A stretch of DNA of 64,000 nucleotides from Alteromonadaceae bacterium. Lineage in GTDB: Bacteria > Pseudomonadota > Gammaproteobacteria > Enterobacterales > Alteromonadaceae. The first letter of the stretch is position 1, and each line of letters begins with the position of its first letter. Shown piece by piece: positions 1 through 64,000 of this stretch. Where the stretch lies: the NCBI GenBank assembly GCA_027013165.1, contig JALUXV010000219.1, forward strand, positions 1-64,000. Reading direction: 5' to 3'. The translations under genes and the position numbers were made by a program. The notes under the pieces were generated by a model. That model made no database searches, was not told the origin of the DNA, and worked only from the letters and a program-made list of their open reading frames with translations.

Positions 1-84
1 GTATTGGTACCCCAAATAAGGGATAGTAAAAAGGAAAAGTGACAATACGAGTAACTGGGCTCGAATGGAAAAGCGTAAGCGCAT
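1..84 (-). CDS. pdsS: PdsS-like sensor histidine kinase, N-terminus only (runs off the window)
   Basis: An ATG on the minus strand at 84 opens a frame that stays open to the window edge (28 codons, starting MRLRFSIRAQ). It begins with a short basic segment followed by a hydrophobic stretch ending near IPYLGYQY, as expected for the first membrane helix of a sensor kinase. It starts 9 bases after the response-regulator stop, in the same direction, so the two form one transcription unit. The identity comes from this position next to PdsR and PdsO; the catalytic part lies outside the window. Confidence 0.6.
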   Translation of the reverse strand, partial: MRLRFSIRAQLLVLSLFLFTIPYLGYQY

Positions 85-93
85 GATCTATAA

Positions 94-780
94 CTACTGC
101 CAGCGATAACCCATACCATAAACGGTATCGATATGGTCGAACTGTGAATCAAGTTGCACAAACTTTTTGCGCATGCGTTTTATGTGCGACGTAATTGTTG
201 TGTCGTCTACAACCATTTGTGATTCGTCCATAAGTTGCTGACGGCTTTTAACATGCCCTGGGTGTTTAATCAGTGCATGAAGCATCCAAAATTCTGTCAC
301 GGTTAACGCAACAGGCTCACCATCCCAACTGACCGTCATTCGAGAAACATCTACACAAAGTTTGTTTATTCGTATCTCGTCTTGTTGCTTGACTGGAGCC
401 GCTAACAAATCAGTGCGTCTGAACAGTGCGGCAATACGGGCTAACAAGTGCGCCATACTAATATCTTTGGTGAGGTAATCATCGGCCCCCATGCGCAGCC
501 CGCTGATGGTATCAACGTCGTTATCTCTCGCGGTAAAAAATATGATGGGCAGTGTTTCAGATAGTCGGCGCAATTGTTGACACAACAAAAAACCACCTTC
601 AATTTCTTCTTTAAGACCAATATCAATGATGGCTAAGTCGGGCAATTTGGAATCAAAGGCTGCGGATGCTGATGGTCTATCCTCGTAAGCATTTACCGAG
701 TAGCCTTGGGCTTTAAGTGCAACAATATAGTTTTCTCGAATCGCCGGATCGTCTTCTACTAGTGCTATTGTTCTTGGCAT
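94..780 (-). CDS. pdsR: OmpR/PhoB-type response regulator, PdsR of the proteobacterial dedicated sortase system
   Basis: This 228-residue protein has an N-terminal receiver domain (about 1-120) with the acidic pair in VEDDP, the phospho-acceptor Asp in AIIDIGL (about residue 53), the Thr in FFTARD and the Lys in YLTKD. A winged-helix DNA-binding domain follows (about 130-228), ending in the usual VYGMGYRWQ. It is therefore a DNA-binding response regulator, activated by phosphorylation from the kinase encoded immediately downstream. The divergent neighbour is an OmpA-like protein of the PdsO type, and PdsR/PdsS/PdsO occur together with a marine-type sortase and its target. No sortase or LPXTG-like target lies inside the window, so the assignment to that system rests on family resemblance and neighbourhood. 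Confidence 0.8.
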   Translation of the reverse strand: MPRTIALVEDDPAIRENYIVALKAQGYSVNAYEDRPSASAAFDSKLPDLAIIDIGLKEEIEGGFLLCQQLRRLSETLPIIFFTARDNDVDTISGLRMGADDYLTKDISMAHLLARIAALFRRTDLLAAPVKQQDEIRINKLCVDVSRMTVSWDGEPVALTVTEFWMLHALIKHPGHVKSRQQLMDESQMVVDDTTITSHIKRMRKKFVQLDSQFDHIDTVYGMGYRWQ

Positions 781-880
781 GGTGGCGTCTCATAGTCAAT
801 TTGTTGGTACTATACCTTGGTCTTTATTCGCCGTCTTAAGTTCGGCATAAAATCCCCAAGACTGCCCCTTTTTCGCCACA

Positions 881-937
881 TTTGCCATTAAATTTCATGG
901 CTTTGCCTTTTTGTTGTCGTTGCTTTGCCCTTTTGCC
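881..937. promoter_or_regulatory. Tandem TTTGCC direct repeats between pdsR and pdsO
   Basis: TTTGCC occurs at 881, 902, 924 and 932 in the divergent intergenic region. The first three copies are 21 and 22 bases apart, about two helical turns, which suits an OmpR-family regulator bound on one face of the DNA. That PdsR binds here is inference. Confidence 0.35.
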
Positions 938-1028
938 TTTGTTTAATGAACCTACCAAACATAATCACACAACTGCACAGCGATATGTTTGATAAGTCTT
1001 AATACCAATACATTCGAAGGAATTTACA

Positions 1029-1757
1029 ATGAACAACACTAAACGTATTACAAAAGCTATCGCACTTTCTTTATTCATAACGAGTTCTGCTTCTGCATTT
1101 GCAACATCTGATAATGTTAAGCAAGATGCCGAGAAAGCAACGGCAATAGGCTTTGGAAGCGGTGTTCTGATTGGTGCGGCTGTGGCAGGTCCATTGGGAG
1201 CTATCGTAGCAGGTACAGTCGGAGCACTTATTGGCAAAGATACCGCCACAACACAAACGCTTACTGTAATGAACGCTAGCCTTAACGAAAAGAACGCTGA
1301 GCTGTACGCTTTACAACAAGCGTTTGACAATCAATCAGCTGCCCTTGAAATGGCGCGAGTTACCCATCAACAAGCTAATATGGTAGAGGCAAGCATTCCT
1401 ACACTATTGAGTAATGTGCAGTTTAAAACTGGATCAGTAGAAGTGGAGCCTGCGTTTGAGCCTCAATTGGATCTCATTGCTCATGCACTTGGCAACAATG
1501 CGTCGTTAACAATTCGCTTGACGGGGCATGCCGATCAACGTGGTGATACTCAGTTTAATCAAGCATTATCCATGCAGCGGGCGCTAAGTGTGAAGAGCTA
1601 TCTTGAAGCCAAAGGGGTAGATGGTTCGCAAATCGATGTTATCGCGGTGGGTGAGCAATACAGTAAGACTGATACCTTTGAAGGTAATTTCTTCGACAGA
1701 AAAGTTGAAATGGAAATTCGTCCGGCGGCACAGCTGGCATTAACTCAGGAGCAATAA
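1029..1757 (+). CDS. pdsO: Sortase-associated OmpA-like outer membrane protein PdsO
   Basis: This 242-residue protein starts with a Sec signal peptide (cleavage near ASAFA, about residue 25). A glycine/alanine-rich hydrophobic segment follows (about 38-68: IGAAVAGPLGAIVAGTVGALIG), then a short coiled-coil-like linker. The C-terminal OmpA/MotB peptidoglycan-binding domain (about 120-235) carries the TGHADQRGD and LSMQRALSVKSYL motifs and the later R-K-V-E-I core. The glycine-zipper segment plus OmpA domain is the layout of PdsO proteins. The start follows AAGGAA. It is transcribed away from pdsR and probably controlled by it. It should anchor to peptidoglycan at the outer membrane; its exact role in surface sorting is not known from the sequence. 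Confidence 0.75.
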   Translation: MNNTKRITKAIALSLFITSSASAFATSDNVKQDAEKATAIGFGSGVLIGAAVAGPLGAIVAGTVGALIGKDTATTQTLTVMNASLNEKNAELYALQQAFDNQSAALEMARVTHQQANMVEASIPTLLSNVQFKTGSVEVEPAFEPQLDLIAHALGNNASLTIRLTGHADQRGDTQFNQALSMQRALSVKSYLEAKGVDGSQIDVIAVGEQYSKTDTFEGNFFDRKVEMEIRPAAQLALTQEQ

Positions 1758-2082
1758 GCCCAGTACTCTTGCACCTAGGTATCACGCACGTATTGTCGAC
1801 CATTCTTGCTTGCCCTGAGCTCCCCCACTTAGGGCAAGTAACTCATCACCCTTCTGTTATTATTATATTTTGGCTTTCATCTTGAAATTACCCGTTATCG
1901 CCAACACTTCTCCTACATGTTGCAATTCTGCAAACCATCACCCCGTTTTCCTCTGAACGGACGTGATACACTTGTTTTCTTTTACCTTCGGTATTGAGAA
2001 TGAGCCATCGTGGTAACACAGGGTACATGTTCCCTTTTCACACCATAGAAGATTATCGAAAACACTCAAAAGCAGGCAAAAA
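1758..2082. other. Intergenic region with a hairpin behind pdsO
   Basis: The only clear structure is an inverted repeat, CTTGCCCT (1809-1816) with AGGGCAAG (1831-1838), followed by AT-rich sequence but no compact T-run. It may act as the pdsO terminator. No gene, tRNA or recognisable operator was seen in the rest; the promoter of the following ABC operon should lie here. Confidence 0.4.
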
Positions 2083-3003
2083 ATGAATGCGTTGGATATA
2101 AAAGGGTTAACCAAAACCTACAAAGGCGGAGTTCAGGCACTAAAAGGTGTTGATCTTACCGTGCAAGAAGGGGACTTCTTCGCATTACTTGGGCCGAACG
2201 GCGCGGGTAAATCTACTACCATAGGAATTATTAGCTCGCTAGTGAATCAATCACAGGGCGAAGTTTCTGTATTTGGTTACGATTTAGTGTCGCAAAAAGA
2301 GTTAGCTAAATCTTGTATTGGGTTAGTTCCTCAAGAATTTAACTTCAACCAGTTTGAAACGGTTATGCAAATTGTGTTGAATCAGGCTGGCTATTACGGT
2401 GTGCCCCGTTCTGTCGCTAAGGAGCGTGCAAAAAAGTACCTTGCGCAGTTAGATTTGTGGGAAAAACGCGATGCCCGTGCAAGAGAACTTTCGGGCGGTA
2501 TGAAGCGTAGGCTTATGATTGCAAGGGCGTTAATGCATGAGCCAAAGTTGCTGATCTTAGATGAACCCACCGCAGGTGTAGACATCGAGATTCGCCGAGC
2601 AATGTGGCAATTTCTCAAAGAAATCAACGAGCAAGGTATTACAATTATTTTGACAACACATTACCTCGAAGAGGCTGAAATGTTGTGTCGTAATATTGCG
2701 ATTATTAACAAAGGGACGATTGTCGAAAACACCAGCATGAAAGCGCTGTTAGCAAAGCTGAGTATTGAAACCTTTGTGTTAGATATTGCTGGGAATAGTA
2801 GCGCGCCAGTACTTGAAGGGTTTGAGTATCGCTTGCTCGACGAACACACATTGGAAGTCGATGTTGAGAAAGAGGAAGGGCTTAACCCAGTATTCACTCA
2901 ATTGTCAGAGCAAAACATTCAAGTATTGAGCATGCGTAATAAATCAAATCGACTGGAAGAATTGTTCGTTCGTTTGGTTGAATCGGCAGAACAGCAAGGG
3001 TAA
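2083..3003 (+). CDS. yadG: ABC transporter ATP-binding protein, YadG-like
   Basis: A 306-residue ABC ATPase of the exporter (ABC-2) class. Walker A is GPNGAGKST (about 38-46), the signature is LSGGMKRR (about 138), Walker B is LLILDEPTAGVD and the H-loop His is in TTHYLEEAE. A C-terminal extension of about 80 residues is typical of the YadG/NodI group. The permease partner begins 7 bases downstream, so the two are almost certainly co-translated subunits of one inner-membrane exporter. The substrate cannot be told from the sequence. yadG/yadH are usual chromosomal genes of gammaproteobacteria and nothing suggests transfer. Confidence 0.85.
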   Translation: MNALDIKGLTKTYKGGVQALKGVDLTVQEGDFFALLGPNGAGKSTTIGIISSLVNQSQGEVSVFGYDLVSQKELAKSCIGLVPQEFNFNQFETVMQIVLNQAGYYGVPRSVAKERAKKYLAQLDLWEKRDARARELSGGMKRRLMIARALMHEPKLLILDEPTAGVDIEIRRAMWQFLKEINEQGITIILTTHYLEEAEMLCRNIAIINKGTIVENTSMKALLAKLSIETFVLDIAGNSSAPVLEGFEYRLLDEHTLEVDVEKEEGLNPVFTQLSEQNIQVLSMRNKSNRLEELFVRLVESAEQQG

Positions 3004-3009
3004 ATCATT

Positions 3010-3822
3010 ATGTCTTCAGAACAGTCGTCTACTGCGCCAGCAAAAGCAAACTGGCTACAACAAAATTCAGTGGCATTAACCACTATTTGGATAAAAGAGT
3101 GCACGCGATTTTTGCGCATTTGGGTGCAAACTTTAGTGCCTCCAGCGATTACCATGAGCTTGTACTTTGTGATATTTGGAAGCCTGATTGGTGAGCGTAT
3201 TGGCCAAATGGGTGGTTTCAGCTACATGGAGTTTATCGTACCGGGGTTGATCATGATGTCGGTGATTACCAACTCCTATGCAAATGTGTCGTCGTCGTTT
3301 TTTAGTGCTAAGTTTCAACGAAATATTGAAGAGTTACTCGTATCGCCCGTACCTACATCGGTGATTATTATGGGATACGTTGGTGGCGGCGTAGCCCGAG
3401 CAGTACTTATTGGCATTATTGTTACCTTGGTATCACTGTTGTTTGTGGATGTTCGAATTCATAACATTGGTGTTATTGCTATTACATTACTGCTAACAGC
3501 CATTTTGTTTGCTACCGCAGGCTTAATTAATGCGATATTCGCGAAAACCTTTGACGATATTAGTGTGGTACCCACGTTCGTACTTACGCCGTTGACCTAT
3601 TTGGGCGGCGTGTTTTATTCACTCACATTACTACCAGAGTTTTGGCAGTGGGTGAGTAAAGCTAACCCCATTGTTTACATGGTAAATGGCTTCCGCTACG
3701 GGTTTTTGGGTGTGTCAGATGTGAATGTAGGCGTATCTCTTGCACTGTTGGTTGGGTTTAATGGCCTACTGTTCAGTGTGGCTTATTACCTGTTAAAAAC
3801 AGGCAAAGGAATTCGCAGTTAA
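3010..3822 (+). CDS. yadH: ABC-2 type permease, YadH-like
   Basis: A 270-residue integral membrane protein with about six hydrophobic segments and the ABC-2 permease pattern, including the VSPVPTSVIIMGYVGGG and TPLTYLGGVFYSLTLLPEFWQ signatures of the YadH group. It follows the ATPase by 7 bases and its stop overlaps the start of the next gene (TAATG). It forms the membrane channel of the YadGH exporter. Substrate unknown. Confidence 0.85.
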   Translation: MSSEQSSTAPAKANWLQQNSVALTTIWIKECTRFLRIWVQTLVPPAITMSLYFVIFGSLIGERIGQMGGFSYMEFIVPGLIMMSVITNSYANVSSSFFSAKFQRNIEELLVSPVPTSVIIMGYVGGGVARAVLIGIIVTLVSLLFVDVRIHNIGVIAITLLLTAILFATAGLINAIFAKTFDDISVVPTFVLTPLTYLGGVFYSLTLLPEFWQWVSKANPIVYMVNGFRYGFLGVSDVNVGVSLALLVGFNGLLFSVAYYLLKTGKGIRS

Positions 3823-4478
3823 TGTCCAAGGGCAATTCTAGAGCGATAACCACTAATCAAATAGGCGTTAACGATAAGTTGGACGCCCTAGTGGAAAAAT
3901 ACAAAAATTCGGTAAATCAGCGTCCTATCGGTGAGCATACCCAAGCGGCCTTTGATGAAGCTAGTGAGTGGCTTGCATCAGGTAGTGGAGAGATTATTTT
4001 GGATTCTTGCTGTGGAGTGGGCGAGAGCACCGCTAATTTAGCAAGAGAAAATCCAGATTGCCGGGTTATTGGCTTAGATAAATCTGAACTTCGCGTGGGT
4101 AAACACGCGCACTACAGCGCAGGACAAGACAATTACCGGGTTATTCGGGCTGACGTAAATGATTTTTGGCGGTTGGTTAATCAACATAAGTGGCAAGTAA
4201 AGCAACACTTCCTGTTGTATCCCAATCCCTATCCAAAGAAGACTCAGATACAGAAGCGTTGGCATGCTAGTGCTGCTATGCCTGATTTAATGGCGATATG
4301 CCAAGATTTGGAAGTGCGCAGCAATTGGCAGATATATGTAGAGGAGTTCGCTCAGGCCGCCACCCACTATGGTTTACACGGCGTTGTTAAGTCTATCGAT
4401 ACTACAAACCCCATGACGCCCTTCGAGCGAAAGTATTCTTCAAGTGGGCAAGCATGCTGGCGTGTTCATCTAACCTGA
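3822..4478 (+). CDS. SAM-dependent methyltransferase related to TrmB
   Basis: A 218-residue class I methyltransferase. The SAM-binding loop is LDSCCGVGEST (about 60-70), followed by the acidic end of strand 2 (VIGLDKSELRVGK) and a YPNPYPKK segment that matches the PDPWxKKRH substrate loop of tRNA (guanine-46-N7)-methyltransferase. The rest diverges from canonical TrmB, so it is best called a TrmB-like paralogue with an unconfirmed substrate. Its ATG overlaps the yadH stop, which implies coupling with that operon, although there is no obvious functional link to an exporter. Confidence 0.7.
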   Translation: MSKGNSRAITTNQIGVNDKLDALVEKYKNSVNQRPIGEHTQAAFDEASEWLASGSGEIILDSCCGVGESTANLARENPDCRVIGLDKSELRVGKHAHYSAGQDNYRVIRADVNDFWRLVNQHKWQVKQHFLLYPNPYPKKTQIQKRWHASAAMPDLMAICQDLEVRSNWQIYVEEFAQAATHYGLHGVVKSIDTTNPMTPFERKYSSSGQACWRVHLT

Positions 4479-4494
4479 ACACGCCAATACTCGT

Positions 4495-5214
4495 TTAGTG
4501 GTGTAAAGACGTTGGTGCTGGTGGACTAAACACATAGCCTTGCGCATAGCGAATACGCAGGTTATTCACGCATTCCAATAAACTCGTGGTTTCGATGTGT
4601 TCGGCTACTACACTGATGTCTTTTTTAGTGCACAGTGCCAGCATATAATCAACGTACTCTCTTACACCATTGTCTTCTTGGTAATGATGAATAAGTCCTC
4701 CGGCAAGCTTTATGCCGCGAATGGGCAACTTGAGTAGGGCGTTAATGTTCCCTGGCTTAGTACCTACATTGTCAATAAATACTCCAATGCCTGCATGCAG
4801 ACTTTGCTCAACGAACATATGCAATGCTTCTGGGTGATCCATAGCACTTGATGCACTAATTTCAATACTCACCCGAGAAGGGTTGGGGTAGTTCGCTAGA
4901 TGGGTGATAAGGGTTTTCGTAAGCGACTGATTTTGAAGATCAGTTGCACTAATGTTGATACTCCATGGAACGTTTACGTCGTGGAAGTATTGTGCAGACT
5001 GGCAAAACATAGCCTCTGTTAATGCGTGGATGTGTTGTTCGCGCTCAATCAAATACAGGAATTCACTGGGCAAAAACGTTTTATCGCCAGAGGTGATTAA
5101 TCTCGCCAAACATTCGTAACGCCATACTCTTTGGCTTTCCAAATCAATGATGGGTTGAAAGTAGGGCACGATGTCGTCAACGGCAAAGTTCTCTCGTATT
5201 TCTCTTATCGGCAT
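4495..5214 (-). CDS. Degenerate EAL-domain protein (probably not an active c-di-GMP phosphodiesterase)
   Basis: The protein is a nearly stand-alone EAL domain. The first motif is present as ECLARL, and the Asn of NISATDL, the Glu of VSIEIS, the Glu of VAEHIET and the Gln of AQGYVF are kept. The metal-binding DDFGTG motif is changed to DNVGTK, and the following KID motif reads KLA, so two catalytic Asp residues are lost. Hydrolysis of c-di-GMP is therefore unlikely, and a binding or protein-interaction role is more plausible. I chose the ATG at 5214 (MPIREIREN); a GTG at 5289 would add 25 residues with no EAL homology. It runs convergent to the methyltransferase gene. Confidence 0.7.
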   Translation of the reverse strand: MPIREIRENFAVDDIVPYFQPIIDLESQRVWRYECLARLITSGDKTFLPSEFLYLIEREQHIHALTEAMFCQSAQYFHDVNVPWSINISATDLQNQSLTKTLITHLANYPNPSRVSIEISASSAMDHPEALHMFVEQSLHAGIGVFIDNVGTKPGNINALLKLPIRGIKLAGGLIHHYQEDNGVREYVDYMLALCTKKDISVVAEHIETTSLLECVNNLRIRYAQGYVFSPPAPTSLHH

Positions 5215-5539
5215 GACCCTAAGCCTTAACTTAATGTAATGTGCTTGAAATTTTAGTATAGCACCTGATCGTAAAAGCGATTTCCTCACTAAATACTGGT
5301 ATTGGCGTTTTTCGTGTACTAGGCTGGTTTGGATCTGGCGAGCAATAAAAAAGGCGAGAGACAGATCAAAAGGGAATAATCAAACGCATGTTTATATCTT
5401 GGCGAGACTGTTAATCTGAGGTAAAGTTCGCCACTCCCAAATGAATGTGTTAAGTTTCAAATTGGCAGTATTCTGGGTTTTATCGTGGAATTCATGCTTT
5501 ACGCTAAGTGTCCATTCTTTATATTGATGAGGTGTGTGA

Positions 5540-7177
5540 GTGGGTGAAGCTCAGGTCAGTCTGGAGCACTTGTTTAGGGTATTTACTAAACCAGAGCACA
5601 AAGACTCAAAGTTAGCGCAAATAGAGCAGCATTTATCAGACAATATTTTAGATTTTTTGTCTCAGCATGTTGTGACTAAAAAAACGTCATTGGAGGAAGT
5701 TGAAAAAGACTTCGCGGATGCGTTTGTGCCTGAATCTCCAGAGTTCGTTTCAACCCATGCTGAAAGCTTACTTAACAAGTTAGTTGCTCATTCAGTCAAT
5801 ACGTACTCACCCACCTTCATTGGTCATATGACCTCTGCGCTACCCTATTTCCATTTGCCTTTATCTAAGTTGATGGTAGGGCTAAATCAAAACCTGGTTA
5901 AAATCGAAACCTCTAAAGCTTTCACGCCCTTAGAACGCCAAGTGCTTGGCATGATGCATAATTTGATTTACGACCAGTCAGACGCTTTCTATGAAGACTA
6001 TTTGCACAGCTCTCGCCATGCGCTAGGAGCATTCTGCTCAGGCGGCACTATCGCGAATATTACAGCATTATGGGTGGCAAGAAATAAATGTCTGGGCCCA
6101 GCTCCGGGGTTCTCTGGGGTTGCAAAAGCAGGATTGGCAGCGGCATATCGCCATTACGGTATCAATAATCTTGGTGTGCTTTGCAGTAAGCGAGGCCATT
6201 ACTCCTTATCAAAAGCTGTGGACGTACTAGGCATTGGGCGGGAGCAATTAATCACCCTACCAGCACCTAGACAAACCTTAGATCCTGAAAAAGCTTTGCA
6301 AGTGGGTAAGCAATACGCAGATCAGGGCAATAAGTTACTTGCTATTGTTGGCGTTGGTGGCACTACCGAAACTGGTCATATAGACCCGCTTGACGAACTC
6401 GCCGATGTTGCCGAAGAGTTAGGCTGTTGGTTCCACGTCGACGCCGCGTGGGGGGGAGCTACACTATTTTCGTCGCAAAATGGTTACAAGCTCAAAGGTA
6501 TTGAACGCGCAGATTCAGTAACCATAGACGCACACAAACAAATGTACGTGCCTATGGGGGCAGGCATGGCACTGTTTAAGAACCCTGAAGATGCTAATGC
6601 GGTACGTCACCATGCTCAGTATATTCTTCGTGCCGGCTCTAAAGACTTAGGTGCAACAACCCTCGAAGGTTCTCGAAACGGTATGGCAATGATGGTGTAT
6701 TCCGCACTGCATATATTTGGCCGTCGAGGATATGAATTGCTTATCGATAGAAGTATCGAAAAGGCAAAAGCGTTCGCTGATATGATTAGTCGTCACCCTG
6801 ACTTTGAACTCACTACATCACCTACACTTTCCTTGCTGACTTATCGCGTTGTTCCTGCTGCACTACAGCAATTGATGGCTAACTCAGATGCCGACACGTG
6901 CAAGGAAATGAACGAAAAAATAGACCGACTGGTTGTTTCAGTGCAGAAACAGCAGCGTGAAGCGGGTAAATCTTTTGTATCTCGTACGCGATTGGAAGCG
7001 GAAGATTATCCAGGTCAATGTATTACCGTATTTCGGGTAGTATTAGCTAATCCTTTAACCAGTCATAATGACTTGGCAGCGATTTTGGCAGAGCAACACC
7101 TAATTGCTACACAAACCGCTTTGTGGAATGACCTTGTTTTAGAAACAGAAAAGCGTTCAGAACGATTGAGCGCCTAA
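5540..7177 (+). CDS. panP: Pyridoxal-dependent aspartate 1-decarboxylase PanP (beta-alanine supply)
   Basis: A 545-residue group II PLP decarboxylase of the glutamate-decarboxylase fold. The cofactor Lys is in DAHKQMYVP (about residue 332), with the Asp/His pair in HVDAAWGG upstream. Its length and divergence fit the PanP family, which replaces PanD in Vibrio, Shewanella and Alteromonas by making beta-alanine from aspartate. The convergent neighbours are panC and panB, which use the product for pantothenate, and no panD is seen nearby. The start is a GTG at 5540 behind GAGGTGTG. Cytoplasmic. Confidence 0.88.
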   Translation: MGEAQVSLEHLFRVFTKPEHKDSKLAQIEQHLSDNILDFLSQHVVTKKTSLEEVEKDFADAFVPESPEFVSTHAESLLNKLVAHSVNTYSPTFIGHMTSALPYFHLPLSKLMVGLNQNLVKIETSKAFTPLERQVLGMMHNLIYDQSDAFYEDYLHSSRHALGAFCSGGTIANITALWVARNKCLGPAPGFSGVAKAGLAAAYRHYGINNLGVLCSKRGHYSLSKAVDVLGIGREQLITLPAPRQTLDPEKALQVGKQYADQGNKLLAIVGVGGTTETGHIDPLDELADVAEELGCWFHVDAAWGGATLFSSQNGYKLKGIERADSVTIDAHKQMYVPMGAGMALFKNPEDANAVRHHAQYILRAGSKDLGATTLEGSRNGMAMMVYSALHIFGRRGYELLIDRSIEKAKAFADMISRHPDFELTTSPTLSLLTYRVVPAALQQLMANSDADTCKEMNEKIDRLVVSVQKQQREAGKSFVSRTRLEAEDYPGQCITVFRVVLANPLTSHNDLAAILAEQHLIATQTALWNDLVLETEKRSERLSA

Positions 7178-7209
7178 GTACTTAGCGTCACTAGGTACTT
7201 AGGCATTTT
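7172..7209. terminator. Bidirectional terminator between panP and panC
   Basis: Inverted repeat GCCTAAGTAC (7172-7181) with GTACTTAGGC (7195-7204), then ATTTTT. It overlaps the panP stop and lies before the panC stop on the other strand, so it can serve both convergent genes. Confidence 0.75.
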
Positions 7210-7214
7210 TATGT

Positions 7215-8063
7215 TTAAAGGTTAACCGGCAAATTATCAATAAGACGAGTAGTACCAAGATAAGCTGCAATTAAAATGACCAGTGCAGTATCACCGTGTG
7301 TGGCAGGTTTTAGCGTTTTAGCATTGACTATTTTGACATAATCGGTGGCAAAACCCGTTTCATTGAGGCGCCGCGCTGTTTTCTGTGCTAGCTCAGTGAA
7401 CCCTTGCTCACCTTGTTTAAGAGATTCCCCTAATGCACACATGGCTGCATAGAGCTCTGGAGCGATTTGTTTTTCACTCTCACTCAGATACCCATTTCTA
7501 GAGCTCATCGCCAGCCCTGAGTCTTCTCTGGCCGTTGGAATACCATGGATGGTGATGGGCATAGAAAGGTCTTGCACCAAAGTGCGGATCACTTGCAGTT
7601 GCTGGAAGTCTTTTTCACCAAAAAACGCAGCATTGGGTTGCACCATATTGAATAACTTAGTAACAACGGTTGCTACGCCTCTAAAATGCCCAGGACGGCT
7701 TGCACCACAAAGAACGTGAGAAATATCTGGCACTTCCACAAAGGTTTGCTGTTTTAAACCACCCGGATACATATCCTCAACTCTGGGAAGAAAAACCGCA
7801 TCAGCACCAGCTTCGATAAGCTTAGCTTTATCTTCTTCCAACGTGCGTGGGTATGCGTCGAGATCTTCATTTTCTCCAAACTGCATGGGGTTTACGAAAA
7901 TACTCACAATGACTTTTTGTGTATTTTCTTTCGCGCGCCCGACCAGAGATAAATGACCTCGGTGTAAATTACCCATAGTAGGCACGAATCCAACAGACTC
8001 ACCTGCTTGTTTCCACTGCCCAATAAGCGTGCGAAGGGCACAGATACTCGATACTACTTGCAT
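7215..8063 (-). CDS. panC: Pantothenate synthetase
   Basis: A 282-residue enzyme that joins pantoate and beta-alanine using ATP. The adenylate-forming HxGH motif is seen in [14 protein letters not shown], and [18 protein letters not shown] and the MSSRNGYLS loop (KMSKS-like) are all present. The length matches the family. It lies 15 bases after panB on the same strand, in a panB-panC operon. The substrate beta-alanine is likely supplied by the convergent panP. Confidence 0.95.
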
Positions 8064-8078
8064 AGCTAACCTTTCTAT

Positions 8079-8873
8079 TTACTCAAAGCTGTGCTCAGCT
8101 GAAGGGAAGGTTCCATCTTGTACTTCGCTTATGTATTTGCTGACGGCTTCACGCATGTCGCCCGTTTCTTTAAGATAGTTCTTCGAAAATTTAGGCATGT
8201 AGTTGGCGCTAATGCCAAACATGTCGTGCATAACTAATATTTGCCCATCAGTGTCTTTACCTGCACCAATACCAATAACGGGAATTGTCAGTGCCTCACT
8301 AATAGTCTTACCTAAGCTAGAAGGTACACATTCGAGAACAAGTAGTTGAATACCTGCTTTTTCTAGTGCTTGTGCCTCAGCTAATAAGTGTTCTGCTTGG
8401 CTTGCTTCCCTTCCTTGTACTTTAAAGCCACCAAACACGTGAACCGATTGAGGTGTTAAGCCAAGATGGCCACATACAGGCACGCCTCGTTGATTTAGCC
8501 CTGAAATGGTATCACCTAACCAGCTACCGCCTTCTAGTTTAACCATACTCGCACCTGCGGCCATTAAAGTAGCAGCGTTGGCGTAAGTTTGCTCTGGTGT
8601 GGCGTAGCTCATGAATGGCATATCAGCTAGTACAAATGCTCTTGATGTTCCACGACGTACGCTGCGCGTATGGTAGGCAACATCGTCTACAGTAACAGGT
8701 AAAGTGTCGTCTTGCCCTTGAAGTACCATGCCTAATGAATCACCGATGAGCATAGCGTCGATACCTTGCTCGTCGAACATTTTGGCGAAACTAGCGTCGT
8801 ATGCGGTTAGTGATGTGATTTTTTCACCTGCTTGCTTTTTCTTCAACAAGCTGGAAACCGTAACTTTTTTCAT
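8079..8873 (-). CDS. panB: 3-methyl-2-oxobutanoate hydroxymethyltransferase
   Basis: A 264-residue protein with the PanB motifs: [14 protein letters not shown] near the start, [10 protein letters not shown] (metal/substrate site), [16 protein letters not shown] and IGIGAG. It transfers a hydroxymethyl group from methylene-tetrahydrofolate to alpha-ketoisovalerate, the first committed step to pantoate. It is cytoplasmic and forms an operon with panC downstream; folK lies 51 bases upstream on the same strand. Confidence 0.95.
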
Positions 8874-8924
8874 GGCACCTACCTAAGATGAACTATCGTG
8901 TCGCGAACTATACGGATTTTGCTG

Positions 8925-9422
8925 CTAATTGGAAGGGCGGAGGCGTTTTAAACCATCGAGACAACATTTTGCTACCCACTGCGATATTGGCTTGCCATCG
9001 GGCATGACCATAGTTTGTGCAATCTCGAACAAAGGTACCAATACAAACTCTCTTTGAGCCATGCCAACATGAGGCACAGTTAGACGCTCGCTGGAGATCT
9101 GTTTGCTACCGAACATCAAAATATCTAAATCTAACGTTCTTGCGCCCCAGCGCTCACCTTTGCGCTCTCGCCCGAAATTGAGTTCAATGTCTTGCAATAG
9201 GGTCAGTAACTCTTCGGGCTCTAGGCCGGTCTCTATCAAGCTCACGGCATTGACATAATCGGGCTGGTTTTGAGGCCCCATGGGTTTACTGCTGTACAGC
9301 GATGAAGATGTGAGCAAACGAGTATAGGGTAGCTCATTGAGCGCATCAAAGGCTTGGCGTACGGTGTCGTGTGAGTCGCCTAAATTACTGCCTACGCCAA
9401 TATATACATGTTCTTTATGCAT
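8925..9422 (-). CDS. folK: 6-hydroxymethyl-7,8-dihydropterin pyrophosphokinase
   Basis: About 165 residues from the ATG at 9422 (MHKEHVYIGVGSNLGD). It has VGSNLGDS at the start and the catalytic RKGERWGARTLDLDIL segment with the two Asp residues that bind magnesium. It transfers pyrophosphate from ATP to the pterin in folate synthesis. The frame stays open for 45 more codons upstream, but that part is low-complexity and overlaps pcnB deeply, so the internal ATG is preferred; it overlaps the pcnB stop by 8 bases, which suggests coupled translation. Downstream are panB and panC. Confidence 0.92.
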   Translation of the reverse strand: MHKEHVYIGVGSNLGDSHDTVRQAFDALNELPYTRLLTSSSLYSSKPMGPQNQPDYVNAVSLIETGLEPEELLTLLQDIELNFGRERKGERWGARTLDLDILMFGSKQISSERLTVPHVGMAQREFVLVPLFEIAQTMVMPDGKPISQWVAKCCLDGLKRLRPSN

Positions 9423-10809
9423 CTGGTGCTCTCTTCGGTGGCCTGCGCTTTCTGCGTTTGTTGTTGTTTCCGGAGCTTTCTGTACGACGTAACTCGTTGA
9501 GGAGCTTTCGTTGTTTGTCGTTGTCAGCGTGCTGGAATTGCGTCCACCACTGAGCAAGTTCTAATAGTTTACCGCCCTCGATTTGTCCGCGAACTAATAA
9601 GAAGTCATAGCCAGCTCTAAATTTAGGGTGAGAGAGCAATTGGAAAGCGCGTTTGCCAAAGCGTTTAGGTAATCGTTGCTGAAGTACCCAAATGTCGCGG
9701 ATGACAGTAGAGAAGCGTTTGGGGATCATAATACGCTGGGTTTGCTGCGCAATCACATCACCTGAGGCGATGTTAAAGGCATCATGAGCATTTAACCCAG
9801 ACTCAACTTGAAGTCGCTGTGCCCGTTCTTCTAGTGGGTACCACAATAACGCTGCGTACAAAAACGCAGGAGTAACGCGCATATTGCTGTTAATTCTTTC
9901 ATCAGTATTTTGTAATACCTTGCGAATAAACTGCATTTCGCGGCATGAGGTGTCGGATAGAAAAGGTTCTATCTGAGGAAACAGTGGTGCGATTAGTCCA
10001 TATTCATGGAGCATAAAGAAGGTTTTCTCGCCCTCGCCAGACAAAAATAGTTTTAGGGTTTCCTCGAACAGGCGAGCAGCAGGTATGTTTTGCAGTAAAT
10101 GGGCTAAACTTTTAATAGGCGCAGCGGTCTCTGGGTGCAGTGTCATTTGCAGCTTGGCAGCAAATCGTATTGCACGGAGCATGCGCACAGGATCTTCGCG
10201 ATAGCGGGTTTCAGGGTCGCCAATCAAACGCACTTCACGCTTTTCAATGGCATCTAGACCATTGGCAAAGTCTTTTACTGTAAAGTCTGCAACGCTGTAG
10301 TACATGGCATTGAAGGTAAAGTCGCGACGCTCCGCATCTTCTTCAATTGTGCCAAATACATTATCTCTAACTAACTGACCTTGGTCGTCTTGTTTCGCTC
10401 TGACTTTATTTTTAGGTGCATCGGTGTCTTTAGCATCATCGCTGTGATGCCCTCGGAAGGTAGCAACTTCTATGATCTCACGGCCAAACACGATATGAGC
10501 AAGCCTAAAACGACGGCCAATCAAACGGCAGTTTCTAAACAAGCCTTTAATTTGCTCTGGAGTAGCGTTGGTGACTACATCAAAGTCTTTAGGGACTTTT
10601 CCCATGAGCACATCGCGTACACAACCACCGACTAAGTAAGATTCAAAGCCGGCACCGTTAAGACGGTACATGACTTTTAACGCATTGGGGCTAACATCAT
10701 CACGAGAGATCCCGTGCTCGGCTCGTGTCATAACACGGGCGGTCAAGCCCGCTTCACTGCTTTTCTCTTTGGTGAATGCTTGTTTTACCGTTTTAAATAC
10801 ACGATGAAT
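9415..10809 (-). CDS. pcnB: Poly(A) polymerase I, likely with a non-AUG start
   Basis: A nucleotidyltransferase that polyadenylates RNA 3' ends. The head domain has LVGGCVRDVLMG and KDFDVVTNATPEQ with the catalytic Asp pair, then RRFRLAHIVF and the tRNA-nucleotidyltransferase-type RNA-binding region. The basic C-terminus (RRKRRPPKR) is typical. No ATG exists upstream of residue MTRAEHG (10731), yet similarity to E. coli PcnB continues about 25 codons further. An ATT at 10809, with a GGAG 11 bases upstream, gives a 464-residue protein whose N-terminus (HRVFKTVKQ) lines up with E. coli PcnB. E. coli pcnB itself is reported to start at AUU. A TTG at 10872 inside gluQRS is the other option. Confidence 0.88.
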   Translation of the reverse strand: MHRVFKTVKQAFTKEKSSEAGLTARVMTRAEHGISRDDVSPNALKVMYRLNGAGFESYLVGGCVRDVLMGKVPKDFDVVTNATPEQIKGLFRNCRLIGRRFRLAHIVFGREIIEVATFRGHHSDDAKDTDAPKNKVRAKQDDQGQLVRDNVFGTIEEDAERRDFTFNAMYYSVADFTVKDFANGLDAIEKREVRLIGDPETRYREDPVRMLRAIRFAAKLQMTLHPETAAPIKSLAHLLQNIPAARLFEETLKLFLSGEGEKTFFMLHEYGLIAPLFPQIEPFLSDTSCREMQFIRKVLQNTDERINSNMRVTPAFLYAALLWYPLEERAQRLQVESGLNAHDAFNIASGDVIAQQTQRIMIPKRFSTVIRDIWVLQQRLPKRFGKRAFQLLSHPKFRAGYDFLLVRGQIEGGKLLELAQWWTQFQHADNDKQRKLLNELRRTESSGNNNKRRKRRPPKRAPDA

Positions 10810-10831
10810 GATGATACTGACTCCACAACGA

Positions 10832-11779
10832 TTAACGTTGGCTATGATAAGTGGATTCCTGCGCGTCGACAATAATTTCAGGGGTTTTAGGCACGTTTTT
10901 CATGTTCCATAGTGATACAGCATGTTCTAGCAGCTGCTCTATTCCTTGATATTCCGTTAATGCTGGCGGTGACATCGACAAAAATGCCATGGCGCGATGA
11001 ATATTCTCAAGTGCTTGATTATTATCTAGCGGTTTGGCGTGATTTTGTTTACTGAGCTTTCTTCCAGGTGCAATTGAAGCCACCGGGATGTGACTGTATT
11101 GTGGAACTGCTAATTTTAAGTGGTGGTATAGGGCTATCTGGGTACCCGTAACAGGGAGTAGATCAGCGCCACGTACAATATGATTAACGCCTTGATAATC
11201 GTCGTCTAGTACCACTACAAGATTATAAGAATACAGCCCATCTCTGCGCTTAATGACAATATCTTCTAAAGTGTCGCCCTGGGGTATGGCACCCATTACA
11301 CCGTCGATAAAGGGCGGGGCATTTCCCGATAATGGATACCTAATTGCGGTTGGGCTTGCCTGGTTGCTTAGCTGCTTTGTTCGGCATTGTCCATTGTAAC
11401 GGCCTCCCATGGCAGTGATTTGCTTTCGAGTGCATTGGCAATGATAAGCAAGGTCAGCGTCAATGAGTTTGTCGATACTTTGTTGGTATCTTTCATGTTG
11501 CTGACTTTGATACAAAACCTGACCGTCCCAACCAAGACCGTGAGCCTCTAGCGTGTTAAGAATTGCGCTATCCATCCCTTTGACGCATCGAGGTGTATCG
11601 ATATCCTCCATTCTTACTAGCCATATACCGTGCTTGCTTCTAGCGTCTAAATAGCTAGCAAGGGCCGTTACCAAAGATCCAAAATGAAGTTGACCAGAAG
11701 GGGAGGGCGCAAAGCGTCCAACATATGTTGTTGCCGTGGTGGTAGAAGAACAACCTGGGGAGGAAGCAAGTGTCATCAT
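10832..11779 (-). CDS. gluQRS: Glutamyl-Q tRNA(Asp) synthetase
   Basis: A 315-residue paralogue of the glutamyl-tRNA synthetase catalytic core without the anticodon-binding half. It has GRFAPSPSGQLHFGS (HIGH region), a Cys cluster in CQCTRKQI and CRTKQL that likely binds zinc, and GRKLSKQNHAK (KMSKS-like). It glutamylates the queuosine base of tRNA-Asp. The gene lies between dksA and pcnB in the conserved order, and ends just before the likely pcnB start. Confidence 0.9.
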   Translation of the reverse strand: MMTLASSPGCSSTTTATTYVGRFAPSPSGQLHFGSLVTALASYLDARSKHGIWLVRMEDIDTPRCVKGMDSAILNTLEAHGLGWDGQVLYQSQQHERYQQSIDKLIDADLAYHCQCTRKQITAMGGRYNGQCRTKQLSNQASPTAIRYPLSGNAPPFIDGVMGAIPQGDTLEDIVIKRRDGLYSYNLVVVLDDDYQGVNHIVRGADLLPVTGTQIALYHHLKLAVPQYSHIPVASIAPGRKLSKQNHAKPLDNNQALENIHRAMAFLSMSPPALTEYQGIEQLLEHAVSLWNMKNVPKTPEIIVDAQESTYHSQR

Positions 11780-11832
11780 TGAAGGTAACTAGGCCCAATG
11801 GTCACATTGAGCCTGAGTAGACTATCAGGTGA

Positions 11833-12282
11833 TTAACCTTGTAGCTGCTTTTCTTTAATTTCAGCCATGGTTTTGCAGTCAATGCACAAATCGGCTGTTG
11901 GGCGGGCCTCAAGACGGCGTATACCAATTTCAATACCGCAAGAATCGCAAAAACCGAAATCGTCTTCTTCGATACGCTTAAGGGTTTTTTCGATTTTCTT
12001 GATGAGCTTACGTTCGCGGTCACGCGTTCTAAGTTCTAAACTGAACTCTTCTTCTTGAGCAGCTCTGTCCACTGGATCAGGGAAGTTTGCCGCTTCGTCT
12101 TTCATGTGTGTAACTGTGCGGTCTACTTCTTCTCTTAGCTGGTTGCGCCATGCTTTAAGCAATAGGCGGAAGTGTTCCATTTGGGGTTCACCCATGTACT
12201 CTTCATCAGCTTTTGGCTCGTATGGCTGTAAGCCTGCTAACGCCAATAATCCCAGGGATTTAGTTTCTTTTCCTGTTGGCAT
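11833..12282 (-). CDS. dksA: RNA polymerase-binding transcription factor DksA
   Basis: A 149-residue protein almost identical in layout to E. coli DksA. The coiled coil has the tip DPVDRA containing the two essential Asp residues. The zinc finger has four Cys in [14 protein letters not shown] and LCIDCK, and the C-terminal helix ends in KEKQ. It enters the secondary channel of RNA polymerase and works with ppGpp at rRNA and amino-acid promoters. It is downstream of sfsA and upstream of gluQRS, as in E. coli. Confidence 0.97.
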
Positions 12283-12504
12283 GTGCCATATCTCCTACAC
12301 TACGACATCCATGATTGTCCTGACTACATCAGCTATCTATATCAGACTCATCAGTTTCAGGCAATTTTACGTGTCTATGTGATTTTATGGCTGCAAAGGT
12401 ATTTTTACCTATTACAGCGAAGTGGCTCCGCTTTTTTACGAGTTGCGTCTAATGCAGAGCAAGGCGAAAATATGAAGATGATTTTAAAAAAATCAACCTA
12501 TTTT

Positions 12505-13206
12505 TTATAAAAATACTGGTAACTCATGATTTATAAGTATTTTTTGTTTGTCGATTTTGCAGGCCGCAGCCAGTATCCTCACTCCAGCGTCTTTGGCATC
12601 GCGCACTGCGGCAGCATAGTTTGGATCAATATCCTCAGCAAGGTGCACACTGGTTACGCCTGTGTGTTGAACGCAAAACAATAAACTGGTTTCAATACCG
12701 GAACTTGCCAACGTTGCTAGTTCTTTACAGTGCTTTGCCCCCCTTGTTGTGACTGCGTCGGGAAAATAACCTTTCCCAGCCCTGTTTAAAGTAACTGATT
12801 TTACCTCTAAGAAGCTGGTGGCATGATCATACTGGATGGCAAAATCGAATCGACTAGTCATCGTAGGAGGTGTTACTTCAGCTTTCCAGTCACAGCAGGA
12901 AGTAAATGAATCAAGCACCTTGTTATTTAGTGCTTCCGCTACCAGTTTATTAGCATTGTGAGTATTGATACCAATAAAGTCACCTTCATTGGTTTGCGCG
13001 AGCTCCCACGTATATTTCAATTTGCGTTTGGGATTATTGGACTCACTCAAGTAAACCGTGTAACCAGGCTCAGCACATCCAGTCATTGCACCAGTATTAG
13101 GGCAATGGGCAGTGACGAGTTCGCCGCTTTCAAGGACAACGTCTGCGAGAAAGCGTTTATAGCGTTTTACTAGGGTGCCTTTTATCAGCGCGGGCTCAAA
13201 AAACAT
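12505..13206 (-). CDS. sfsA: Sugar fermentation stimulation protein homologue SfsA
   Basis: About 233 residues from the ATG at 13206 (MFFEPALIKG), which matches the family N-terminus; an ATG 33 bases upstream is less likely. Visible motifs are VKRYKRFLADV, HCPNTGAMTGC, RFDFAIQ and FLEVKSVTL with the nuclease-like E-x-K, and GYFPDAVTTRGAKHCKEL. It has an OB-fold plus a PD-(D/E)XK-like domain; its biochemical role is uncertain and the name comes from maltose-gene phenotypes in E. coli. Divergent from pepB with a 90-base gap. Confidence 0.92.
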   Translation of the reverse strand: MFFEPALIKGTLVKRYKRFLADVVLESGELVTAHCPNTGAMTGCAEPGYTVYLSESNNPKRKLKYTWELAQTNEGDFIGINTHNANKLVAEALNNKVLDSFTSCCDWKAEVTPPTMTSRFDFAIQYDHATSFLEVKSVTLNRAGKGYFPDAVTTRGAKHCKELATLASSGIETSLLFCVQHTGVTSVHLAEDIDPNYAAAVRDAKDAGVRILAAACKIDKQKILINHELPVFL

Positions 13207-13296
13207 ATTGTGCGTTTTAGAAAATTGAAAAAAGCGCATTACACTATGCTACGGCACTGGTGTCGAGCAAAGTCATCGAGAAATAGGAAGAAAGTT

Positions 13297-14574
13297 ATGT
13301 CTGAATTTGTTGTTCATTTGTCTACCGATAGCGCGCAAAGTGCTTGGGGAGATAACGCGAGGTTATCTTTCGTTGAGTCTGGCGCGGTTATTCATTTGCC
13401 CAGTGAAGGTTTAAATGAACGAGTAATTCAACAAGCTGCCAGAAAACTAGACTCCCTTGGTATTCCGGCCGTTCGCTTGGTTGGCGAATGGCACAAGGAA
13501 CAACAGTGGGCCTTTGCCATGAGTTATACGCGTGCGCGAAATCCCGGAATAATTCACTGGGCAGACAACCAAGATAAAGCGACACTGGCATTGCAGTATC
13601 AGGCATTGTTATTCACCCGTCAGTTGGTTAACGACACACCAGAAGAACTATGCCCTGAAGATCTTGCACAACGGGCTGCTGATTGGATTGCTGAATTGGG
13701 CGGAGATGCAGTGTCGTACAACATGGTAGTGGGTGAAGCGCTAAAAGATGCTGGATGGACTGGGATTTACAATGTAGGGCGGGGGAGCGAGCGTCCCCCA
13801 GTTATGTTGACGCTAGACTATAATCCCACTGGTAACAGTGATGCACCGGTTGATGCCGTTTTGGTGGGCAAAGGCATTACTTTTGACTCGGGTGGCTACA
13901 GCATCAAGTCTAGCGAAGGTATGTTGGACATGAAATGCGACATGGGTGGTGCAGCAACAGTGACTGGTGCACTTGGACTGGCTATTTCCCAAGGGTTAAG
14001 TAAACGAGTGCAACTTATTTTGTGTTGTGCAGAAAACCTCATTAGTGGTCATGCCTATAAGCTTGGTGATGTGCTGACCTACAAAAACGGCGTTTCAGTA
14101 GAAATAGTCAACACTGATGCAGAAGGGCGTTTGGTATTAGCGGATGGTCTATTGGCGGCTACCGAAACCGGTGCACCTTTAATTATTGATGCGGCAACCC
14201 TCACGGGGGCGGCTGTCGTTGCTTTAGGTACAGATTACCATGCTGTGTTTACCATGGACGATGACGCAAGAGCACAAATGCTCAGTGCTGCTATAGCAGA
14301 AAACGAACGCTTTTGGCCCCTGCCATTAGAGCCTTTCCACAGCGAAAAATGCCCGTCATCTTTTGCCGATACTGCAAATAGTCGCCCAATGAAAGGTGGT
14401 GGTACTGGTGGCGCGTCTAACGCCGCTGGATTTTTGGCGAGGTTTGTTAATCCAGAGGGTAAAGGGTGGATCCACCTTGATCTTGCAGCTGCCTATCACG
14501 GTAACGCAACGGGAGAAATGCCAGCTGGAGCCACAGCTAAAGGCATTCGAAGCATTGCTGCAATGCTCAAGTAG
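13297..14574 (+). CDS. pepB: Peptidase B (leucyl aminopeptidase family M17)
   Basis: A 425-residue protein from the ATG at 13297, behind AGGAAG. The M17 C-terminal catalytic domain shows GKGITFDSGGYSIK, MKCDMGGAATV and the signature NTDAEGRLVLADGL, which carry the metal-binding Asp/Glu and catalytic Lys/Arg residues. The length (E. coli PepB 427) and the short N-terminal domain distinguish it from PepA. It is a cytoplasmic aminopeptidase in peptide turnover. Upstream in-frame codons to 13210 overlap the sfsA start and have no homology. Confidence 0.92.
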   Translation: MSEFVVHLSTDSAQSAWGDNARLSFVESGAVIHLPSEGLNERVIQQAARKLDSLGIPAVRLVGEWHKEQQWAFAMSYTRARNPGIIHWADNQDKATLALQYQALLFTRQLVNDTPEELCPEDLAQRAADWIAELGGDAVSYNMVVGEALKDAGWTGIYNVGRGSERPPVMLTLDYNPTGNSDAPVDAVLVGKGITFDSGGYSIKSSEGMLDMKCDMGGAATVTGALGLAISQGLSKRVQLILCCAENLISGHAYKLGDVLTYKNGVSVEIVNTDAEGRLVLADGLLAATETGAPLIIDAATLTGAAVVALGTDYHAVFTMDDDARAQMLSAAIAENERFWPLPLEPFHSEKCPSSFADTANSRPMKGGGTGGASNAAGFLARFVNPEGKGWIHLDLAAAYHGNATGEMPAGATAKGIRSIAAMLK

Positions 14575-14603
14575 TTGTTTTAAATAGATATCTGTTAGTG
14601 ACA

Positions 14604-14631
14604 AAAAGGCAGTGCCAGAGCACTGCCTTTT
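14604..14631. terminator. Bidirectional terminator between pepB and the HTH gene
   Basis: Perfect 12-base stem AAAAGGCAGTGC (14604-14615) with GCACTGCCTTTT (14620-14631) and a 4-base loop. It carries A- and T-runs on both sides, so it can end both convergent transcripts. Confidence 0.85.
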
Positions 14632-14658
14632 CAGAGGTACTAAAATATCGTTAAAACG

Positions 14659-14841
14659 CTAGATACCGCCTAAGCGTTCTGCTAGCTCTTTGTACTTTTC
14701 AACGTCACCTCGCTCAAACAGCGGGTTACCATCGGCGTCTTTGTCTTTTGATATTAACAAATGCTCTCTTGCTAAGCGTTCTACGCGAACTTCTTGCACG
14801 TCAAGGAAGGCGGCAACTTCTTTTACAGTCATCAAACTCAT
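14659..14841 (-). CDS. Small helix-turn-helix DNA-binding protein (MerR/excisionase-like fold)
   Basis: A 60-residue protein beginning MSLMTVKEVAAFLDVQEVRVERL, which fits the winged HTH of excisionase/MerR-like proteins (helix, turn, recognition helix). A short loop containing NPLFERGDVEKY follows, corresponding to the wing and third helix. It is convergent to pepB and separated from it by a strong terminator. There is no integrase nearby, so it is probably a resident regulator and not a phage excisionase. The target is unknown. Confidence 0.7.
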   Translation of the reverse strand: MSLMTVKEVAAFLDVQEVRVERLAREHLLISKDKDADGNPLFERGDVEKYKELAERLGGI

Positions 14842-15147
14842 TGTTTATTTCCAGATTGTTATTGTGTTTTTAGTAACTATTCCCGTCCCAATCCTAAACA
14901 TTTACAATTCCACCCAATGTAGTGAGGAATGGTTACTCCGCTCTAAATTATAGGAGAAATGGAAAAAACGTGATGTTTTTTCAGTAAAAATTTGTATCTT
15001 CTATCGAGCACTGTAGGGAATTGGTAAAATTTAAGCTCAAAGTTAGTAATTTTCGAGTGCTTTTTTGTACACTACAACTAATGGATAATATGGTTGTTTA
15101 ATTATCCATCAATAACACTAGCAACTCACTGTAGAGAAAGAATTATT
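14842..15147. other. Divergent intergenic region before marC
   Basis: About 300 AT-rich bases between the small HTH gene and marC. No gene or clear operator was seen. Promoters for both genes should lie here, but I could not single out convincing -35/-10 pairs. Confidence 0.4.
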
Positions 15148-15756
15148 ATGGATACTTGGTCCGCTGCAATAATGCTATTTTTGATCATGGATCCACTGGG
15201 TAACCTTCCCATTTTTATGTCGGTATTGAAATCCATTGAGCCAAAACGGCGACAAGTCATTTTGGTCAGAGAGTTGCTCTTCGCATTTGTGATTTTGTTT
15301 ATTTTTCTGTTTAGTGGTCAGTCGGTACTTAACTTTTTGAACGTGGGTCAAGAAACGGTAAGTATCGCCGGTGGCATTATACTATTCTTAATAGCGCTAA
15401 AAATGATATTTCCTCAAACGGGTGGTGCTAATGCGTTAGCTGTGGGTGAAGAGCCTTTTCTTGTACCTTTGGCGATTCCAATGATTGCAGGCCCTTCTAC
15501 TTTGGCCGCCCTTATTCTTCTTGCTAATCAAAATCCGGACCGTATGCTCGACTGGTCGATCGCGTTGGGGGCCGCATGGTTAGTGAGTGCGGTGATACTT
15601 ATGTTTTCCAATGTGTTCCACAAATTGCTTGGCGAAAGAGGCCTAGCAGCAATGGAACGATTGATGGGAATGATTTTGGTAATGATTGCAATACAAATGT
15701 TGCTCGACGGAGCATCACAATACTTCTTACATGCTACTGGAGTTCAACATGGCTAA
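15148..15756 (+). CDS. MarC/YhgN-family inner membrane protein
   Basis: A 202-residue protein from the ATG at 15148 (GAGAAAG upstream). It has six hydrophobic segments and the MarC-family N-terminus MLFLIMDPLGNLPIF, with IPMIAGPSTLAALILLA in the second half. The length fits YhgN (197 residues) of E. coli. The function of the family is not settled; despite its name, MarC is not shown to cause drug resistance. Its last bases overlap the start of the next gene. Confidence 0.85.
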   Translation: MDTWSAAIMLFLIMDPLGNLPIFMSVLKSIEPKRRQVILVRELLFAFVILFIFLFSGQSVLNFLNVGQETVSIAGGIILFLIALKMIFPQTGGANALAVGEEPFLVPLAIPMIAGPSTLAALILLANQNPDRMLDWSIALGAAWLVSAVILMFSNVFHKLLGERGLAAMERLMGMILVMIAIQMLLDGASQYFLHATGVQHG

Positions 15757-16324
15757 GTTAAATACATTCGCTCGCGTACGTGCCCTTGAAGGGTGGCGCG
15801 CTGTAGCTTTTAGTGCTGCACTTCTCGAGAGAATGCTCCCCAACTATCAATTGTTCTGTGAAGTGACAGAATATGAAGGTGGAGAGGTACTACGTCATTG
15901 TTTGAATTTAATCTGGGAGTCACTCAAGTCGCCCAAGAGTAAATTCAATGTTGCTACTCAGCTTGAAAAGGTAGAGTTGGCCACTCCAGATACGCAAGAT
16001 TATGACTTTTATGGCGTTTATCCAGCTATAGATGCGGCTATTGGTTTGGCAGCCTTGCTCAACTTAAAGTCGGGAGACGATCCTCAGGGCGCAGTGGTTG
16101 TAAGTAAGTTGTCACAAGGCAGCGTAGAGGCATACTTACTTGCTACGGAAGAAGCCGACGACGACACTGTAAAATCACATCCTCTTATGGCATTTGAAAT
16201 AGAGATTCAGGAAGCACTTCTTGATGAGGTTGAAAAACAGAACTCATCAGTCGCTGCGGTGGATGCGCTCAAAGCGCTAGCATTGGAAGAGCAGATGTCG
16301 AACATTGGTTTGGCAATCGAGTAA
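15749..16324 (+). CDS. DUF416 (YjaG) family protein
   Basis: A 191-residue soluble protein from the ATG at 15749, which overlaps the marC stop by 8 bases. It matches the YjaG family in RVRALEGWRAVAFSAALLERMLPNYQLF, in NLIWESL, and in YDFYGVYPAIDAAIGL near the middle. The role is unknown; the family is widespread in gammaproteobacteria. Overlap with marC points to co-translation. The longer frame opening at 15686 lies inside marC and is not supported. Confidence 0.85.
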   Translation: MAKLNTFARVRALEGWRAVAFSAALLERMLPNYQLFCEVTEYEGGEVLRHCLNLIWESLKSPKSKFNVATQLEKVELATPDTQDYDFYGVYPAIDAAIGLAALLNLKSGDDPQGAVVVSKLSQGSVEAYLLATEEADDDTVKSHPLMAFEIEIQEALLDEVEKQNSSVAAVDALKALALEEQMSNIGLAIE

Positions 16325-16350
16325 GACAGGGTCAACAAGTCCTATTTTAT

Positions 16351-16986
16351 TCACGATATTTCGATAAGCCCGTACATAAGCGACGATGTCTCTTTTGATT
16401 TTGTAAGGTGCCAGTGTGCGGGTAGCGTGGGCCAAGGTAGACCACTCTCTTGTTCGATATAGATCACTCCGCCATTGAGCATCAATTGATGTTTATCGAT
16501 TAAATCTAGCACTGGTTGCACTAACCCTTTCCCAAAAGGCGGATCCACAAACGCAATATCAAAACTGCTTTCTGAAAGAGAAGGGAGAACAGACAGCGCA
16601 TCGCCTTGCAAAACTTTAACGTCATCGGGTGAATTCAAGCGCAATAGCTTTGTATTCTCTATTAGTTGGTTGAATGCACCGCTATCTTTTTCGATGAAGT
16701 GGCAGTGTTTGGCGTAGCGAGATAGAGCTTCAAAGCCCAACCCACCCGAGCCAGCAAATACGTCGATACACGCCGCATCGGTTAATTTATGCATTAACCA
16801 GTTGAATAGGGTTTCTTTGTTTCGGTCGGTGGTTGGTCGCAAGCCTGTAACATCGGTTACTGGCAGTTTTCTACCTCGCCATTGCCCACCAATAATGCGA
16901 ATTTGACCACTCGCCCCTGGCTTTGCAGTGGATCGGCGTTTTTTAGCTGTGAAAGGTGCCCTAGATGGGCGAGACGCTCGCTTCAT
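16351..16986 (-). CDS. rsmD: 16S rRNA (guanine-966-N2)-methyltransferase
   Basis: A 211-residue class I methyltransferase. It has a basic N-terminal tail, IRIIGGQWRGRKLP (family signature), TDRNKETLFNWL, the SAM loop VFAGSGGLGFEALSR and the catalytic FVDPPFGKG (DPPF/Y) motif. It methylates G966 of 16S rRNA during 30S assembly. As in E. coli, it lies divergently upstream of ftsY. Confidence 0.93.
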   Translation of the reverse strand: MKRASRPSRAPFTAKKRRSTAKPGASGQIRIIGGQWRGRKLPVTDVTGLRPTTDRNKETLFNWLMHKLTDAACIDVFAGSGGLGFEALSRYAKHCHFIEKDSGAFNQLIENTKLLRLNSPDDVKVLQGDALSVLPSLSESSFDIAFVDPPFGKGLVQPVLDLIDKHQLMLNGGVIYIEQESGLPWPTLPAHWHLTKSKETSSLMYGLIEIS

Positions 16987-17073
16987 GGTGACTTACAGTG
17001 GTATCATTAGCTTATACAATAGCCGGCCAGTGTAGCCGAGTTTGCTCCGAATTTATAAGGATTTGTCTTAACA

Positions 17074-18315
<1,242 letters not shown>

Positions 18316-18355
18316 CTTAAGGTAATGCAATTCAAGTAGTGCTCTAGGGATAAGC

Positions 18356-19042
18356 ATGATTAAGTTTGAGCAAGTAAGTAAAACCTACGCAGGCGGGCAA
18401 CGGGCACTTAGTAAGGTGGATTTCCACATTGCTCCCGGCGAAATGGCGTTTTTGACTGGGCATTCTGGCGCTGGCAAAAGTACCTTGCTCAAACTTATCA
18501 GCATAATGGAGCGCCCCTCTGTGGGACGTGTGCTCATTAATGGTCACGACCTTAATAAAATTAGTCGCAGGGATATTGCTTACATTCGCCGTGACATCGG
18601 CATGATCTTCCAAAGCCATCAGTTGCTGATGGATAAAACCGTGTTTGATAACGTCGCACTACCGCTAGTTATCGAAGGGTACACTCACAAAGAAATTACT
18701 AAACGGGTTGATGCCGCACTTGAAATGGTAGGTTTGCGAGATAAAAGTCGCTGCTTACCTATTATGCTGTCTGGCGGTGAACAACAACGTGTAGGTATCG
18801 CCAGAGCCGTGGTTAACAAACCTCCTTTGCTATTAGCTGATGAACCCACGGGGAACTTAGATCCCAAGCTATCTATGGAAATTATTCGGCTGTTCGAAGA
18901 CTTTAATCAAGCTGGCGTTTCCGTATTAATAGCGACTCATGATTTAGGGCTTATCGCACGGATGAAATATCGCACATTAACCCTTCGACAAGGGAAGATG
19001 ATTACTGACGGACTTACCCAAGATATGGATGCGTCATTATGA
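18356..19042 (+). CDS. ftsE: Cell division ATP-binding protein FtsE
   Basis: A 228-residue ABC ATPase with GHSGAGKST (Walker A), LSGGEQQRV (signature), [12 protein letters not shown] (Walker B) and ATHDLGL (H-loop). It pairs with FtsX to transmit divisome signals to periplasmic amidase activators. Four bases overlap with ftsX and 40 bases follow ftsY. Confidence 0.96.
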
Positions 19043-20019
19043 GTATTTTGTTTCGGGGACGTTCTAGCGGAGCTAGCGAGCGAAAAGTCGGAGTGGTACA
19101 AGCTTTTCTGATGTTCTTTGTCACTCATATTCGCCAAGCGTTAGCCAGTCTTGGTGAGTTATGGCGGCAACCTGCGGCGTCACTAATGACCATAGGTGTA
19201 CTAGGGTTGAGTATTACACTACCTAGTACCCTTTATATCATGGTGAAAAACACCGAAAAAATTACCGTGGGCTGGGAGCAAGCCTCAGAGATATCATTGT
19301 TTTTAAAATCTGATACCCCATCTTCTCGCAGTCAGCAGTTAGTAGCCCGTTTAAACAGTTGGCCTGAAATCGATAGTGTCGTATTTATTCCGGCAGATGA
19401 TGCACTGCAAGAGTTTCAGCAACTTTCCGGATTGGGTGACGCCATTGCTTATCTTGAAAGCAACCCGCTACCAGATGTTGTACTTGTAACGCCAGCAGAG
19501 CGCCACGATAGCCCAAATGCAGCTAAGCGACTACTCGAAAAGTTAAAAGCAGAACGAGACGTAGAGTCAGCAAAATTAGACATTGAATGGCTGGAACGTT
19601 TGCATGCAGTCATCGCCATTGCCAGAGATCTAGTGTCACTGATTGGCGGCTTATTGTTTATAGCTGTGGTGTTAATCATTGGCAATACGATTCGACTCAA
19701 TATTCTAAGTAAACGTGACGAAATTTTAGTGATGAAGTTGGTGGGGGCCACAGACGCCTTTATACAACGTCCGTTTTTGTACACTGGTTTCTGGTTTGGT
19801 TTGCTTGGTGGAGTGATGGCATGGTTTGCCGTTGTGGGAATTCTGTGGTGGATGGACAGCAGTATTCAGGCGTTTGCTTCTTTGTACCAAACCTCTTTCA
19901 ATATTACAGGCCTTTCTGGAACGGCACTACTCGTTATGTTGGGGTTATCTGTAGGCTTGGGTTTGTTGGGCTCGTTGATTTCTGTTCAGCGGCACGTGAA
20001 ACAAATCGAGCCCTCTTAA
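19039..20019 (+). CDS. ftsX: Cell division protein FtsX
   Basis: A 326-residue inner membrane protein with a cytoplasmic N-terminus, a first membrane helix near 50-70 and a periplasmic loop (about 75-195) with the extracellular-loop fold seen in FtsX. Three more helices lie in the MacB/FtsX domain (RDEILVMKLVGATDAFIQRPFLYTG is the family core). It overlaps ftsE by 4 bases and forms the FtsEX complex that activates septal peptidoglycan hydrolysis. A small hairpin (ACCAGCA/TGCTGGT, 20052-20066) lies after the stop. Confidence 0.95.
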   Translation: MSILFRGRSSGASERKVGVVQAFLMFFVTHIRQALASLGELWRQPAASLMTIGVLGLSITLPSTLYIMVKNTEKITVGWEQASEISLFLKSDTPSSRSQQLVARLNSWPEIDSVVFIPADDALQEFQQLSGLGDAIAYLESNPLPDVVLVTPAERHDSPNAAKRLLEKLKAERDVESAKLDIEWLERLHAVIAIARDLVSLIGGLLFIAVVLIIGNTIRLNILSKRDEILVMKLVGATDAFIQRPFLYTGFWFGLLGGVMAWFAVVGILWWMDSSIQAFASLYQTSFNITGLSGTALLVMLGLSVGLGLLGSLISVQRHVKQIEPS

Positions 20020-20115
20020 AAGTACAATTGTCAGGTAAGCGTAAAAAGCGAACCAGCATTGCTGGTCCTAACTGCCAATGCCTTCGTAAGGTGCTTATCT
20101 ATTGAAGGTTTTTAT

Positions 20116-21357
20116 TTAGCCTTGCGCTTTGGCTTTGGGGTAATAAGCTGAAATTGCGCTTCTAACACCGTTACCCCAGATTATCGCTTGATTGTATAAC
20201 GCGTGTAGTTGTTTCTGGTCAATATTCAGTACTTTTGACTGCTTGATAACATTCATCCACAAGGCGCTTTCAAAAGCTCTTACGAGTGTCATATAGGAAT
20301 TAAATTCTATATTTTTACCGAGCAGTGCATCGTTCACATCGTCAGAAAGCGGCAACTGCTTGAGGATATCCATCATAGATTGGTCAAGCAGCCCATCTAG
20401 CAATGAAAACAATCCAACTAAAAAGCCGATAGGTGGATTGGTATTCATTTTTCTAGTTTGACTTAGTAAATCAAAAAATTTCGCACGAACCAGAGACATA
20501 TGGATGATTTCTAGCGGCTTGTCATCTCCTAGGTTGGCAATACTCAGTAGGGCGATAAACTTCTTAATTTCAACTTCGCCCATATAATTTAGCGCGTGTT
20601 TTAAAGAGGTTATTTTGTAGCGCTTGTTAATGGTTGGATTATTGATGAATTTAAGCAGCATGTAACTCAGCGCTGCATCTCGCTCAATGATTTCACTAAT
20701 GCGGTTAATATCAAAAACTGAATTAGAGCTTTCGCCCATTAGATCAACCAAGTTCATTTTTGAAGCAGGTAACTGCTTTAAAATACGCGCTTCTGGTTGA
20801 GCAAAGAAATAACCTTGGAAGAGGTCGAAACCCAAGTCTTTACAAGTGGCGAAGTTATCGTGGTCTTGTACCTGCTCTGCGACAAGTTGAATGTTTGCAT
20901 CAATAAAACGAGGTATCTGCTTTTCGATGTTTTCGTAACGGGTTTTTGATACGTCTACTTTTAAAATATCAATCAGTGGAAAGATGTCGTGCTGTGCACT
21001 CATCATCATTGGGTCGTCTATGGCTAGCTTAAATCCCAACTGTTTTATATGTTGGCAGGCTTCGAGTAATCCCGTTTGTGTAAATGGATTATCTGCTAAC
21101 TCTACAACCACCGTTTCTGGGTTTAAGGTTGTTGGAAAGCGAGAGATTAAGGTGTCACTTGAGAAGTTAATGAAGGATGTTTTTTCGCCACAAATGTCAT
21201 CTAACCCTAAAGGGTGGAAGTGATTGGCAATGTAACTCGCTTTTTCTTTTGAGTGCTCAGGGAATGCGCCGGATCTACCATCTCTGAAGATAAGCTCATA
21301 AGCGAAAACACTTTTATTTCTATCTAAAATAGGTTGGCGAGCTGTGAAGGCGAACAT
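20116..21357 (-). CDS. EAL-HDOD signalling protein (first of a tandem pair)
   Basis: A 413-residue protein with an N-terminal EAL-like domain (about 1-200: MFAFTARQPILDRNKSVFAYEL, INFSSDTL, IDDP, LKVD, VAEQ, FQGYFF) and a C-terminal HDOD domain (about 205-400: INRISEIIERDAALSYMLLKFINNP, LKHALNYMGEVEIKKFIALL). The DFGTG loop of active phosphodiesterases is replaced by DPMM, as usual in the YuxH/CdgJ family, so it is more likely a binding or regulatory protein; CdgJ affects motility in Vibrio. It is a close paralogue of the next gene, and both are inserted between ftsX and rpoH, which are adjacent in E. coli. Confidence 0.88.
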   Translation of the reverse strand: MFAFTARQPILDRNKSVFAYELIFRDGRSGAFPEHSKEKASYIANHFHPLGLDDICGEKTSFINFSSDTLISRFPTTLNPETVVVELADNPFTQTGLLEACQHIKQLGFKLAIDDPMMMSAQHDIFPLIDILKVDVSKTRYENIEKQIPRFIDANIQLVAEQVQDHDNFATCKDLGFDLFQGYFFAQPEARILKQLPASKMNLVDLMGESSNSVFDINRISEIIERDAALSYMLLKFINNPTINKRYKITSLKHALNYMGEVEIKKFIALLSIANLGDDKPLEIIHMSLVRAKFFDLLSQTRKMNTNPPIGFLVGLFSLLDGLLDQSMMDILKQLPLSDDVNDALLGKNIEFNSYMTLVRAFESALWMNVIKQSKVLNIDQKQLHALYNQAIIWGNGVRSAISAYYPKAKAQG

Positions 21358-21525
21358 AAATTAAAAATCCCTGCGTTCATTACACCGTTTCTTGAGTGGC
21401 GTTTTATCGTTGTTAGGTATTGTAACCGTTACCAATAAGTTAGAAGTTAACCCTTCTAATGCTTACTTTAATCAGTGTACGTCATTACATTTAAAAGGCT
21501 CAAGCATTAAACATGCACCGAGTGA

Positions 21526-22764
21526 TTATTTGGCATTGTTGCTGTCTGGTTGGGTACTAGTCTGCATATGGCGTGCCCACTTCATTGCTTCGTTGTAAAA
21601 TCCGTGAAGTAGAATTTGCTTAACGGGATACTTTGCAACAAAGCGCTTAACGCCTCCCCAGTTGGCGGTTTCAAAGTGACACGCTAAATCTAGGCAGTCT
21701 TTCAGTAACCCTGCTTCACCACACAAAGCTCCTTTTACTGCATCACTAATGGGAACTTTACTCACCAACTCTTCAATATGTTGGCCCATCATAGCGTCAA
21801 GTAAAGAAAGCAACCCAGTAAGAAACCCTGTCGGCGGATTTTCAATTTCCTTTAGTGATACTGACACTAATTCACAAAATTTCGCGCGTACCAACGCCAT
21901 TTGCATGAGTTCACTGGGGTTGCCCTCACTCAAATTTGCCAATGACAATAAAGCGATGAATTTCTTAACTTCTACTTCGCCCATAAAGGTAAGTGCGTGT
22001 TTTAACGATGTGATTTTATTGCGCTTGTTAAACATTGGGTTGTTGATAAAGCGCAACAGTAAATAAATTAGTGATGGATCCCGTTCAATAATGTTGTTTA
22101 CTTTGTCAAAATCTAGCTGAGGCTGGGCGCTTATACTAATGAGCTCTAGCATGGTGATGCTATTAGGGCCAAGCTTTCGATGTTTTACAATCTCAGGTTT
22201 TGCCAAAAAGTAGCCCTGAAAATAATCGAAGCCCATATCTTTGAACTTCTCGAATTCTTCCCGGGTTTCAATTTTTTCAGCAACTAACTTGATACCTCGT
22301 TCTTTGAAACGCTTTGCAAGCACAGCAATGTCGCTGTGATCTAGTTCAGTGATATCAATCTTGATAACACTGACAAAGGGCATGAACTCTTCCCACTTAC
22401 CTTGCATATCATAATCGTCTAACGCAATTTTGTAGCCCAATCCACGGATATGTTTACAGGCACTGACCAGTGCATTATTTACTTCTACGGTTTCAACGAC
22501 TTCAATCACTACCTTGTTGGCATCGAGTGAGGTTGGAAAGCGATACATTAAGGTATCTTTGTGAAAGTTGATAAAGGCCATCTTGTCGCCGACAATTTCC
22601 TCAATACCTATACTCAAGTGGGTAGAGGTTAGAATTTTTGACGTTGCTTCATCAGGTGGAATATCGGGAAAGCAGTTTTCTTGACCCACTCTAAAAAGTA
22701 GCTCGTAGGCAAAAACTTCCTTGTTGGCGTCAAAAATAGGTTGTCGTGCAACATATGCAAACAT
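21526..22764 (-). CDS. EAL-HDOD signalling protein (second of a tandem pair)
   Basis: A 412-residue paralogue of the downstream gene with the same two-domain plan: EAL-like (FAYELLFRVG, INFHKDTL, VIEVVET, LDDYDM, IKIDITE, VAEKIET, FQGYFLAKP) and HDOD (VNNIIERDPSLIYLLLRFINNP, LKHALTFMGEVEVKKFIALLSLANL). Metal-binding acids are mostly kept, but loop 6 is altered (DYDM in place of DFGTG). The pair looks like a local duplication that has since diverged; the 168 bases between them hold no further gene. Function is probably in c-di-GMP-linked motility or surface behaviour, by family only. Confidence 0.88.
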   Translation of the reverse strand: MFAYVARQPIFDANKEVFAYELLFRVGQENCFPDIPPDEATSKILTSTHLSIGIEEIVGDKMAFINFHKDTLMYRFPTSLDANKVVIEVVETVEVNNALVSACKHIRGLGYKIALDDYDMQGKWEEFMPFVSVIKIDITELDHSDIAVLAKRFKERGIKLVAEKIETREEFEKFKDMGFDYFQGYFLAKPEIVKHRKLGPNSITMLELISISAQPQLDFDKVNNIIERDPSLIYLLLRFINNPMFNKRNKITSLKHALTFMGEVEVKKFIALLSLANLSEGNPSELMQMALVRAKFCELVSVSLKEIENPPTGFLTGLLSLLDAMMGQHIEELVSKVPISDAVKGALCGEAGLLKDCLDLACHFETANWGGVKRFVAKYPVKQILLHGFYNEAMKWARHMQTSTQPDSNNAK

Positions 22765-23194
22765 GAGTACGTCTTAGCCTCTTGTAGTTTTGCTAGTGAA
22801 AATAAAGTGCTTGGCTTATCTTCTCGGCGTAGATAACTGAAAAAAAATCAACACGTTTATATTCTTCGAACTAATGCCCTAAGATAGCAACTGGTTTGAG
22901 GTATGTCATGTGAATTGCATTTACGCGACGAAAGGCAGATTAATGAGACAAATTGAGTTAGCGCTTAAGCGAATAAAGGTTAACGTTAATAGTGTTCAAT
23001 GCCATTCCCTTTCAGTTAGATAAATGGGTGGAAATTGGATAGAGATAATATTTTGAAACTTTTTTCGTCTAATCCGGTCTTGATCTTTTGACGAGGAATA
23101 TCATATCAATATGTCATCGTATTTAGGTTAAAATTAGGTCTCGCGCAGCGGATACAAGTTTGATAGTATCAAGATGCGAAAAAAGAGGTGAACA
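22765..23194. other. Intergenic region before rpoH
   Basis: 430 AT-rich bases between the divergent EAL-HDOD gene and rpoH. It holds the sigma-E-like promoter at 23055-23083 and the rpoH leader of about 100 bases. No coding frame is convincing here. Confidence 0.6.
23055..23083 (+). promoter_or_regulatory. Sigma-E-like promoter of rpoH
   Basis: GAAACTT (23055-23061), a 15-base spacer, then GTCTTGA (23077-23083). This matches the extracytoplasmic sigma-E consensus (GGAACTT, 15-16 bases, GTCTGA or GTCTAA). E. coli rpoH also has a sigma-E promoter. The predicted start leaves a leader of about 100 bases. Confidence 0.65.
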
Positions 23195-24049
23195 ATGAAC
23201 GATAAAATGCAATCTATGGCCCTATCAGTGCCACACAGCGGTAGTATAGAAGGCTACGTACAAGCTGTAAGCAGTATTGATATGCTTAGCGCTGAAGAAG
23301 AGCGCAACTTGGCTTTACGATTACGTGAGGAAGAAGATCTGCAAGCTGCACGTAAGCTTGTTATGTCTCATCTGCGTTTTGTTGTGCATATTGCCAAATC
23401 TTATTCAGGTTATGGCCTGCCACAAGCTGACTTGATTCAGGAAGGAAATATCGGCTTGATGAAAGCAGTAAAACGTTTCGACCCTTCTGTGGGTGTACGT
23501 TTGGTTTCATTCGCTGTTCACTGGATTAAAGCAGAAATCCATGAGTTTGTTCTTAAGAACTGGCGTATCGTTAAAGTTGCTACGACTAAAGCACAGCGCA
23601 AATTGTTCTTTAACCTTCGTAAGGCGAAAAAGCGCCTAGGTTGGTTCACCCATGAAGAAGTACAAACCGTTGCTGAAGAATTAGGTGTAAGTACCAAAGA
23701 AGTCCTCCAAATGGAAGCTCGTATGAGCAGCCAAGATCAGGCTTTTGATTTATCTGCTGACGAAGATGAAACGGGCAATTTTGCACCTGTTCAATATCTA
23801 GAAGACAAATCTACTGATGTTGAAATGGAAGTGATTAACAATGATTGGGATAGCAATGCGAGCAAGCGTTTGTATTCTGCAATCAAAACGCTGGACGAGC
23901 GTAGTCAAGACATCATCGAAACCCGTTGGTTGGCTGACAGTAAAATTACTTTGCAAGATTTAGCGGATAAGTATCAAGTTTCTGCTGAGCGAGTACGTCA
24001 AATCGAAAAAAATGCAATGAAGAAGCTACAAGCTGCAATGGTAGCTTAA
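23195..24049 (+). CDS. rpoH: RNA polymerase sigma factor RpoH (sigma-32)
   Basis: A 284-residue group 3 sigma factor for heat-shock promoters. Region 1.2/2 contains [30 protein letters not shown] and [21 protein letters not shown]. The RpoH box is [15 protein letters not shown]. Region 4 ends with [23 protein letters not shown]. The start follows AAAAGAGGTG. In other bacteria its mRNA is a thermosensor and the protein is degraded by FtsH with DnaK help; I did not fold the leader. Confidence 0.97.
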
Positions 24050-24070
24050 GAAAATAGTTTATCTTTTAAA

Positions 24071-24102
24071 AAACGCTCGATATTTTATCGGGCGTTTTTT
24101 TT
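24071..24102. terminator. rpoH terminator
   Basis: An 11-pair stem AAACGCTCGAT (24071-24081) with ATCGGGCGTTT (24087-24097), with two G-U pairs, runs into a T-run ending at 24102. It slightly overlaps the stop of the convergent yiiD-like gene. Confidence 0.8.
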
Positions 24103-25042
24103 ATGTCTTATCTGCACTGGGTAAAATCCAGTATACCCCTTTGAATTCGGCAACAGGCGTATCATCATCAAGAATTTCAACACTTAACTCGAACCTGCTT
24201 TTATTGCCTTTTTCCAGTGGTTTAAACTTTCCACTTAAGGTTTCGATATTACATATGGCGCGGGGTTTCATTGTGATGGGTTTGTGGTAATGAATGTCTC
24301 CATCTCCCAGCACTATATCACCGTCGAGCATTTTCTCTTTGAGTTGTAAGTGTAGTAATCCCCAGCCCGTAAGTGTAGCCAACGAAAATATACTGCCAGC
24401 AAACATGGTGCCGTGAATATTAATATTTTTATTGAGCGACGCGCGAGTTTCCAACGTTCTGCCGCTATATTGATGTATTTTAATACCCATATGTTCGGTA
24501 ATGGGAATGGTCTCTGACCAGGTTTTTTGCAGTTCATCGCACCATTTAGGGTGTAGAATTAAGGTGTTATTCGCCGTAAGCTTTTTAACCATTTGCTGGC
24601 GTTTGAGCATACCGAGTTCACTGGCAGCTTCTCGTTCAACTTCAAAACCACAAGCGCTAAAGAAATCTATAGAAATTTCACGGCTATTCGTAACAGCTCT
24701 ATCAGCGCCTAAATCTCCTGCAACCCCTTCAAGTGCGGCCAACATCATTTGACCTAGGCCCTTTCTCTGATGATCTGAATGAACCGCGATATGACGAATT
24801 TGCGCCTCTTCAGCAGTATTTAAATGTACGCGACCACAAGCGACAATATCCCCTCGTCCGTTTGTTATCATACGATGCTCAGCAACTTGCTCGTACTCGT
24901 CTTTTTCGGAACCCAATGGGTAGTTCCAAGGCTGCCTAAGGTTCTCCCAGCGGAAGTGATAATAGGCGTCTAACTCCGCGTCGCTTTTTGGGGTAACAAC
25001 CTTATACAAAATATTCGCCTTATTTTGAGGATAAAAATTCAT
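24101..25042 (-). CDS. yiiD: Bifunctional GNAT domain / thioesterase-fold protein, YiiD-like
   Basis: A 313-residue two-domain protein. The N-terminal half (about 15-150) is GNAT with the acyl-CoA loop in HQRKGLGQMMLAALE. The C-terminal half (about 160-310) is a hot-dog thioesterase-like domain (NKNINIHGTMFAGSIFSLATLTGWGLL, then MKPRAICNI). E. coli YiiD has the same plan and lies beside dtd, as here. YiiD (MadA) has been described as a malonyl-ACP decarboxylase that helps prime fatty-acid synthesis; whether that holds here is inference from family. It ends the pip-dtd-yiiD cluster. Confidence 0.85.
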   Translation of the reverse strand: MNFYPQNKANILYKVVTPKSDAELDAYYHFRWENLRQPWNYPLGSEKDEYEQVAEHRMITNGRGDIVACGRVHLNTAEEAQIRHIAVHSDHQRKGLGQMMLAALEGVAGDLGADRAVTNSREISIDFFSACGFEVEREAASELGMLKRQQMVKKLTANNTLILHPKWCDELQKTWSETIPITEHMGIKIHQYSGRTLETRASLNKNINIHGTMFAGSIFSLATLTGWGLLHLQLKEKMLDGDIVLGDGDIHYHKPITMKPRAICNIETLSGKFKPLEKGNKSRFELSVEILDDDTPVAEFKGVYWILPSADKT

Positions 25043-25109
25043 TTAACCTCATGGTTAAATGTGAAACAAGTGTTAATTAAAATTCCCTAGGAGCTATCGG
25101 GAAGGGTAC

Positions 25110-25547
25110 TTAGATATGGAAATGAAATGTTACCGGGCCGTCGTTGACTAGTGCAACCTGCATATCAGCGCCAAATTGACCGGTTTCTACGGGCACATTT
25201 AAGCTTTTTAGCTTGTCTATAAATTTATTGTAGATTTGCTCTCCATGCTCTGGACTTGCACCTCTGGAAAAGCCAGGGCGATTACCTTTTTGAGTATCAG
25301 CAACTAAGGTGAACTGGGATACCACTAGAATCTTGCCGCCAACTTGCTCAACATTCAGATTCATTTTTCCATCGCAGTCTGAAAACATTCTATAGCGGCA
25401 AATTTTATTAGCTAGCTTCTCGATGGCTGCGTCATTATCTGATTTTTCAACACCCAGCAGAACTAGCATGCCATGGCCGATCTCACCAACAATTTCATTA
25501 TTCACAGAAACACTGGCTTCTGAAACTCTTTGAATAAGTCCAATCAC
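25110..25547 (-). CDS. dtd: D-aminoacyl-tRNA deacylase
   Basis: A 145-residue protein with the two family motifs SQFTL (in ILVVSQFTLVADTQKGNRPGFSRGA) and the C-terminal VNDGPVTFHFHI, which form the cross-subunit active site of the dimer. It removes D-amino acids (and glycine from tRNA-Ala) from mischarged tRNAs. Its start overlaps the pip stop by 4 bases (ATGA), so translation is likely coupled. It starts MIGLIQRVSEASV, the standard N-terminus. Confidence 0.95.
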   Translation of the reverse strand: MIGLIQRVSEASVSVNNEIVGEIGHGMLVLLGVEKSDNDAAIEKLANKICRYRMFSDCDGKMNLNVEQVGGKILVVSQFTLVADTQKGNRPGFSRGASPEHGEQIYNKFIDKLKSLNVPVETGQFGADMQVALVNDGPVTFHFHI

Positions 25548-26521
25548 GTATTTGATTCTCTCATGATACTTGCTAACTCTCTGGTTGCTCTACAAAGCGC
25601 GTAGGCTATCCCAGGCTCTGATGTACTGTGGCCAGCATTGGAAACAATTTTTAATTGGCTATTTGTCCAATGGGAATTTAGAGCAGCGGCAGCTTGTGTT
25701 TTACATATCATGTCATAACGACCATGAATGATGAAGCCAGGAATATGACTGAAACATTCAGTATTTTCAAGAATATAATTTTCATCAATAAAGCAATGAT
25801 GAACAAGGTAGTGACATTCAAGAACGGCAAGGGGGAATACGTCGGTATGTAGTTGAGATAGTTGACTTTTGATATGCGAATCGGTGTCGGAGAGTTTCGA
25901 AAGGCGCTCTTCCCAGCAATACCATCGAAGTGATGCATAGTCGCGGGTATTGACGTCAGATGACGTGAGTAAAGACAAATAATACTGGCTAACATTGTCG
26001 GCGCTCAGTTCTCCTAGTACGTCATGAGTAAGCTCCTGATAGTACTCTGGAAAGCATTGCGCGGGGCCACCAGTAGAAGCAAGATACCACTCGCGGTCTT
26101 CCGCTCTGCCTAAAAATACGCCCCTCAATACTATTCCAGTTACACGTGTAGAGTGTGAAATGGCATAGCACAGTCCGAGTGTTGCTCCCCAAGAGCCCCC
26201 AAATATGGCCCATTTTTCGATATCCAAATGTTTTCTCAATGCTTCTATATCGGATATGCTGTTTGCGGTTGTATTGTGAGCTAACGCCACATCTCGCGTT
26301 GAACGACCACAGCCTCTTTGGTCAAAACCTATAATTCGATAGATGTCCCGATTAAAAAATTGGGTGTAATTTGGAGGAAGGCCAGCACCAGGGCCACCAT
26401 GAAGAAAAAGAATAGGGATACCCTCAGGGTTTCCACATTGTTCGAAATAAATCGAATAGCCATTCCCCACGTCAAGATATCCGTTCTGGTAGCACAAGGC
26501 TTCGGGGTAAAGTCGTTTCAT
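25544..26521 (-). CDS. pip: Proline iminopeptidase
   Basis: A 325-residue alpha/beta hydrolase of family S33. It has the oxyanion HGGPGAGLP motif, GFDQRGCGRS, the nucleophile elbow GGSWGATLGL (Ser), the acid in HGRYDMICK and the His in NAGHSTSEPG. It releases N-terminal proline from peptides. It is the first gene of the pip-dtd-yiiD unit, with a 102-base gap to the divergent TM2-like gene. Confidence 0.92.
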   Translation of the reverse strand: MKRLYPEALCYQNGYLDVGNGYSIYFEQCGNPEGIPILFLHGGPGAGLPPNYTQFFNRDIYRIIGFDQRGCGRSTRDVALAHNTTANSISDIEALRKHLDIEKWAIFGGSWGATLGLCYAISHSTRVTGIVLRGVFLGRAEDREWYLASTGGPAQCFPEYYQELTHDVLGELSADNVSQYYLSLLTSSDVNTRDYASLRWYCWEERLSKLSDTDSHIKSQLSQLHTDVFPLAVLECHYLVHHCFIDENYILENTECFSHIPGFIIHGRYDMICKTQAAAALNSHWTNSQLKIVSNAGHSTSEPGIAYALCRATRELASIMRESNT

Positions 26522-26623
26522 TTTATGTCAACGCATTGTATGAGTTGTAATTTTAGTTTAGCTTATTCTTAATAAATCACGCTTTGGTGTTTATTGAAAC
26601 TAATATTTTTGATGGAGTAGCTT

Positions 26624-26848
26624 ATGGCTGGACAAGGTTCTGGCGGAAATGTAATTGCCGCAATTTGTAACTTTTTTATCCCTGGATTAGGGCATTTGGT
26701 GCAAGGCCGTATCTTGGCGGCAATTTTGTTTTTTGTCTCTGTGGGAGTGTGCTACGCCTTGAGCTGGACTATTATTTTAGGCGTTGTGGGTGTGATTATT
26801 CACATCTTTGCCATCATTAGTGCTGCTCGATATAAAGGTGAAGATTAA
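26624..26848 (+). CDS. Small TM2-like membrane protein
   Basis: A 74-residue protein with two hydrophobic segments and the TM2-domain-like phrase NFFIPGLGHLVQGRILAAILFF. The start follows GATGGAG. Its stop overlaps the ATG of the next gene (TAATG), so the two are co-translated. Function unknown; probably in the inner membrane. Confidence 0.8.
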   Translation: MAGQGSGGNVIAAICNFFIPGLGHLVQGRILAAILFFVSVGVCYALSWTIILGVVGVIIHIFAIISAARYKGED

Positions 26849-27495
26849 TGAAACTTCGTACGCTCTGTGTGGCTGCTTTTTTGTGTTTTAACTTAGCCGG
26901 TTGTCAATCAGCGTATTATGCTGCTTGGGAAAAGGTAGGTATAGAAAAGCGCGATATTTTAGTTGACCGTGTTGAAGATGCTAAGTCTTCACAAGAAGAC
27001 GCACAAGAGCAATTTAGCTCTGCATTAGAAGCGTACAGTGCAGTCATTGGGTTTGATGGTGGAGAGCTAGAAGATATCTACGATACTCTCAAATCTCAGT
27101 ACGATGATAGCCAGGCGGCGGCAGACGAAGTTACACAGCGAATCAATAATATTGAAAGTGTTGCAGATGCGTTGTTTGAAGAGTGGGCAACTGAGCTTTC
27201 TCAATATCAAAACGCTTCATTAAAGCGTGATAGCCAACAAAAGTTGAATGCGACTAAGCGCCGCTATAACAGCTTGCTGTCGTCGATGCGACGTGCAGAA
27301 AGTAAAATGGCACCTGTGCTATCAGCGTTGCAAGACAATGTGCTTTATTTGAAGCACAACCTAAATGCGAGTGCGATAGGTGCGTTGCAAGGCGAGCTTT
27401 CTACCATTGAAAACAATGTGAAACAGTTGATTGCTCAAATGAATACTGCCATTGCTGAATCTGACGCTTTCATTGCCACAATGAAAGGTGACTGA
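26848..27495 (+). CDS. DUF2959 family lipoprotein
   Basis: A 215-residue protein with a lipoprotein signal peptide; the lipobox FNLAGC puts the modified Cys at about residue 19. The rest is largely helical with coiled-coil character (YDDSQAAADEVTQRINNIESVADALFEEW), matching the DUF2959 family. The function is unknown; probably periplasm-facing and membrane-anchored. Coupled to the TM2-like gene upstream, and convergent with yihY. Confidence 0.82.
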   Translation: MKLRTLCVAAFLCFNLAGCQSAYYAAWEKVGIEKRDILVDRVEDAKSSQEDAQEQFSSALEAYSAVIGFDGGELEDIYDTLKSQYDDSQAAADEVTQRINNIESVADALFEEWATELSQYQNASLKRDSQQKLNATKRRYNSLLSSMRRAESKMAPVLSALQDNVLYLKHNLNASAIGALQGELSTIENNVKQLIAQMNTAIAESDAFIATMKGD

Positions 27496-27528
27496 AGCTG
27501 AGAGTACTCGCCTATCTAAACGCCTTTT

Positions 27529-28413
27529 TTATCCCAATGATGCTGCGGGAGAATCTTCTTCCGCGACTTCCTTATCTGACGCATCATCCAATGCGCAAGT
27601 AAATTCAGCGCCAAGTAACACCACTATCCAAGACAGATATACCCACAAAAATAAAATTGGAACAACCGCCAACGCGCCATAAATAACTTGGTAAGACGGA
27701 AAGTTAGTGACATATAGCGCAAACCCAGACTTAGTAAACTCAAATGACAGTGTAGCGAGTAAAGCGCCTAGTAAAGCGTGTTTGGCGGGCACGCGTTTGT
27801 TTGGCACCAGCATGTACAAAATCATAAAGGCGAGTAGAGCAGTAAAGCTGGGAACCAGCTTGAGTAAAAAGGTGCCTAGACCCGGTGTGTACTCTTCGGC
27901 AAAGGCGGCTAAACCAAGCAGATAAGAGCTGATCACGACACTCGAACCAATCAATAGTGGGCCTAGTGTTATGACCATCCAATAGATCGCAAAGGTATAA
28001 ACTACAGGCCGATTACTCTGAGTACGCCAAATTCGGTTCAACGTTTTATCAACGTTCATGATAAGCATTAGTGCAACCAGTAATAACGACAATATACCAA
28101 TGGCTCCCATTTGCGAGGCATTGCCTACAAAGTCAGACATATACTCATGCACAACGTCACTGGCCGTGGGAACAAAATTATTGAAAATGAAATACTCTAA
28201 CTTAGTGCGCACCGAGGCAAAAACAGGAAAGGCCGACATTATGGTAAAGGTCACCATAATAAAGGGCACCAGTGATAATAAAGTCACATAGGCTAAATGA
28301 CCTGCTGAAATAGTGATACTGTCGTCTTTACAGCGTTTAATAAAAATTGAAAGTACATTGAGTACTTTAGGCTGTACCTCGCTGTACTTGTTTTTTACTT
28401 GGCTCCAGTCCAC
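27529..28413 (-). CDS. yihY: YihY/BrkB-family inner membrane protein
   Basis: A 294-residue polytopic protein with six hydrophobic segments and the family phrases AGHLAYVTLLSLVPFIMV, MNVDKTLNRIWRT, VPNKRVPAKHALLGALLAT and WVYLSWIVVLLGAEFTCAL. It was once annotated as ribonuclease BN, which is wrong for this family; its function is unknown. In E. coli yihY is also close to dtd and yiiD, so the neighbourhood is conserved even though two small genes and pip have entered. Confidence 0.9.
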   Translation of the reverse strand: MDWSQVKNKYSEVQPKVLNVLSIFIKRCKDDSITISAGHLAYVTLLSLVPFIMVTFTIMSAFPVFASVRTKLEYFIFNNFVPTASDVVHEYMSDFVGNASQMGAIGILSLLLVALMLIMNVDKTLNRIWRTQSNRPVVYTFAIYWMVITLGPLLIGSSVVISSYLLGLAAFAEEYTPGLGTFLLKLVPSFTALLAFMILYMLVPNKRVPAKHALLGALLATLSFEFTKSGFALYVTNFPSYQVIYGALAVVPILFLWVYLSWIVVLLGAEFTCALDDASDKEVAEEDSPAASLG

Positions 28414-28440
28414 GCTGTGCTCCTTGTTCTTCTAGAAACA

Positions 28441-28470
28441 ATAAACGCGCGATATGCGTCGCGCGTTTAT
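28441..28470. terminator. Hairpin downstream of metF
   Basis: A perfect 12-base stem ATAAACGCGCGA (28441-28452) with TCGCGCGTTTAT (28459-28470). On the minus strand it lies after metF and is followed by T-rich sequence (TTGTTTC), so it probably terminates metF. A smaller TACCGC/GCGGTA hairpin lies closer to the metF stop (28495-28510). Confidence 0.65.
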
Positions 28471-28520
28471 CCGATACAGTGCATGTACATGGTATACCGC
28501 AATGGCGGTATTCAGCAAAA

Positions 28521-29437
<917 letters not shown>

Positions 29438-29449
29438 AAACTAAATAAT

Positions 29450-29465
29450 ATATGTCTAGACGTCA
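29450..29465. promoter_or_regulatory. Tandem MetJ boxes, distal pair
   Basis: ATATGTCT (29450-29457) followed directly by AGACGTCA (29458-29465), a second pair of MetJ boxes 12 bases from the first. The arrangement in the metF-metJ gap should allow both metF repression and metJ autoregulation. Confidence 0.85.
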
Positions 29466-29551
29466 AGCGGTTTACACTGCTCAATTGACCTTTTCGCTAC
29501 ATTGTTTAGAATTTCTGTCTATAACTTAAAAACAGGCAGAATGAGTAGCAA

Positions 29552-29881
29552 ATGGCAGAGTGGAACGGAAAGTATGTATATCCGTATGCAGAACACGGAA
29601 AAAAGAGTGAACAAGTCAAGAAGGTTACTGTTTCAATTCCGATCAATGTTCTAAAAGTACTTACTGACGAACGTACACGTCGACAAATAAACAATTTGCG
29701 ACACGCAACCAATTCAGAGCTTTTGTGCGAAGCCTTCTTACACGCGTTTACCGGTCAACCATTGCCTAATGACGACGACCTGAAAAAAGACAATCCAAAT
29801 CGCATTCCAGCGGAAGCGCGGAAAATAATGGAAGAGATGGGCATTGACGTGTCTATCGACAATGCCCTAGAAGAAGAGTAG
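29552..29881 (+). CDS. metJ: Methionine regulon repressor MetJ
   Basis: A 109-residue ribbon-helix-helix repressor, nearly colinear with E. coli Met[31 protein letters not shown] (the beta ribbon), [34 protein letters not shown] and the EIMEEMG-like helix. It uses S-adenosylmethionine as co-repressor and binds the boxes upstream of metF. It is unusual only in its C-terminal tail, a few residues longer than in E. coli. Confidence 0.97.
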
Positions 29882-29892
29882 AGGCTAACTAA

Positions 29893-31116
29893 CTAGCCGG
29901 TAATTCTAGCTACGCCTGAGTCGATTGCAGCCTTTGCTACCGCAGAGGCAATGCGCTCATTCAACCGTGGATCCATAGGTTTAGGAATGATGTATTCTCT
30001 ACCGAACTCCAGTGATTTACTGTTACTCGCCTTTAGTACGCTTTCTGGCACTGGCTCTTTACTGATACTTCTAATGGCTTCCACTGCCGCCACTTTCATT
30101 TCATCATTAATGGCTGTCGCTCTAACATCCAAGGCACCCCGGAAAATAAACGGAAAGCACAACACGTTATTCACCTGATTGGGGTAATCTGAGCGTCCTG
30201 TTGCCATGATTAAGTCGCTGCGCACTTCATGGGCTAGCTCTGGCTTAATTTCTGGATCCGGATTCGAACACGCAAATACAATTGGGTTTTCAGCCATTAA
30301 CGCCAAGGTTTCGGGTGGCAACACATCGGGCCCTGAAACACCCACAAAAATGTCTGCGCCGTCCATTACGTCATCCAAAGTGCGTTTGTCAGTATTATTC
30401 GCAAATAGCTTTTTGTGCTCTGTTAAATCTTCACGACGAGTATGGATAACGCCTTTGCGATCCAGCATATAAATACGCTCGCGCTGTGCGCCACACTTAA
30501 TGAGCAGCTCCATACATGCCACCGCAGCAGCGCCAGCACCCATACAAACGATCTTGGCGTTTTCTATGGTTTTACCTTGGATTTCAAGGGCATTTAGCAT
30601 GCCTGCCGCAGTAACAATAGCGGTACCGTGTTGGTCATCGTGAAACACTGGAATATTACAGCGTTTAATCAACTCTTTTTCTATCTCAAAGCACTCTGGC
30701 GCTTTTATATCTTCAAGATTGATACCACCAAAGGTGTCAGCAATATTAGCTACCGTATTGATAAATTCTTCTGTGGTACGATGCTTTACTTCAATGTCGA
30801 TGGCGTCCAAACCGGCAAAACGTTTGAATAGCAGGGCCTTTCCTTCCATGACAGGTTTTGAGGCAAGCGGACCTAAATTCCCTAAACCCAAAATAGCCGT
30901 ACCATTACTAATAACCGCCACCATGTTGCCTTTAGCAGTGTATTTGTAGGCATTATCTGGGTCTTCAGCAATTTCTCTTACTGGTTCGGCAACACCTGGG
31001 CTATAGGCAAGAGCAAGATCTTCTACGCTGTCTGCTGGCGTTGATAGTTCAACACGAATTTTTCCCGGAGTAGGCTTGGCATGGTAATCAAGAGCGCGTT
31101 GTCTAAAGTCTGACAT
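29893..31116 (-). CDS. Malic enzyme (short form, no phosphotransacetylase domain)
   Basis: A 407-residue oxidative decarboxylase of malate to pyruvate. Seen: LALAYSPGVAEPVREI, KGNMVAVISNGTAILGLGNLGPLASKPVMEGKA, the metal site ECFEIEKELIKRC/IPVFHDDQHGTAIV and the cofactor fold VCMGAGAAAVACMELL. The length shows it lacks the C-terminal PTA-like domain of E. coli MaeB. The start at 31116 (MSDFRQRALD) follows AAGGA and fits the family; an ATG at 31155 adds 13 residues. It is convergent with metJ and is the last clearly core gene before the accessory zone. Confidence 0.92.
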   Translation of the reverse strand: MSDFRQRALDYHAKPTPGKIRVELSTPADSVEDLALAYSPGVAEPVREIAEDPDNAYKYTAKGNMVAVISNGTAILGLGNLGPLASKPVMEGKALLFKRFAGLDAIDIEVKHRTTEEFINTVANIADTFGGINLEDIKAPECFEIEKELIKRCNIPVFHDDQHGTAIVTAAGMLNALEIQGKTIENAKIVCMGAGAAAVACMELLIKCGAQRERIYMLDRKGVIHTRREDLTEHKKLFANNTDKRTLDDVMDGADIFVGVSGPDVLPPETLALMAENPIVFACSNPDPEIKPELAHEVRSDLIMATGRSDYPNQVNNVLCFPFIFRGALDVRATAINDEMKVAAVEAIRSISKEPVPESVLKASNSKSLEFGREYIIPKPMDPRLNERIASAVAKAAIDSGVARITG

Positions 31117-31527
31117 TGGTTCACGTATCCTTCGATGTAGGGAGTGGATAAACAAAGTGTACTGTGAGCGCGTTTTATGGTTTTTGTAATTTTACGCACA
31201 CAGCATATGACGGCAGAATAACTAACGTTTGCACCGTCAGCATGATTTGAGATAGGTGGTTAGTCCTTTTTTACCTTATCCCTTTGTGATTACTCTAGCA
31301 TAGGGATTTTGAGGTTACATATCTGATCACACTTAATTTTGTATTCAATGTAGGACAGAATATCTCATTAGACCAGTCACACTATAAAATGTTAGCCATT
31401 CATGTGGTTTATCGTTAAATTTATTTGTATTTTTCTAGTAAATTTAAATGGCAGGGAAGAACGCAGGCACCGCTATTATGTAGCTGTTGCACATGAAAAA
31501 AGCTTGGGGTGGGTTTAACCTAACCCC
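31117..31527. other. Intergenic region upstream of malic enzyme
   Basis: About 400 bases of AT-rich sequence. I see no gene, tRNA or repeat. It marks the border between conserved core genes on the left and the rearranged Rhs zone on the right. Confidence 0.4.
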
Positions 31528-31851
31528 ATGACTATACGTATCCCATCCTCAATTAAGTGGCTTATCACTAAGTTCCAGCATAAGCAACGTGAACTAATGG
31601 TACTAGAAGCCGAAATCAAAGCGCTTAAACAACAGTGTGATGAAACCAGAGCACTTATAGAGTCCTTACGAGTAGTAGCTGTAGTATGGATTTACACCAG
31701 TTTGTCAGATATCAATGAGAATACTGACGTTTTCGCTTTTAGTTATGTTTCCAGCTTTTTGTCCCTGCCTAAACGTGCGCTGGATAATCATCCCAAGGGT
31801 CAGCGAACGCTTTTCCTCTGGCTGCACGAAGCTTTATCGGATAACCTTTAG
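31528..31851 (+). CDS. Hypothetical small protein, possibly decayed
   Basis: A 107-codon frame. The first 50 residues (MTIRIPSSIKWLITKFQHKQ, then a charged heptad-like stretch) look like a genuine coiled-coil-forming N-terminus. After about residue 50 the composition changes to hydrophobic, poorly structured sequence, which suggests a frameshift or truncation of a longer gene. I do not recognise the family with certainty. It sits alone in the scarred region between malic enzyme and the rhs gene. Confidence 0.35.
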   Translation: MTIRIPSSIKWLITKFQHKQRELMVLEAEIKALKQQCDETRALIESLRVVAVVWIYTSLSDINENTDVFAFSYVSSFLSLPKRALDNHPKGQRTLFLWLHEALSDNL

Positions 31852-32075
31852 ACTCAATCAAGTGAGCGAAATAAAAGCTTTTTCCTGTTTAGCGCTAAAT
31901 TGATTGTGAAAATCACTTCTAACAGGGGATAGATATACAAAGATCCCTGTATATTCTCGTCAACAAGCCTATATCAGTAGTGCTGCTTTAGCTTTTTCGT
32001 TTACCCTCCAGATTTACATTAGCTAGGAGTGATCCTCTTCAAAATAATCCACACTTTTTCACTCAAGTAGCAACG

Positions 32076-32372
32076 TTAATCCCAATCACAGTCAGGGCTT
32101 CCCCATTCCTTGCCAACTGGGCCGCCAAAGGCTCCTTGCAATTTTCTCTTCTTACACCAAGCTATCGCAATTTCATCAAAAACATTCGACGGAATTTCAG
32201 CTATCAGCTTACCGAACGATTGTTCTGAATCTTGAGATGAATAACTGATATTGAAATCTACAGGGTTTGTAATCTCAACAACCGCAGGATTATTGTTTTC
32301 GTTATCAATGGTGGCATCTTGATACACTCCAAATTTTTCATTTCCTTGGTAAACCCACTCTTTAGTACACAT
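32076..32372 (-). CDS. Hypothetical protein, 98 residues
   Basis: The frame starts with an ATG preceded by TTGGAGC at a good distance, which supports translation. The product is acidic and hydrophilic with no signal peptide or membrane segment (MCTKEWVYQGNEKFGVYQDA at the start, GGPVGKEWGSPDCDWD at the end). I do not recognise it. Its location next to an IS remnant and an rhs gene would fit an accessory or immunity-type protein, but this is only context. Confidence 0.45.
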   Translation of the reverse strand: MCTKEWVYQGNEKFGVYQDATIDNENNNPAVVEITNPVDFNISYSSQDSEQSFGKLIAEIPSNVFDEIAIAWCKKRKLQGAFGGPVGKEWGSPDCDWD

Positions 32373-32990
32373 ACGTTAAAGCTCCAACCGGAGGTAGTTT
32401 TATCAGTTTAGTACCAACTTTTTATAGTGGTAGTCACTTCATAATAATAAATTTGATTTAACTAGCCATTAGCATAGCAGCATTAAAATTTCGAAAGGCT
32501 CACAGCAAACAATCATGAGTATCAGTCTATGCAGTTTGTTAACTGTCACCCCAAATGGTCTCACCATAGACATCATTGTCTGTAGGTATTAGAGGCCTTG
32601 GAAAAGCCAGCTTTACGTTGTTGCTGTAGGCCATTAATTCCATCATTTGACCCGCGAATTCGCTTCCACTATCACATTGAATTCTCGCTGGCTTTGGCGC
32701 CTATACACTCACACCGGGAGTTCCCCATACGGTGTATTAGAAGAGCGAAAATTAGAAGGATTTTGTGACAGTTGAGGGGCATCACATAACTCAAAGTAAC
32801 TTTGAAAGTTCAGGATAACCAGGATTTATAAAAAGTTTGGTTGAGCCCATAATGCAAGTTCAATTAAACCAAACCTCTGAAAGTTGTTGATTTTTCACAC
32901 AGGCATATTACATAAACCTAGCTGGTTGCGTCGAAGGAATACGATTCACCAAGTCACTCGACGTTTAAGTCAATAATACAAGGAATTAGT
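32373..32990. other. Scarred intergenic region before rhs
   Basis: Holds the IS3-family remnant (32553-32701) and an inverted repeat GTTTGGTT...AACCAAAC near 32842-32876. The rest shows no gene. The rhs promoter should be in the last 100 bases before 32991. Confidence 0.5.
32553..32701 (-). pseudogene. IS3-family transposase (OrfB) remnant
   Basis: Translating the minus strand gives, without a stop, a fragment containing RIQCDSGSEFAGQMMELMAY, then NNVKLAFPRPLIPTDND. This matches the second catalytic block of the DDE integrase core in IS3-family OrfB proteins (D-x-G-x-E-F, then the rPgkPtDNa segment). Only about 50 codons remain, so the element is dead. It testifies to past insertion next to the rhs gene. 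Confidence 0.75.
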
Positions 32991-35900
32991 ATGATACATC
33001 CTCTTAAGATGTTTCTTTTTTTTATTCTATTATCAATTCTTTCATCCAATCTATCCCATGCGGTAGGGCGAGATGGAACTAGACCCTCTCCAGCACCAAG
33101 CGAGCCTGAATTAGCATTTCCAGAGGCTGATAGGTCCGGTGAAAAGAACTTTTTCTACACCGACCTGGACATGGGAGAGCAGATAAACCTCGATACTGGT
33201 GAACTTTCATTTTACGTCACTGACGTCAGTCTTCCAGGTAGCTCAAGCCTTCCCGTTCAGTTTGGACGCAGATTGAGCCCCAGATATTACTTATCAGAGC
33301 CAGCATTACGGACTTATTTTGGATTCGGCGTTCAATCTTGGGTTCCTGATATACCGATGATTACAGGTGTTGTTTCCAAAGACTATTACGATGGTACAAC
33401 GACAACCGCCGGCAGTGTTTGGCCCGGCGTGCCTTATTTAGGAGGCACTCGACAGTTTTGGAAAGGCTTATATCTCGTCATCCCTGGGGAATCGCCTAAG
33501 AAGCTACTTTGGTCACGTAACAACACCTCAGAGAGTCAGAAGGGCTATCAATTTGTCACAGAAGACTACTGGATTGTTAAGCGCACAATTACGAGCACTA
33601 CAGTAACTTTTGAAGCGCTATCTCCGCGTGGTGAAAAGTACGTCTTTAACCATGCGTTGAGAAAACCAACAACAACTGGTTTTGGTATTGTCGCTGCGAC
33701 CAGAGCAACTGATGTCAATGGAAATTGGGTTCAATACGAATATAACGGTCCGATTCTGAGCAGTGCGCCTAGCTCCTTTAATCGTTCCATTAGCCGCATC
33801 TACAGTAACGATGGCAGACAACTAAACATCAATTATACAAGCAGTGCTAATAGCGCGAATACATACATTCGCACCGTTGTCGCCAATGGACGTCAGTGGA
33901 CTTATCAAATTTCTGGGGGTAGTCTATCAAGAGTAACTCTGCCAGACAGCACTTATTGGCAATACACGAACTTAGACAACACTTCCGACAACACGCAAAC
34001 GAAATGTAGCTATTCGACAAGCAAAGTGGTGAATGCCACGGCAAAACACCCAACCGGTATCTCGACCAGCTATCAACTTCGTTATATTTATAATGGTAAG
34101 GTTAACCCCACTACAACACACAGTACAAAGCCAGCGAGTTGTACTCAGCCGTACAGACACCCAACGACCAATGAATCAATAAACTTTGGACATGCGAGCC
34201 TCGCCGTTCACACCAAATCTGTCACAATGCCACGCGGCGCATCTCAAACATGGCAGTATAGCTATCAGCAGGACTTTGGTGCTACAGGAAGTATGCATGG
34301 TTTGTCTGATACAAAGTGGCGTCTTATCTCACGCCCCGACGGCAGCAAAGAAAGGCTACATTTTAATCGAGTTTGGGGTTGGCAAAGTGGTCAACTAATA
34401 AAACGAGAACAACTTGATAGCGCTTCTCAAGTTATCGAGTCTACGACTAATACTTATCTTAGAAGTTCTACTTTATGGGAGCCTATTGCTGGGACAACCA
34501 GTACATCGACAGACGCGGATATTGCTCGCACTACCGCGCTTACACAAAGGTCGCGGATATTGCTCAATGGTGAAACTTATACAACCGAGTATTTCTACCG
34601 CCATAATCCACTACAAAGCAACTTTGATTTCGGTCAGCCTTATGAAGTACGTGAGTACAGTACACTTCAATCATTGAAGCGTATACACACCACAACCTTT
34701 AAGCATCTCAAAACGCCTTGGGTACTTAACCTCCCAGAAAAGTATGTTCGAAATGGTAAAGAGTTTGAGCGTCTTGGCTTCGACTCGAGAGGACGAGTGG
34801 TTTGGCTAAACCGATTCGGCGAGAGAAAAACAAGCTATGCGTATTACAACAATGGATTGGTTTCTCAAATTACTCGCTCAACTGATTCAGGTCAGGCTGC
34901 TCAGCGTTTTCAGCTCTCCAGCTACAAATTAGGAAGCCCCCGAGTCATTAGCTTTGCTGACGGTACAAGAATTACCAGAGCGATTGATAACAATGGTTGG
35001 ATAACATCCCAAACCGATGAGAACGGCAACACTCGTTCGTTCAGTTATGACTCGATGGGTCGAATGACCAACATCAACCTCCCAGGTAGCTGGTACGACA
35101 CATCAATAAGCTACAGCCAGCTTGGGAATGGTTTGGTCCAAACGTTAACCACTGGTAATCAGCGAACCACTACACAGTATGACGGTTTGATGCGCCCCGT
35201 GTTAGAAACACAAACCGCTCTTAACGGTGATGGCGTTACCCGTTATTTAAAAACGTCATACGATACGATGGGACGGGTAACATTTAAGTCTCTACCGTCT
35301 ACCTCTTCCAATCCGACCATCGGCATGTCCATGCAGTATGATGCTATTGGTCGCATACTCCGCGAGAGAGATACCGCGTCGCCGTTTGCTTCAACGTCTT
35401 ATCAGTACCTGACAGACAACAGAACAAGAGTTACAGACCCAGAAGGAAATGTGACTACGACGACGTTCGCTGGCTTTGCCAATGCGCAAGACGGGTATCA
35501 AACGCTCATAGAAAGTCCACTGAACGTCAAAACCCAAATGACCCATGACAATTACGGTAATGTAAGAACTATCAGACAGTACGGTACACAAAATGGTTAC
35601 AGTACTGACGCCACACAACACTATTACTATGATAACCAACTAAGGCTCTGTAGGCTAAGAACACCAGAAACTGGAGACACGGTTTACTCGTACTACAAAA
35701 CTGATGAGGTACGCGCCACTGCAAAAGGGTTGTCTTCTTACAATGGTTGTGCCACCCCTTCTGGTAGCACACTGTCCACATTTAGTTATGACGCCAGAAA
35801 TAGAGTAACCCTTCAGAATTTTTCTGCTTCATCTACACCAGATATTCACTACGGATATGATGATGCGGGTAACCTAACATCTCTCAATCGGGGTGGAGCG

Positions 35901-37607
35901 AATTGGTCATATACCTATGATGATTTGAATCACTTACGCTCAGAAACCTTACGTATGGATGGGCGCGTCTGGGGAACGCAATATCACTATCGTCGTGACA
36001 GAAATATAGAGGGCGTAACTTACCCAACAGGCCGTAGGGTTAACTACGCTTTGAATGCTTATGGTCAGATAAAAGGGGCGAGTTCAGGCTCACAAACTTA
36101 CGCATCTAACATGCGTTATCATGCCAATGGTTTGTGGTCAGAGGTTCGTTATGGTAATGGGCATACGACCTATCAGAGCATTAATAGTCAACAGCTGCCT
36201 TCGCGTCGTTGGACACAGCATTCTAGTCGTCCGAGAGTGATGGACTTAACATATACGTACGACAAAAACCAAAACGTTACCAGTATATCAAATGGCGTGA
36301 CGTCATCTGACTCAATGACGATGACATACGATGGATTACAGCGCTTACTGACAGCAACAGATCCATTTGGAGCAAGTTCGTTTAAATATGATGCGCTTGG
36401 TAACTTGCGTCAAAAGAGACTGGGTAGCCGAACTGTGAATGTCAACTACGCTTCCAACAACCGTGTATCTTCAGCTAGCAGTAATAGCGGTGGCATATCA
36501 ACAGCAACCTCTGGCGCGTTTTCATCTAACTATCAGTACGATAGTCGCGGCAATACTACTCACTCAGGGCGATTAGGATTCACTTATGACACTGCTGACC
36601 AGCCTACGAGAATTCATTATCCTGGTGGTGACTCTACCTATCGGTACGATGGCAATTTAAGGCGAGTGAAACAGACTACAGATAAAAACGGAGTAACAAC
36701 GACTTATTCCATATACAGTCTCGCTGGGGTGTTGTTACACAGACATGACGTCACTAATAATGTTAAGACTGATTATGTAACGTTGGGCTTGGGCAGTTCT
36801 GGTTCTGTGCGTATTGAAAACAATCAAGTAGAGTACATTCACCTAGACCAACTTGGGAGTCCTGTAGCGGAGACAAGTCAATCGGGTAATGTTACTTGGA
36901 GAGAACGCTACACACCATTTGGGGAGCAGATTAACAACCCATCCCATAACGCGAATAACCAGTCTTTCACTGGGCATGTCTCGGATGTGGACACGGGTTT
37001 AGTATATATGCAGGCACGATATTATGATCCGGTTATTGGACGGTTTTATTCGAATGATCCGGTTGGCATTCTGGAACATCTAAGCGGAACTGGTGGTATA
37101 CATGGATTCAACCGCTATGCATACGCTAATAATAATCCTTATAAGTATATAGATCCGAACGGGCAAGAACCTAAAACGCCCATTACTATTATTAGATATG
37201 AAGGACAGCCACTGGTTTTGGAAGGACCTTATCGCGCTAAACCGAATATTAAAGATGTTGCTTTCAATAAAGTTGTGAAGAAGGTTTCTGGTGGATTTTT
37301 TAAATGGGATGCTGCTAGAGATTTAATTAGAGCAAGTAGTAAAGGTTTTGCAGGGTTACTATTTCACACAGAAATGTTGGATCCGGGAACGTGTAAGTTT
37401 GGTCCCGGAACATGTGGTGAAGAAATAAGACCATTATGGTCTTTGGTGCCTGAAGCTCTGAATCAAGATAGTGAGGACTCTTCAGATTCAGAAAATGAAG
37501 ATGTTGGAGAGCCTATTGCCATACCAAGCTATATTAATGAAGGTCGAAATCATATGAATGCTTTTAACTCTAGGCCTATAGTGGAAGATAAAAGACATGA
37601 CTATTAG
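32991..37607 (+). CDS. Secreted Rhs/YD-repeat protein with a variable C-terminal tip
   Basis: A 1538-residue protein. The N-terminus is a Sec signal peptide (MIHPLKMFLFFILLSILSSN, cleavage near SHA). A long YD-repeat barrel follows with many YDxxGR-type units (YDSMGRMT, YDTMGRVT, YDAIGRIL, YDARNRVT, YDDAGNLT, YDALGNLR, YDSRGNTT). The Rhs core closes with HLDQLGSPVAE, YTPFGE, YMQARYYDPVIGRFYSNDPVG and YANNNPYKYIDPNG (about 1340-1391). The last 147 residues are unrelated to the core and end in an acidic linker (EDSSDSENED); I do not recognise the toxin fold. Family knowledge makes this a polymorphic contact-dependent toxin. A small membrane gene overlaps its end as the likely immunity gene. Confidence 0.88.
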   Translation: MIHPLKMFLFFILLSILSSNLSHAVGRDGTRPSPAPSEPELAFPEADRSGEKNFFYTDLDMGEQINLDTGELSFYVTDVSLPGSSSLPVQFGRRLSPRYYLSEPALRTYFGFGVQSWVPDIPMITGVVSKDYYDGTTTTAGSVWPGVPYLGGTRQFWKGLYLVIPGESPKKLLWSRNNTSESQKGYQFVTEDYWIVKRTITSTTVTFEALSPRGEKYVFNHALRKPTTTGFGIVAATRATDVNGNWVQYEYNGPILSSAPSSFNRSISRIYSNDGRQLNINYTSSANSANTYIRTVVANGRQWTYQISGGSLSRVTLPDSTYWQYTNLDNTSDNTQTKCSYSTSKVVNATAKHPTGISTSYQLRYIYNGKVNPTTTHSTKPASCTQPYRHPTTNESINFGHASLAVHTKSVTMPRGASQTWQYSYQQDFGATGSMHGLSDTKWRLISRPDGSKERLHFNRVWGWQSGQLIKREQLDSASQVIESTTNTYLRSSTLWEPIAGTTSTSTDADIARTTALTQRSRILLNGETYTTEYFYRHNPLQSNFDFGQPYEVREYSTLQSLKRIHTTTFKHLKTPWVLNLPEKYVRNGKEFERLGFDSRGRVVWLNRFGERKTSYAYYNNGLVSQITRSTDSGQAAQRFQLSSYKLGSPRVISFADGTRITRAIDNNGWITSQTDENGNTRSFSYDSMGRMTNINLPGSWYDTSISYSQLGNGLVQTLTTGNQRTTTQYDGLMRPVLETQTALNGDGVTRYLKTSYDTMGRVTFKSLPSTSSNPTIGMSMQYDAIGRILRERDTASPFASTSYQYLTDNRTRVTDPEGNVTTTTFAGFANAQDGYQTLIESPLNVKTQMTHDNYGNVRTIRQYGTQNGYSTDATQHYYYDNQLRLCRLRTPETGDTVYSYYKTDEVRATAKGLSSYNGCATPSGSTLSTFSYDARNRVTLQNFSASSTPDIHYGYDDAGNLTSLNRGGANWSYTYDDLNHLRSETLRMDGRVWGTQYHYRRDRNIEGVTYPTGRRVNYALNAYGQIKGASSGSQTYASNMRYHANGLWSEVRYGNGHTTYQSINSQQLPSRRWTQHSSRPRVMDLTYTYDKNQNVTSISNGVTSSDSMTMTYDGLQRLLTATDPFGASSFKYDALGNLRQKRLGSRTVNVNYASNNRVSSASSNSGGISTATSGAFSSNYQYDSRGNTTHSGRLGFTYDTADQPTRIHYPGGDSTYRYDGNLRRVKQTTDKNGVTTTYSIYSLAGVLLHRHDVTNNVKTDYVTLGLGSSGSVRIENNQVEYIHLDQLGSPVAETSQSGNVTWRERYTPFGEQINNPSHNANNQSFTGHVSDVDTGLVYMQARYYDPVIGRFYSNDPVGILEHLSGTGGIHGFNRYAYANNNPYKYIDPNGQEPKTPITIIRYEGQPLVLEGPYRAKPNIKDVAFNKVVKKVSGGFFKWDAARDLIRASSKGFAGLLFHTEMLDPGTCKFGPGTCGEEIRPLWSLVPEALNQDSEDSSDSENEDVGEPIAIPSYINEGRNHMNAFNSRPIVEDKRHDY
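37006..37164 (+). repeat. Rhs core-end repeat, copy 1 (inside rhs)
   Basis: Encodes the end of the Rhs core from MQARYYDP to DPNG. A diverged copy lies exactly 1020 bases downstream (38026-38184) and aligns without gaps. Such core-end repeats let a new C-terminal tip replace the old one by homologous recombination. Confidence 0.85.
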
Positions 37608-37854
37608 GGCTGTCGTTTTTGTTAGTAAGCTTTTCAGGTTTATCATATGGATACCTGCACTGTTTTTGGTCTTTTCAGTGATATCGGGGCTTGGATTTTT
37701 TTATTATCTATTGGTCTTAACATTGTTTTTCTATGCTACAGATAAATTCAATAAGTTTTATTTTGCGGGTTTAGAAGTGATTTCGAAACAGTTTTTAATC
37801 AAAAGTATGTTGTTGTTATTAGTTCAGTTCTTATTTTTGTTTATTCTGTTTTAG
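37597..37854 (+). CDS. Small membrane protein, candidate Rhs immunity protein
   Basis: An 85-residue, strongly hydrophobic protein with two or three membrane helices (IIWIPALFLVFSVISGLGFF; the C-terminus MLLLLVQFLFLFILF). Its ATG overlaps the rhs stop by 11 bases, the usual position of an Rhs immunity gene. A membrane-located immunity protein would suggest that the cognate tip acts at or crosses the inner membrane; this is inference. No family recognised. Confidence 0.6.
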   Translation: MTIRAVVFVSKLFRFIIWIPALFLVFSVISGLGFFYYLLVLTLFFYATDKFNKFYFAGLEVISKQFLIKSMLLLLVQFLFLFILF

Positions 37855-37890
37855 TTTCATCAATTTTACGGTCAACAATCTTTTTGAATC

Positions 37891-37922
37891 CAAAGCCTCG
37901 CATTCGCGGGGCTTTGTTTTTT
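37891..37922 (+). terminator. Terminator after rhs and the candidate immunity gene
   Basis: Stem CAAAGCCTCG (37891-37900) with the complementary strand ending GGCTTTG (37910-37916), one T-G pair, followed by TTTTTTG. A good intrinsic terminator that separates the active rhs unit from the displaced tip downstream. Confidence 0.8.
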
Positions 37923-38021
37923 GACATCAACCGTGTGGACCTAAAAGACTTGGCTATAATTATAAAGTACTGTACTAATTACATTTTATTGATAATGTAC
38001 TATGGCTCGTAGTGTCGAAAA

Positions 38022-38411
38022 ATGAATATGCAGGCACGATACTATGATCCGGTTATCGGGCGTTTCTATTCGAATGATCCTATTGGAGCACTTGAACATA
38101 TGCAAAGTGGAAATGGTACTCAAGGGTTCAACAGGTTTGCGTACGCTAACAATAATCCTTTCAAGTACATTCATCCAAATGGAAGGAAAATCAAGCTCAT
38201 AACCGAAGAAATGAATGTATTCAAGTTTAGAAAGCAATATGCTGAGGCCAAAAAACAGCTAGAGGAGGCCGGGGAAGGTTCCTACTTACAAGAACTAGAA
38301 GACTCAGAGACTGTAATTACTATTACAGATACATCTGGATTTCACGATTTATCCTACGACAACAATAATATTAATTGGGATCCTACAAGTGGCTTAAAGG
38401 TTGATGGTTGA
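38022..38411 (+). pseudogene. Displaced Rhs tip: core end plus truncated M91-like peptidase domain
   Basis: A 129-codon frame without signal peptide or ribosome-binding site. It begins with the Rhs core end (MQARYYDPVIGRFYSNDPIG, then NRFAYANNNPFKYIHPNG) and continues into a different tip of about 75 residues. The tip includes SYDNNNINWDPTSGLKV, a phrase that in Rhs-linked M91 (NleD-like) peptidases comes just before the HExxH zinc motif. The frame stops right after KVDG, so the catalytic motif is missing. It is best seen as a silent cassette displaced when the current tip arrived, then truncated by a later rearrangement. Confidence 0.7.
38026..38184 (+). repeat. Rhs core-end repeat, copy 2 (displaced tip)
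   Basis: A diverged copy of 37006-37164 at a constant offset of 1020 bases, without insertions or deletions. It supplies the homology through which this tip could recombine back onto the full-length rhs gene. Confidence 0.85.
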
Positions 38412-38724
38412 ATCGACCAGACTTTACTTTACTAGTAATTCACATCATGGTAGTAACTACAACACTAGCCCGGAATTGCTTAGTGTTGTGGATGCTCCAA
38501 GATACTTCATTTCCTCAGACGGCAGTAAACACAACCATCCTGATATTGAGCTTCTTCGCGCGATAGTTGATAGGCAGGCAAGTTTTACACGAACTCTATA
38601 TTTTAACTACTCAACTAAAGAATCCAGAGAGATTAAAGAATTCCAAACAGCTACAGGCGCTACTTTTGTTGTAGAAGAAAATGCTACTGGCTGGATAACG
38701 ATTACCAAGGAATCTTCATGCTAG
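38404..38724 (+). pseudogene. C-terminal fragment of a metallo-beta-lactamase-fold hydrolase
   Basis: About 106 codons with SHHGSNYNTSPELLSVVDAPRYFISSDGSKHNHPD, the last metal-site block of ComEC/Rec2-like MBL-fold enzymes, then RTLYFNYST. The first two thirds of the fold, with the HxHxDH motif, is absent. The fragment begins immediately after the truncated Rhs tip and its ATG lies within the last codons of that frame. The join therefore looks like a deletion or recombination point. It overlaps the next frame (ATGCTAG), which implies that the two originally formed a co-translated pair. Confidence 0.7.
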
Positions 38725-39017
38725 ATACAGAAATGAAAGTGGCTACTTGTAAAATCGAGTGCGGTAATGAGTCAGGTAGTGGAGCACTAATCACATCAAA
38801 CATCGTATTAACAGCTGGCCACTGTGTGAGCGACGCACTAGATAATAATTCAGACATCAGTGTTGTTTTTCACCCAGACTCCACCCCTTGTGTAGTGAAA
38901 GCTAGTATTCGCGCTCATGACACAAACTTAGACATAGTGTCCACTCCTCGGTCAATGGCCGAGGAGTTTCCTCAACATCCTCGACGACACATGCAAAGGT
39001 ATTCGGAACGTGTATAG
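38718..39017 (+). pseudogene. N-terminal fragment of a trypsin-like serine protease
   Basis: A 99-codon frame with GSGALITSNIVLTAGHCV (catalytic His) and AHDTNLDIV (catalytic Asp). After LDIV the similarity stops and unrelated sequence runs to a stop, so the catalytic Ser region is lost. There is no signal peptide, so the ancestor was probably cytoplasmic. MBL-fold and trypsin-like genes are known to occur as neighbouring pairs in bacterial conflict-system loci; this pair is broken at both outer ends. Confidence 0.65.
38943..38967 (+). repeat. Perfect inverted repeat at the trypsin breakpoint
   Basis: ACTCCTCGG (38943-38951) and CCGAGGAGT (38959-38967) with a 7-base loop. It lies exactly where similarity to trypsin ends, and no T-run follows. 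It may be part of the rearrangement junction or the end of an inserted element. Confidence 0.5.
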
Positions 39018-39415
39018 CGGTCTTGACTCTATTGATGTTGTTTGGCGGGTTTTATCGATTGTTTAGCTAGAAAACCCAGTGATCTTTAGTCGCTGGGTAG
39101 TTCATTGGTTGATTCATAGAGACGATTGAACAACTCAAATTCCGATGTTTACGCGTTCTTCCATAGACTCACGGTTTTTTTTGTCTGTGCGTATCAAGTC
39201 AATCAGATACGGTTGCTTTAGATAGGCTCCCACCTGCGCATACCTAATGGGCATGTATGGTTAATTGTGAATCGGTTAACTTCCAACACCCACTCCGTAC
39301 TGTTGGTTATCGTAACTCAAGGGTGGGGATGTTTGTAGACACTAGTGGCGATGTCAATGGGATGCAAGATTGCTCAACTTTCATCGAATTTTTCTGGAAA
39401 ATGTACAGCTCTTAA
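39018..39415. other. Intergenic region after the Rhs debris
   Basis: About 400 bases without a convincing gene. It contains an ACCCAG/CTGGGT hairpin near 39075-39100. It also contains a 24-base stretch near 39053 that recurs in similar form near 56717 (TTATCGATTG-x-TTAGC-x-AGAAAAC). Otherwise nothing recognisable. Confidence 0.4.
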
Positions 39416-41311
39416 TTATGAGAGACCGAGTTCTTTTAAACGTTTATAAAGTGTATTCCTACTTATTCCCAAGGCTGCGGCAGTTTTGGACTTGTTTCCA
39501 CTAAATTTTGTGTAGACTGCTATGAGCTCCTCCTTGTCTTTGGATTTCTTTTGTGCAGCGATTTCAGTAGGGTCCTCAGAGGTAGTACTTATGGATAAAG
39601 ATGAATCCATACGCTGACCATCGATGCTTATATCGTGTAGGAAATCTTCGGGCAAGTGCCACTCTTGAATTGGCTCATTGTCCGCCATTGCTTGGGCTAT
39701 CTGGAGTACACTTATTAGTTGCCTCACGTTACCGGGCCACGGGTGATCATTGAAAAGCTCTACTATATTGTCTGAGAGTGGAAAACCATCATTGCTCCCA
39801 TGTTGAAGAGTATTTATTTGTTGAAACAACTGTCGTCTGTCCTTTCGTTCTCTTAATGGTGGAAGGTGAATATTGAGACCACTTATTCTATAAAAAAGGT
39901 CTTGTCTAAAATTTCCAGTTTCAATTTCTTTTTTTAAGTCTCTATTTGTTGCTGACACTAATTTGATGTCTACTTCAAAAGTGTCAGTTGAGCCGAGAGG
40001 GGTTACCTTTCTTTCTTGTAAAACCCTGAGTAACCGTCCTTGAACATTAATAGGCATTTCACCTATTTCATCTAGAAAAAGTGTACCGCCGTTTGCTTTT
40101 CTGATAAGACCAATTGAACCTTTGAGATTCGCTCCGGTAAATGCGCCTTTCTCGTATCCAAAAAGTTCTGACTCGACAAGCTCATTTGGTATTGCAGCAC
40201 AGTTAACAGCTACGAGCTGGCCATTGTTTCTGTTACTATAGTTGTGTAAGCATTGAACGAATACCTCCTTTCCAACTCCTGTTTCACCATGTACCAGTAT
40301 TGGTAACGCTTTGTTTACAATACGCTTTGCTTGACTTAACTGTTTATCGACGAATGGGTCACCAAAGGAAAAAGTATCAAGTGTTACTTTACCGTAAGTT
40401 TGCTCTTTTTGTTTCTCATCAGCTCCCGAACTCTCAGGAGCTGATGAGAGTTCGATATTATTCTGAACGTTCAGTTTTAGTACTGGTCGCTTCAACTGAC
40501 CATACATTTTATATTTGCCAACTGCGACAACCTCGAAGATAGTGTTCTCTTTTTGTGTCTTTAGGTCTTTGACACTGACATTCAAAACATCTCCGATAAA
40601 AACGTTCAATAAATCGAATTTGATAAGAGTCTCAGCACGGTTATTCGCTGCGACAACTCTTCCACTATCATTGAAGACTAAAAGTCCCGACCACTGACTA
40701 TCAACGTTCTCTGCGTTAGTGTTAAATGTGAAAATAAAGTGGTCTTGGCTATGTGTATTGAACAGTAATCTGTTCTCTATTCCATGTGACATTAGGTTCA
40801 CGAGGCCCAGTGTGTGTGCTTGTGGAAGATAAGAATCACTTGTGATATCGAGCATTCCTATTAGGTGTCGGTTAGCATCGTAAATAGGTGCTGCTGAGCC
40901 AACCATAAACCGATTTACCTTGAAATAGTGCTCATCTCTTTGAACTTGTATTGCTCTATTCGTCACTAGTGAGGTTCCGATAGCATTTGTTCCGACTACC
41001 TTTTCATTCCAATCAATACCTGCTTCAAAAAAGGCTCTATGTTTAGGTGGCAAAAATCTCTTGTCTCCCCAACTATTCAATGTGAACCCATCCTTATCTG
41101 TAAGTAGTATTAGGCAATTTGCGTTGGATAAAATGTTTTGATGATACGGAAGTACTTCTGAATGTGTAGTAGCAACTAAGTCTTTATAAATCTGACTTAG
41201 ATCTTTGATCTCGCCAACTGGTAACGACTCTAGCACTGGCTCATCGCTTTGGGTTAGGCCATATTCCGCACATCGACGCCATGACTCTTTTATGATTTTT
41301 TCATTTTGCAT
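39416..41311 (-). CDS. Sigma-54 enhancer-binding activator of the AcoR type
   Basis: A 631-residue regulator. The N-terminal GAF-like sensor (about 60-180) includes WNEKVVGTNAIGTSL and APIYDANRHLIGMLDIT, as in AcoR. A PAS-like segment follows (about 205-275). The AAA+ domain has GETGVGKE (Walker A, about 341), GAFTGA in ELFGYEKGAFTGANLKGS (about 388), GGTLFLDEIGEM (Walker B) and the arginine-rich LPPLRERK. A Fis-type HTH closes the protein (NKSKTAAALGISRNTLYKRL). It is divergent from the glycerol ABC operon, which has a sigma-54 promoter, so it is the likely activator. The effector sensed is unknown; glycerol or a breakdown product is a guess from context. Confidence 0.88.
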   Translation of the reverse strand: MQNEKIIKESWRRCAEYGLTQSDEPVLESLPVGEIKDLSQIYKDLVATTHSEVLPYHQNILSNANCLILLTDKDGFTLNSWGDKRFLPPKHRAFFEAGIDWNEKVVGTNAIGTSLVTNRAIQVQRDEHYFKVNRFMVGSAAPIYDANRHLIGMLDITSDSYLPQAHTLGLVNLMSHGIENRLLFNTHSQDHFIFTFNTNAENVDSQWSGLLVFNDSGRVVAANNRAETLIKFDLLNVFIGDVLNVSVKDLKTQKENTIFEVVAVGKYKMYGQLKRPVLKLNVQNNIELSSAPESSGADEKQKEQTYGKVTLDTFSFGDPFVDKQLSQAKRIVNKALPILVHGETGVGKEVFVQCLHNYSNRNNGQLVAVNCAAIPNELVESELFGYEKGAFTGANLKGSIGLIRKANGGTLFLDEIGEMPINVQGRLLRVLQERKVTPLGSTDTFEVDIKLVSATNRDLKKEIETGNFRQDLFYRISGLNIHLPPLRERKDRRQLFQQINTLQHGSNDGFPLSDNIVELFNDHPWPGNVRQLISVLQIAQAMADNEPIQEWHLPEDFLHDISIDGQRMDSSLSISTTSEDPTEIAAQKKSKDKEELIAVYTKFSGNKSKTAAALGISRNTLYKRLKELGLS

Positions 41312-41401
41312 GTTACTGCGCTCATCAAAACTAACTGTATCTGCGGGCTTGAGTGGGGCTTATATATATGTTAACACCCGTAACATTTATAAAGGTTTTT
41401 C

Positions 41402-41654
41402 TGAACATACAAAAACTACACACAATATTTATTACAGTACAATATTATCTGTTAACCGTGTCAAAGGCTACTTTTTGTTCAATTTTTGATGGTATTTGTT
41501 TAAATATCTATTAAAAACATATGTTTAAAATTTGAGTTGAGCTATTTGTAATCTACATTTTATGAACAGTGTTCAATTTTGTTAACATTTGCACTGTTCA
41601 TAAATGAACAATGTTTTGAACAGTTTGTAATAACATTATGTTTACTTTTGAACA
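41402..41654. promoter_or_regulatory. Cluster of TGAACA/TGTTCA sites (candidate upstream activating sequence)
   Basis: TGAACA or TGTTCA occurs at 41402, 41476, 41563/41570, 41595/41605, 41617 and 41649. The best site is TGTTCAT-AA-ATGAACA (41595-41610), a perfect 7-base inverted repeat; TGAACA-G-TGTTCA (41563-41575) is another. They lie about 120-380 bases upstream of the sigma-54 promoter, the usual distance for enhancer-binding proteins. Binding by the divergent activator is inferred. Confidence 0.6.
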
Positions 41655-41775
41655 GCTATAAAATTATGAGTTGTAAATACGATGTACTCTCTAATTTACT
41701 CTCAATTTTAATATTATTATATATTTCAACACTTTATATTATTTGACAGTTTGTTATGAGAGAAATGTTAAAAAC

Positions 41776-41793
41776 TTGGCCTAGAACCTGCAA
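41776..41793 (+). promoter_or_regulatory. Sigma-54 (-24/-12) promoter of the glycerol ABC operon
   Basis: TTGGCCTAGAACCTGCAA contains GG (41778-41779), exactly 10 bases, then GC (41790-41791), the invariant spacing of sigma-54 promoters. The predicted transcript starts about 50 bases before the ATG of the first ABC gene. The divergent gene encodes a GAFTGA-bearing activator. Confidence 0.75.
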
Positions 41794-41842
41794 AATTCTT
41801 CACAGATTTTTTAAAAATTAGAACCGCATATCAGGGGGGATA

Positions 41843-42931
41843 ATGTCGTTAGAACTGAAAAGTGTTAGCCATGTCGTAGGGGCAGAAACGTACCTAGATG
41901 ATATAAGCGTAACGCTAAACCAAGGATCATTTAATGTGTTGCTTGGTCGTACATTAGCGGGCAAAACTACGTTGATGAGAATCATGGCGGGCATCGAGGC
42001 TCCTACGAGCGGCTCAATCATAATGAACGGAGTTGATGTAACTGGCGTACCGGTGCAACAGCGCAACATATCTATGGTATACCAACAGTTTATAAATTAC
42101 CCAAATTTAACTGTTTTTGAAAACATTGCATCGCCTCTAAGATTGTCAAAGGTCAGCGAGAGCGAGATTACAAAAAGAGTTAAAGAGACGGCTGATATCC
42201 TTCAAATATCACAATTTCTGAACCGTTACCCGTTGGAGCTGTCTGGAGGACAACAGCAAAGAACTTCTATGGCTCGTGCGCTTGTCAAAGACGCCAGCCT
42301 TATTCTATTTGATGAACCACTAGTAAACCTTGACTACAAGTTACGAGAAGAGCTAAGGGCTGAATTACGTACGATATTCAAAGAGCGAAACTGTATCGCC
42401 GTTTATGCTACTACTGAGGCCAATGAGGCATTAGCGCTAGGTGGTGAAACTACGCTTCTCCATGAGGGCAAGCTACTTCAAAACGGTAAGTCTCAAAGCG
42501 TGTACAAGTTTCCTGAACGCATAGAATCGGCAAAGCTTTTTAGCGAACCACCAATGAATTTAGTGCCCGGCTCATTAACAGAGAACGAAATTACTTTCGA
42601 GGGTAGCGTTCATTTTCCAATTGATGACTCGATGAGGCAGTTACCAAAAAAGGATTATGTTTTTGGGGTCCGTCCAAATCACCTTAGTTTATCTCCACGC
42701 GATGATAAAGACATTGAGCTATCAATGACTGTTGAATTGGCAGAAATAAGCGGGTCTGAAACGTTTATTCATGTATATAAAGACGGTTTTTCGCTTGTAC
42801 TTCAGTTAGAGGGTGTTGTTGATTTGCACATAAACAGCGAGATAAGCGTTTATTTGCCGCCCAACAAGTTATTCGTATTCGACAAAAGTGGAAAAACGGT
42901 TAAGTTCCCCAGCACGGCAGTGGAGGTATAA
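41843..42931 (+). CDS. glpS: Glycerol ABC transporter ATP-binding subunit, GlpS-like
   Basis: A 362-residue ABC ATPase of the MalK/UgpC architecture with a C-terminal TOBE/MOI region (from about 240). Walker A is GRTLAGKTT (about 35), the signature LSGGQQQR (about 133) and Walker B LILFDEPLVNLD (about 155). The H-loop His is replaced in VYATTEANEAL, so its own ATP site is probably weak, while it supplies a good LSGGQ to its partner. Start behind GGGGGA, two bases before GlpT. The order S-T-P-Q-U-V matches the glycerol transporter of Rhizobium leguminosarum. Confidence 0.85.
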   Translation: MSLELKSVSHVVGAETYLDDISVTLNQGSFNVLLGRTLAGKTTLMRIMAGIEAPTSGSIIMNGVDVTGVPVQQRNISMVYQQFINYPNLTVFENIASPLRLSKVSESEITKRVKETADILQISQFLNRYPLELSGGQQQRTSMARALVKDASLILFDEPLVNLDYKLREELRAELRTIFKERNCIAVYATTEANEALALGGETTLLHEGKLLQNGKSQSVYKFPERIESAKLFSEPPMNLVPGSLTENEITFEGSVHFPIDDSMRQLPKKDYVFGVRPNHLSLSPRDDKDIELSMTVELAEISGSETFIHVYKDGFSLVLQLEGVVDLHINSEISVYLPPNKLFVFDKSGKTVKFPSTAVEV

Positions 42932-42933
42932 AC

Positions 42934-44049
42934 GTGGCTGAAATACATCTTAAATCTCTTGCGCATAGTTACAGTAAGAATCCGACTAGCGCTTCACAAT
43001 ATGCGATCCGAGAAATGGACCATATTTGGGAAGACGGCGGTGCTTACGCATTACTGGGTCCATCTGGTTGTGGTAAGAGTACATTACTCAACATTATTTC
43101 GGGGCTCCTTTCTCCATCTGAAGGCAAGGTACTCTTTGACGGTGTTGAGGTAAACAACATTCCACCAGAAGATCGTAACATTGCACAAGTCTTTCAGTTT
43201 CCAGTCATATACGACTCAATGACAGTTTTTGACAATTTGGCCTTTCCGCTGAGGAATATGAAAGTCCCTGAAGTAAGAGTAAACACAAGAGTCAATGAGA
43301 TCGCTGAAGTACTCGAGCTTGAGGAATTGTTATCTAAGCGAGCTAAGAATCTTACCGCTGATGAGAAACAGAAGGTTTCGATGGGTCGAGGTCTTGTGAG
43401 AAGTGATGTATCAGCAATCCTTTTTGATGAGCCGCTTACCGTTATTGATCCTCATTTAAAATGGAAACTACGCCGCAAGCTAAAGCAAATCCATGAGCAG
43501 TTTAACATTACCATGGTGTATGTGACTCACGACCAGCTTGAGGCATCCACCTTCGCAGACAAAATAGCAGTAATGTACGGCGGACAGATAGTTCAGTTTG
43601 GTACGCCAAGAGAGTTGTTCGAGCGACCCAATCATGCATTTGTTGGATATTTTATTGGTAGCCCGGGAATGAACCTTGTCGAAGTGGAGAGAGCCGATGG
43701 TGGGGTAATGTTTAACTCTATAAAGGTTCCTTTGGATAACTCAATAAATGCGATTCTCAATGAGTCAGCGTCTACTAACATCAAAATAGGCATTCGCCCC
43801 GAATTTGTTCATGTGTGGGAGGAACCAACCGACGGTGCTTTTGAATGCAGATTAAAAGTAGTTGAGGACTTAGGTACATACAAAATCCTATCAATCGATC
43901 TTGACGGTGTTGAATTTAAGGCTCGAATTGAAGAGGACGCTCCTGTACCTACAGATAAAGTTTACATTAGCTTTCCCGAACAATGGTTGAAAGTATACTT
44001 GGACGAATACCTTGTCGATCCAACTCATGATGCATTGGAGGGAGCATAG
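42934..44049 (+). CDS. glpT: Glycerol ABC transporter ATP-binding subunit, GlpT-like
   Basis: A 371-residue ABC ATPase, starting at a GTG behind TGGAGG. Walker A GPSGCGKST (about 42), Walker B AILFDEPLTVID and the H-loop YVTHDQLEA are canonical, but the signature is degraded to LTADEKQK (about 139). With GlpS this makes an asymmetric pair: one composite site from GlpT Walker motifs plus the GlpS LSGGQ is complete, the other is degenerate. It is not the GlpT glycerol-3-phosphate antiporter of E. coli despite the shared name. The next gene follows within 2 bases. Confidence 0.85.
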   Translation: MAEIHLKSLAHSYSKNPTSASQYAIREMDHIWEDGGAYALLGPSGCGKSTLLNIISGLLSPSEGKVLFDGVEVNNIPPEDRNIAQVFQFPVIYDSMTVFDNLAFPLRNMKVPEVRVNTRVNEIAEVLELEELLSKRAKNLTADEKQKVSMGRGLVRSDVSAILFDEPLTVIDPHLKWKLRRKLKQIHEQFNITMVYVTHDQLEASTFADKIAVMYGGQIVQFGTPRELFERPNHAFVGYFIGSPGMNLVEVERADGGVMFNSIKVPLDNSINAILNESASTNIKIGIRPEFVHVWEEPTDGAFECRLKVVEDLGTYKILSIDLDGVEFKARIEEDAPVPTDKVYISFPEQWLKVYLDEYLVDPTHDALEGA

Positions 44050-44051
44050 TA

Positions 44052-44918
44052 ATGAATAAGGTTCAAAACAATAAAGCATGGTTTCTTGTATTGCCAGTGT
44101 TCGCACTGGTCGCTTTCTCGGCAATTATCCCGATAATGACAGTCGTAAATTACTCTGTCCAAGATATATTTGATCAAAACAATGCTTACTTTGTGGGTGC
44201 CGAATGGTATCGAGAAATGTTAAGCAGTCCAAGGCTACTTGATTCTTTATTGCGTCAATTTGGATTTTCATTTGCCGTTTTGGCTATACAGATTCCATTG
44301 GGGATCGGTGTAGCATTGATGATGCCTGCTAAAGGCAGAATGGCAGCTGTATGGTTGATCATTGTAGCAATTCCTTTACTTATCCCTTGGAACGTTGTTG
44401 GCACTATATGGCAAGTATTTAGCAGAGAAGATATCGGCTTATTTGGTTGGTCAATCAACGCGATTGGGATTGATTATAATTATGCGTCTAGTCCAATTGC
44501 TGCATGGATAACTGTAGTACTGATGGATGTTTGGCACTGGACGTCGTTGATAGCCTTACTCTGCTACTCCGGACTGAGAGCTATTCCCGAAGCATTTTAC
44601 CAAGCGGCACGTATCGATAGGGCATCACGTTGGGCTGTTTTCCGTTACGTTCAACTACCCAGGCTGCGAAGTGTTCTAATTATTGGTGTACTCCTCAGAT
44701 TCATGGACAGCTTCATGATCTACACAGAGCCATTTGTATTAACTGGCGGTGGTCCGGGTAACTCGACAACATTCTTGAGTCAAGAACTCACTAAAATGGC
44801 GATTGGACAGTTTGACTTGGGACCAGCTGCAGCGTTTTCACTGATTTACTATCTGATTGTACTACTAGTTTGCTATCTATTTTTCACAATCATTACCCAT
44901 CAAGACAAAGTTAAGTAG
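44052..44918 (+). CDS. glpP: Glycerol ABC transporter permease, GlpP-like
   Basis: A 288-residue inner membrane protein with six helices and the EAA loop of binding-protein-dependent permeases (IPEAFYQAARIDRASRWAVFRYVQLPRL). It is the MalF-type partner of GlpQ. The first helix (FLVLPVFALVAFSAIIPIMTVV) follows a short cytoplasmic N-terminus. It lies two bases after glpT, in the middle of the operon. Confidence 0.85.
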   Translation: MNKVQNNKAWFLVLPVFALVAFSAIIPIMTVVNYSVQDIFDQNNAYFVGAEWYREMLSSPRLLDSLLRQFGFSFAVLAIQIPLGIGVALMMPAKGRMAAVWLIIVAIPLLIPWNVVGTIWQVFSREDIGLFGWSINAIGIDYNYASSPIAAWITVVLMDVWHWTSLIALLCYSGLRAIPEAFYQAARIDRASRWAVFRYVQLPRLRSVLIIGVLLRFMDSFMIYTEPFVLTGGGPGNSTTFLSQELTKMAIGQFDLGPAAAFSLIYYLIVLLVCYLFFTIITHQDKVK

Positions 44919-44927
44919 GAAAAGCCG

Positions 44928-45734
44928 ATGGAAGACAACAAATACAAAAAATTTGGAATATCAGCATTCGGTGTATTCCTGTTTTTACCAATCTATTGGT
45001 TGATAAATATGTCGTTTAAGACAAACGAGGAAATTCTAGGTGGGCTGACGCTTTGGCCCCAAAATTTCACGCTGGACAACTATGTTCAAATTTTTAGCGA
45101 CCCAACATGGTATATGGGATATGTAAATTCAATCGTTTATGTCTGTATCAATCTGGCAATAACGCTTGCGCTTGCATTACCAGCTGCATACGCGTTTAGT
45201 CGATACAAATTCATGGGTGATAAACATCTCTTCTTTTGGTTGTTGAGCAACAGAATGGCTCCACCTGCTGTTTTTCTACTACCTTTTTTCCAGCTATACA
45301 GCTCAGTTGGGTTGTTTGATACACACCTAGCAGTTGCATTGGCTCACTGTCTGTTTTCAGTACCTCTTGCCGTTTGGATATTGGAGGGTTTTATGTCTGG
45401 CGTGCCAAAGGAAGTTGATGAGATAGCGTACATTGACGGGTACAGCTTCCCCAAGTTCTTTTTAAAAATATTCTTACCCATGATTCGCTCTGGGATTGGA
45501 GTCACCGCGTTCTTTTGTTTCATGTTTTCATGGGTTGAGTTACTGCTTGCCAGAACGTTAACTTCCGTTGAGGCGAAACCAATCGCGGCAATTATGACAA
45601 GGACTGTTGGTGCTGCCGGTATTGACTGGGGGCTATTAGCTGCAGCTGGGGTCTTAACGATTATACCGGGTGTTGTAGTAGTTTGGTTTGTACGAAATCA
45701 CGTTGCGAAAGGTTTCGCACTCGGTAGAGTTTAA
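44928..45734 (+). CDS. glpQ: Glycerol ABC transporter permease, GlpQ-like
   Basis: A 268-residue MalG-type permease with six helices and the EAA loop VPKEVDEIAYIDGYSFPKFFLKIFLPMIRSG. It pairs with GlpP. The start follows AGGAAAAGCCG. The name follows the Rhizobium glpSTPQUV operon; it is not the glycerophosphodiester phosphodiesterase GlpQ of E. coli. Confidence 0.85.
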   Translation: MEDNKYKKFGISAFGVFLFLPIYWLINMSFKTNEEILGGLTLWPQNFTLDNYVQIFSDPTWYMGYVNSIVYVCINLAITLALALPAAYAFSRYKFMGDKHLFFWLLSNRMAPPAVFLLPFFQLYSSVGLFDTHLAVALAHCLFSVPLAVWILEGFMSGVPKEVDEIAYIDGYSFPKFFLKIFLPMIRSGIGVTAFFCFMFSWVELLLARTLTSVEAKPIAAIMTRTVGAAGIDWGLLAAAGVLTIIPGVVVVWFVRNHVAKGFALGRV

Positions 45735-45757
45735 GACATCTCATTGGAGGGTAAATT

Positions 45758-46030
45758 ATGAATTGGATGGCGTGGACACCGCTTACAGTAGCTTTCTTTG
45801 GTGTGATTGCAACAATACTTATTGCGATGACAGCATTTGAAGTAAAGAAGCCTTGCAAAGAAAGAAAGGGATTTCTCCCTATAGAAACAACGCGTGGTGA
45901 CCGATTGTTTATCGGTCTCTTGACGAGCGCATACATCCATCTTGCGTTTATCGCATTTACTCAGCTATCACTTTACATCGCGCTTGCGTTGTCAGTGGTA
46001 TGGCTAATGTCGATACTCAGGTGGGGGTAG
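45758..46030 (+). CDS. glpU: DUF2160 small membrane protein, GlpU-like
   Basis: A 90-residue protein with two or three hydrophobic helices (MNWMAWTPLTVAFFGVIATI at the start, LSLYIALALSVVWLMSIL at the end) around a basic loop with RKGFLPIETTRGDRLFIGLL, which is the DUF2160 signature. The start follows TTGGAGGG. It occupies the U position between permease and binding-protein genes of glycerol ABC operons. Function unknown, perhaps assembly or regulation of the transporter. Confidence 0.8.
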   Translation: MNWMAWTPLTVAFFGVIATILIAMTAFEVKKPCKERKGFLPIETTRGDRLFIGLLTSAYIHLAFIAFTQLSLYIALALSVVWLMSILRWG

Positions 46031-46034
46031 AAAA

Positions 46035-46156
46035 GTGAATTTAGGAGCACTGGCCAATCTAAATTGGGAAAAGAGCAGCCAGTGCACCTAAAAACCTGCG
46101 TAAGCGCAGGAAGCGACGTGTCGATGTGACTCGACACCAACTGCTGTAAAATTCAC
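46035..46156 (+). ncRNA. Cloverleaf-like structured intergenic RNA between glpU and glpV
   Basis: A closing stem GTGAATT (46035-46041)/AATTCAC (46150-46156) encloses three hairpins. H1 is TAGG-a-GCACTGGC (46042-46054) with GCCAGTGC-a-CCTA (46078-46090). H2 is CCTGCG (46095-46100) with CGCAGG (46105-46110). H3 is GTGTCGA (46118-46124) with TCGACAC (46131-46137). All stems are perfect except one A-A mismatch. The element fills the gap between the permease part of the operon and the binding-protein gene. It may stabilise the downstream mRNA so that more binding protein is made, or sense a signal; no known riboswitch class was recognised. Confidence 0.6.
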
Positions 46157-46223
46157 ACAGTATGCTACTGGACGGAGTTTATCAGCAAAATATAACAATC
46201 TCAAAATAATGAGGTCATTAAAC

Positions 46224-47954
46224 ATGATACTAAAAAGACTCAAACTGGCTGTATTTGTAAGCTCAGCGCTCACACTCGGAGCAACATCACTGGCAGCCAT
46301 TGCTGATCCGTCTACAGATATTGCGGAACGACTGATTTCAACAGAATTCACGGAGTCGACACTCACTAAGCAAGAGCAAATGGAAGAGTTAATGTGGTTC
46401 GTTAATGCCGCTAAACCTTTTCAGGGAATGACAATAAATGTAGCGTCTGAAACGATTGCTACTCACGAGTATGAATCTCAGGTTTTAGCACGCGCGTTTA
46501 GTGAACTCACCGGTATTACTGTCGTCCACGATTTAATCCAAGAAGGTGATGTTGTTGAAAAACTGCAAACTCAAATGCAATCTGGCCGTAACATTTATGA
46601 CGCGTACATTAATGATTCCGATCTTATTGGGACTCATTTCAGATATGGGAAAGTGGTTCCTGTGTCAGATATGATTGAAAACGAAGCCAAAAACCTGACA
46701 CTGCCGACTCTAGATCTGCAGGACTTTATTGGTCTCGACTTTACAACAGGACCAGACGGTAAGTTGTACCAACTACCTACACAGCAGTTCGCTAATTTGT
46801 ACTGGTTTAGGGCTGATTGGTTTGAGCGCGAAGACCTTAAAAAGCAATTTAAAGAAATTTATGGGTATGAGCTTGGCGTACCACTTAATTGGTCGGCTTA
46901 TGAAGATATTGCGGACTTTTTTACCAATACTGTTAAGAGTCTAGATGGTGAGCGTGTATACGGTCATATGGACTACGGTAAGAAGGATCCTTCTTTGGGC
47001 TGGCGTTTCACAGATGCTTGGTTCTCTATGGCAGGAGCGGGCGACCCTGGATTACCAAACGGACTCCCTGTGGATGAGTGGGGCATTCGTGTCGAGGGGT
47101 GTCGTCCAGTAGGTGCAAGTGTATCTAGAGGTGGCGCTACCAATGGCCCCGCTGCAGTTTACGCAACAACAAAATACGTTGACTGGTTACGAGACTATGC
47201 ACCACCACAAGCACAAGGTATGACATTCTCAGAAGCTGGACCAGTACCTTCACAAGGTAATGTGGCTCAGCAGATTTTCTGGTACACAGCTTTCACCGCC
47301 GCAATGACTTCTCCAGGACTACCCGTTGTTAACGAAGATGGTACGCCTAAGTGGAGAATGGCCCCATCTCCCAAGGGACCTTATTGGGAAGAAGGGATGA
47401 AACTTGGCTATCAAGATGCCGGTGCGTGGACTTTCATGAGCTCAACTCCTGAGAAGCGTCGTTTAGCAGCTTGGCTATATGCCCAGTTTACTGTTTCGAA
47501 AACAGTTTCACTTATGAAAACATTAACCGGTTTAACGCCAATAAGAGAATCAGACTTAAACTCTCAACAAATGACAGACGCTGCACCGAAGCTCGGTGGA
47601 CTGGTAGAGTTTTACCGAAGCCCTGCGCGTTCGCAGTGGACGCCTACCGGAACTAATGTTCCAGACTACCCAAAACTTGCTCAGCTGTGGTGGCAGAATG
47701 TTGCTGAAGCGGCGAGCGGTGAAAAAACTCCGCAGGAAGCACTAGACAACCTTGCACGAGCTCAGGACCGAGTTATGCAAAGGCTTGAACGAGCAAATGT
47801 TCAAGGAGAGTGTGGCCCCAAACTTAATGAAGAGCGCGATCCAGAGTACTGGTTAAATCAGCCTGGCGCTCCCAAAGCGCGTCTTAATGATGAAAAACCT
47901 CAGGGCAGAACAATTGCCTATGAGGAACTTCTAGAGAGCTGGAAAGCTGATTAG
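46224..47954 (+). CDS. glpV: Glycerol ABC transporter substrate-binding protein, GlpV-like
   Basis: A 576-residue periplasmic protein with a signal peptide (MILKRLKLAVFVSSALTLGA, cleavage near AIA). It is much longer than usual sugar-binding proteins, as known for GlpV of the glycerol system. Visible parts: INVASETIATHEYESQVLARAFSELTGI, the long central lobe with FANLYWFRADWF, and the C-terminal DPEYWLNQPGAPKARLNDEKP typical of this family. I chose the ATG at 46224, because GAGGT sits 8 bases before it; the ATG at 46209 overlaps that site. Last gene of the importer. Confidence 0.85.
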   Translation: MILKRLKLAVFVSSALTLGATSLAAIADPSTDIAERLISTEFTESTLTKQEQMEELMWFVNAAKPFQGMTINVASETIATHEYESQVLARAFSELTGITVVHDLIQEGDVVEKLQTQMQSGRNIYDAYINDSDLIGTHFRYGKVVPVSDMIENEAKNLTLPTLDLQDFIGLDFTTGPDGKLYQLPTQQFANLYWFRADWFEREDLKKQFKEIYGYELGVPLNWSAYEDIADFFTNTVKSLDGERVYGHMDYGKKDPSLGWRFTDAWFSMAGAGDPGLPNGLPVDEWGIRVEGCRPVGASVSRGGATNGPAAVYATTKYVDWLRDYAPPQAQGMTFSEAGPVPSQGNVAQQIFWYTAFTAAMTSPGLPVVNEDGTPKWRMAPSPKGPYWEEGMKLGYQDAGAWTFMSSTPEKRRLAAWLYAQFTVSKTVSLMKTLTGLTPIRESDLNSQQMTDAAPKLGGLVEFYRSPARSQWTPTGTNVPDYPKLAQLWWQNVAEAASGEKTPQEALDNLARAQDRVMQRLERANVQGECGPKLNEERDPEYWLNQPGAPKARLNDEKPQGRTIAYEELLESWKAD

Positions 47955-47984
47955 TTTTCAATCGTAGCCAACATTTAAAATAAT

Positions 47985-48055
47985 CCCTCTGTTTCTCTCA
48001 GAGGGTAGAAATTTAGCGAGACTGCAGATGGTGCTTCCATCTGCTGCGCTCTCGC
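47985..48055 (+). promoter_or_regulatory. Two hairpins in the porin leader
   Basis: CCCTCTG (47985-47991)/CAGAGGG (47999-48005) forms a first hairpin without a T-run. A second, longer one has an outer stem GCGAGA (48016-48021)/TCTCGC (48050-48055) and an inner stem GCAGATGG (48024-48031)/CCATCTGC (48037-48044). They end about 10 bases before the AAAGG of the porin gene. They may protect the 3' end of the ABC mRNA or control porin translation. Confidence 0.55.
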
Positions 48056-48078
48056 TCGCAAGAATAAAGGTAACAAAA

Positions 48079-49224
48079 ATGATTAATTTCTCAAAAAACT
48101 CAACTTCAAAAGCGTTGTTCGTATTGACGTCGGCAGGCGTTTTTGCCTCCTCTCAGGCGTTAGCCGGTGTATCTCTGGAATCAGACGGCGGTTGGAGCAC
48201 TGATATCTATGGTTCGGTTCCAGTGTTCGTTGTTTATACCGACAACGATGACGCTGAAAAGGGCTTTAGAGTGCAATCTGGATTTAATCCAGCCAACATA
48301 AATTTTAGTGTTTCAGCACCTGAGATGGAAAGTGGGATTACAGTTTCTGGTAATTTCCAAATTGATACGCACTTGCAAGGTAGTGGAGTTCAAAACAACG
48401 GTCTGTTCGAAAGTCGAATCGCTAACATAAAGGTAAGCGGTGATTTCGGTACTCTTACCTTTGGTAAGGACTTTGGTGTCTTCAATAGCAGTGCGATTGG
48501 AGACTTATCTAGCCAACGTGGCGTAGGTTGGTTAGGAGGCGGTGCTGACACCGCTAACACCACAGGTGGTCGAATTGGTACAGGCTATGTTTATGCAAAC
48601 TTCAACCCGCAAGTCAAATTCACCTCTAAAGATTATAACGGGTTAAGTTTTAAGATTGCGATGATCAACCCGGAGGAGCCTCAAGATGCGACAGTCGAGA
48701 CAGATAGTCCACGTATCGAAGCGCAAGTAAATTACAAAATGCCAATCGAAAGCGGTTCGTTTTCTGTATGGTCAGGATTGTTCCAACAAACTGTCAGTGT
48801 TACTGGAGCAAATGCGTTTGACTACGATATGCAGGGGTATGATATTGGCACAAATATCGAGCTTGCTGGTTTCGGATTAACGCTTAATTATACGGACACT
48901 ACTGGTATAGGTGCTGATGGTCTTTACGGCGGAACCATTGAGGATGCTGACGTTGATGCGACCCAGTGGTACATCGAAACTTACTACACGTTTGGGAAGT
49001 ATACTGTCGGCGCTAGTTATGGTGAGGGAAGTCAGGATGCTCGTAATGCAGAGCCATCGAAAGGACTTTCAGCTGTTGGCGACATTGATAATGAGCTTTC
49101 AATGCTCTTTATAAATTATCAGATGTCTCCACAATTTAGGCTGATTGGCGAGCTTCAAGACTATTCCTCTACGGTACAAGACGACTACTCTGCAGTTGTG
49201 GTTGGTTTCCAATATGACTTCTGA
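48079..49224 (+). CDS. Outer membrane porin
   Basis: A 381-residue beta-barrel porin. The signal peptide ends near SQALA (about 31), the mature part is rich in alternating strands, and the last residues are VVVGFQYDF with the terminal Phe needed for BAM recognition. Segments such as RIANIKVSGDFGTLTFGKDFGVF are typical of general porins. Start at the ATG at 48079 behind AAAGG; the upstream frame to 48028 crosses the leader hairpin. Directly after the glycerol importer, it probably lets glycerol or glycerides through the outer membrane; selectivity cannot be seen. Confidence 0.82.
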   Translation: MINFSKNSTSKALFVLTSAGVFASSQALAGVSLESDGGWSTDIYGSVPVFVVYTDNDDAEKGFRVQSGFNPANINFSVSAPEMESGITVSGNFQIDTHLQGSGVQNNGLFESRIANIKVSGDFGTLTFGKDFGVFNSSAIGDLSSQRGVGWLGGGADTANTTGGRIGTGYVYANFNPQVKFTSKDYNGLSFKIAMINPEEPQDATVETDSPRIEAQVNYKMPIESGSFSVWSGLFQQTVSVTGANAFDYDMQGYDIGTNIELAGFGLTLNYTDTTGIGADGLYGGTIEDADVDATQWYIETYYTFGKYTVGASYGEGSQDARNAEPSKGLSAVGDIDNELSMLFINYQMSPQFRLIGELQDYSSTVQDDYSAVVVGFQYDF

Positions 49225-49235
49225 TTAAAAATTAT

Positions 49236-49261
49236 GGGGCTCTTTAACTGAGCCCCACTTT
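49236..49261 (+). terminator. Terminator after the porin gene
   Basis: GGGGCT (49236-49241) with AGCCCC (49251-49256), 9-base loop, then ACTTTTACTCTTTG. It lies 11 bases after the porin stop. Confidence 0.7.
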
Positions 49262-49318
49262 TACTCTTTGTTAAAAGTTAAGTATTAGTATGAATTCAAC
49301 AACGGGTCACGGTAAACG

Positions 49319-50221
49319 ATGGGCGAGTCAGTCAAAATTAAATTAGAGATGATAAAGCGTATAAGTAGGGATCACGGGTTTATTGCTGCTCTAGATCAGA
49401 GTGGCGGTAGCACACCAAGTGCACTCAAACGTTACGGTGTCTCTTCGGGGCTTTATGACGATTCTGAGAGTATGTTTGAATACGTACATGACATGCGTTC
49501 AAGGTTGATTAAGGATAAAGCTTTTGATGAGGAATTTGTTTCAGGGGCTATATTGTTTGAAGATACATTTGATCGATTCATTGACAATATTCCTACAGCG
49601 AAATACCTATGGGAAAAGAAAAGAATCGTTCCATTCCTTAAAATTGATTGTGGTCTGAGGGATGTGAAAAATGGCGTTCAGGCAATGAAGTATATTCATG
49701 ACCTTGATGCAAAGTTAACAAAAGCGAACGCAAACAATGCATTTGGCACAAAAATGCGTTCATTAATACAAGAAGCAAACCCAGAGGGAATTAGGCTGGT
49801 AGTTCAACAGCAATTTGCTATTGCCAAAATCATTATGTCCAAAGGGTTGGTGCCAATTATAGAACCAGAGATATCAATTTTTTGCGACGATAAAACGTTG
49901 GCAGAGCAGTTGTTAAAGCAAGAGATCGAATCGAAGTTAGATGAGCTAGAGAGCTTACAAGTAGTAATGCTTAAGTTAACCATACCTGAGGTACCCAATT
50001 TTTATTCAGATTTAACTTACCACCCGAACGTATTGAAAGTGATTGCGTTATCTGGTGGCTATAAAATGGCAGAAGCCTGCAATAGGCTAAGTAAAAATAA
50101 TAAAGTAGCTGCAAGTTTTTCGCGTGCTTTGTTAGAGGGACTTTTCTTCTTTCAGTCATCTGAGGATTATACGAAACAGCTCTCCTATAATATTCAGAAA
50201 ATCTTTGATGCGTCTGCTTGA
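49319..50221 (+). CDS. fda: Class I fructose-bisphosphate aldolase
   Basis: A 300-residue Schiff-base aldolase of the short bacterial class I type (as in Staphylococcus aureus). Seen: HGFIAALDQSGGSTPSALKRYG, FVSGAILFEDTFDR, VPFLKIDCGL, GTKMRS, LVPIIEPEISIF, VMLKLTIPEVPNFY (containing the likely Schiff-base Lys) and VIALSGGY, ASFSRALLEGL. It interconverts DHAP plus glyceraldehyde-3-phosphate and fructose-1,6-bisphosphate. In this island, between glycerol uptake and the fructose-1,6-bisphosphatase genes, it fits gluconeogenic flow from glycerol. Confidence 0.92.
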   Translation: MGESVKIKLEMIKRISRDHGFIAALDQSGGSTPSALKRYGVSSGLYDDSESMFEYVHDMRSRLIKDKAFDEEFVSGAILFEDTFDRFIDNIPTAKYLWEKKRIVPFLKIDCGLRDVKNGVQAMKYIHDLDAKLTKANANNAFGTKMRSLIQEANPEGIRLVVQQQFAIAKIIMSKGLVPIIEPEISIFCDDKTLAEQLLKQEIESKLDELESLQVVMLKLTIPEVPNFYSDLTYHPNVLKVIALSGGYKMAEACNRLSKNNKVAASFSRALLEGLFFFQSSEDYTKQLSYNIQKIFDASA

Positions 50222-50230
50222 GTTTAGACA

Positions 50231-50662
50231 ATGTATATAGTAAGTCAGTTTCAACTATCTAGCGCTTTGAAAGATTTATCGCTCCTGAAAAAATCTTATG
50301 CGTTTTTAGTGTCAGCTGCCTTATCCACTTTGATTTTGATGCATGTGACACTGATTAAGTTTATACATGGCGAACTTATCCAGTTTCCTCCGTTTTCTTT
50401 CAGTGTCATCTACCATTGCATACTATTTTTTTATAAGCCTCTTGTGCTTCTACATGCTCACTTGAGCAATTTATCAATAACAATAAATAACAAGAAAAAG
50501 AGTCTTTTTGACGGATGGATTTCAATTATTAAATGTCCGATCAAATTATTGTACAGCTATCAACGTTACATACTTATCAGCAAGGCAATTACGAACATTC
50601 AGCATCGATTTGTACGTTTTTACATTCGAACTTACGTCCGAAACATACAAATCGATACATGA
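50231..50662 (+). CDS. Doubtful ORF with hydrophobic segments
   Basis: A 143-codon frame that starts 9 bases after the aldolase stop. It has two hydrophobic stretches (YAFLVSAALSTLILMHVTLI and SVIYHCILFFYKPLVLLHAH) and a very basic C-terminus with many Arg, Tyr and Ile. No family is recognised, no good ribosome-binding site is seen, and the composition resembles AT-rich noncoding sequence. It might be a remnant. Confidence 0.25.
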   Translation: MYIVSQFQLSSALKDLSLLKKSYAFLVSAALSTLILMHVTLIKFIHGELIQFPPFSFSVIYHCILFFYKPLVLLHAHLSNLSITINNKKKSLFDGWISIIKCPIKLLYSYQRYILISKAITNIQHRFVRFYIRTYVRNIQIDT

Positions 50663-50744
50663 GCTAACCAATCAGTAACCACTGGTGTCGCTCTAAATTT
50701 GACGTGGTTTGAAAAAAGTATTGTTAAGTAAGTTGGAGGTTGTT

Positions 50745-52736
50745 ATGAAAACAGCATCACTAAAAAGAAAGTACGTGGCAAGCATTACATTATTGCTTGT
50801 TCTCAGTCTTGCAATTGTCGTTGCAGCTATTTTCTATTTTGTTGCGCCTAAGCTGTCGAATATCGAAAAAACAGTTGTTCAAAAGGAAATAGAAGTACTT
50901 TCGAATCGAATAACGGTCGAGCTTTCTAAGATTGAGGCTATGTCTCGCTCTATTTCCCAAGTTGTTTCAACAGTCCCCAGTGAAGATATCGACGCTTTAT
51001 TGCCACACTTGCTGGATCAATATGGTAACTCAGCAGTTTTTGGGGGAGGGGTTTGGCCCATGCCTTTTAAACGTGATGCCTCAAAAGCTAGATTTAGCAG
51101 TTTCTACGTAAGAGGGGTCGATAACACGTTAGTCGAGAGTAAATTTTGGAATAGTCAAGAGGCGTCGGAGAATTATTATGAGCAGGGATGGTTCGAAAAA
51201 GCGAGGCAGCAGGCTCTGGGCCATTGCGTGTGGTGGCCAGCATATGCTGACGCTGGTTACGAGGCACGAACGAATTGTGCAATGCCGATTTTCAAGCAGG
51301 GTGAATTCTACGGTGTGACGACGATTGACCTGACTCTTGGTTTCTTTAATGAGCTCACAAAAGCCCTGGAGATTGAATTGGGAGCAGAGGTTTTAATCAT
51401 TGAAGGCTCCGGAAAGTTAGTCAGTAACTTGCATAGTCAAAAAGAAGACCTTGTTCTTCAACATATCGATTCTATACAACCAACACCGTTTACCACAGCA
51501 TTGTCAGATAGTTTGAGAACTATTGCTGATGATGGTGAATATTACGAAACAACTTATTATCAAGAGGGTGAGGCACAGACTATTATAGTCATGCCTATCA
51601 CCAATTCACCTTGGTTCCTCGCAATAGACCTTCCCGCTAGCAGTTTGAACGTAGGTTCCTCGAGTGTCATCAATACGTTTCTGATCTTGCAAATTCCAAT
51701 GTTTTCCGTGGTGATGATGTTTGTTATCTACGCAATCAACGCTCTTTTTAAGAGAGTCCAACATCTCGTCCAAAGTATCAATAAGCTGTCTTCTGGTAAT
51801 GCAGATTTAACAATGAGGCTTCCGATAAATAATAAGGACGAGTTGGACAATATAAGCGAGGCTGTAAATACATTTATTAGAATGTTGCAAGAGCTAATAA
51901 CGGACATAGTGAGTGGCAATGAACGAACTGGTCATAGCATCGACGGATTAAATCAACAGCTATCCAATAACTCGAATTTGCTGGACAGGCAAGCCAGCGA
52001 AACGATTGTTGTTGTAACAGCCGTAAATGAAATGGCGGTCTCTGCGGACTCAGTTGCATCAATTGCTGCGCAGAGCAATGAGTTCGTTGAAGAGGTTAAT
52101 AGCAACGCGCAAAGCACAAAAGGAGACTTGCAGTCTACAAAGGAAATAGCACACATCTTGAGTGATAACGTTCAAGTGTCGATGGATACCGTTCTCGATT
52201 TGAAAACGAGTGCGTCAGAGATAACTGATGTGTTGAGTGTTATCGGAGAAATTGCAGAACAAACCAATTTATTGGCTCTCAACGCTGCGATAGAAGCAGC
52301 TAGAGCGGGGGAACAAGGACGAGGGTTTGCCGTCGTAGCAGACGAAGTAAGAACACTAGCAAGCCGAACGCATACTAGTACTCTCGAGATTAACCGAATG
52401 TTAGAAGCACTTCAAAATGGTGTCGATAATGCAGCCGTAGCAATGGAGAAGACCAGATCCAGTTGTGAAGACACGATGGAAAAGACTGTTGTAGCAGAGA
52501 ATAAAGTTGACCTCGTTGTTACATCTGTTGCGCGTATCCGAGAGCTAGTCAGTGAAATAGCGATAGCATCAAAAGAACAAAGCGACGTAGCTAATGAAAT
52601 CGATACAAACATGAATTCGATAAAGGAGCTAGTAGAGCTACTTGTAGTTAATCGTCAGGAAACCGGTCAAACTCGCGATTCTCTGAACGACTCAAGCAGG
52701 AGTCTATCGTCCCTAGTGAGTAGATTTACCGTTTAG
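50745..52736 (+). CDS. Methyl-accepting chemotaxis protein with a periplasmic Cache domain
   Basis: About 663 residues from the ATG at 50745, behind TTGGAGG. An N-terminal helix (about 10-35) is followed by a periplasmic dCache-like sensor (about 40-310) with [47 protein letters not shown] and [10 protein letters not shown]. The second helix lies near 318-340, then HAMP, then the signalling domain with the invariant tip [35 protein letters not shown]. No C-terminal CheR-tethering pentapeptide. The location suggests sensing of a compound handled by the island, perhaps glycerol-related; not provable from sequence. Confidence 0.9.
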
Positions 52737-52785
52737 TCGAATAACAACTTTAATGGATGCTTTAGTTCTTTTTTATGGGTGAATT

Positions 52786-54792
52786 ATGTTTAGAAACCTA
52801 TCAGTAGTAACAAAGATTTATCTAGGGTTTAGCCTAATGTCAGTACTTGTCGGCGTGATTAGCCTTATAGCGCTAATTTCAGTAATGGGGTTTGGCAAGA
52901 GTACTAGGGCGGTCTCTGAAGCGGCTTTTCCACTTCATGAGTCAATTTCTAGTCTGTCAAAGTTAAATTTGGCATATGGCAAGACAATTCTTGATCTACA
53001 GAATAGCGAAACTTTGGACGAGCTAAACGTTCGACTTGACAGCGCTAATGTCCAATATAACGAGTTACTTGCTCATGTTGATAGTGCAGTCGAGCTATCT
53101 TCTTTGGTAGTTGGTCTCAATATCGACAAAGAACTAAGAGAAGTACTTTCCTTGATAGAGGAGAATAGTGTGATCGCTGCAAATGCGACAACGTTAATGA
53201 AACAAAACTTATCGGTTCGCAGTAACATTCAAAAGGGAATGTCGGATTTATTCCTCTTATCGTCAGAATTAAAGCTAACAATTACTCAGATGTCGCAGAG
53301 TGCGGCATCGAAAGATATCTACATCGCCAACCTGCTATCTACGATTTTAAATGATTTTACTAATGTGGAATACATAATGATCACGTTGTTGAATCAGCCA
53401 GTTGGGGAGCAGATAGAGAACAATATTGACCTGTTGAAAAGTAGCACCGTTTTGCTAGACGCCAATATTGAAGACATGGTGTATGAAGTGAACGAACTGG
53501 AATTCGTCTCAACCAAAAAACAAGATTTTCTAAATCGTATCCAAGGCGATCAAGGTATTATTAATCAATTTGTCGATTTTAGGAAAAGCCTTAGTAGCTT
53601 AGCTGATTTAGTCAAAGATTTCTCAAATCGCACAAATAGAGGGGATGCGCTTGTTTCAGAATTACTTCGCGTGAGTAATGATAACAATCGTCAGCTCCAA
53701 AGTAATATTAAAGGGCAACTGACTAGTTCTTACACTTTGATTTTATCAACTGCTTTCGTTTCTGTATTTTTTGCTTTTGTTATTTCTTTTTTAATTGGGA
53801 AAACTATAAAGAAACCACTCAGAGAAACGGTGAGTAAATTACTTTTACTTGCCAAAGGTAATTACAGAAAAGAAATGAGTAACCATTTTTCGGGCGAGTT
53901 TAAGTCTCTTGTTACATCAATTAACTCACTTATTTCAGAAACACACGCTTTTTTATCAAGGCTTATCTCTTCATCAAATAATCTTACGCGTGTAGCGGAT
54001 TCCAATTTAACTATATCAAGTGAACTTAATGAAAACTTGGAAAGGCAAAATAAAGACATTGTTGAAATTGTTACAGCATTAAAACAGATGGATACTTCAA
54101 TTAAAGAAGTACGAGAATTTACAAACGATAATCACAAAATAGCAAAGGCAACCAAGGAAGACATATTAGTAGGGCAGGAAAAAGTGAAGGCTAGTGTCGA
54201 GACCATATCGCAGCTTGAAGGTAAAATGAACCAGACTTCCAGTCTCATCTCTAAACTCGAGCATTCTACTCAAAATATAGGTGGGATTGTCGAAGTGATC
54301 AATGAGGTAGCCTCTAAAACAAACCTTTTGGCGCTCAATGCCGCCATTGAGGCTGCGAGGGCAGGTGAGCATGGTCGTGGCTTTGCGGTGGTAGCGGATG
54401 AAGTTCGTGAGTTAGCAGAACAGACAACACGTTCTACTAACTCAATTCAGACTTTAATCGAGGAACTGAATGTGGATTCTGCAAGCGTTGTCTCTTCTAT
54501 GAATATGAGTCAAAAACAGTTGAATGATTCTAAAAATCAAATTTTCGGAGTCTATGACGCAATGGAAGTTAGTGTTCAAAATATAACTTTAATAACAAAT
54601 ACGACTGCGCAAACTGAAGGCGCTGTGAGAGAGCAAATGTTAAGTACTGAGGAGTCAGCTTTGAACATAAAATCAATTTCAAACAGTGCGAATCAGTCCT
54701 TGAAAAAAATAGAGAACATTAGAAGTAGTGCCCAGGAAATTACAAAACAAATAGATGCAATTAACGAAGTTATTGCCCTCTTTGATATATAA
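52786..54792 (+). CDS. Methyl-accepting chemotaxis protein with a helical periplasmic domain
   Basis: 668 residues. The first helix is at about 12-35, followed by a long, mainly helical periplasmic domain (about 40-315). The second helix ([22 protein letters not shown]) leads into a HAMP-like linker ([14 protein letters not shown]). The signalling domain contains [42 protein letters not shown]. It follows the first chemoreceptor by 49 bases on the same strand. A helical-bundle sensor often reads a ligand through a binding protein, and a damaged periplasmic binding-protein gene lies just downstream on the other strand; that link is speculation. Confidence 0.88.
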
Positions 54793-54793
54793 A

Positions 54794-54856
54794 ATAGAGG
54801 GGCTTATTTTGAAAAGGTCTCGAATCTTTTTTGAAACAAAATAAGTGCCCCTCTAT
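54794..54856 (+). terminator. Long hairpin after the second chemoreceptor gene
   Basis: ATAGAGGGGC (54794-54803) plus TTATTTTG (54804-54811) pair with CAAAATAA (54837-54844) and GCCCCTCTAT (54847-54856), interrupted only by a 2-base bulge. The loop itself holds AAAAG/CTTTT and a T-run. Likely the terminator of the chemoreceptor pair. Confidence 0.65.
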
Positions 54857-54959
54857 GTGAATAATAGCAATTTTATTATATTTAAATAAGGTGTTTTTAA
54901 TTATTTTTTAGATAGAAATATTTCTCCAGTTTTTAGTAAGAAATTCAATTTCCCCGACA

Positions 54960-55085
54960 TGCTATCTCCGTAGCTGCTTTGGTCTGGGAATTTGGATGCC
55001 GACGAATGTGTCCGTCGGTTATTTCGTAGCCTAGGCTGAGGCTACGTATGTCTGTTTGCCCGGCTGAAATGCCGGGCTTTTTTTG
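54960..55085 (+). ncRNA. Candidate small RNA with three hairpins and a strong terminator
   Basis: Three stems follow each other: CCGACG (54999-55004)/CGTCGG (55013-55018), CGTAGCC (55025-55031)/GGCTACG (55040-55046), and GCCCGGC (55058-55064)/GCCGGGC (55071-55077). The last is followed by a run of seven T, which is a classic Rho-independent terminator. No reading frame is present and the preceding gene already has its own hairpin, so an independent transcript is plausible. The stems are GC-rich in an otherwise AT-rich region. The 5' end is not defined and no known sRNA family was recognised. The element could also be read as a riboswitch-like leader, but the next gene is on the other strand. 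Confidence 0.55.
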
Positions 55086-55236
55086 ACGATGGTAGTTATA
55101 GTTCAATGTCTGGCGTTAATCAAAGTATGATGAACTCATTCACTCGTTTAAACGATCTCTCGATTAGGCAGGTCTTAGGAATTACTCACAAAGAAATGCA
55201 ACTCAATTAAGTTACTGTATCTCACCTTTCTAAGGA

Positions 55237-56405
55237 CTAGTCTTGTGTCTGTGATGAAGAAATATGATTTAGTAACAATGACCTTGTGTCAAAATTAGGT
55301 GAGGAAGTTGTGGCACTTTCTATCCATTCATAAACTACTGAGGCAGACCATTTAGGCTTAGTAAGAAATGACCCGAGTGTAGAAGTATTGGTTCGATCTA
55401 ACTCCGTAACAATGGTAGTGTAAACATGGTCGTTTAACACAGTGCTGTCAATTTTACGCTCATACAAAAAAAATAGTTTTAAAGCCAAACCACCTTCCAT
55501 AAAGTGCCCCCCTAAGCTTACGTCGATAGCCCCGGTGTTGATTAGTGGTATTGTTCGAGGTGACCAATCTATACTGCCTACAACAAGCATATCTCTTTTT
55601 GTTGGAGTGAGTTTTGACAGTGCATCTATGGCTCCATAGGCCATAATGTCACTAGCTATCCAATACGCATCAACTTCTGGATGTCTTATCATGGACCGTG
55701 CAGTAATATTTGAAGCTTCAGACTCACGCCATCTGCCATCTACAACGTTATATAAGATAGAGTTACCGTCTTGTTGTATCCAAGATTTTAACCCTCGCTG
55801 CCTTTGACGACTCACCGAGGCATATTTCAATCCAGAAATACCAAAAACGTTGACGTTGCAGTCAATCTCAATGCAGCTTTTCTTAATACGAGCTCGTTGT
55901 ACTACTTCACGTGCTAATCTATGACCTAACTCCTCATCATTAGGTGATATGTGAGCCAGCCAATGATGGTATTTTTCACGAGGTCCACCAAGCAATCGCA
56001 ATAGCTTCTCGTCAAGGTAGGAGTTTATAGAAATGAAACGGGTATATGGTTTTCTTCGATTGCCTCAAGTAACAGTCGCTCTGCGCCCATCCAAAATGCG
56101 CTTATTACAAGAGCTGGTTTGCTATCGAGCTGGTCGATTGTGCTTATTGCAAACTCTACTATGTTGAATCTATCTCTGAATTCGATTGGTACATATACAA
56201 CTTCTAATTCAAAGTTAAGAGCCTCAGCAGTAAATTTAGCGTAATCAATTGTGCTTTCCCAAAACGGAAATCCAGGATCAGCGTTTACTAGCATAAGGAC
56301 TTGAGATCCTTTTAATTGTAACTCTTCAGAGTATGAGGGGAAAGTCGCTCCAAGTGCGAGAATGAAAAAGATGGCTATACTTCTCAACTTTATATTTGAA
56401 AACAC
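55237..56405 (-). pseudogene. Periplasmic sugar-type binding protein, split by a frameshift
   Basis: The first frame (56405-56025, GTG start behind AAGGA) has a signal peptide (IFFILALGATFPSYS) and the first lobe of a type I periplasmic binding protein (GSQVLMLVNADPGFPFWESTI, PALVISAFWMGAERLLLEAIEENHIPV). It ends at SFL. The second frame (to 55237) continues the same protein in another phase (ISINSYLDEKLLRLLGGPREKYHHW, then DAYWIASDIMAYGAIDAL and DMLVVGSIDWSPR). One extra base near 56035 would restore a single protein of about 389 residues. It may be a true pseudogene or a sequencing error. It resembles LuxP/TorT-like sensor binding proteins more than importer subunits. Confidence 0.75.
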
Positions 56406-57188
56406 TGTTCATTTTCCTTGTTAGGCTTAAAGAATATTTTTTGAGAGTTCCAATCGATGTCACTAGTGACGTTGTAATTAAACTAGGGTCCTTGAAAAAG
56501 ATAATTAATTTTACCTTGAATTATTCGTATGAAATAGCGGATTTTTTTGTTAATTATTAATCTTGAATATAAGGCTCGTTATCATATTGCTGATAGCGAT
56601 TCTTGAATTTGTATATATGATGTGTTGCCGAACCAATATCGATTCACTGTAGTAATAGTAAATTATCTATTTAGTACTTTGTCCGCAACGACCGCAGTTT
56701 AATCCTCGTGCTCCTTTATCGATTGGTTAGCGAGAAAACGCAATTTTCTCTGATCACTATGTAGTTTACACCGTCTAACTTCTTCGGTTCGGCAATGCGA
56801 CAGAGGTTGCATATCTGGTGAGCAGAACAGAGGATTTTCAGTTTCAGCTGACGAGGGAAGGACGCTTGCAATAAAAGCACATGAATAGACTAAGGAAATA
56901 TCAGCTTGATTGAAAAATTAACGCCTGAAATAGAGTGTGCCGTTAGAGGAGTAAAAAAAGGAATGATGAACCGATGTAATGCGTCGCTCAAGCTAACGAA
57001 GTCAAAGTTTCATTTGATGGCATTACACATTCGTTTACTTTCCTTTAGAACTACTGATAATTTACACAGCACTCAAGCAGCTCTTCATTATGCTTCAAAT
57101 GCGCTTCTGATACCTGCCTCGCCAGCAGCATAGACAGCAACTTTCTGATTGGAGTATTAGACATTAGATGTTCACGGAGAAGGTTTGC
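56406..57188. other. 780-base region without a convincing gene
   Basis: AT-rich sequence. A 75-codon frame (56906-57133) has no ribosome-binding site or recognised motif. A stretch near 56717 resembles one near 39053 (TTATCGATTG-x-TTAGC-x-AGAAAAC). The first part must contain the promoter of the binding-protein pseudogene; TGAACA-GTGTTTTC overlapping its start resembles the sites upstream of the ABC operon. Probably a remnant zone. Confidence 0.4.
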
Positions 57189-58280
57189 CTACTTTAGGTT
57201 TACGTCCGGAGCTTGTACCAGTTTTCCTGTTGCGCTAAACACGAATAGCTTATGTGACGGTATGTATACTTTTAGTTTTGTGTCTGGACTATAATCATGT
57301 ACACCAGACAAATTCATTAGTAAATTTATGTTGTTGCCAACAGTGTGAATGAGGGTTTCAGAACCACTTATCTCTGCGATGTTGACACACATGGATATTT
57401 CTAAATCGTCGTCATTTGTAGGTACCAAACTAACGTGACTGGGTCGAATTGCTAGTATATATTTACCCGCTGGAAGCTGCTCCAGCATTCGTGTTTTTGG
57501 GAATCTTTGTGTTTCCCCCAGTAGTATTTCATGGGGTGTGATCTCGCCCTCTAGTATGTTTAATGGTGGATCGGATAATATTTGAGCAGCTGTGAGATTG
57601 ATTGGTTTTCGATATATCTCAGCGATGTCTGAAGCTTGTAGTATTTTTCCTTCATGCATTAGTAGTGCTTGGCTACCAAGTTGCAATGCCTCGTTCGGTT
57701 CTGCCGTAGCATAAACGCAAACAGTGTTTGTTGAACGAAAAAGATGCTTTAGTTCATTTCTTAGTTCTTCCCTTAACTTATAGTCCAAGTTAACCAGAGG
57801 CTCATAGAGACAAACTAGCTTTGCATCTTTTATTAGTGCTCGCGCTAATGCAGTTCTTTGCTGCTGTCCTCCAGAGATTTCGCTAGGTAACCGGTTCAGA
57901 CACGATTCTATCCTGAGCTTCTTTGCAATGTCGTAAACGGCTCTTCGGATTTGAGGTTTGGGGATTTTTAATACGCGAAGCGGAGAGGCGATGTTTTCAT
58001 ACACCGTAAGATGCGGGTAGTTTATGAATTCCTGATGAACCATCGCGGCGTTTCTCTTTTGAGTTGGTAGGTCTGAGGCGTCCTTTCCATCTATCAGAAT
58101 TGTGCCTGAGGTGGGCTGAATAATTCCTAAAAGCAACTTACAAATTGTGGCTTTTCCGGCATCATCGGACCTACCGCTTAGTAGTATTGTGAAGCTGCCG
58201 GATGGGAGATCCATCGAAATATCATTAACGGGCTCCGATGAATCTCCATTGTAAGAAACGTTTTTAAATACTATCGACAC
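57189..58280 (-). CDS. GlpS-like ABC ATPase paralogue with damaged nucleotide-binding motifs
   Basis: 363 residues, colinear with the GlpS-like subunit at 41843 (FINYPHLTVYENIASPLRVLKI, NRLPSEISGGQQQRTALARALIK, PLVNLDYKLREELRNEL and the TOBE region). Walker A reads GRSDDAGKAT (about 33-42), with one extra residue and Ala instead of Ser/Thr after the Lys. Walker B reads LVCLYEP in place of LILFDEP, so the magnesium-binding Asp is lost. The ISGGQ signature is intact. It probably cannot hydrolyse ATP itself but could still complete the active site of GlpT. It lies downstream of glpK on the same strand, away from the transporter operon. Confidence 0.85.
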   Translation of the reverse strand: MSIVFKNVSYNGDSSEPVNDISMDLPSGSFTILLSGRSDDAGKATICKLLLGIIQPTSGTILIDGKDASDLPTQKRNAAMVHQEFINYPHLTVYENIASPLRVLKIPKPQIRRAVYDIAKKLRIESCLNRLPSEISGGQQQRTALARALIKDAKLVCLYEPLVNLDYKLREELRNELKHLFRSTNTVCVYATAEPNEALQLGSQALLMHEGKILQASDIAEIYRKPINLTAAQILSDPPLNILEGEITPHEILLGETQRFPKTRMLEQLPAGKYILAIRPSHVSLVPTNDDDLEISMCVNIAEISGSETLIHTVGNNINLLMNLSGVHDYSPDTKLKVYIPSHKLFVFSATGKLVQAPDVNLK

Positions 58281-58379
58281 TAACTAAACAAGGTTTTCTA
58301 AAAATTAAAACCTGATAGTAACTTAATCAGATCTTTTTTTACACCTCACTATTTAAAACTATAAATCTTGGCATGGAGT

Positions 58380-59861
58380 CTAATTAACTTGAACCCGTTT
58401 AATGGACTCTACCCACCCATCATATAGGTAGTCTCTTTTATCCTTGGACATCTCTGGATAAAAACGATTCTCGACTTGCCATTTTTCAGACAATTCTGAA
58501 AGCGAATTAAAAACCCCAACATGCAACCCTGCGAGATATGCTGCTCCTAGCGCTGTTGTTTCAGTTACCGCAGGCCTATCTACAGAGGCGCCCAAAATAT
58601 CCGCTAAAAATTGCATTGCCCAGTTATTCTCAACCATACCCCCATCGACTCTTAAAACATTCGGGCGAACTCCGTCTTTCTCCATCGCTTTTTGAAGATC
58701 CTTCGATTGATAACAAACGGATTGTAGTCCCGCGGTAACAATCTCTTTAATTCCTGTATCTCGGGTAAGGCCAAAGATCGCGCCCCTAGCGTTTGGGTCC
58801 CAATAAGGCGCCCCAAGACCCGTAAATGCTGGAACCATGTACACGCCGTGCTCCAATGATGTATCTTCGGCTAATGGCTCGGCATCTGCCGCTTTATCAA
58901 TGAGCTTCAATCCATCTCTCAACCATTGAATAGTTGCACCAGCAACGAATATACTCCCCTCTATTGCGTAAGTCGGTTTACCGTCGAGCTGGTAGGCGAT
59001 GGTTGTGAGAAGTCGGTTTGATGACCTAAGAGCCGTGTCGCCAGTGTTTAGCATCATAAAGCAGCCTGTTCCATAGGTGCTCTTTGCCATACCCTTACTA
59101 AAGCATGCTTGCCCAAAAAGAGCTGCTTGTTGGTCCCCAGCGATACCTCCTATGGGGATTTCACAACCAAAAATGCTTTCATGTGTATGCCCAAACGAGT
59201 CTGACGAATTCATAACCTGAGGAAGCATTTTTTCTGGAATTCCAAAGAGGTCAAGTAACTCTTTATCCCATTTGAGCTCGTGAATGTTGTATAACATTGT
59301 ACGTGATGCGTTTGTCGCGTCAGTTTTGTGCGAATTTCCGTTAGTAAGCTTCCAAAGCAAATAGGTGTCGATAGTACCAAATGCAAGATGACCTGCTTCT
59401 GCCTTTTCTCTGGCCCCATCGACATTATCTAGCAACCATTTAATTTTGGTTGCCGAAAAGTATGGATCAATAAGTAGCCCCGTTTTCGACGCAATAAATT
59501 CTTCCAAACCTTCGTTTTTGAGACTCTCACAGTATTCCGTGGTCCTTCTGTCCTGCCAAACTATTGCACTGTATATCGGTACTCCAGTCATTCTGTTCCA
59601 GACAACTGTTGTCTCTCTTTGGTTTGTTATTCCTATCGATTTGATATCTTCCACGTTGACGTTCGACTTTGCAATTGCTGCTGTTGCCGTAGTGAGTACA
59701 GATGACCATATTTCCTCGGGGTCATGTTCGACCCACCCGTTGTCTGGGAAACGCTGTTGGATTTCTATCTGCGCTGAGCCGACGGTAGCTCCTTCGGTGT
59801 TAAAGAGTATCGTTCGAGAGCTAGTTGTCCCTTGGTCAATTGATAAAATAAAATCGGTCAT
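58380..59861 (-). CDS. glpK: Glycerol kinase
   Basis: A 493-residue FGGY-family kinase that makes glycerol-3-phosphate. Seen: [87 protein letters not shown] and [18 protein letters not shown] with the C-terminal FGGY signature region. The length matches the family. It is divergent from glpD across a 528-base gap with GlpR-like repeats, and a GlpS-like gene follows 99 bases downstream. Confidence 0.96.
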
Positions 59862-59884
59862 GGAAATACCATCAGTTTTGTTAA

Positions 59885-59901
59885 ATGTTCGATAATGTTC
59901 G
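59885..59901. promoter_or_regulatory. GlpR-like operator before glpK
   Basis: ATGTTCG at 59885 and again at 59895, a direct repeat with a 10-base period, 24 bases upstream of the glpK start. ATGTTCG is the half-site of the E. coli GlpR operator. DeoR-family repressors commonly bind such TTCG direct repeats. Confidence 0.6.
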
Positions 59902-60332
59902 TATTGCTTCTAAATTGAACGTTAACTGTTTTGCATAGTAACTTTCAACACTTTTTTATGATTATTTAACAATCACCGCGATATCAATCTATCTTGACTG
60001 TTTCCGTATACTTGCTGCGTGTGGATTATCGTGAGTGAGCGCGAGGTCTTCGCTTAGCCGTAAGAAGCAATTTTCTCTTAATTATGCCGCCGCTGTAATT
60101 AAGGATTACTCTATTATATCATTGTAAAATATGATTTTTGTATCTATCTCTAACCTGCCTTTATGTGGCTTTGGCTGTACTAGAACACAAGACGGAAAAA
60201 CACATAGCATGTCTGAGCTTAGTTGTAATCGTATTTAGAACACTAAGAACACTCATATTGTCCGTGTAGATTAATTGCTATATTTCCAACTCTGAACATC
60301 ATATTTTAAAATTACGTTAAATTTTTTCTTTA

Positions 60333-60360
60333 TTGTTCTTAAATGTTCGTATATATTCGT
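60333..60360. promoter_or_regulatory. GlpR-like operator before glpD
   Basis: TTGTTCTTA, ATGTTCG and ATATTCG follow each other with a 10-base period (60333, 60343, 60353), about 30 bases before the glpD start. It matches the repeat beside glpK in sequence and spacing, which points to one shared regulator of the GlpR type. No glpR is present in the window. Confidence 0.55.
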
Positions 60361-60389
60361 TTTAGATTAAAAACTGAGCGAGTGTTTGT

Positions 60390-61922
60390 ATGGCGAATGT
60401 TAAGCAACTTAGTTGCGACTATGATGTTTTTGTAGTTGGAGGAGGAGTCAACGGTGTCGGGATTGCGCTAGACTCACAAGGGCGTGGACTCAAAACCGGG
60501 CTTTGCGAGATGAGCGACCTAGCTTCAGCGACCTCGTCAAATAGCTCAAAGCTTATCCACGGCGGGTTGAGATATTTAGAGTATTACGAGTTTCGACTTG
60601 TTCGAGAGGCACTAGCGGAACGAGAAACGTTGTTAAGCGTCGCTCCTCACATCATGTGGCCAATGCGATTTCGGCTACCACATCGGCCACACTTAAGACC
60701 CGCTTGGTTAATCAGAATGGGATTATTTTTGTATGACAATTTGGCCAAACGGGCTACGCTGAAAGGGTCAAAGGCAATTAGTTTTAAGAAATCTAACACC
60801 CTACAGCCGCATCTGGTAAAGGGGTTTGAGTATTCAGATGGTTGGGTAGACGATGCTAGGTTGGTAGTTTTGAATGCGCTCGGAGCAAAAGAGAGAGGAG
60901 CTGATATTTTTACTCGCACAAAATGTATAGGTGCGAAGAGAGACACCACTAGTAAACGTTGGATAATTTCGCTTGAAGATACTATCACTTCAGCAAAGAC
61001 AGAAGTAACGGCTAAGGCAGTTGTAAATGCTGCAGGACCTTGGGTTTCTAAGTTTTTTGACGAGTCACTAGAAACCGACGCCCCAAAACAGATTCGCATG
61101 GTCAAGGGCAGTCACATTGTTGTCCCTCGAATCCATGATGAGCAAGAATCGTACATTCTCCAAAATGAGGATGGACGAATAGTGTTCGTAATCCCCTATG
61201 AGCAGAATTTTTCACTAGTTGGAACGACAGACGTAGAGTACGAGGGCGATCCTCGTTCAGTATCTATATCTCAAGATGAAGTTGATTATCTTGTGAACGT
61301 GACGAATGAGCATTTTACTGCCCAGATAAGTGCAAATGATATTGTGCATTCATACTCAGGAGTGAGGCCGTTGCTGGATGACGAGGCGGAGAATCCGGAT
61401 GCAGTAACAAGAGATTATACCTTTGAATATGAAGCTAGCGATTCTAAAGCACCTTTGCTTTCGATATTTGGCGGTAAAATCACTACATACAGAAAGCTTG
61501 CACAAGCGGCTGTTGACAGGTTATGCGAGGAGTTCCCTCAAGCAAAAGCCTGTAGAACATCTATAGAACCGCTTCCGGGTGGCAATTTCCCTAATCAAAA
61601 AATGTTGTTAGAGCAATATGTACAGACTTATCCATTTATAGACAAATCAGTTCTGGAAAGATATGTACGCACTTACGGCACGAGAACGTCAGTAATCTTG
61701 AAGGATGCGACTAAAATTAGTGATTTGGGGCGAGAGTTTGGCCATGGACTTTTCGCAGCCGAGGTAAAGTACTTGATCGAGAACGAGTGGGCTCTTACGG
61801 TTGATGATATCGTTTGGAGGCGCACCAAGTTAGGATTAGTTCTCAATGATGGTCAAGTCGAATCTTTAACCTCTTTCATTAGTTCTGAACAAAAAGCTGA
61901 TGAAAAGACCCAAAGCGCGTAA
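60390..61922 (+). CDS. glpD: Aerobic glycerol-3-phosphate dehydrogenase
   Basis: A 510-residue flavoprotein that oxidises glycerol-3-phosphate to dihydroxyacetone phosphate and feeds electrons to quinone at the inner membrane. Seen: the FAD-binding VFVVGGGVNGVGIALDSQGRG, SSKLIHGGLRYLEYYEFRLVREALAERE, DARLVVLNALGA, VVNAAGPWVSKF, GTTDVEYEGDP and GVRPLLDD with the C-terminal GGKITTYRKLA. fbp follows within 12 bases, so both are on one transcript. Confidence 0.95.
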   Translation: MANVKQLSCDYDVFVVGGGVNGVGIALDSQGRGLKTGLCEMSDLASATSSNSSKLIHGGLRYLEYYEFRLVREALAERETLLSVAPHIMWPMRFRLPHRPHLRPAWLIRMGLFLYDNLAKRATLKGSKAISFKKSNTLQPHLVKGFEYSDGWVDDARLVVLNALGAKERGADIFTRTKCIGAKRDTTSKRWIISLEDTITSAKTEVTAKAVVNAAGPWVSKFFDESLETDAPKQIRMVKGSHIVVPRIHDEQESYILQNEDGRIVFVIPYEQNFSLVGTTDVEYEGDPRSVSISQDEVDYLVNVTNEHFTAQISANDIVHSYSGVRPLLDDEAENPDAVTRDYTFEYEASDSKAPLLSIFGGKITTYRKLAQAAVDRLCEEFPQAKACRTSIEPLPGGNFPNQKMLLEQYVQTYPFIDKSVLERYVRTYGTRTSVILKDATKISDLGREFGHGLFAAEVKYLIENEWALTVDDIVWRRTKLGLVLNDGQVESLTSFISSEQKADEKTQSA

Positions 61923-61933
61923 GGTGTTGTTAC

Positions 61934-62923
61934 GTGGAAGAATTTATGACTAGAAGTTTAGAAACGCGCCTTGAAGAGCAGGACATTCCTGCGGAGCTGA
62001 CACTTCTTATTAATAGTATAATGAAAGGGTGTCTACAGATAGCAAGTTTGGCTAGCTCTGCCTACCAAGAGGATATATTAGGCGATTCTGGTATAACGAA
62101 TGTACAAGGCGAGTCTCAAAAGAAACTTGATACTCTCAGTAATGAAATCCTAAAAGACACGATCATAAACACTGGAGTCGCTAGAGCGCTGGCATCAGAG
62201 GAAGAAGAGACTGTTGTAGAGTGTGATGGTGAAGCATCTTATTTAGTTTGTTTTGATCCGCTGGATGGTTCATCTAACATCGACGTAAACGGATCTATCG
62301 GAACTATTTTTTCAATAATGTCTGTTGAAAAAGGCTGCGATTGGAATGAGTCGAGTTTCTTAAGAAGCGGCAGGGCTATTGTTTCCGCTGGTTATGTTCT
62401 TTACGGCGCTTCTACCGTGGCAGCTATCTCTGTTGGCAAGGGGACTGACTTGTACGCGTTAGATAATATAGAAAAAGCCTTTCTATTGACAAATCCTGGC
62501 GTTCAAATTCCTACCCATTCTAATGAAGTCGCTCTAAATATGCTCAATCAGAGACTATGGGATGATGGATTTAAAGCATATGTTGAAGATTTGGTACAAG
62601 GCTCCGAGGGACCAAGAAAAATTGACTTCAAAATGCGATGGTTCGCATCAATGGTCGGTGATTTGCATAGGATTTTTGTTAGAGGTGGTTGTTTTGCGTA
62701 CCCGCGATTGAGGTCTTCTCATGGCTGGAGAGCTAAGCTAAGAATTTTATATGAAGGTGCGCCAATGGCTTTTTTAATTGAACAAGCTGGCGGTTCCGCG
62801 ACTAACGGGTTTGAATCGATTCTTGATGTTGTTCCTAGCAACATACATCAAAGAGACGCTGTCATCGTTGGTTCAAATGAAGAAGTCGCTATCTGTGCGT
62901 CCTATATCCAAGGCTTGTGTTGA
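61934..62923 (+). CDS. fbp: Class I fructose-1,6-bisphosphatase
   Basis: A 329-residue enzyme that removes the 1-phosphate from fructose-1,6-bisphosphate, the committed step of gluconeogenesis. Metal and substrate residues are all present: the acidic ALASEEEE loop, FDPLDGSSNIDVNGSIGTIFSI (about 108), YVLYGAST and RWFASMVGDLHRI. Late in the protein, KLRILYEGAPMAFLIEQAGG includes the metal-binding Glu after Tyr. A GTG at 61934 and an ATG at 61946 are both possible starts. It follows glpD by 12 bases, which ties it to glycerol use. Confidence 0.93.
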   Translation: MEEFMTRSLETRLEEQDIPAELTLLINSIMKGCLQIASLASSAYQEDILGDSGITNVQGESQKKLDTLSNEILKDTIINTGVARALASEEEETVVECDGEASYLVCFDPLDGSSNIDVNGSIGTIFSIMSVEKGCDWNESSFLRSGRAIVSAGYVLYGASTVAAISVGKGTDLYALDNIEKAFLLTNPGVQIPTHSNEVALNMLNQRLWDDGFKAYVEDLVQGSEGPRKIDFKMRWFASMVGDLHRIFVRGGCFAYPRLRSSHGWRAKLRILYEGAPMAFLIEQAGGSATNGFESILDVVPSNIHQRDAVIVGSNEEVAICASYIQGLC

Positions 62924-62977
62924 AGATGCTACTTGAGCACGAAAAGTCTGTAACTTGTCACTTAAACAATTGTATCC

Positions 62978-63988
62978 ATGTGTGGGTCTGAAATGAAATT
63001 TCTAGACACAAAACTTTCAGAAGACGGGTGTCCTGCAGAGCTTTTAAGCATTATTAAAACCGTATTATCTGGTTGTAAGAAAGTTTCGAATATACTTTCG
63101 TCTGGAGATTTCAATCATCTATCATTCGAACCAAACGCTGCTAAGCACGATGATGAAATACAAACTCTCAGCGCAATATCAGACAATATTCTAAAGAATC
63201 TTCTCATTGGCCACACTCATTTGAAAGCAATTGCTTCTAAACAGGATGGTCAAATCACTTCGGTAAATGAGGATGGTAAGTACCTTTTAAGTTTCGACCC
63301 GCTAGATGGAACTTCAAATATTGACGTCAATGGATTAGTAGGAACAATTTTTTCTATTACTTTATCGACGGACTGGTTGTCCTCCTTTAGCGAAAAGCAA
63401 TTTATTAAACCTGGCGAACTAATACAAGCCGCAGGGTTTGTACTCTACGGACCGACTACTTCACTTGTATTGACAACTGGAAAAGGTACACATATTTACA
63501 AACTTTCCAGGGAATATGGAGACTTTGTGCTTTTGAGAGACAATATTGTCATACCTAAAGACACTAGAGAGTTTTCAGTGAATATTGGCAGGCAAAAGTA
63601 TTGGCCCGAGCGAATAAAGAAGTTCGTCACTCAATTTATCGATGGGCGATACGGTACTGGTAAAAAAGACTACAGTCTTCGATATTCTGGTTCGTTAGTT
63701 GGAGAAATCTACAGAATACTGTGTCGCGGAGGAGTGTTTCTCTATCCGCAAGAGGGCACAAGAAGACATCGTTTAGGAAATGGTAAGTTAAGGTTGGTTT
63801 ACAAAGTAATGCCAGTGTCATTCATTGTTGAACAGGCAAATGGTTTAGCGTTCGCCGATAAAATGAGAGTACTAGACATATTGCCTACAACCATGACACA
63901 GCGAGCTCCATTAATCATTGGTTCAAAGCATGAAGTAGAGCGTTACGTCAAAGCAGATAAAAAAGGAGAAAGTAATGCGCAAAAATAA
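62978..63988 (+). CDS. Fructose-1,6-bisphosphatase-like paralogue lacking metal ligands
   Basis: A 336-residue protein colinear with the preceding fbp (CPAELLSIIKTVLSGC, then FDPLDGTSNIDVNGLVGTIFSI, YGPTTSLVL, YSGSLVGEIYRI, QRAPLIIGSKHEV). The acidic ASEEEE loop is changed to ASKQDG (about residue 86). The Glu in the late LYEGAPM motif is Lys (LVYKVMP, about residue 274). In class I enzymes these positions hold the magnesium, so catalysis is doubtful. It may regulate or hetero-oligomerise with the active neighbour. It lies 54 bases after fbp, and the next frame starts inside its last codons, preceded by AAAAGGAGAA. Confidence 0.88.
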   Translation: MCGSEMKFLDTKLSEDGCPAELLSIIKTVLSGCKKVSNILSSGDFNHLSFEPNAAKHDDEIQTLSAISDNILKNLLIGHTHLKAIASKQDGQITSVNEDGKYLLSFDPLDGTSNIDVNGLVGTIFSITLSTDWLSSFSEKQFIKPGELIQAAGFVLYGPTTSLVLTTGKGTHIYKLSREYGDFVLLRDNIVIPKDTREFSVNIGRQKYWPERIKKFVTQFIDGRYGTGKKDYSLRYSGSLVGEIYRILCRGGVFLYPQEGTRRHRLGNGKLRLVYKVMPVSFIVEQANGLAFADKMRVLDILPTTMTQRAPLIIGSKHEVERYVKADKKGESNAQK

Positions 63989-64000
63989 ACTAATTGTTGC
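63975..64000 (+). CDS. Start of a further gene, cut by the window edge (possibly triosephosphate isomerase)
   Basis: An ATG at 63975 follows a strong GGAG and overlaps the end of the FBPase-like gene. Only MRKNKLIV can be read. Triosephosphate isomerases often start with a similar short basic segment before VAGNWKMN, and this enzyme is the one step missing from the island's glycerol-to-fructose-6-phosphate route. The identity is a guess; 8 residues cannot prove it. Confidence 0.35.

Follow-up and report, generated by a model that had tools for sequence, protein, structure and literature searches.

A divergent fructose-1,6-bisphosphatase paralogue lacking most catalytic residues, encoded beside a catalytically equipped homologue in a glycerol gene island of an Alteromonadaceae bacterium

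In this study, we analysed a window of 64,000 nucleotides (positions 1-64000 of a 65,927-base contig) from the draft genome of an Alteromonadaceae bacterium, an assembly of 586 contigs with a reported contamination of 6.5%. The window ends in a run of four forward-strand genes. These are glpD (60390-61922), encoding glycerol-3-phosphate dehydrogenase; fbpA (61946-62923, with an alternative GTG start at 61934), encoding a divergent class 1 fructose-1,6-bisphosphatase (FBPase) that keeps its catalytic residues; fbpB (62978-63988), encoding a divergent class 1 paralogue without most of them; and the start of tpiA (triosephosphate isomerase, TIM; 63975-64000), which continues to position 64709 of the contig. 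No terminator-like site is listed between fbpA and fbpB, fbpB and tpiA overlap by 14 nt, and an AAGGAG resembling a ribosome-binding site lies at 63963-63968, ahead of the tpiA start at 63975.

The four genes belong to a glycerol island that occupies the later part of the window, the first part holding genes that by eye have an ordinary chromosomal look. The island comprises, in order, a sigma-54 type activator, the glycerol ABC transporter genes glpS, glpT, glpP, glpQ and glpV (41843-47954, +), a porin-like gene, a fructose bisphosphate aldolase of the PRK05377 type (49319-50221, +), which makes the FBPase substrate, two chemoreceptor-like genes, a second glpS, glpK (glycerol kinase; 58380-59861, -), glpD, fbpA, fbpB and tpiA. 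Database matches name the aldolase, glpK, glpD, tpiA and the ABC ATPases, and the other island genes were assigned by eye; the names glpS, glpT, glpP, glpQ and glpV follow the Rhizobium system. Between the chromosomal genes and the island lies a long repeat gene with a separate Rhs-like tip behind it (32991-38411, +), presumably of Rhs type to judge from its repeats. Just past tpiA, the contig ends within a helix-turn-helix, transposase-like gene (L004 3216-4028, -), which hints at a mobile island or at an assembly break caused by a repeat. Elsewhere the same genome carries a further FBPase, of housekeeping type, and a further TIM, and it gave no match to the class 2 FBPase GlpX; the island pair is therefore additional.

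The fbpB reading frame comprises 336 codons with no internal stop, and its likelier start is the ATG at 62993, which gives MKFLDTKL and aligns with MKRLNSQL of the housekeeping protein. Both Pfam FBPase domains exceed their cut-offs (PF00316 at 101.9 bits against 34.8, PF18913 at 122.9 bits against 27), which places fbpB in the class 1 FBPase fold family. Its best score of 310.6 bits falls below the NCBIfam class 1 FBPase equivalog cut-off of 349, whereas fbpA passes it (NF006779, 380.8 bits). One open frame with both domains complete rules out an artefact or frameshift. A named non-catalytic FBPase family was also considered and rejected, as only class 1 FBPase models were matched, and searches of Pfam and NCBIfam matched no extra domain in FbpB. 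The first-pass annotation had described an FBPase paralogue directly behind a fully equipped fbp, and this description holds, given the intact frame and the retention of every catalytic residue in fbpA.

Compared with the class 1 FBPases of pig liver, human muscle and Leishmania, fbpB shares the PF00316 and PF18913 domains, the length, the DPLDG(S/T)SN motif, the sugar-phosphate residues and the trans-acting arginine, and differs in lacking the equivalents of Asp74, Glu97, Glu98 and Glu280 and in having an altered dynamic loop that is one residue shorter. Pig residue numbers were placed on these sequences by motif, with reference to PMC3785478 and PMC5639204. According to these papers, human muscle FBPase binds metal 1 through Asp118, Asp121 and Glu280, metal 2 through Glu97, Asp118 and the carbonyl of Leu120, and metal 3 through Glu97 (PMC3785478), and Asp74 and Glu98 form the proton-abstracting pair of FBPase (PMC5639204). 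At the positions of Asp74, Glu97, Glu98 and Glu280, all of which are unchanged in fbpA and in 105 of 105 other FBPases, fbpB has Ser65, Lys88, Gln89 and Lys276. The metal-ligand set Glu97, Asp118, Asp121 and Glu280 thus reads Lys, Asp, Asp, Lys, and the proton-abstracting pair reads Ser65 and Gln89. By alignment, Lys88 and Gln89 lie within the ASKQDG codons (63233-63250, +) and Lys276 is the AAA codon at 63803-63805 (+). Counted from the substitutions, the net charge over the four lost positions changes by about +6, including two lysines at metal-ligand positions. The dynamic-loop equivalent (about pig 52-72) and the Asp74 position together span 63107-63172 (+), an extent obtained by counting along the alignment, and the loop acid at the pig Asp68 position is kept as Glu60.

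Other residues of the active site are kept. The equivalents of Asp118, Leu120 and Asp121 are in place, as is the phosphate-loop motif except for a change of Ser to Thr. The substrate-binding set and the trans-acting arginine are represented by Asn202, Arg235, Tyr236, Tyr256, Lys270 and Arg272, equivalent to pig Asn212, Arg243, Tyr244, Tyr264, Lys274 and Arg276; Arg243 is the trans-acting arginine of the pig enzyme. The equivalents of Asn212, Arg243, Tyr264 and Arg276 are invariant in the 105 other FBPases and that of Lys274 is found in 103 of them, while at the Tyr244 position, where fbpB has Tyr, 102 of the 105 have Trp. In the AMP site, by eye on the alignment, the equivalents of Lys112 and Tyr113 are present and those of Thr27, Thr31 and Arg140 are absent. 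The changes from SEEEE to SKQDG and from the late Glu to Lys, with DPLDG kept, had been pointed out in the first-pass annotation and were confirmed in the alignment. The loss proved larger than its three altered ligand positions, extending to the change of Asp74 to Ser, the missing loop residue and 13 of 47 invariant columns. That FbpB is catalytically dead, as was also claimed there, is well supported: because the metal ligands and the proton-abstracting pair are lost together, FbpB is, on its sequence, almost certainly inactive as a phosphatase.

To place these losses among other FBPases, 109 distinct frames of at least 250 aa were collected, of which the 107 of at least 300 aa were aligned and two shorter ones dropped; as the comparison proteins were retrieved for their similarity to P0001 or P0002, they sample one bacterial family rather than all FBPases. 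Where the other sequences are at least 97% identical, fbpB differs at 27 of 85 columns, followed by two distant FBPases (17/86 and 15/86) and then fbpA (12/84), the median over the 107 sequences being 0. At columns strictly invariant in the other 106 FBPases it kept 34 and lost 13, which in housekeeping numbering are G59F, N65K, G68D, D75S, N79D, E98K, E99Q, E100D, S122T, D187S, N215R, E284K and H315T. The losses gather in the loop and ligand segment (alignment columns 79-136), where 14 of 20 conserved columns are changed against 13 of 65 elsewhere (Fisher p = 6e-5, for a segment chosen after seeing the data).

The two island genes are not close duplicates. The identity of fbpB to fbpA is 33-36%, and fbpB is closer to the genome's own housekeeping FBPase, at 42-43%; a simple recent tandem duplication of fbpA is therefore rejected. 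Identity to any listed relative reaches at most 50% for fbpA and 44% for fbpB. In a quick tree of 47 FBPases, both fell in a seven-row group with the housekeeping type of the family (support 98), on branches of 2.4 (fbpA) and 3.6 (fbpB) changes per column against a median of 0.19. Their pairing within that group had a support of 44 and was flagged as long branches meeting. When either was left out, the remaining one stood nearest the housekeeping type in a supported group of 12 rows, its exact place within it being unsupported. Both a tandem duplication and two separate events are thus possible as the origin of the pair.

We observed fbpB, so far, in a single genome. Among the 59 genomes of the genus, no orthologue was found besides fbpB itself, with listed matches at or below 44% identity, and nothing above 44% was found among the best matches listed in 395 family genomes (390 with a match), among matches at E 1e-85 or better in 394 order genomes, or among those at E 1e-80 or better in 369 class genomes, samples that overlap one another. 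For fbpA, no relative in the genus exceeded 50% identity, and in 274 class genomes only the housekeeping gene of the same genome matched at E 1e-98 or better. A single-protein scan of the genome_contigs collection (84,980 species; the genome of the window may be absent from it) returned no relative, using short exact words that reach close relatives only. No relatives of fbpB were found on viral contigs. In a search of plasmid DNA, no record covered 80% of the query and the annotated features under the listed matches were glpD, and protein matches of P0001 on plasmids and phages were at most 41% identical among those listed. A search for the pair in other genomes had been proposed, and none was found in these samples; the absence of fbpB from all 58 other genus genomes is, to the letter, the outcome that the first-pass annotation had named as counting against it, and it weakens a general role without implying that the gene is dead.

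The genome_contigs collection was also scanned for the Glu280 motif with another codon, which gave six stretches, two of them matching FBPase by tblastn; the scan is blind to replacement codons beginning with G and to FBPases otherwise changed in the motif, and its intact-Glu form matched 108 of 132 loci. Both matching FBPases carry Lys at Glu280 and come from metagenomes, one from Latescibacterota (contig L128 3910-4957, -) and one from Eisenbacteria (contig L131 3285-4286, -). By eye, both keep the Glu97-Glu98 and Asp74 motifs; a frame change interrupts the former and an in-frame stop the latter.

The transporter part of the island is found more widely. No match to glpV at E 1e-50 or better was found in the other 58 genus genomes, and matches at E 1e-150 or better occur in 34 of 335 order genomes (own genome included), with identities of 82% in genomes G144 and G496 and 81% in Photobacterium sp. 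GJ3. Glycerol ABC transporter islands (glpSTPQV) elsewhere share the transporter and regulator genes with the present one and differ from it in having no fbpA-fbpB-tpiA run in the stretches read. These surround glpV at 32 loci, which come from two named plasmids and from 19 of the 33 other order genomes that carry the gene. Only in genome G632 did an FBPase gene adjoin glpV among these loci (L174 15031-16074, -), a class 1 gene with intact catalytic motifs; an fbp gene may thus have entered glycerol islands on more than one occasion. Side-by-side complete FBPase genes were absent among the matches listed for 44 family genomes, picked by eye and mostly with more than one match. BLAST found no glpD, glpK or glpV homologues in the stretches fetched at 40 FBPase loci of multi-copy family genomes. 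At five of the 40 (L094, L100, L101, L107 and L121, from four genomes of a single genus), a homologue of tpiA with 38-41% identity to that of the island lies about 1.1 kb upstream of the FBPase gene and on its strand; an fbp gene near tpiA is therefore not special to this island.

Other genes of the island show signs of degeneration. The second GlpS-type ABC ATPase (glpS2; 57189-58280, -) has a lengthened Walker A motif, in which the Lys is kept and the next residue is Ala, and a change of Asp to Tyr in Walker B, while a relative 47% identical to it, near glpK in genome G144 (L160 8158-9282), keeps GKT and DEP. At 55237-56405 (-), two adjacent short frames in different phase resemble the pieces of a single periplasmic binding protein gene whose frame is broken, with a Pfam Peripla_BP_4 match on the longer piece only. 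These two genes are compatible with an island under relaxed selection. The parallel that had been drawn between fbpB and the degenerate ATPase is real, and it cuts both ways, as it also fits such relaxed selection.

What, then, keeps the fbpB frame open? One possible answer is that fbpB is a dying duplicate that was long active and, like fbpA, fast-evolving, that lost its function fairly recently, and whose frame is open by chance or because the overlapping tpiA depends on translation through it. Occurrence in a single genome, the other degenerate genes of the island and the 14-nt overlap all agree with this account. We simulated neutral decay by random mutation at the local base composition, leaving out insertions and deletions as well as selection for translation into tpiA; the former would shorten a final neutral phase and the latter would lengthen it. 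Starting from fbpB itself, 276 of 1000 frames were open at 95% identity and 88 of 1000 at 90%, and a short neutral phase at the end of its history is therefore possible. A long one fares worse. The mutated housekeeping frame was open in none of 1000 runs at 50% identity and in one of 1000 at 60%, and when fbpA was mutated until 13 of 47 invariant residues were lost, only 38 of 3000 frames were still open, none of which combined loss of the four catalytic residues with retention of four substrate residues (a condition set after seeing fbpB). Neutral runs thus rarely end with an intact frame at such divergence, and fbpB has probably been under constraint over most of its history. The pattern of loss also looks non-random, with four catalytic residues gone and substrate residues kept, and tpiA has its own AAGGAG; both points count against decay. 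On balance we consider decay somewhat unlikely.

The converse possibility is that FbpB still works as a phosphatase, on another substrate or with its metals arranged differently. The retained Asp118, Leu120 and Asp121 equivalents and the phosphate loop, apart from its Thr, are consistent with this, as is the existence of the two metagenome-assembled FBPases with Lys at Glu280. It is nonetheless highly improbable, given that each of the three metal sites has altered ligands, that the catalytic base pair is altered along with them, and that none of the four changes occurs in any of the 106 other aligned FBPases. A non-catalytic role is a better fit, and could in principle be played alone: as a metal-free sensor, an FbpB homotetramer would bind fructose 1,6-bisphosphate or fructose 6-phosphate and act on a target other than FbpA, such as GlpK, the aldolase or the sigma-54 activator. 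The kept substrate-binding set and the charge change of about +6, with its two lysines at metal-ligand positions, would suit such a sensor, yet no extra domain was matched, no target is evident, and the position of fbpB beside fbpA points to FbpA first, which makes this version quite improbable.

We now return to retention next to FbpA. The operon position, the open frame at great divergence, the kept substrate set and the kept trans-acting arginine indirectly support a retained non-catalytic role, and we think it likely that selection has kept fbpB as a protein. Whether it acts through a complex with FbpA is a more evenly balanced question, which the co-location of the genes, the trans-acting arginine and the fact that FBPases are typically tetramers raise, and to which it could be objected that fbpA is itself unusually divergent, so that fast evolution of the island, in place of a partnership, could explain much. 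Our favoured reading, to which we give an even chance, is that FbpB is an FBPase subunit without catalytic activity, produced alongside the active FbpA from glpD-fbpA-fbpB-tpiA, a glycerol operon.

Under this favoured reading, glycerol would enter through the ABC transporter and be converted by GlpK and GlpD to dihydroxyacetone phosphate, TpiA and the aldolase would carry it to fructose 1,6-bisphosphate, and FbpA would form fructose 6-phosphate, a route read from the genes present and from well-established pathways. According to PMC5639204, a complete FBPase active site requires an arginine from the adjacent subunit, Arg247 in Leishmania. FbpB may join FbpA in a mixed tetramer and lend its equivalent of pig Arg243 to the FbpA active site. 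Judged by its residues, FbpB would present a sugar-phosphate pocket without known means of hydrolysis, and it could still complete the site of its partner. Its substrate pocket, positively charged and probably metal-free, would then be a ligand-sensing site that tunes FbpA during glycerol flow. A more specific and, as we see it, unlikely version is that FbpB, as a metal-free subunit, senses fructose 1,6-bisphosphate: the lysines of the former metal sites would bind the 1-phosphate and leave it unhydrolysed, while FbpB in the mixed tetramer, with its arginine, both completes the FbpA site and makes FbpA responsive to substrate. A structure prediction of the FbpB monomer gave a mean pLDDT of 36.6 from a two-row alignment, too shallow for inference.

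Dead paralogues that regulate active partners are known. As reported in PMC3663545, a dead paralogue of trypanosomatid deoxyhypusine synthase forms a heterotetramer with the active subunit, and activity rises 3000-fold as a result. Common to both cases is a tetrameric enzyme with a paralogue that is catalytically dead and has an active partner in the same cell; the differences are that the enzyme is unrelated and that assembly and activation, reported there, are only inferred for FbpA and FbpB. As in such prozyme-type pairs, FbpB is without catalytic residues that a partner in the same cell keeps, and conservation of the pair across species was not found in the samples searched. Neither an FBPase pseudoenzyme nor regulation of FBPase by a dead paralogue appeared among the matches listed from the open-licence literature. 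As it is known from one genome only, fbpB may just as well show us a gene on its way to losing function. The FBPase tetramer is allosteric and its active sites need a residue of the neighbouring subunit (PMC5639204), and a natural pair of a dead and an active FBPase would, for this reason, allow a direct test of what each subunit contributes.
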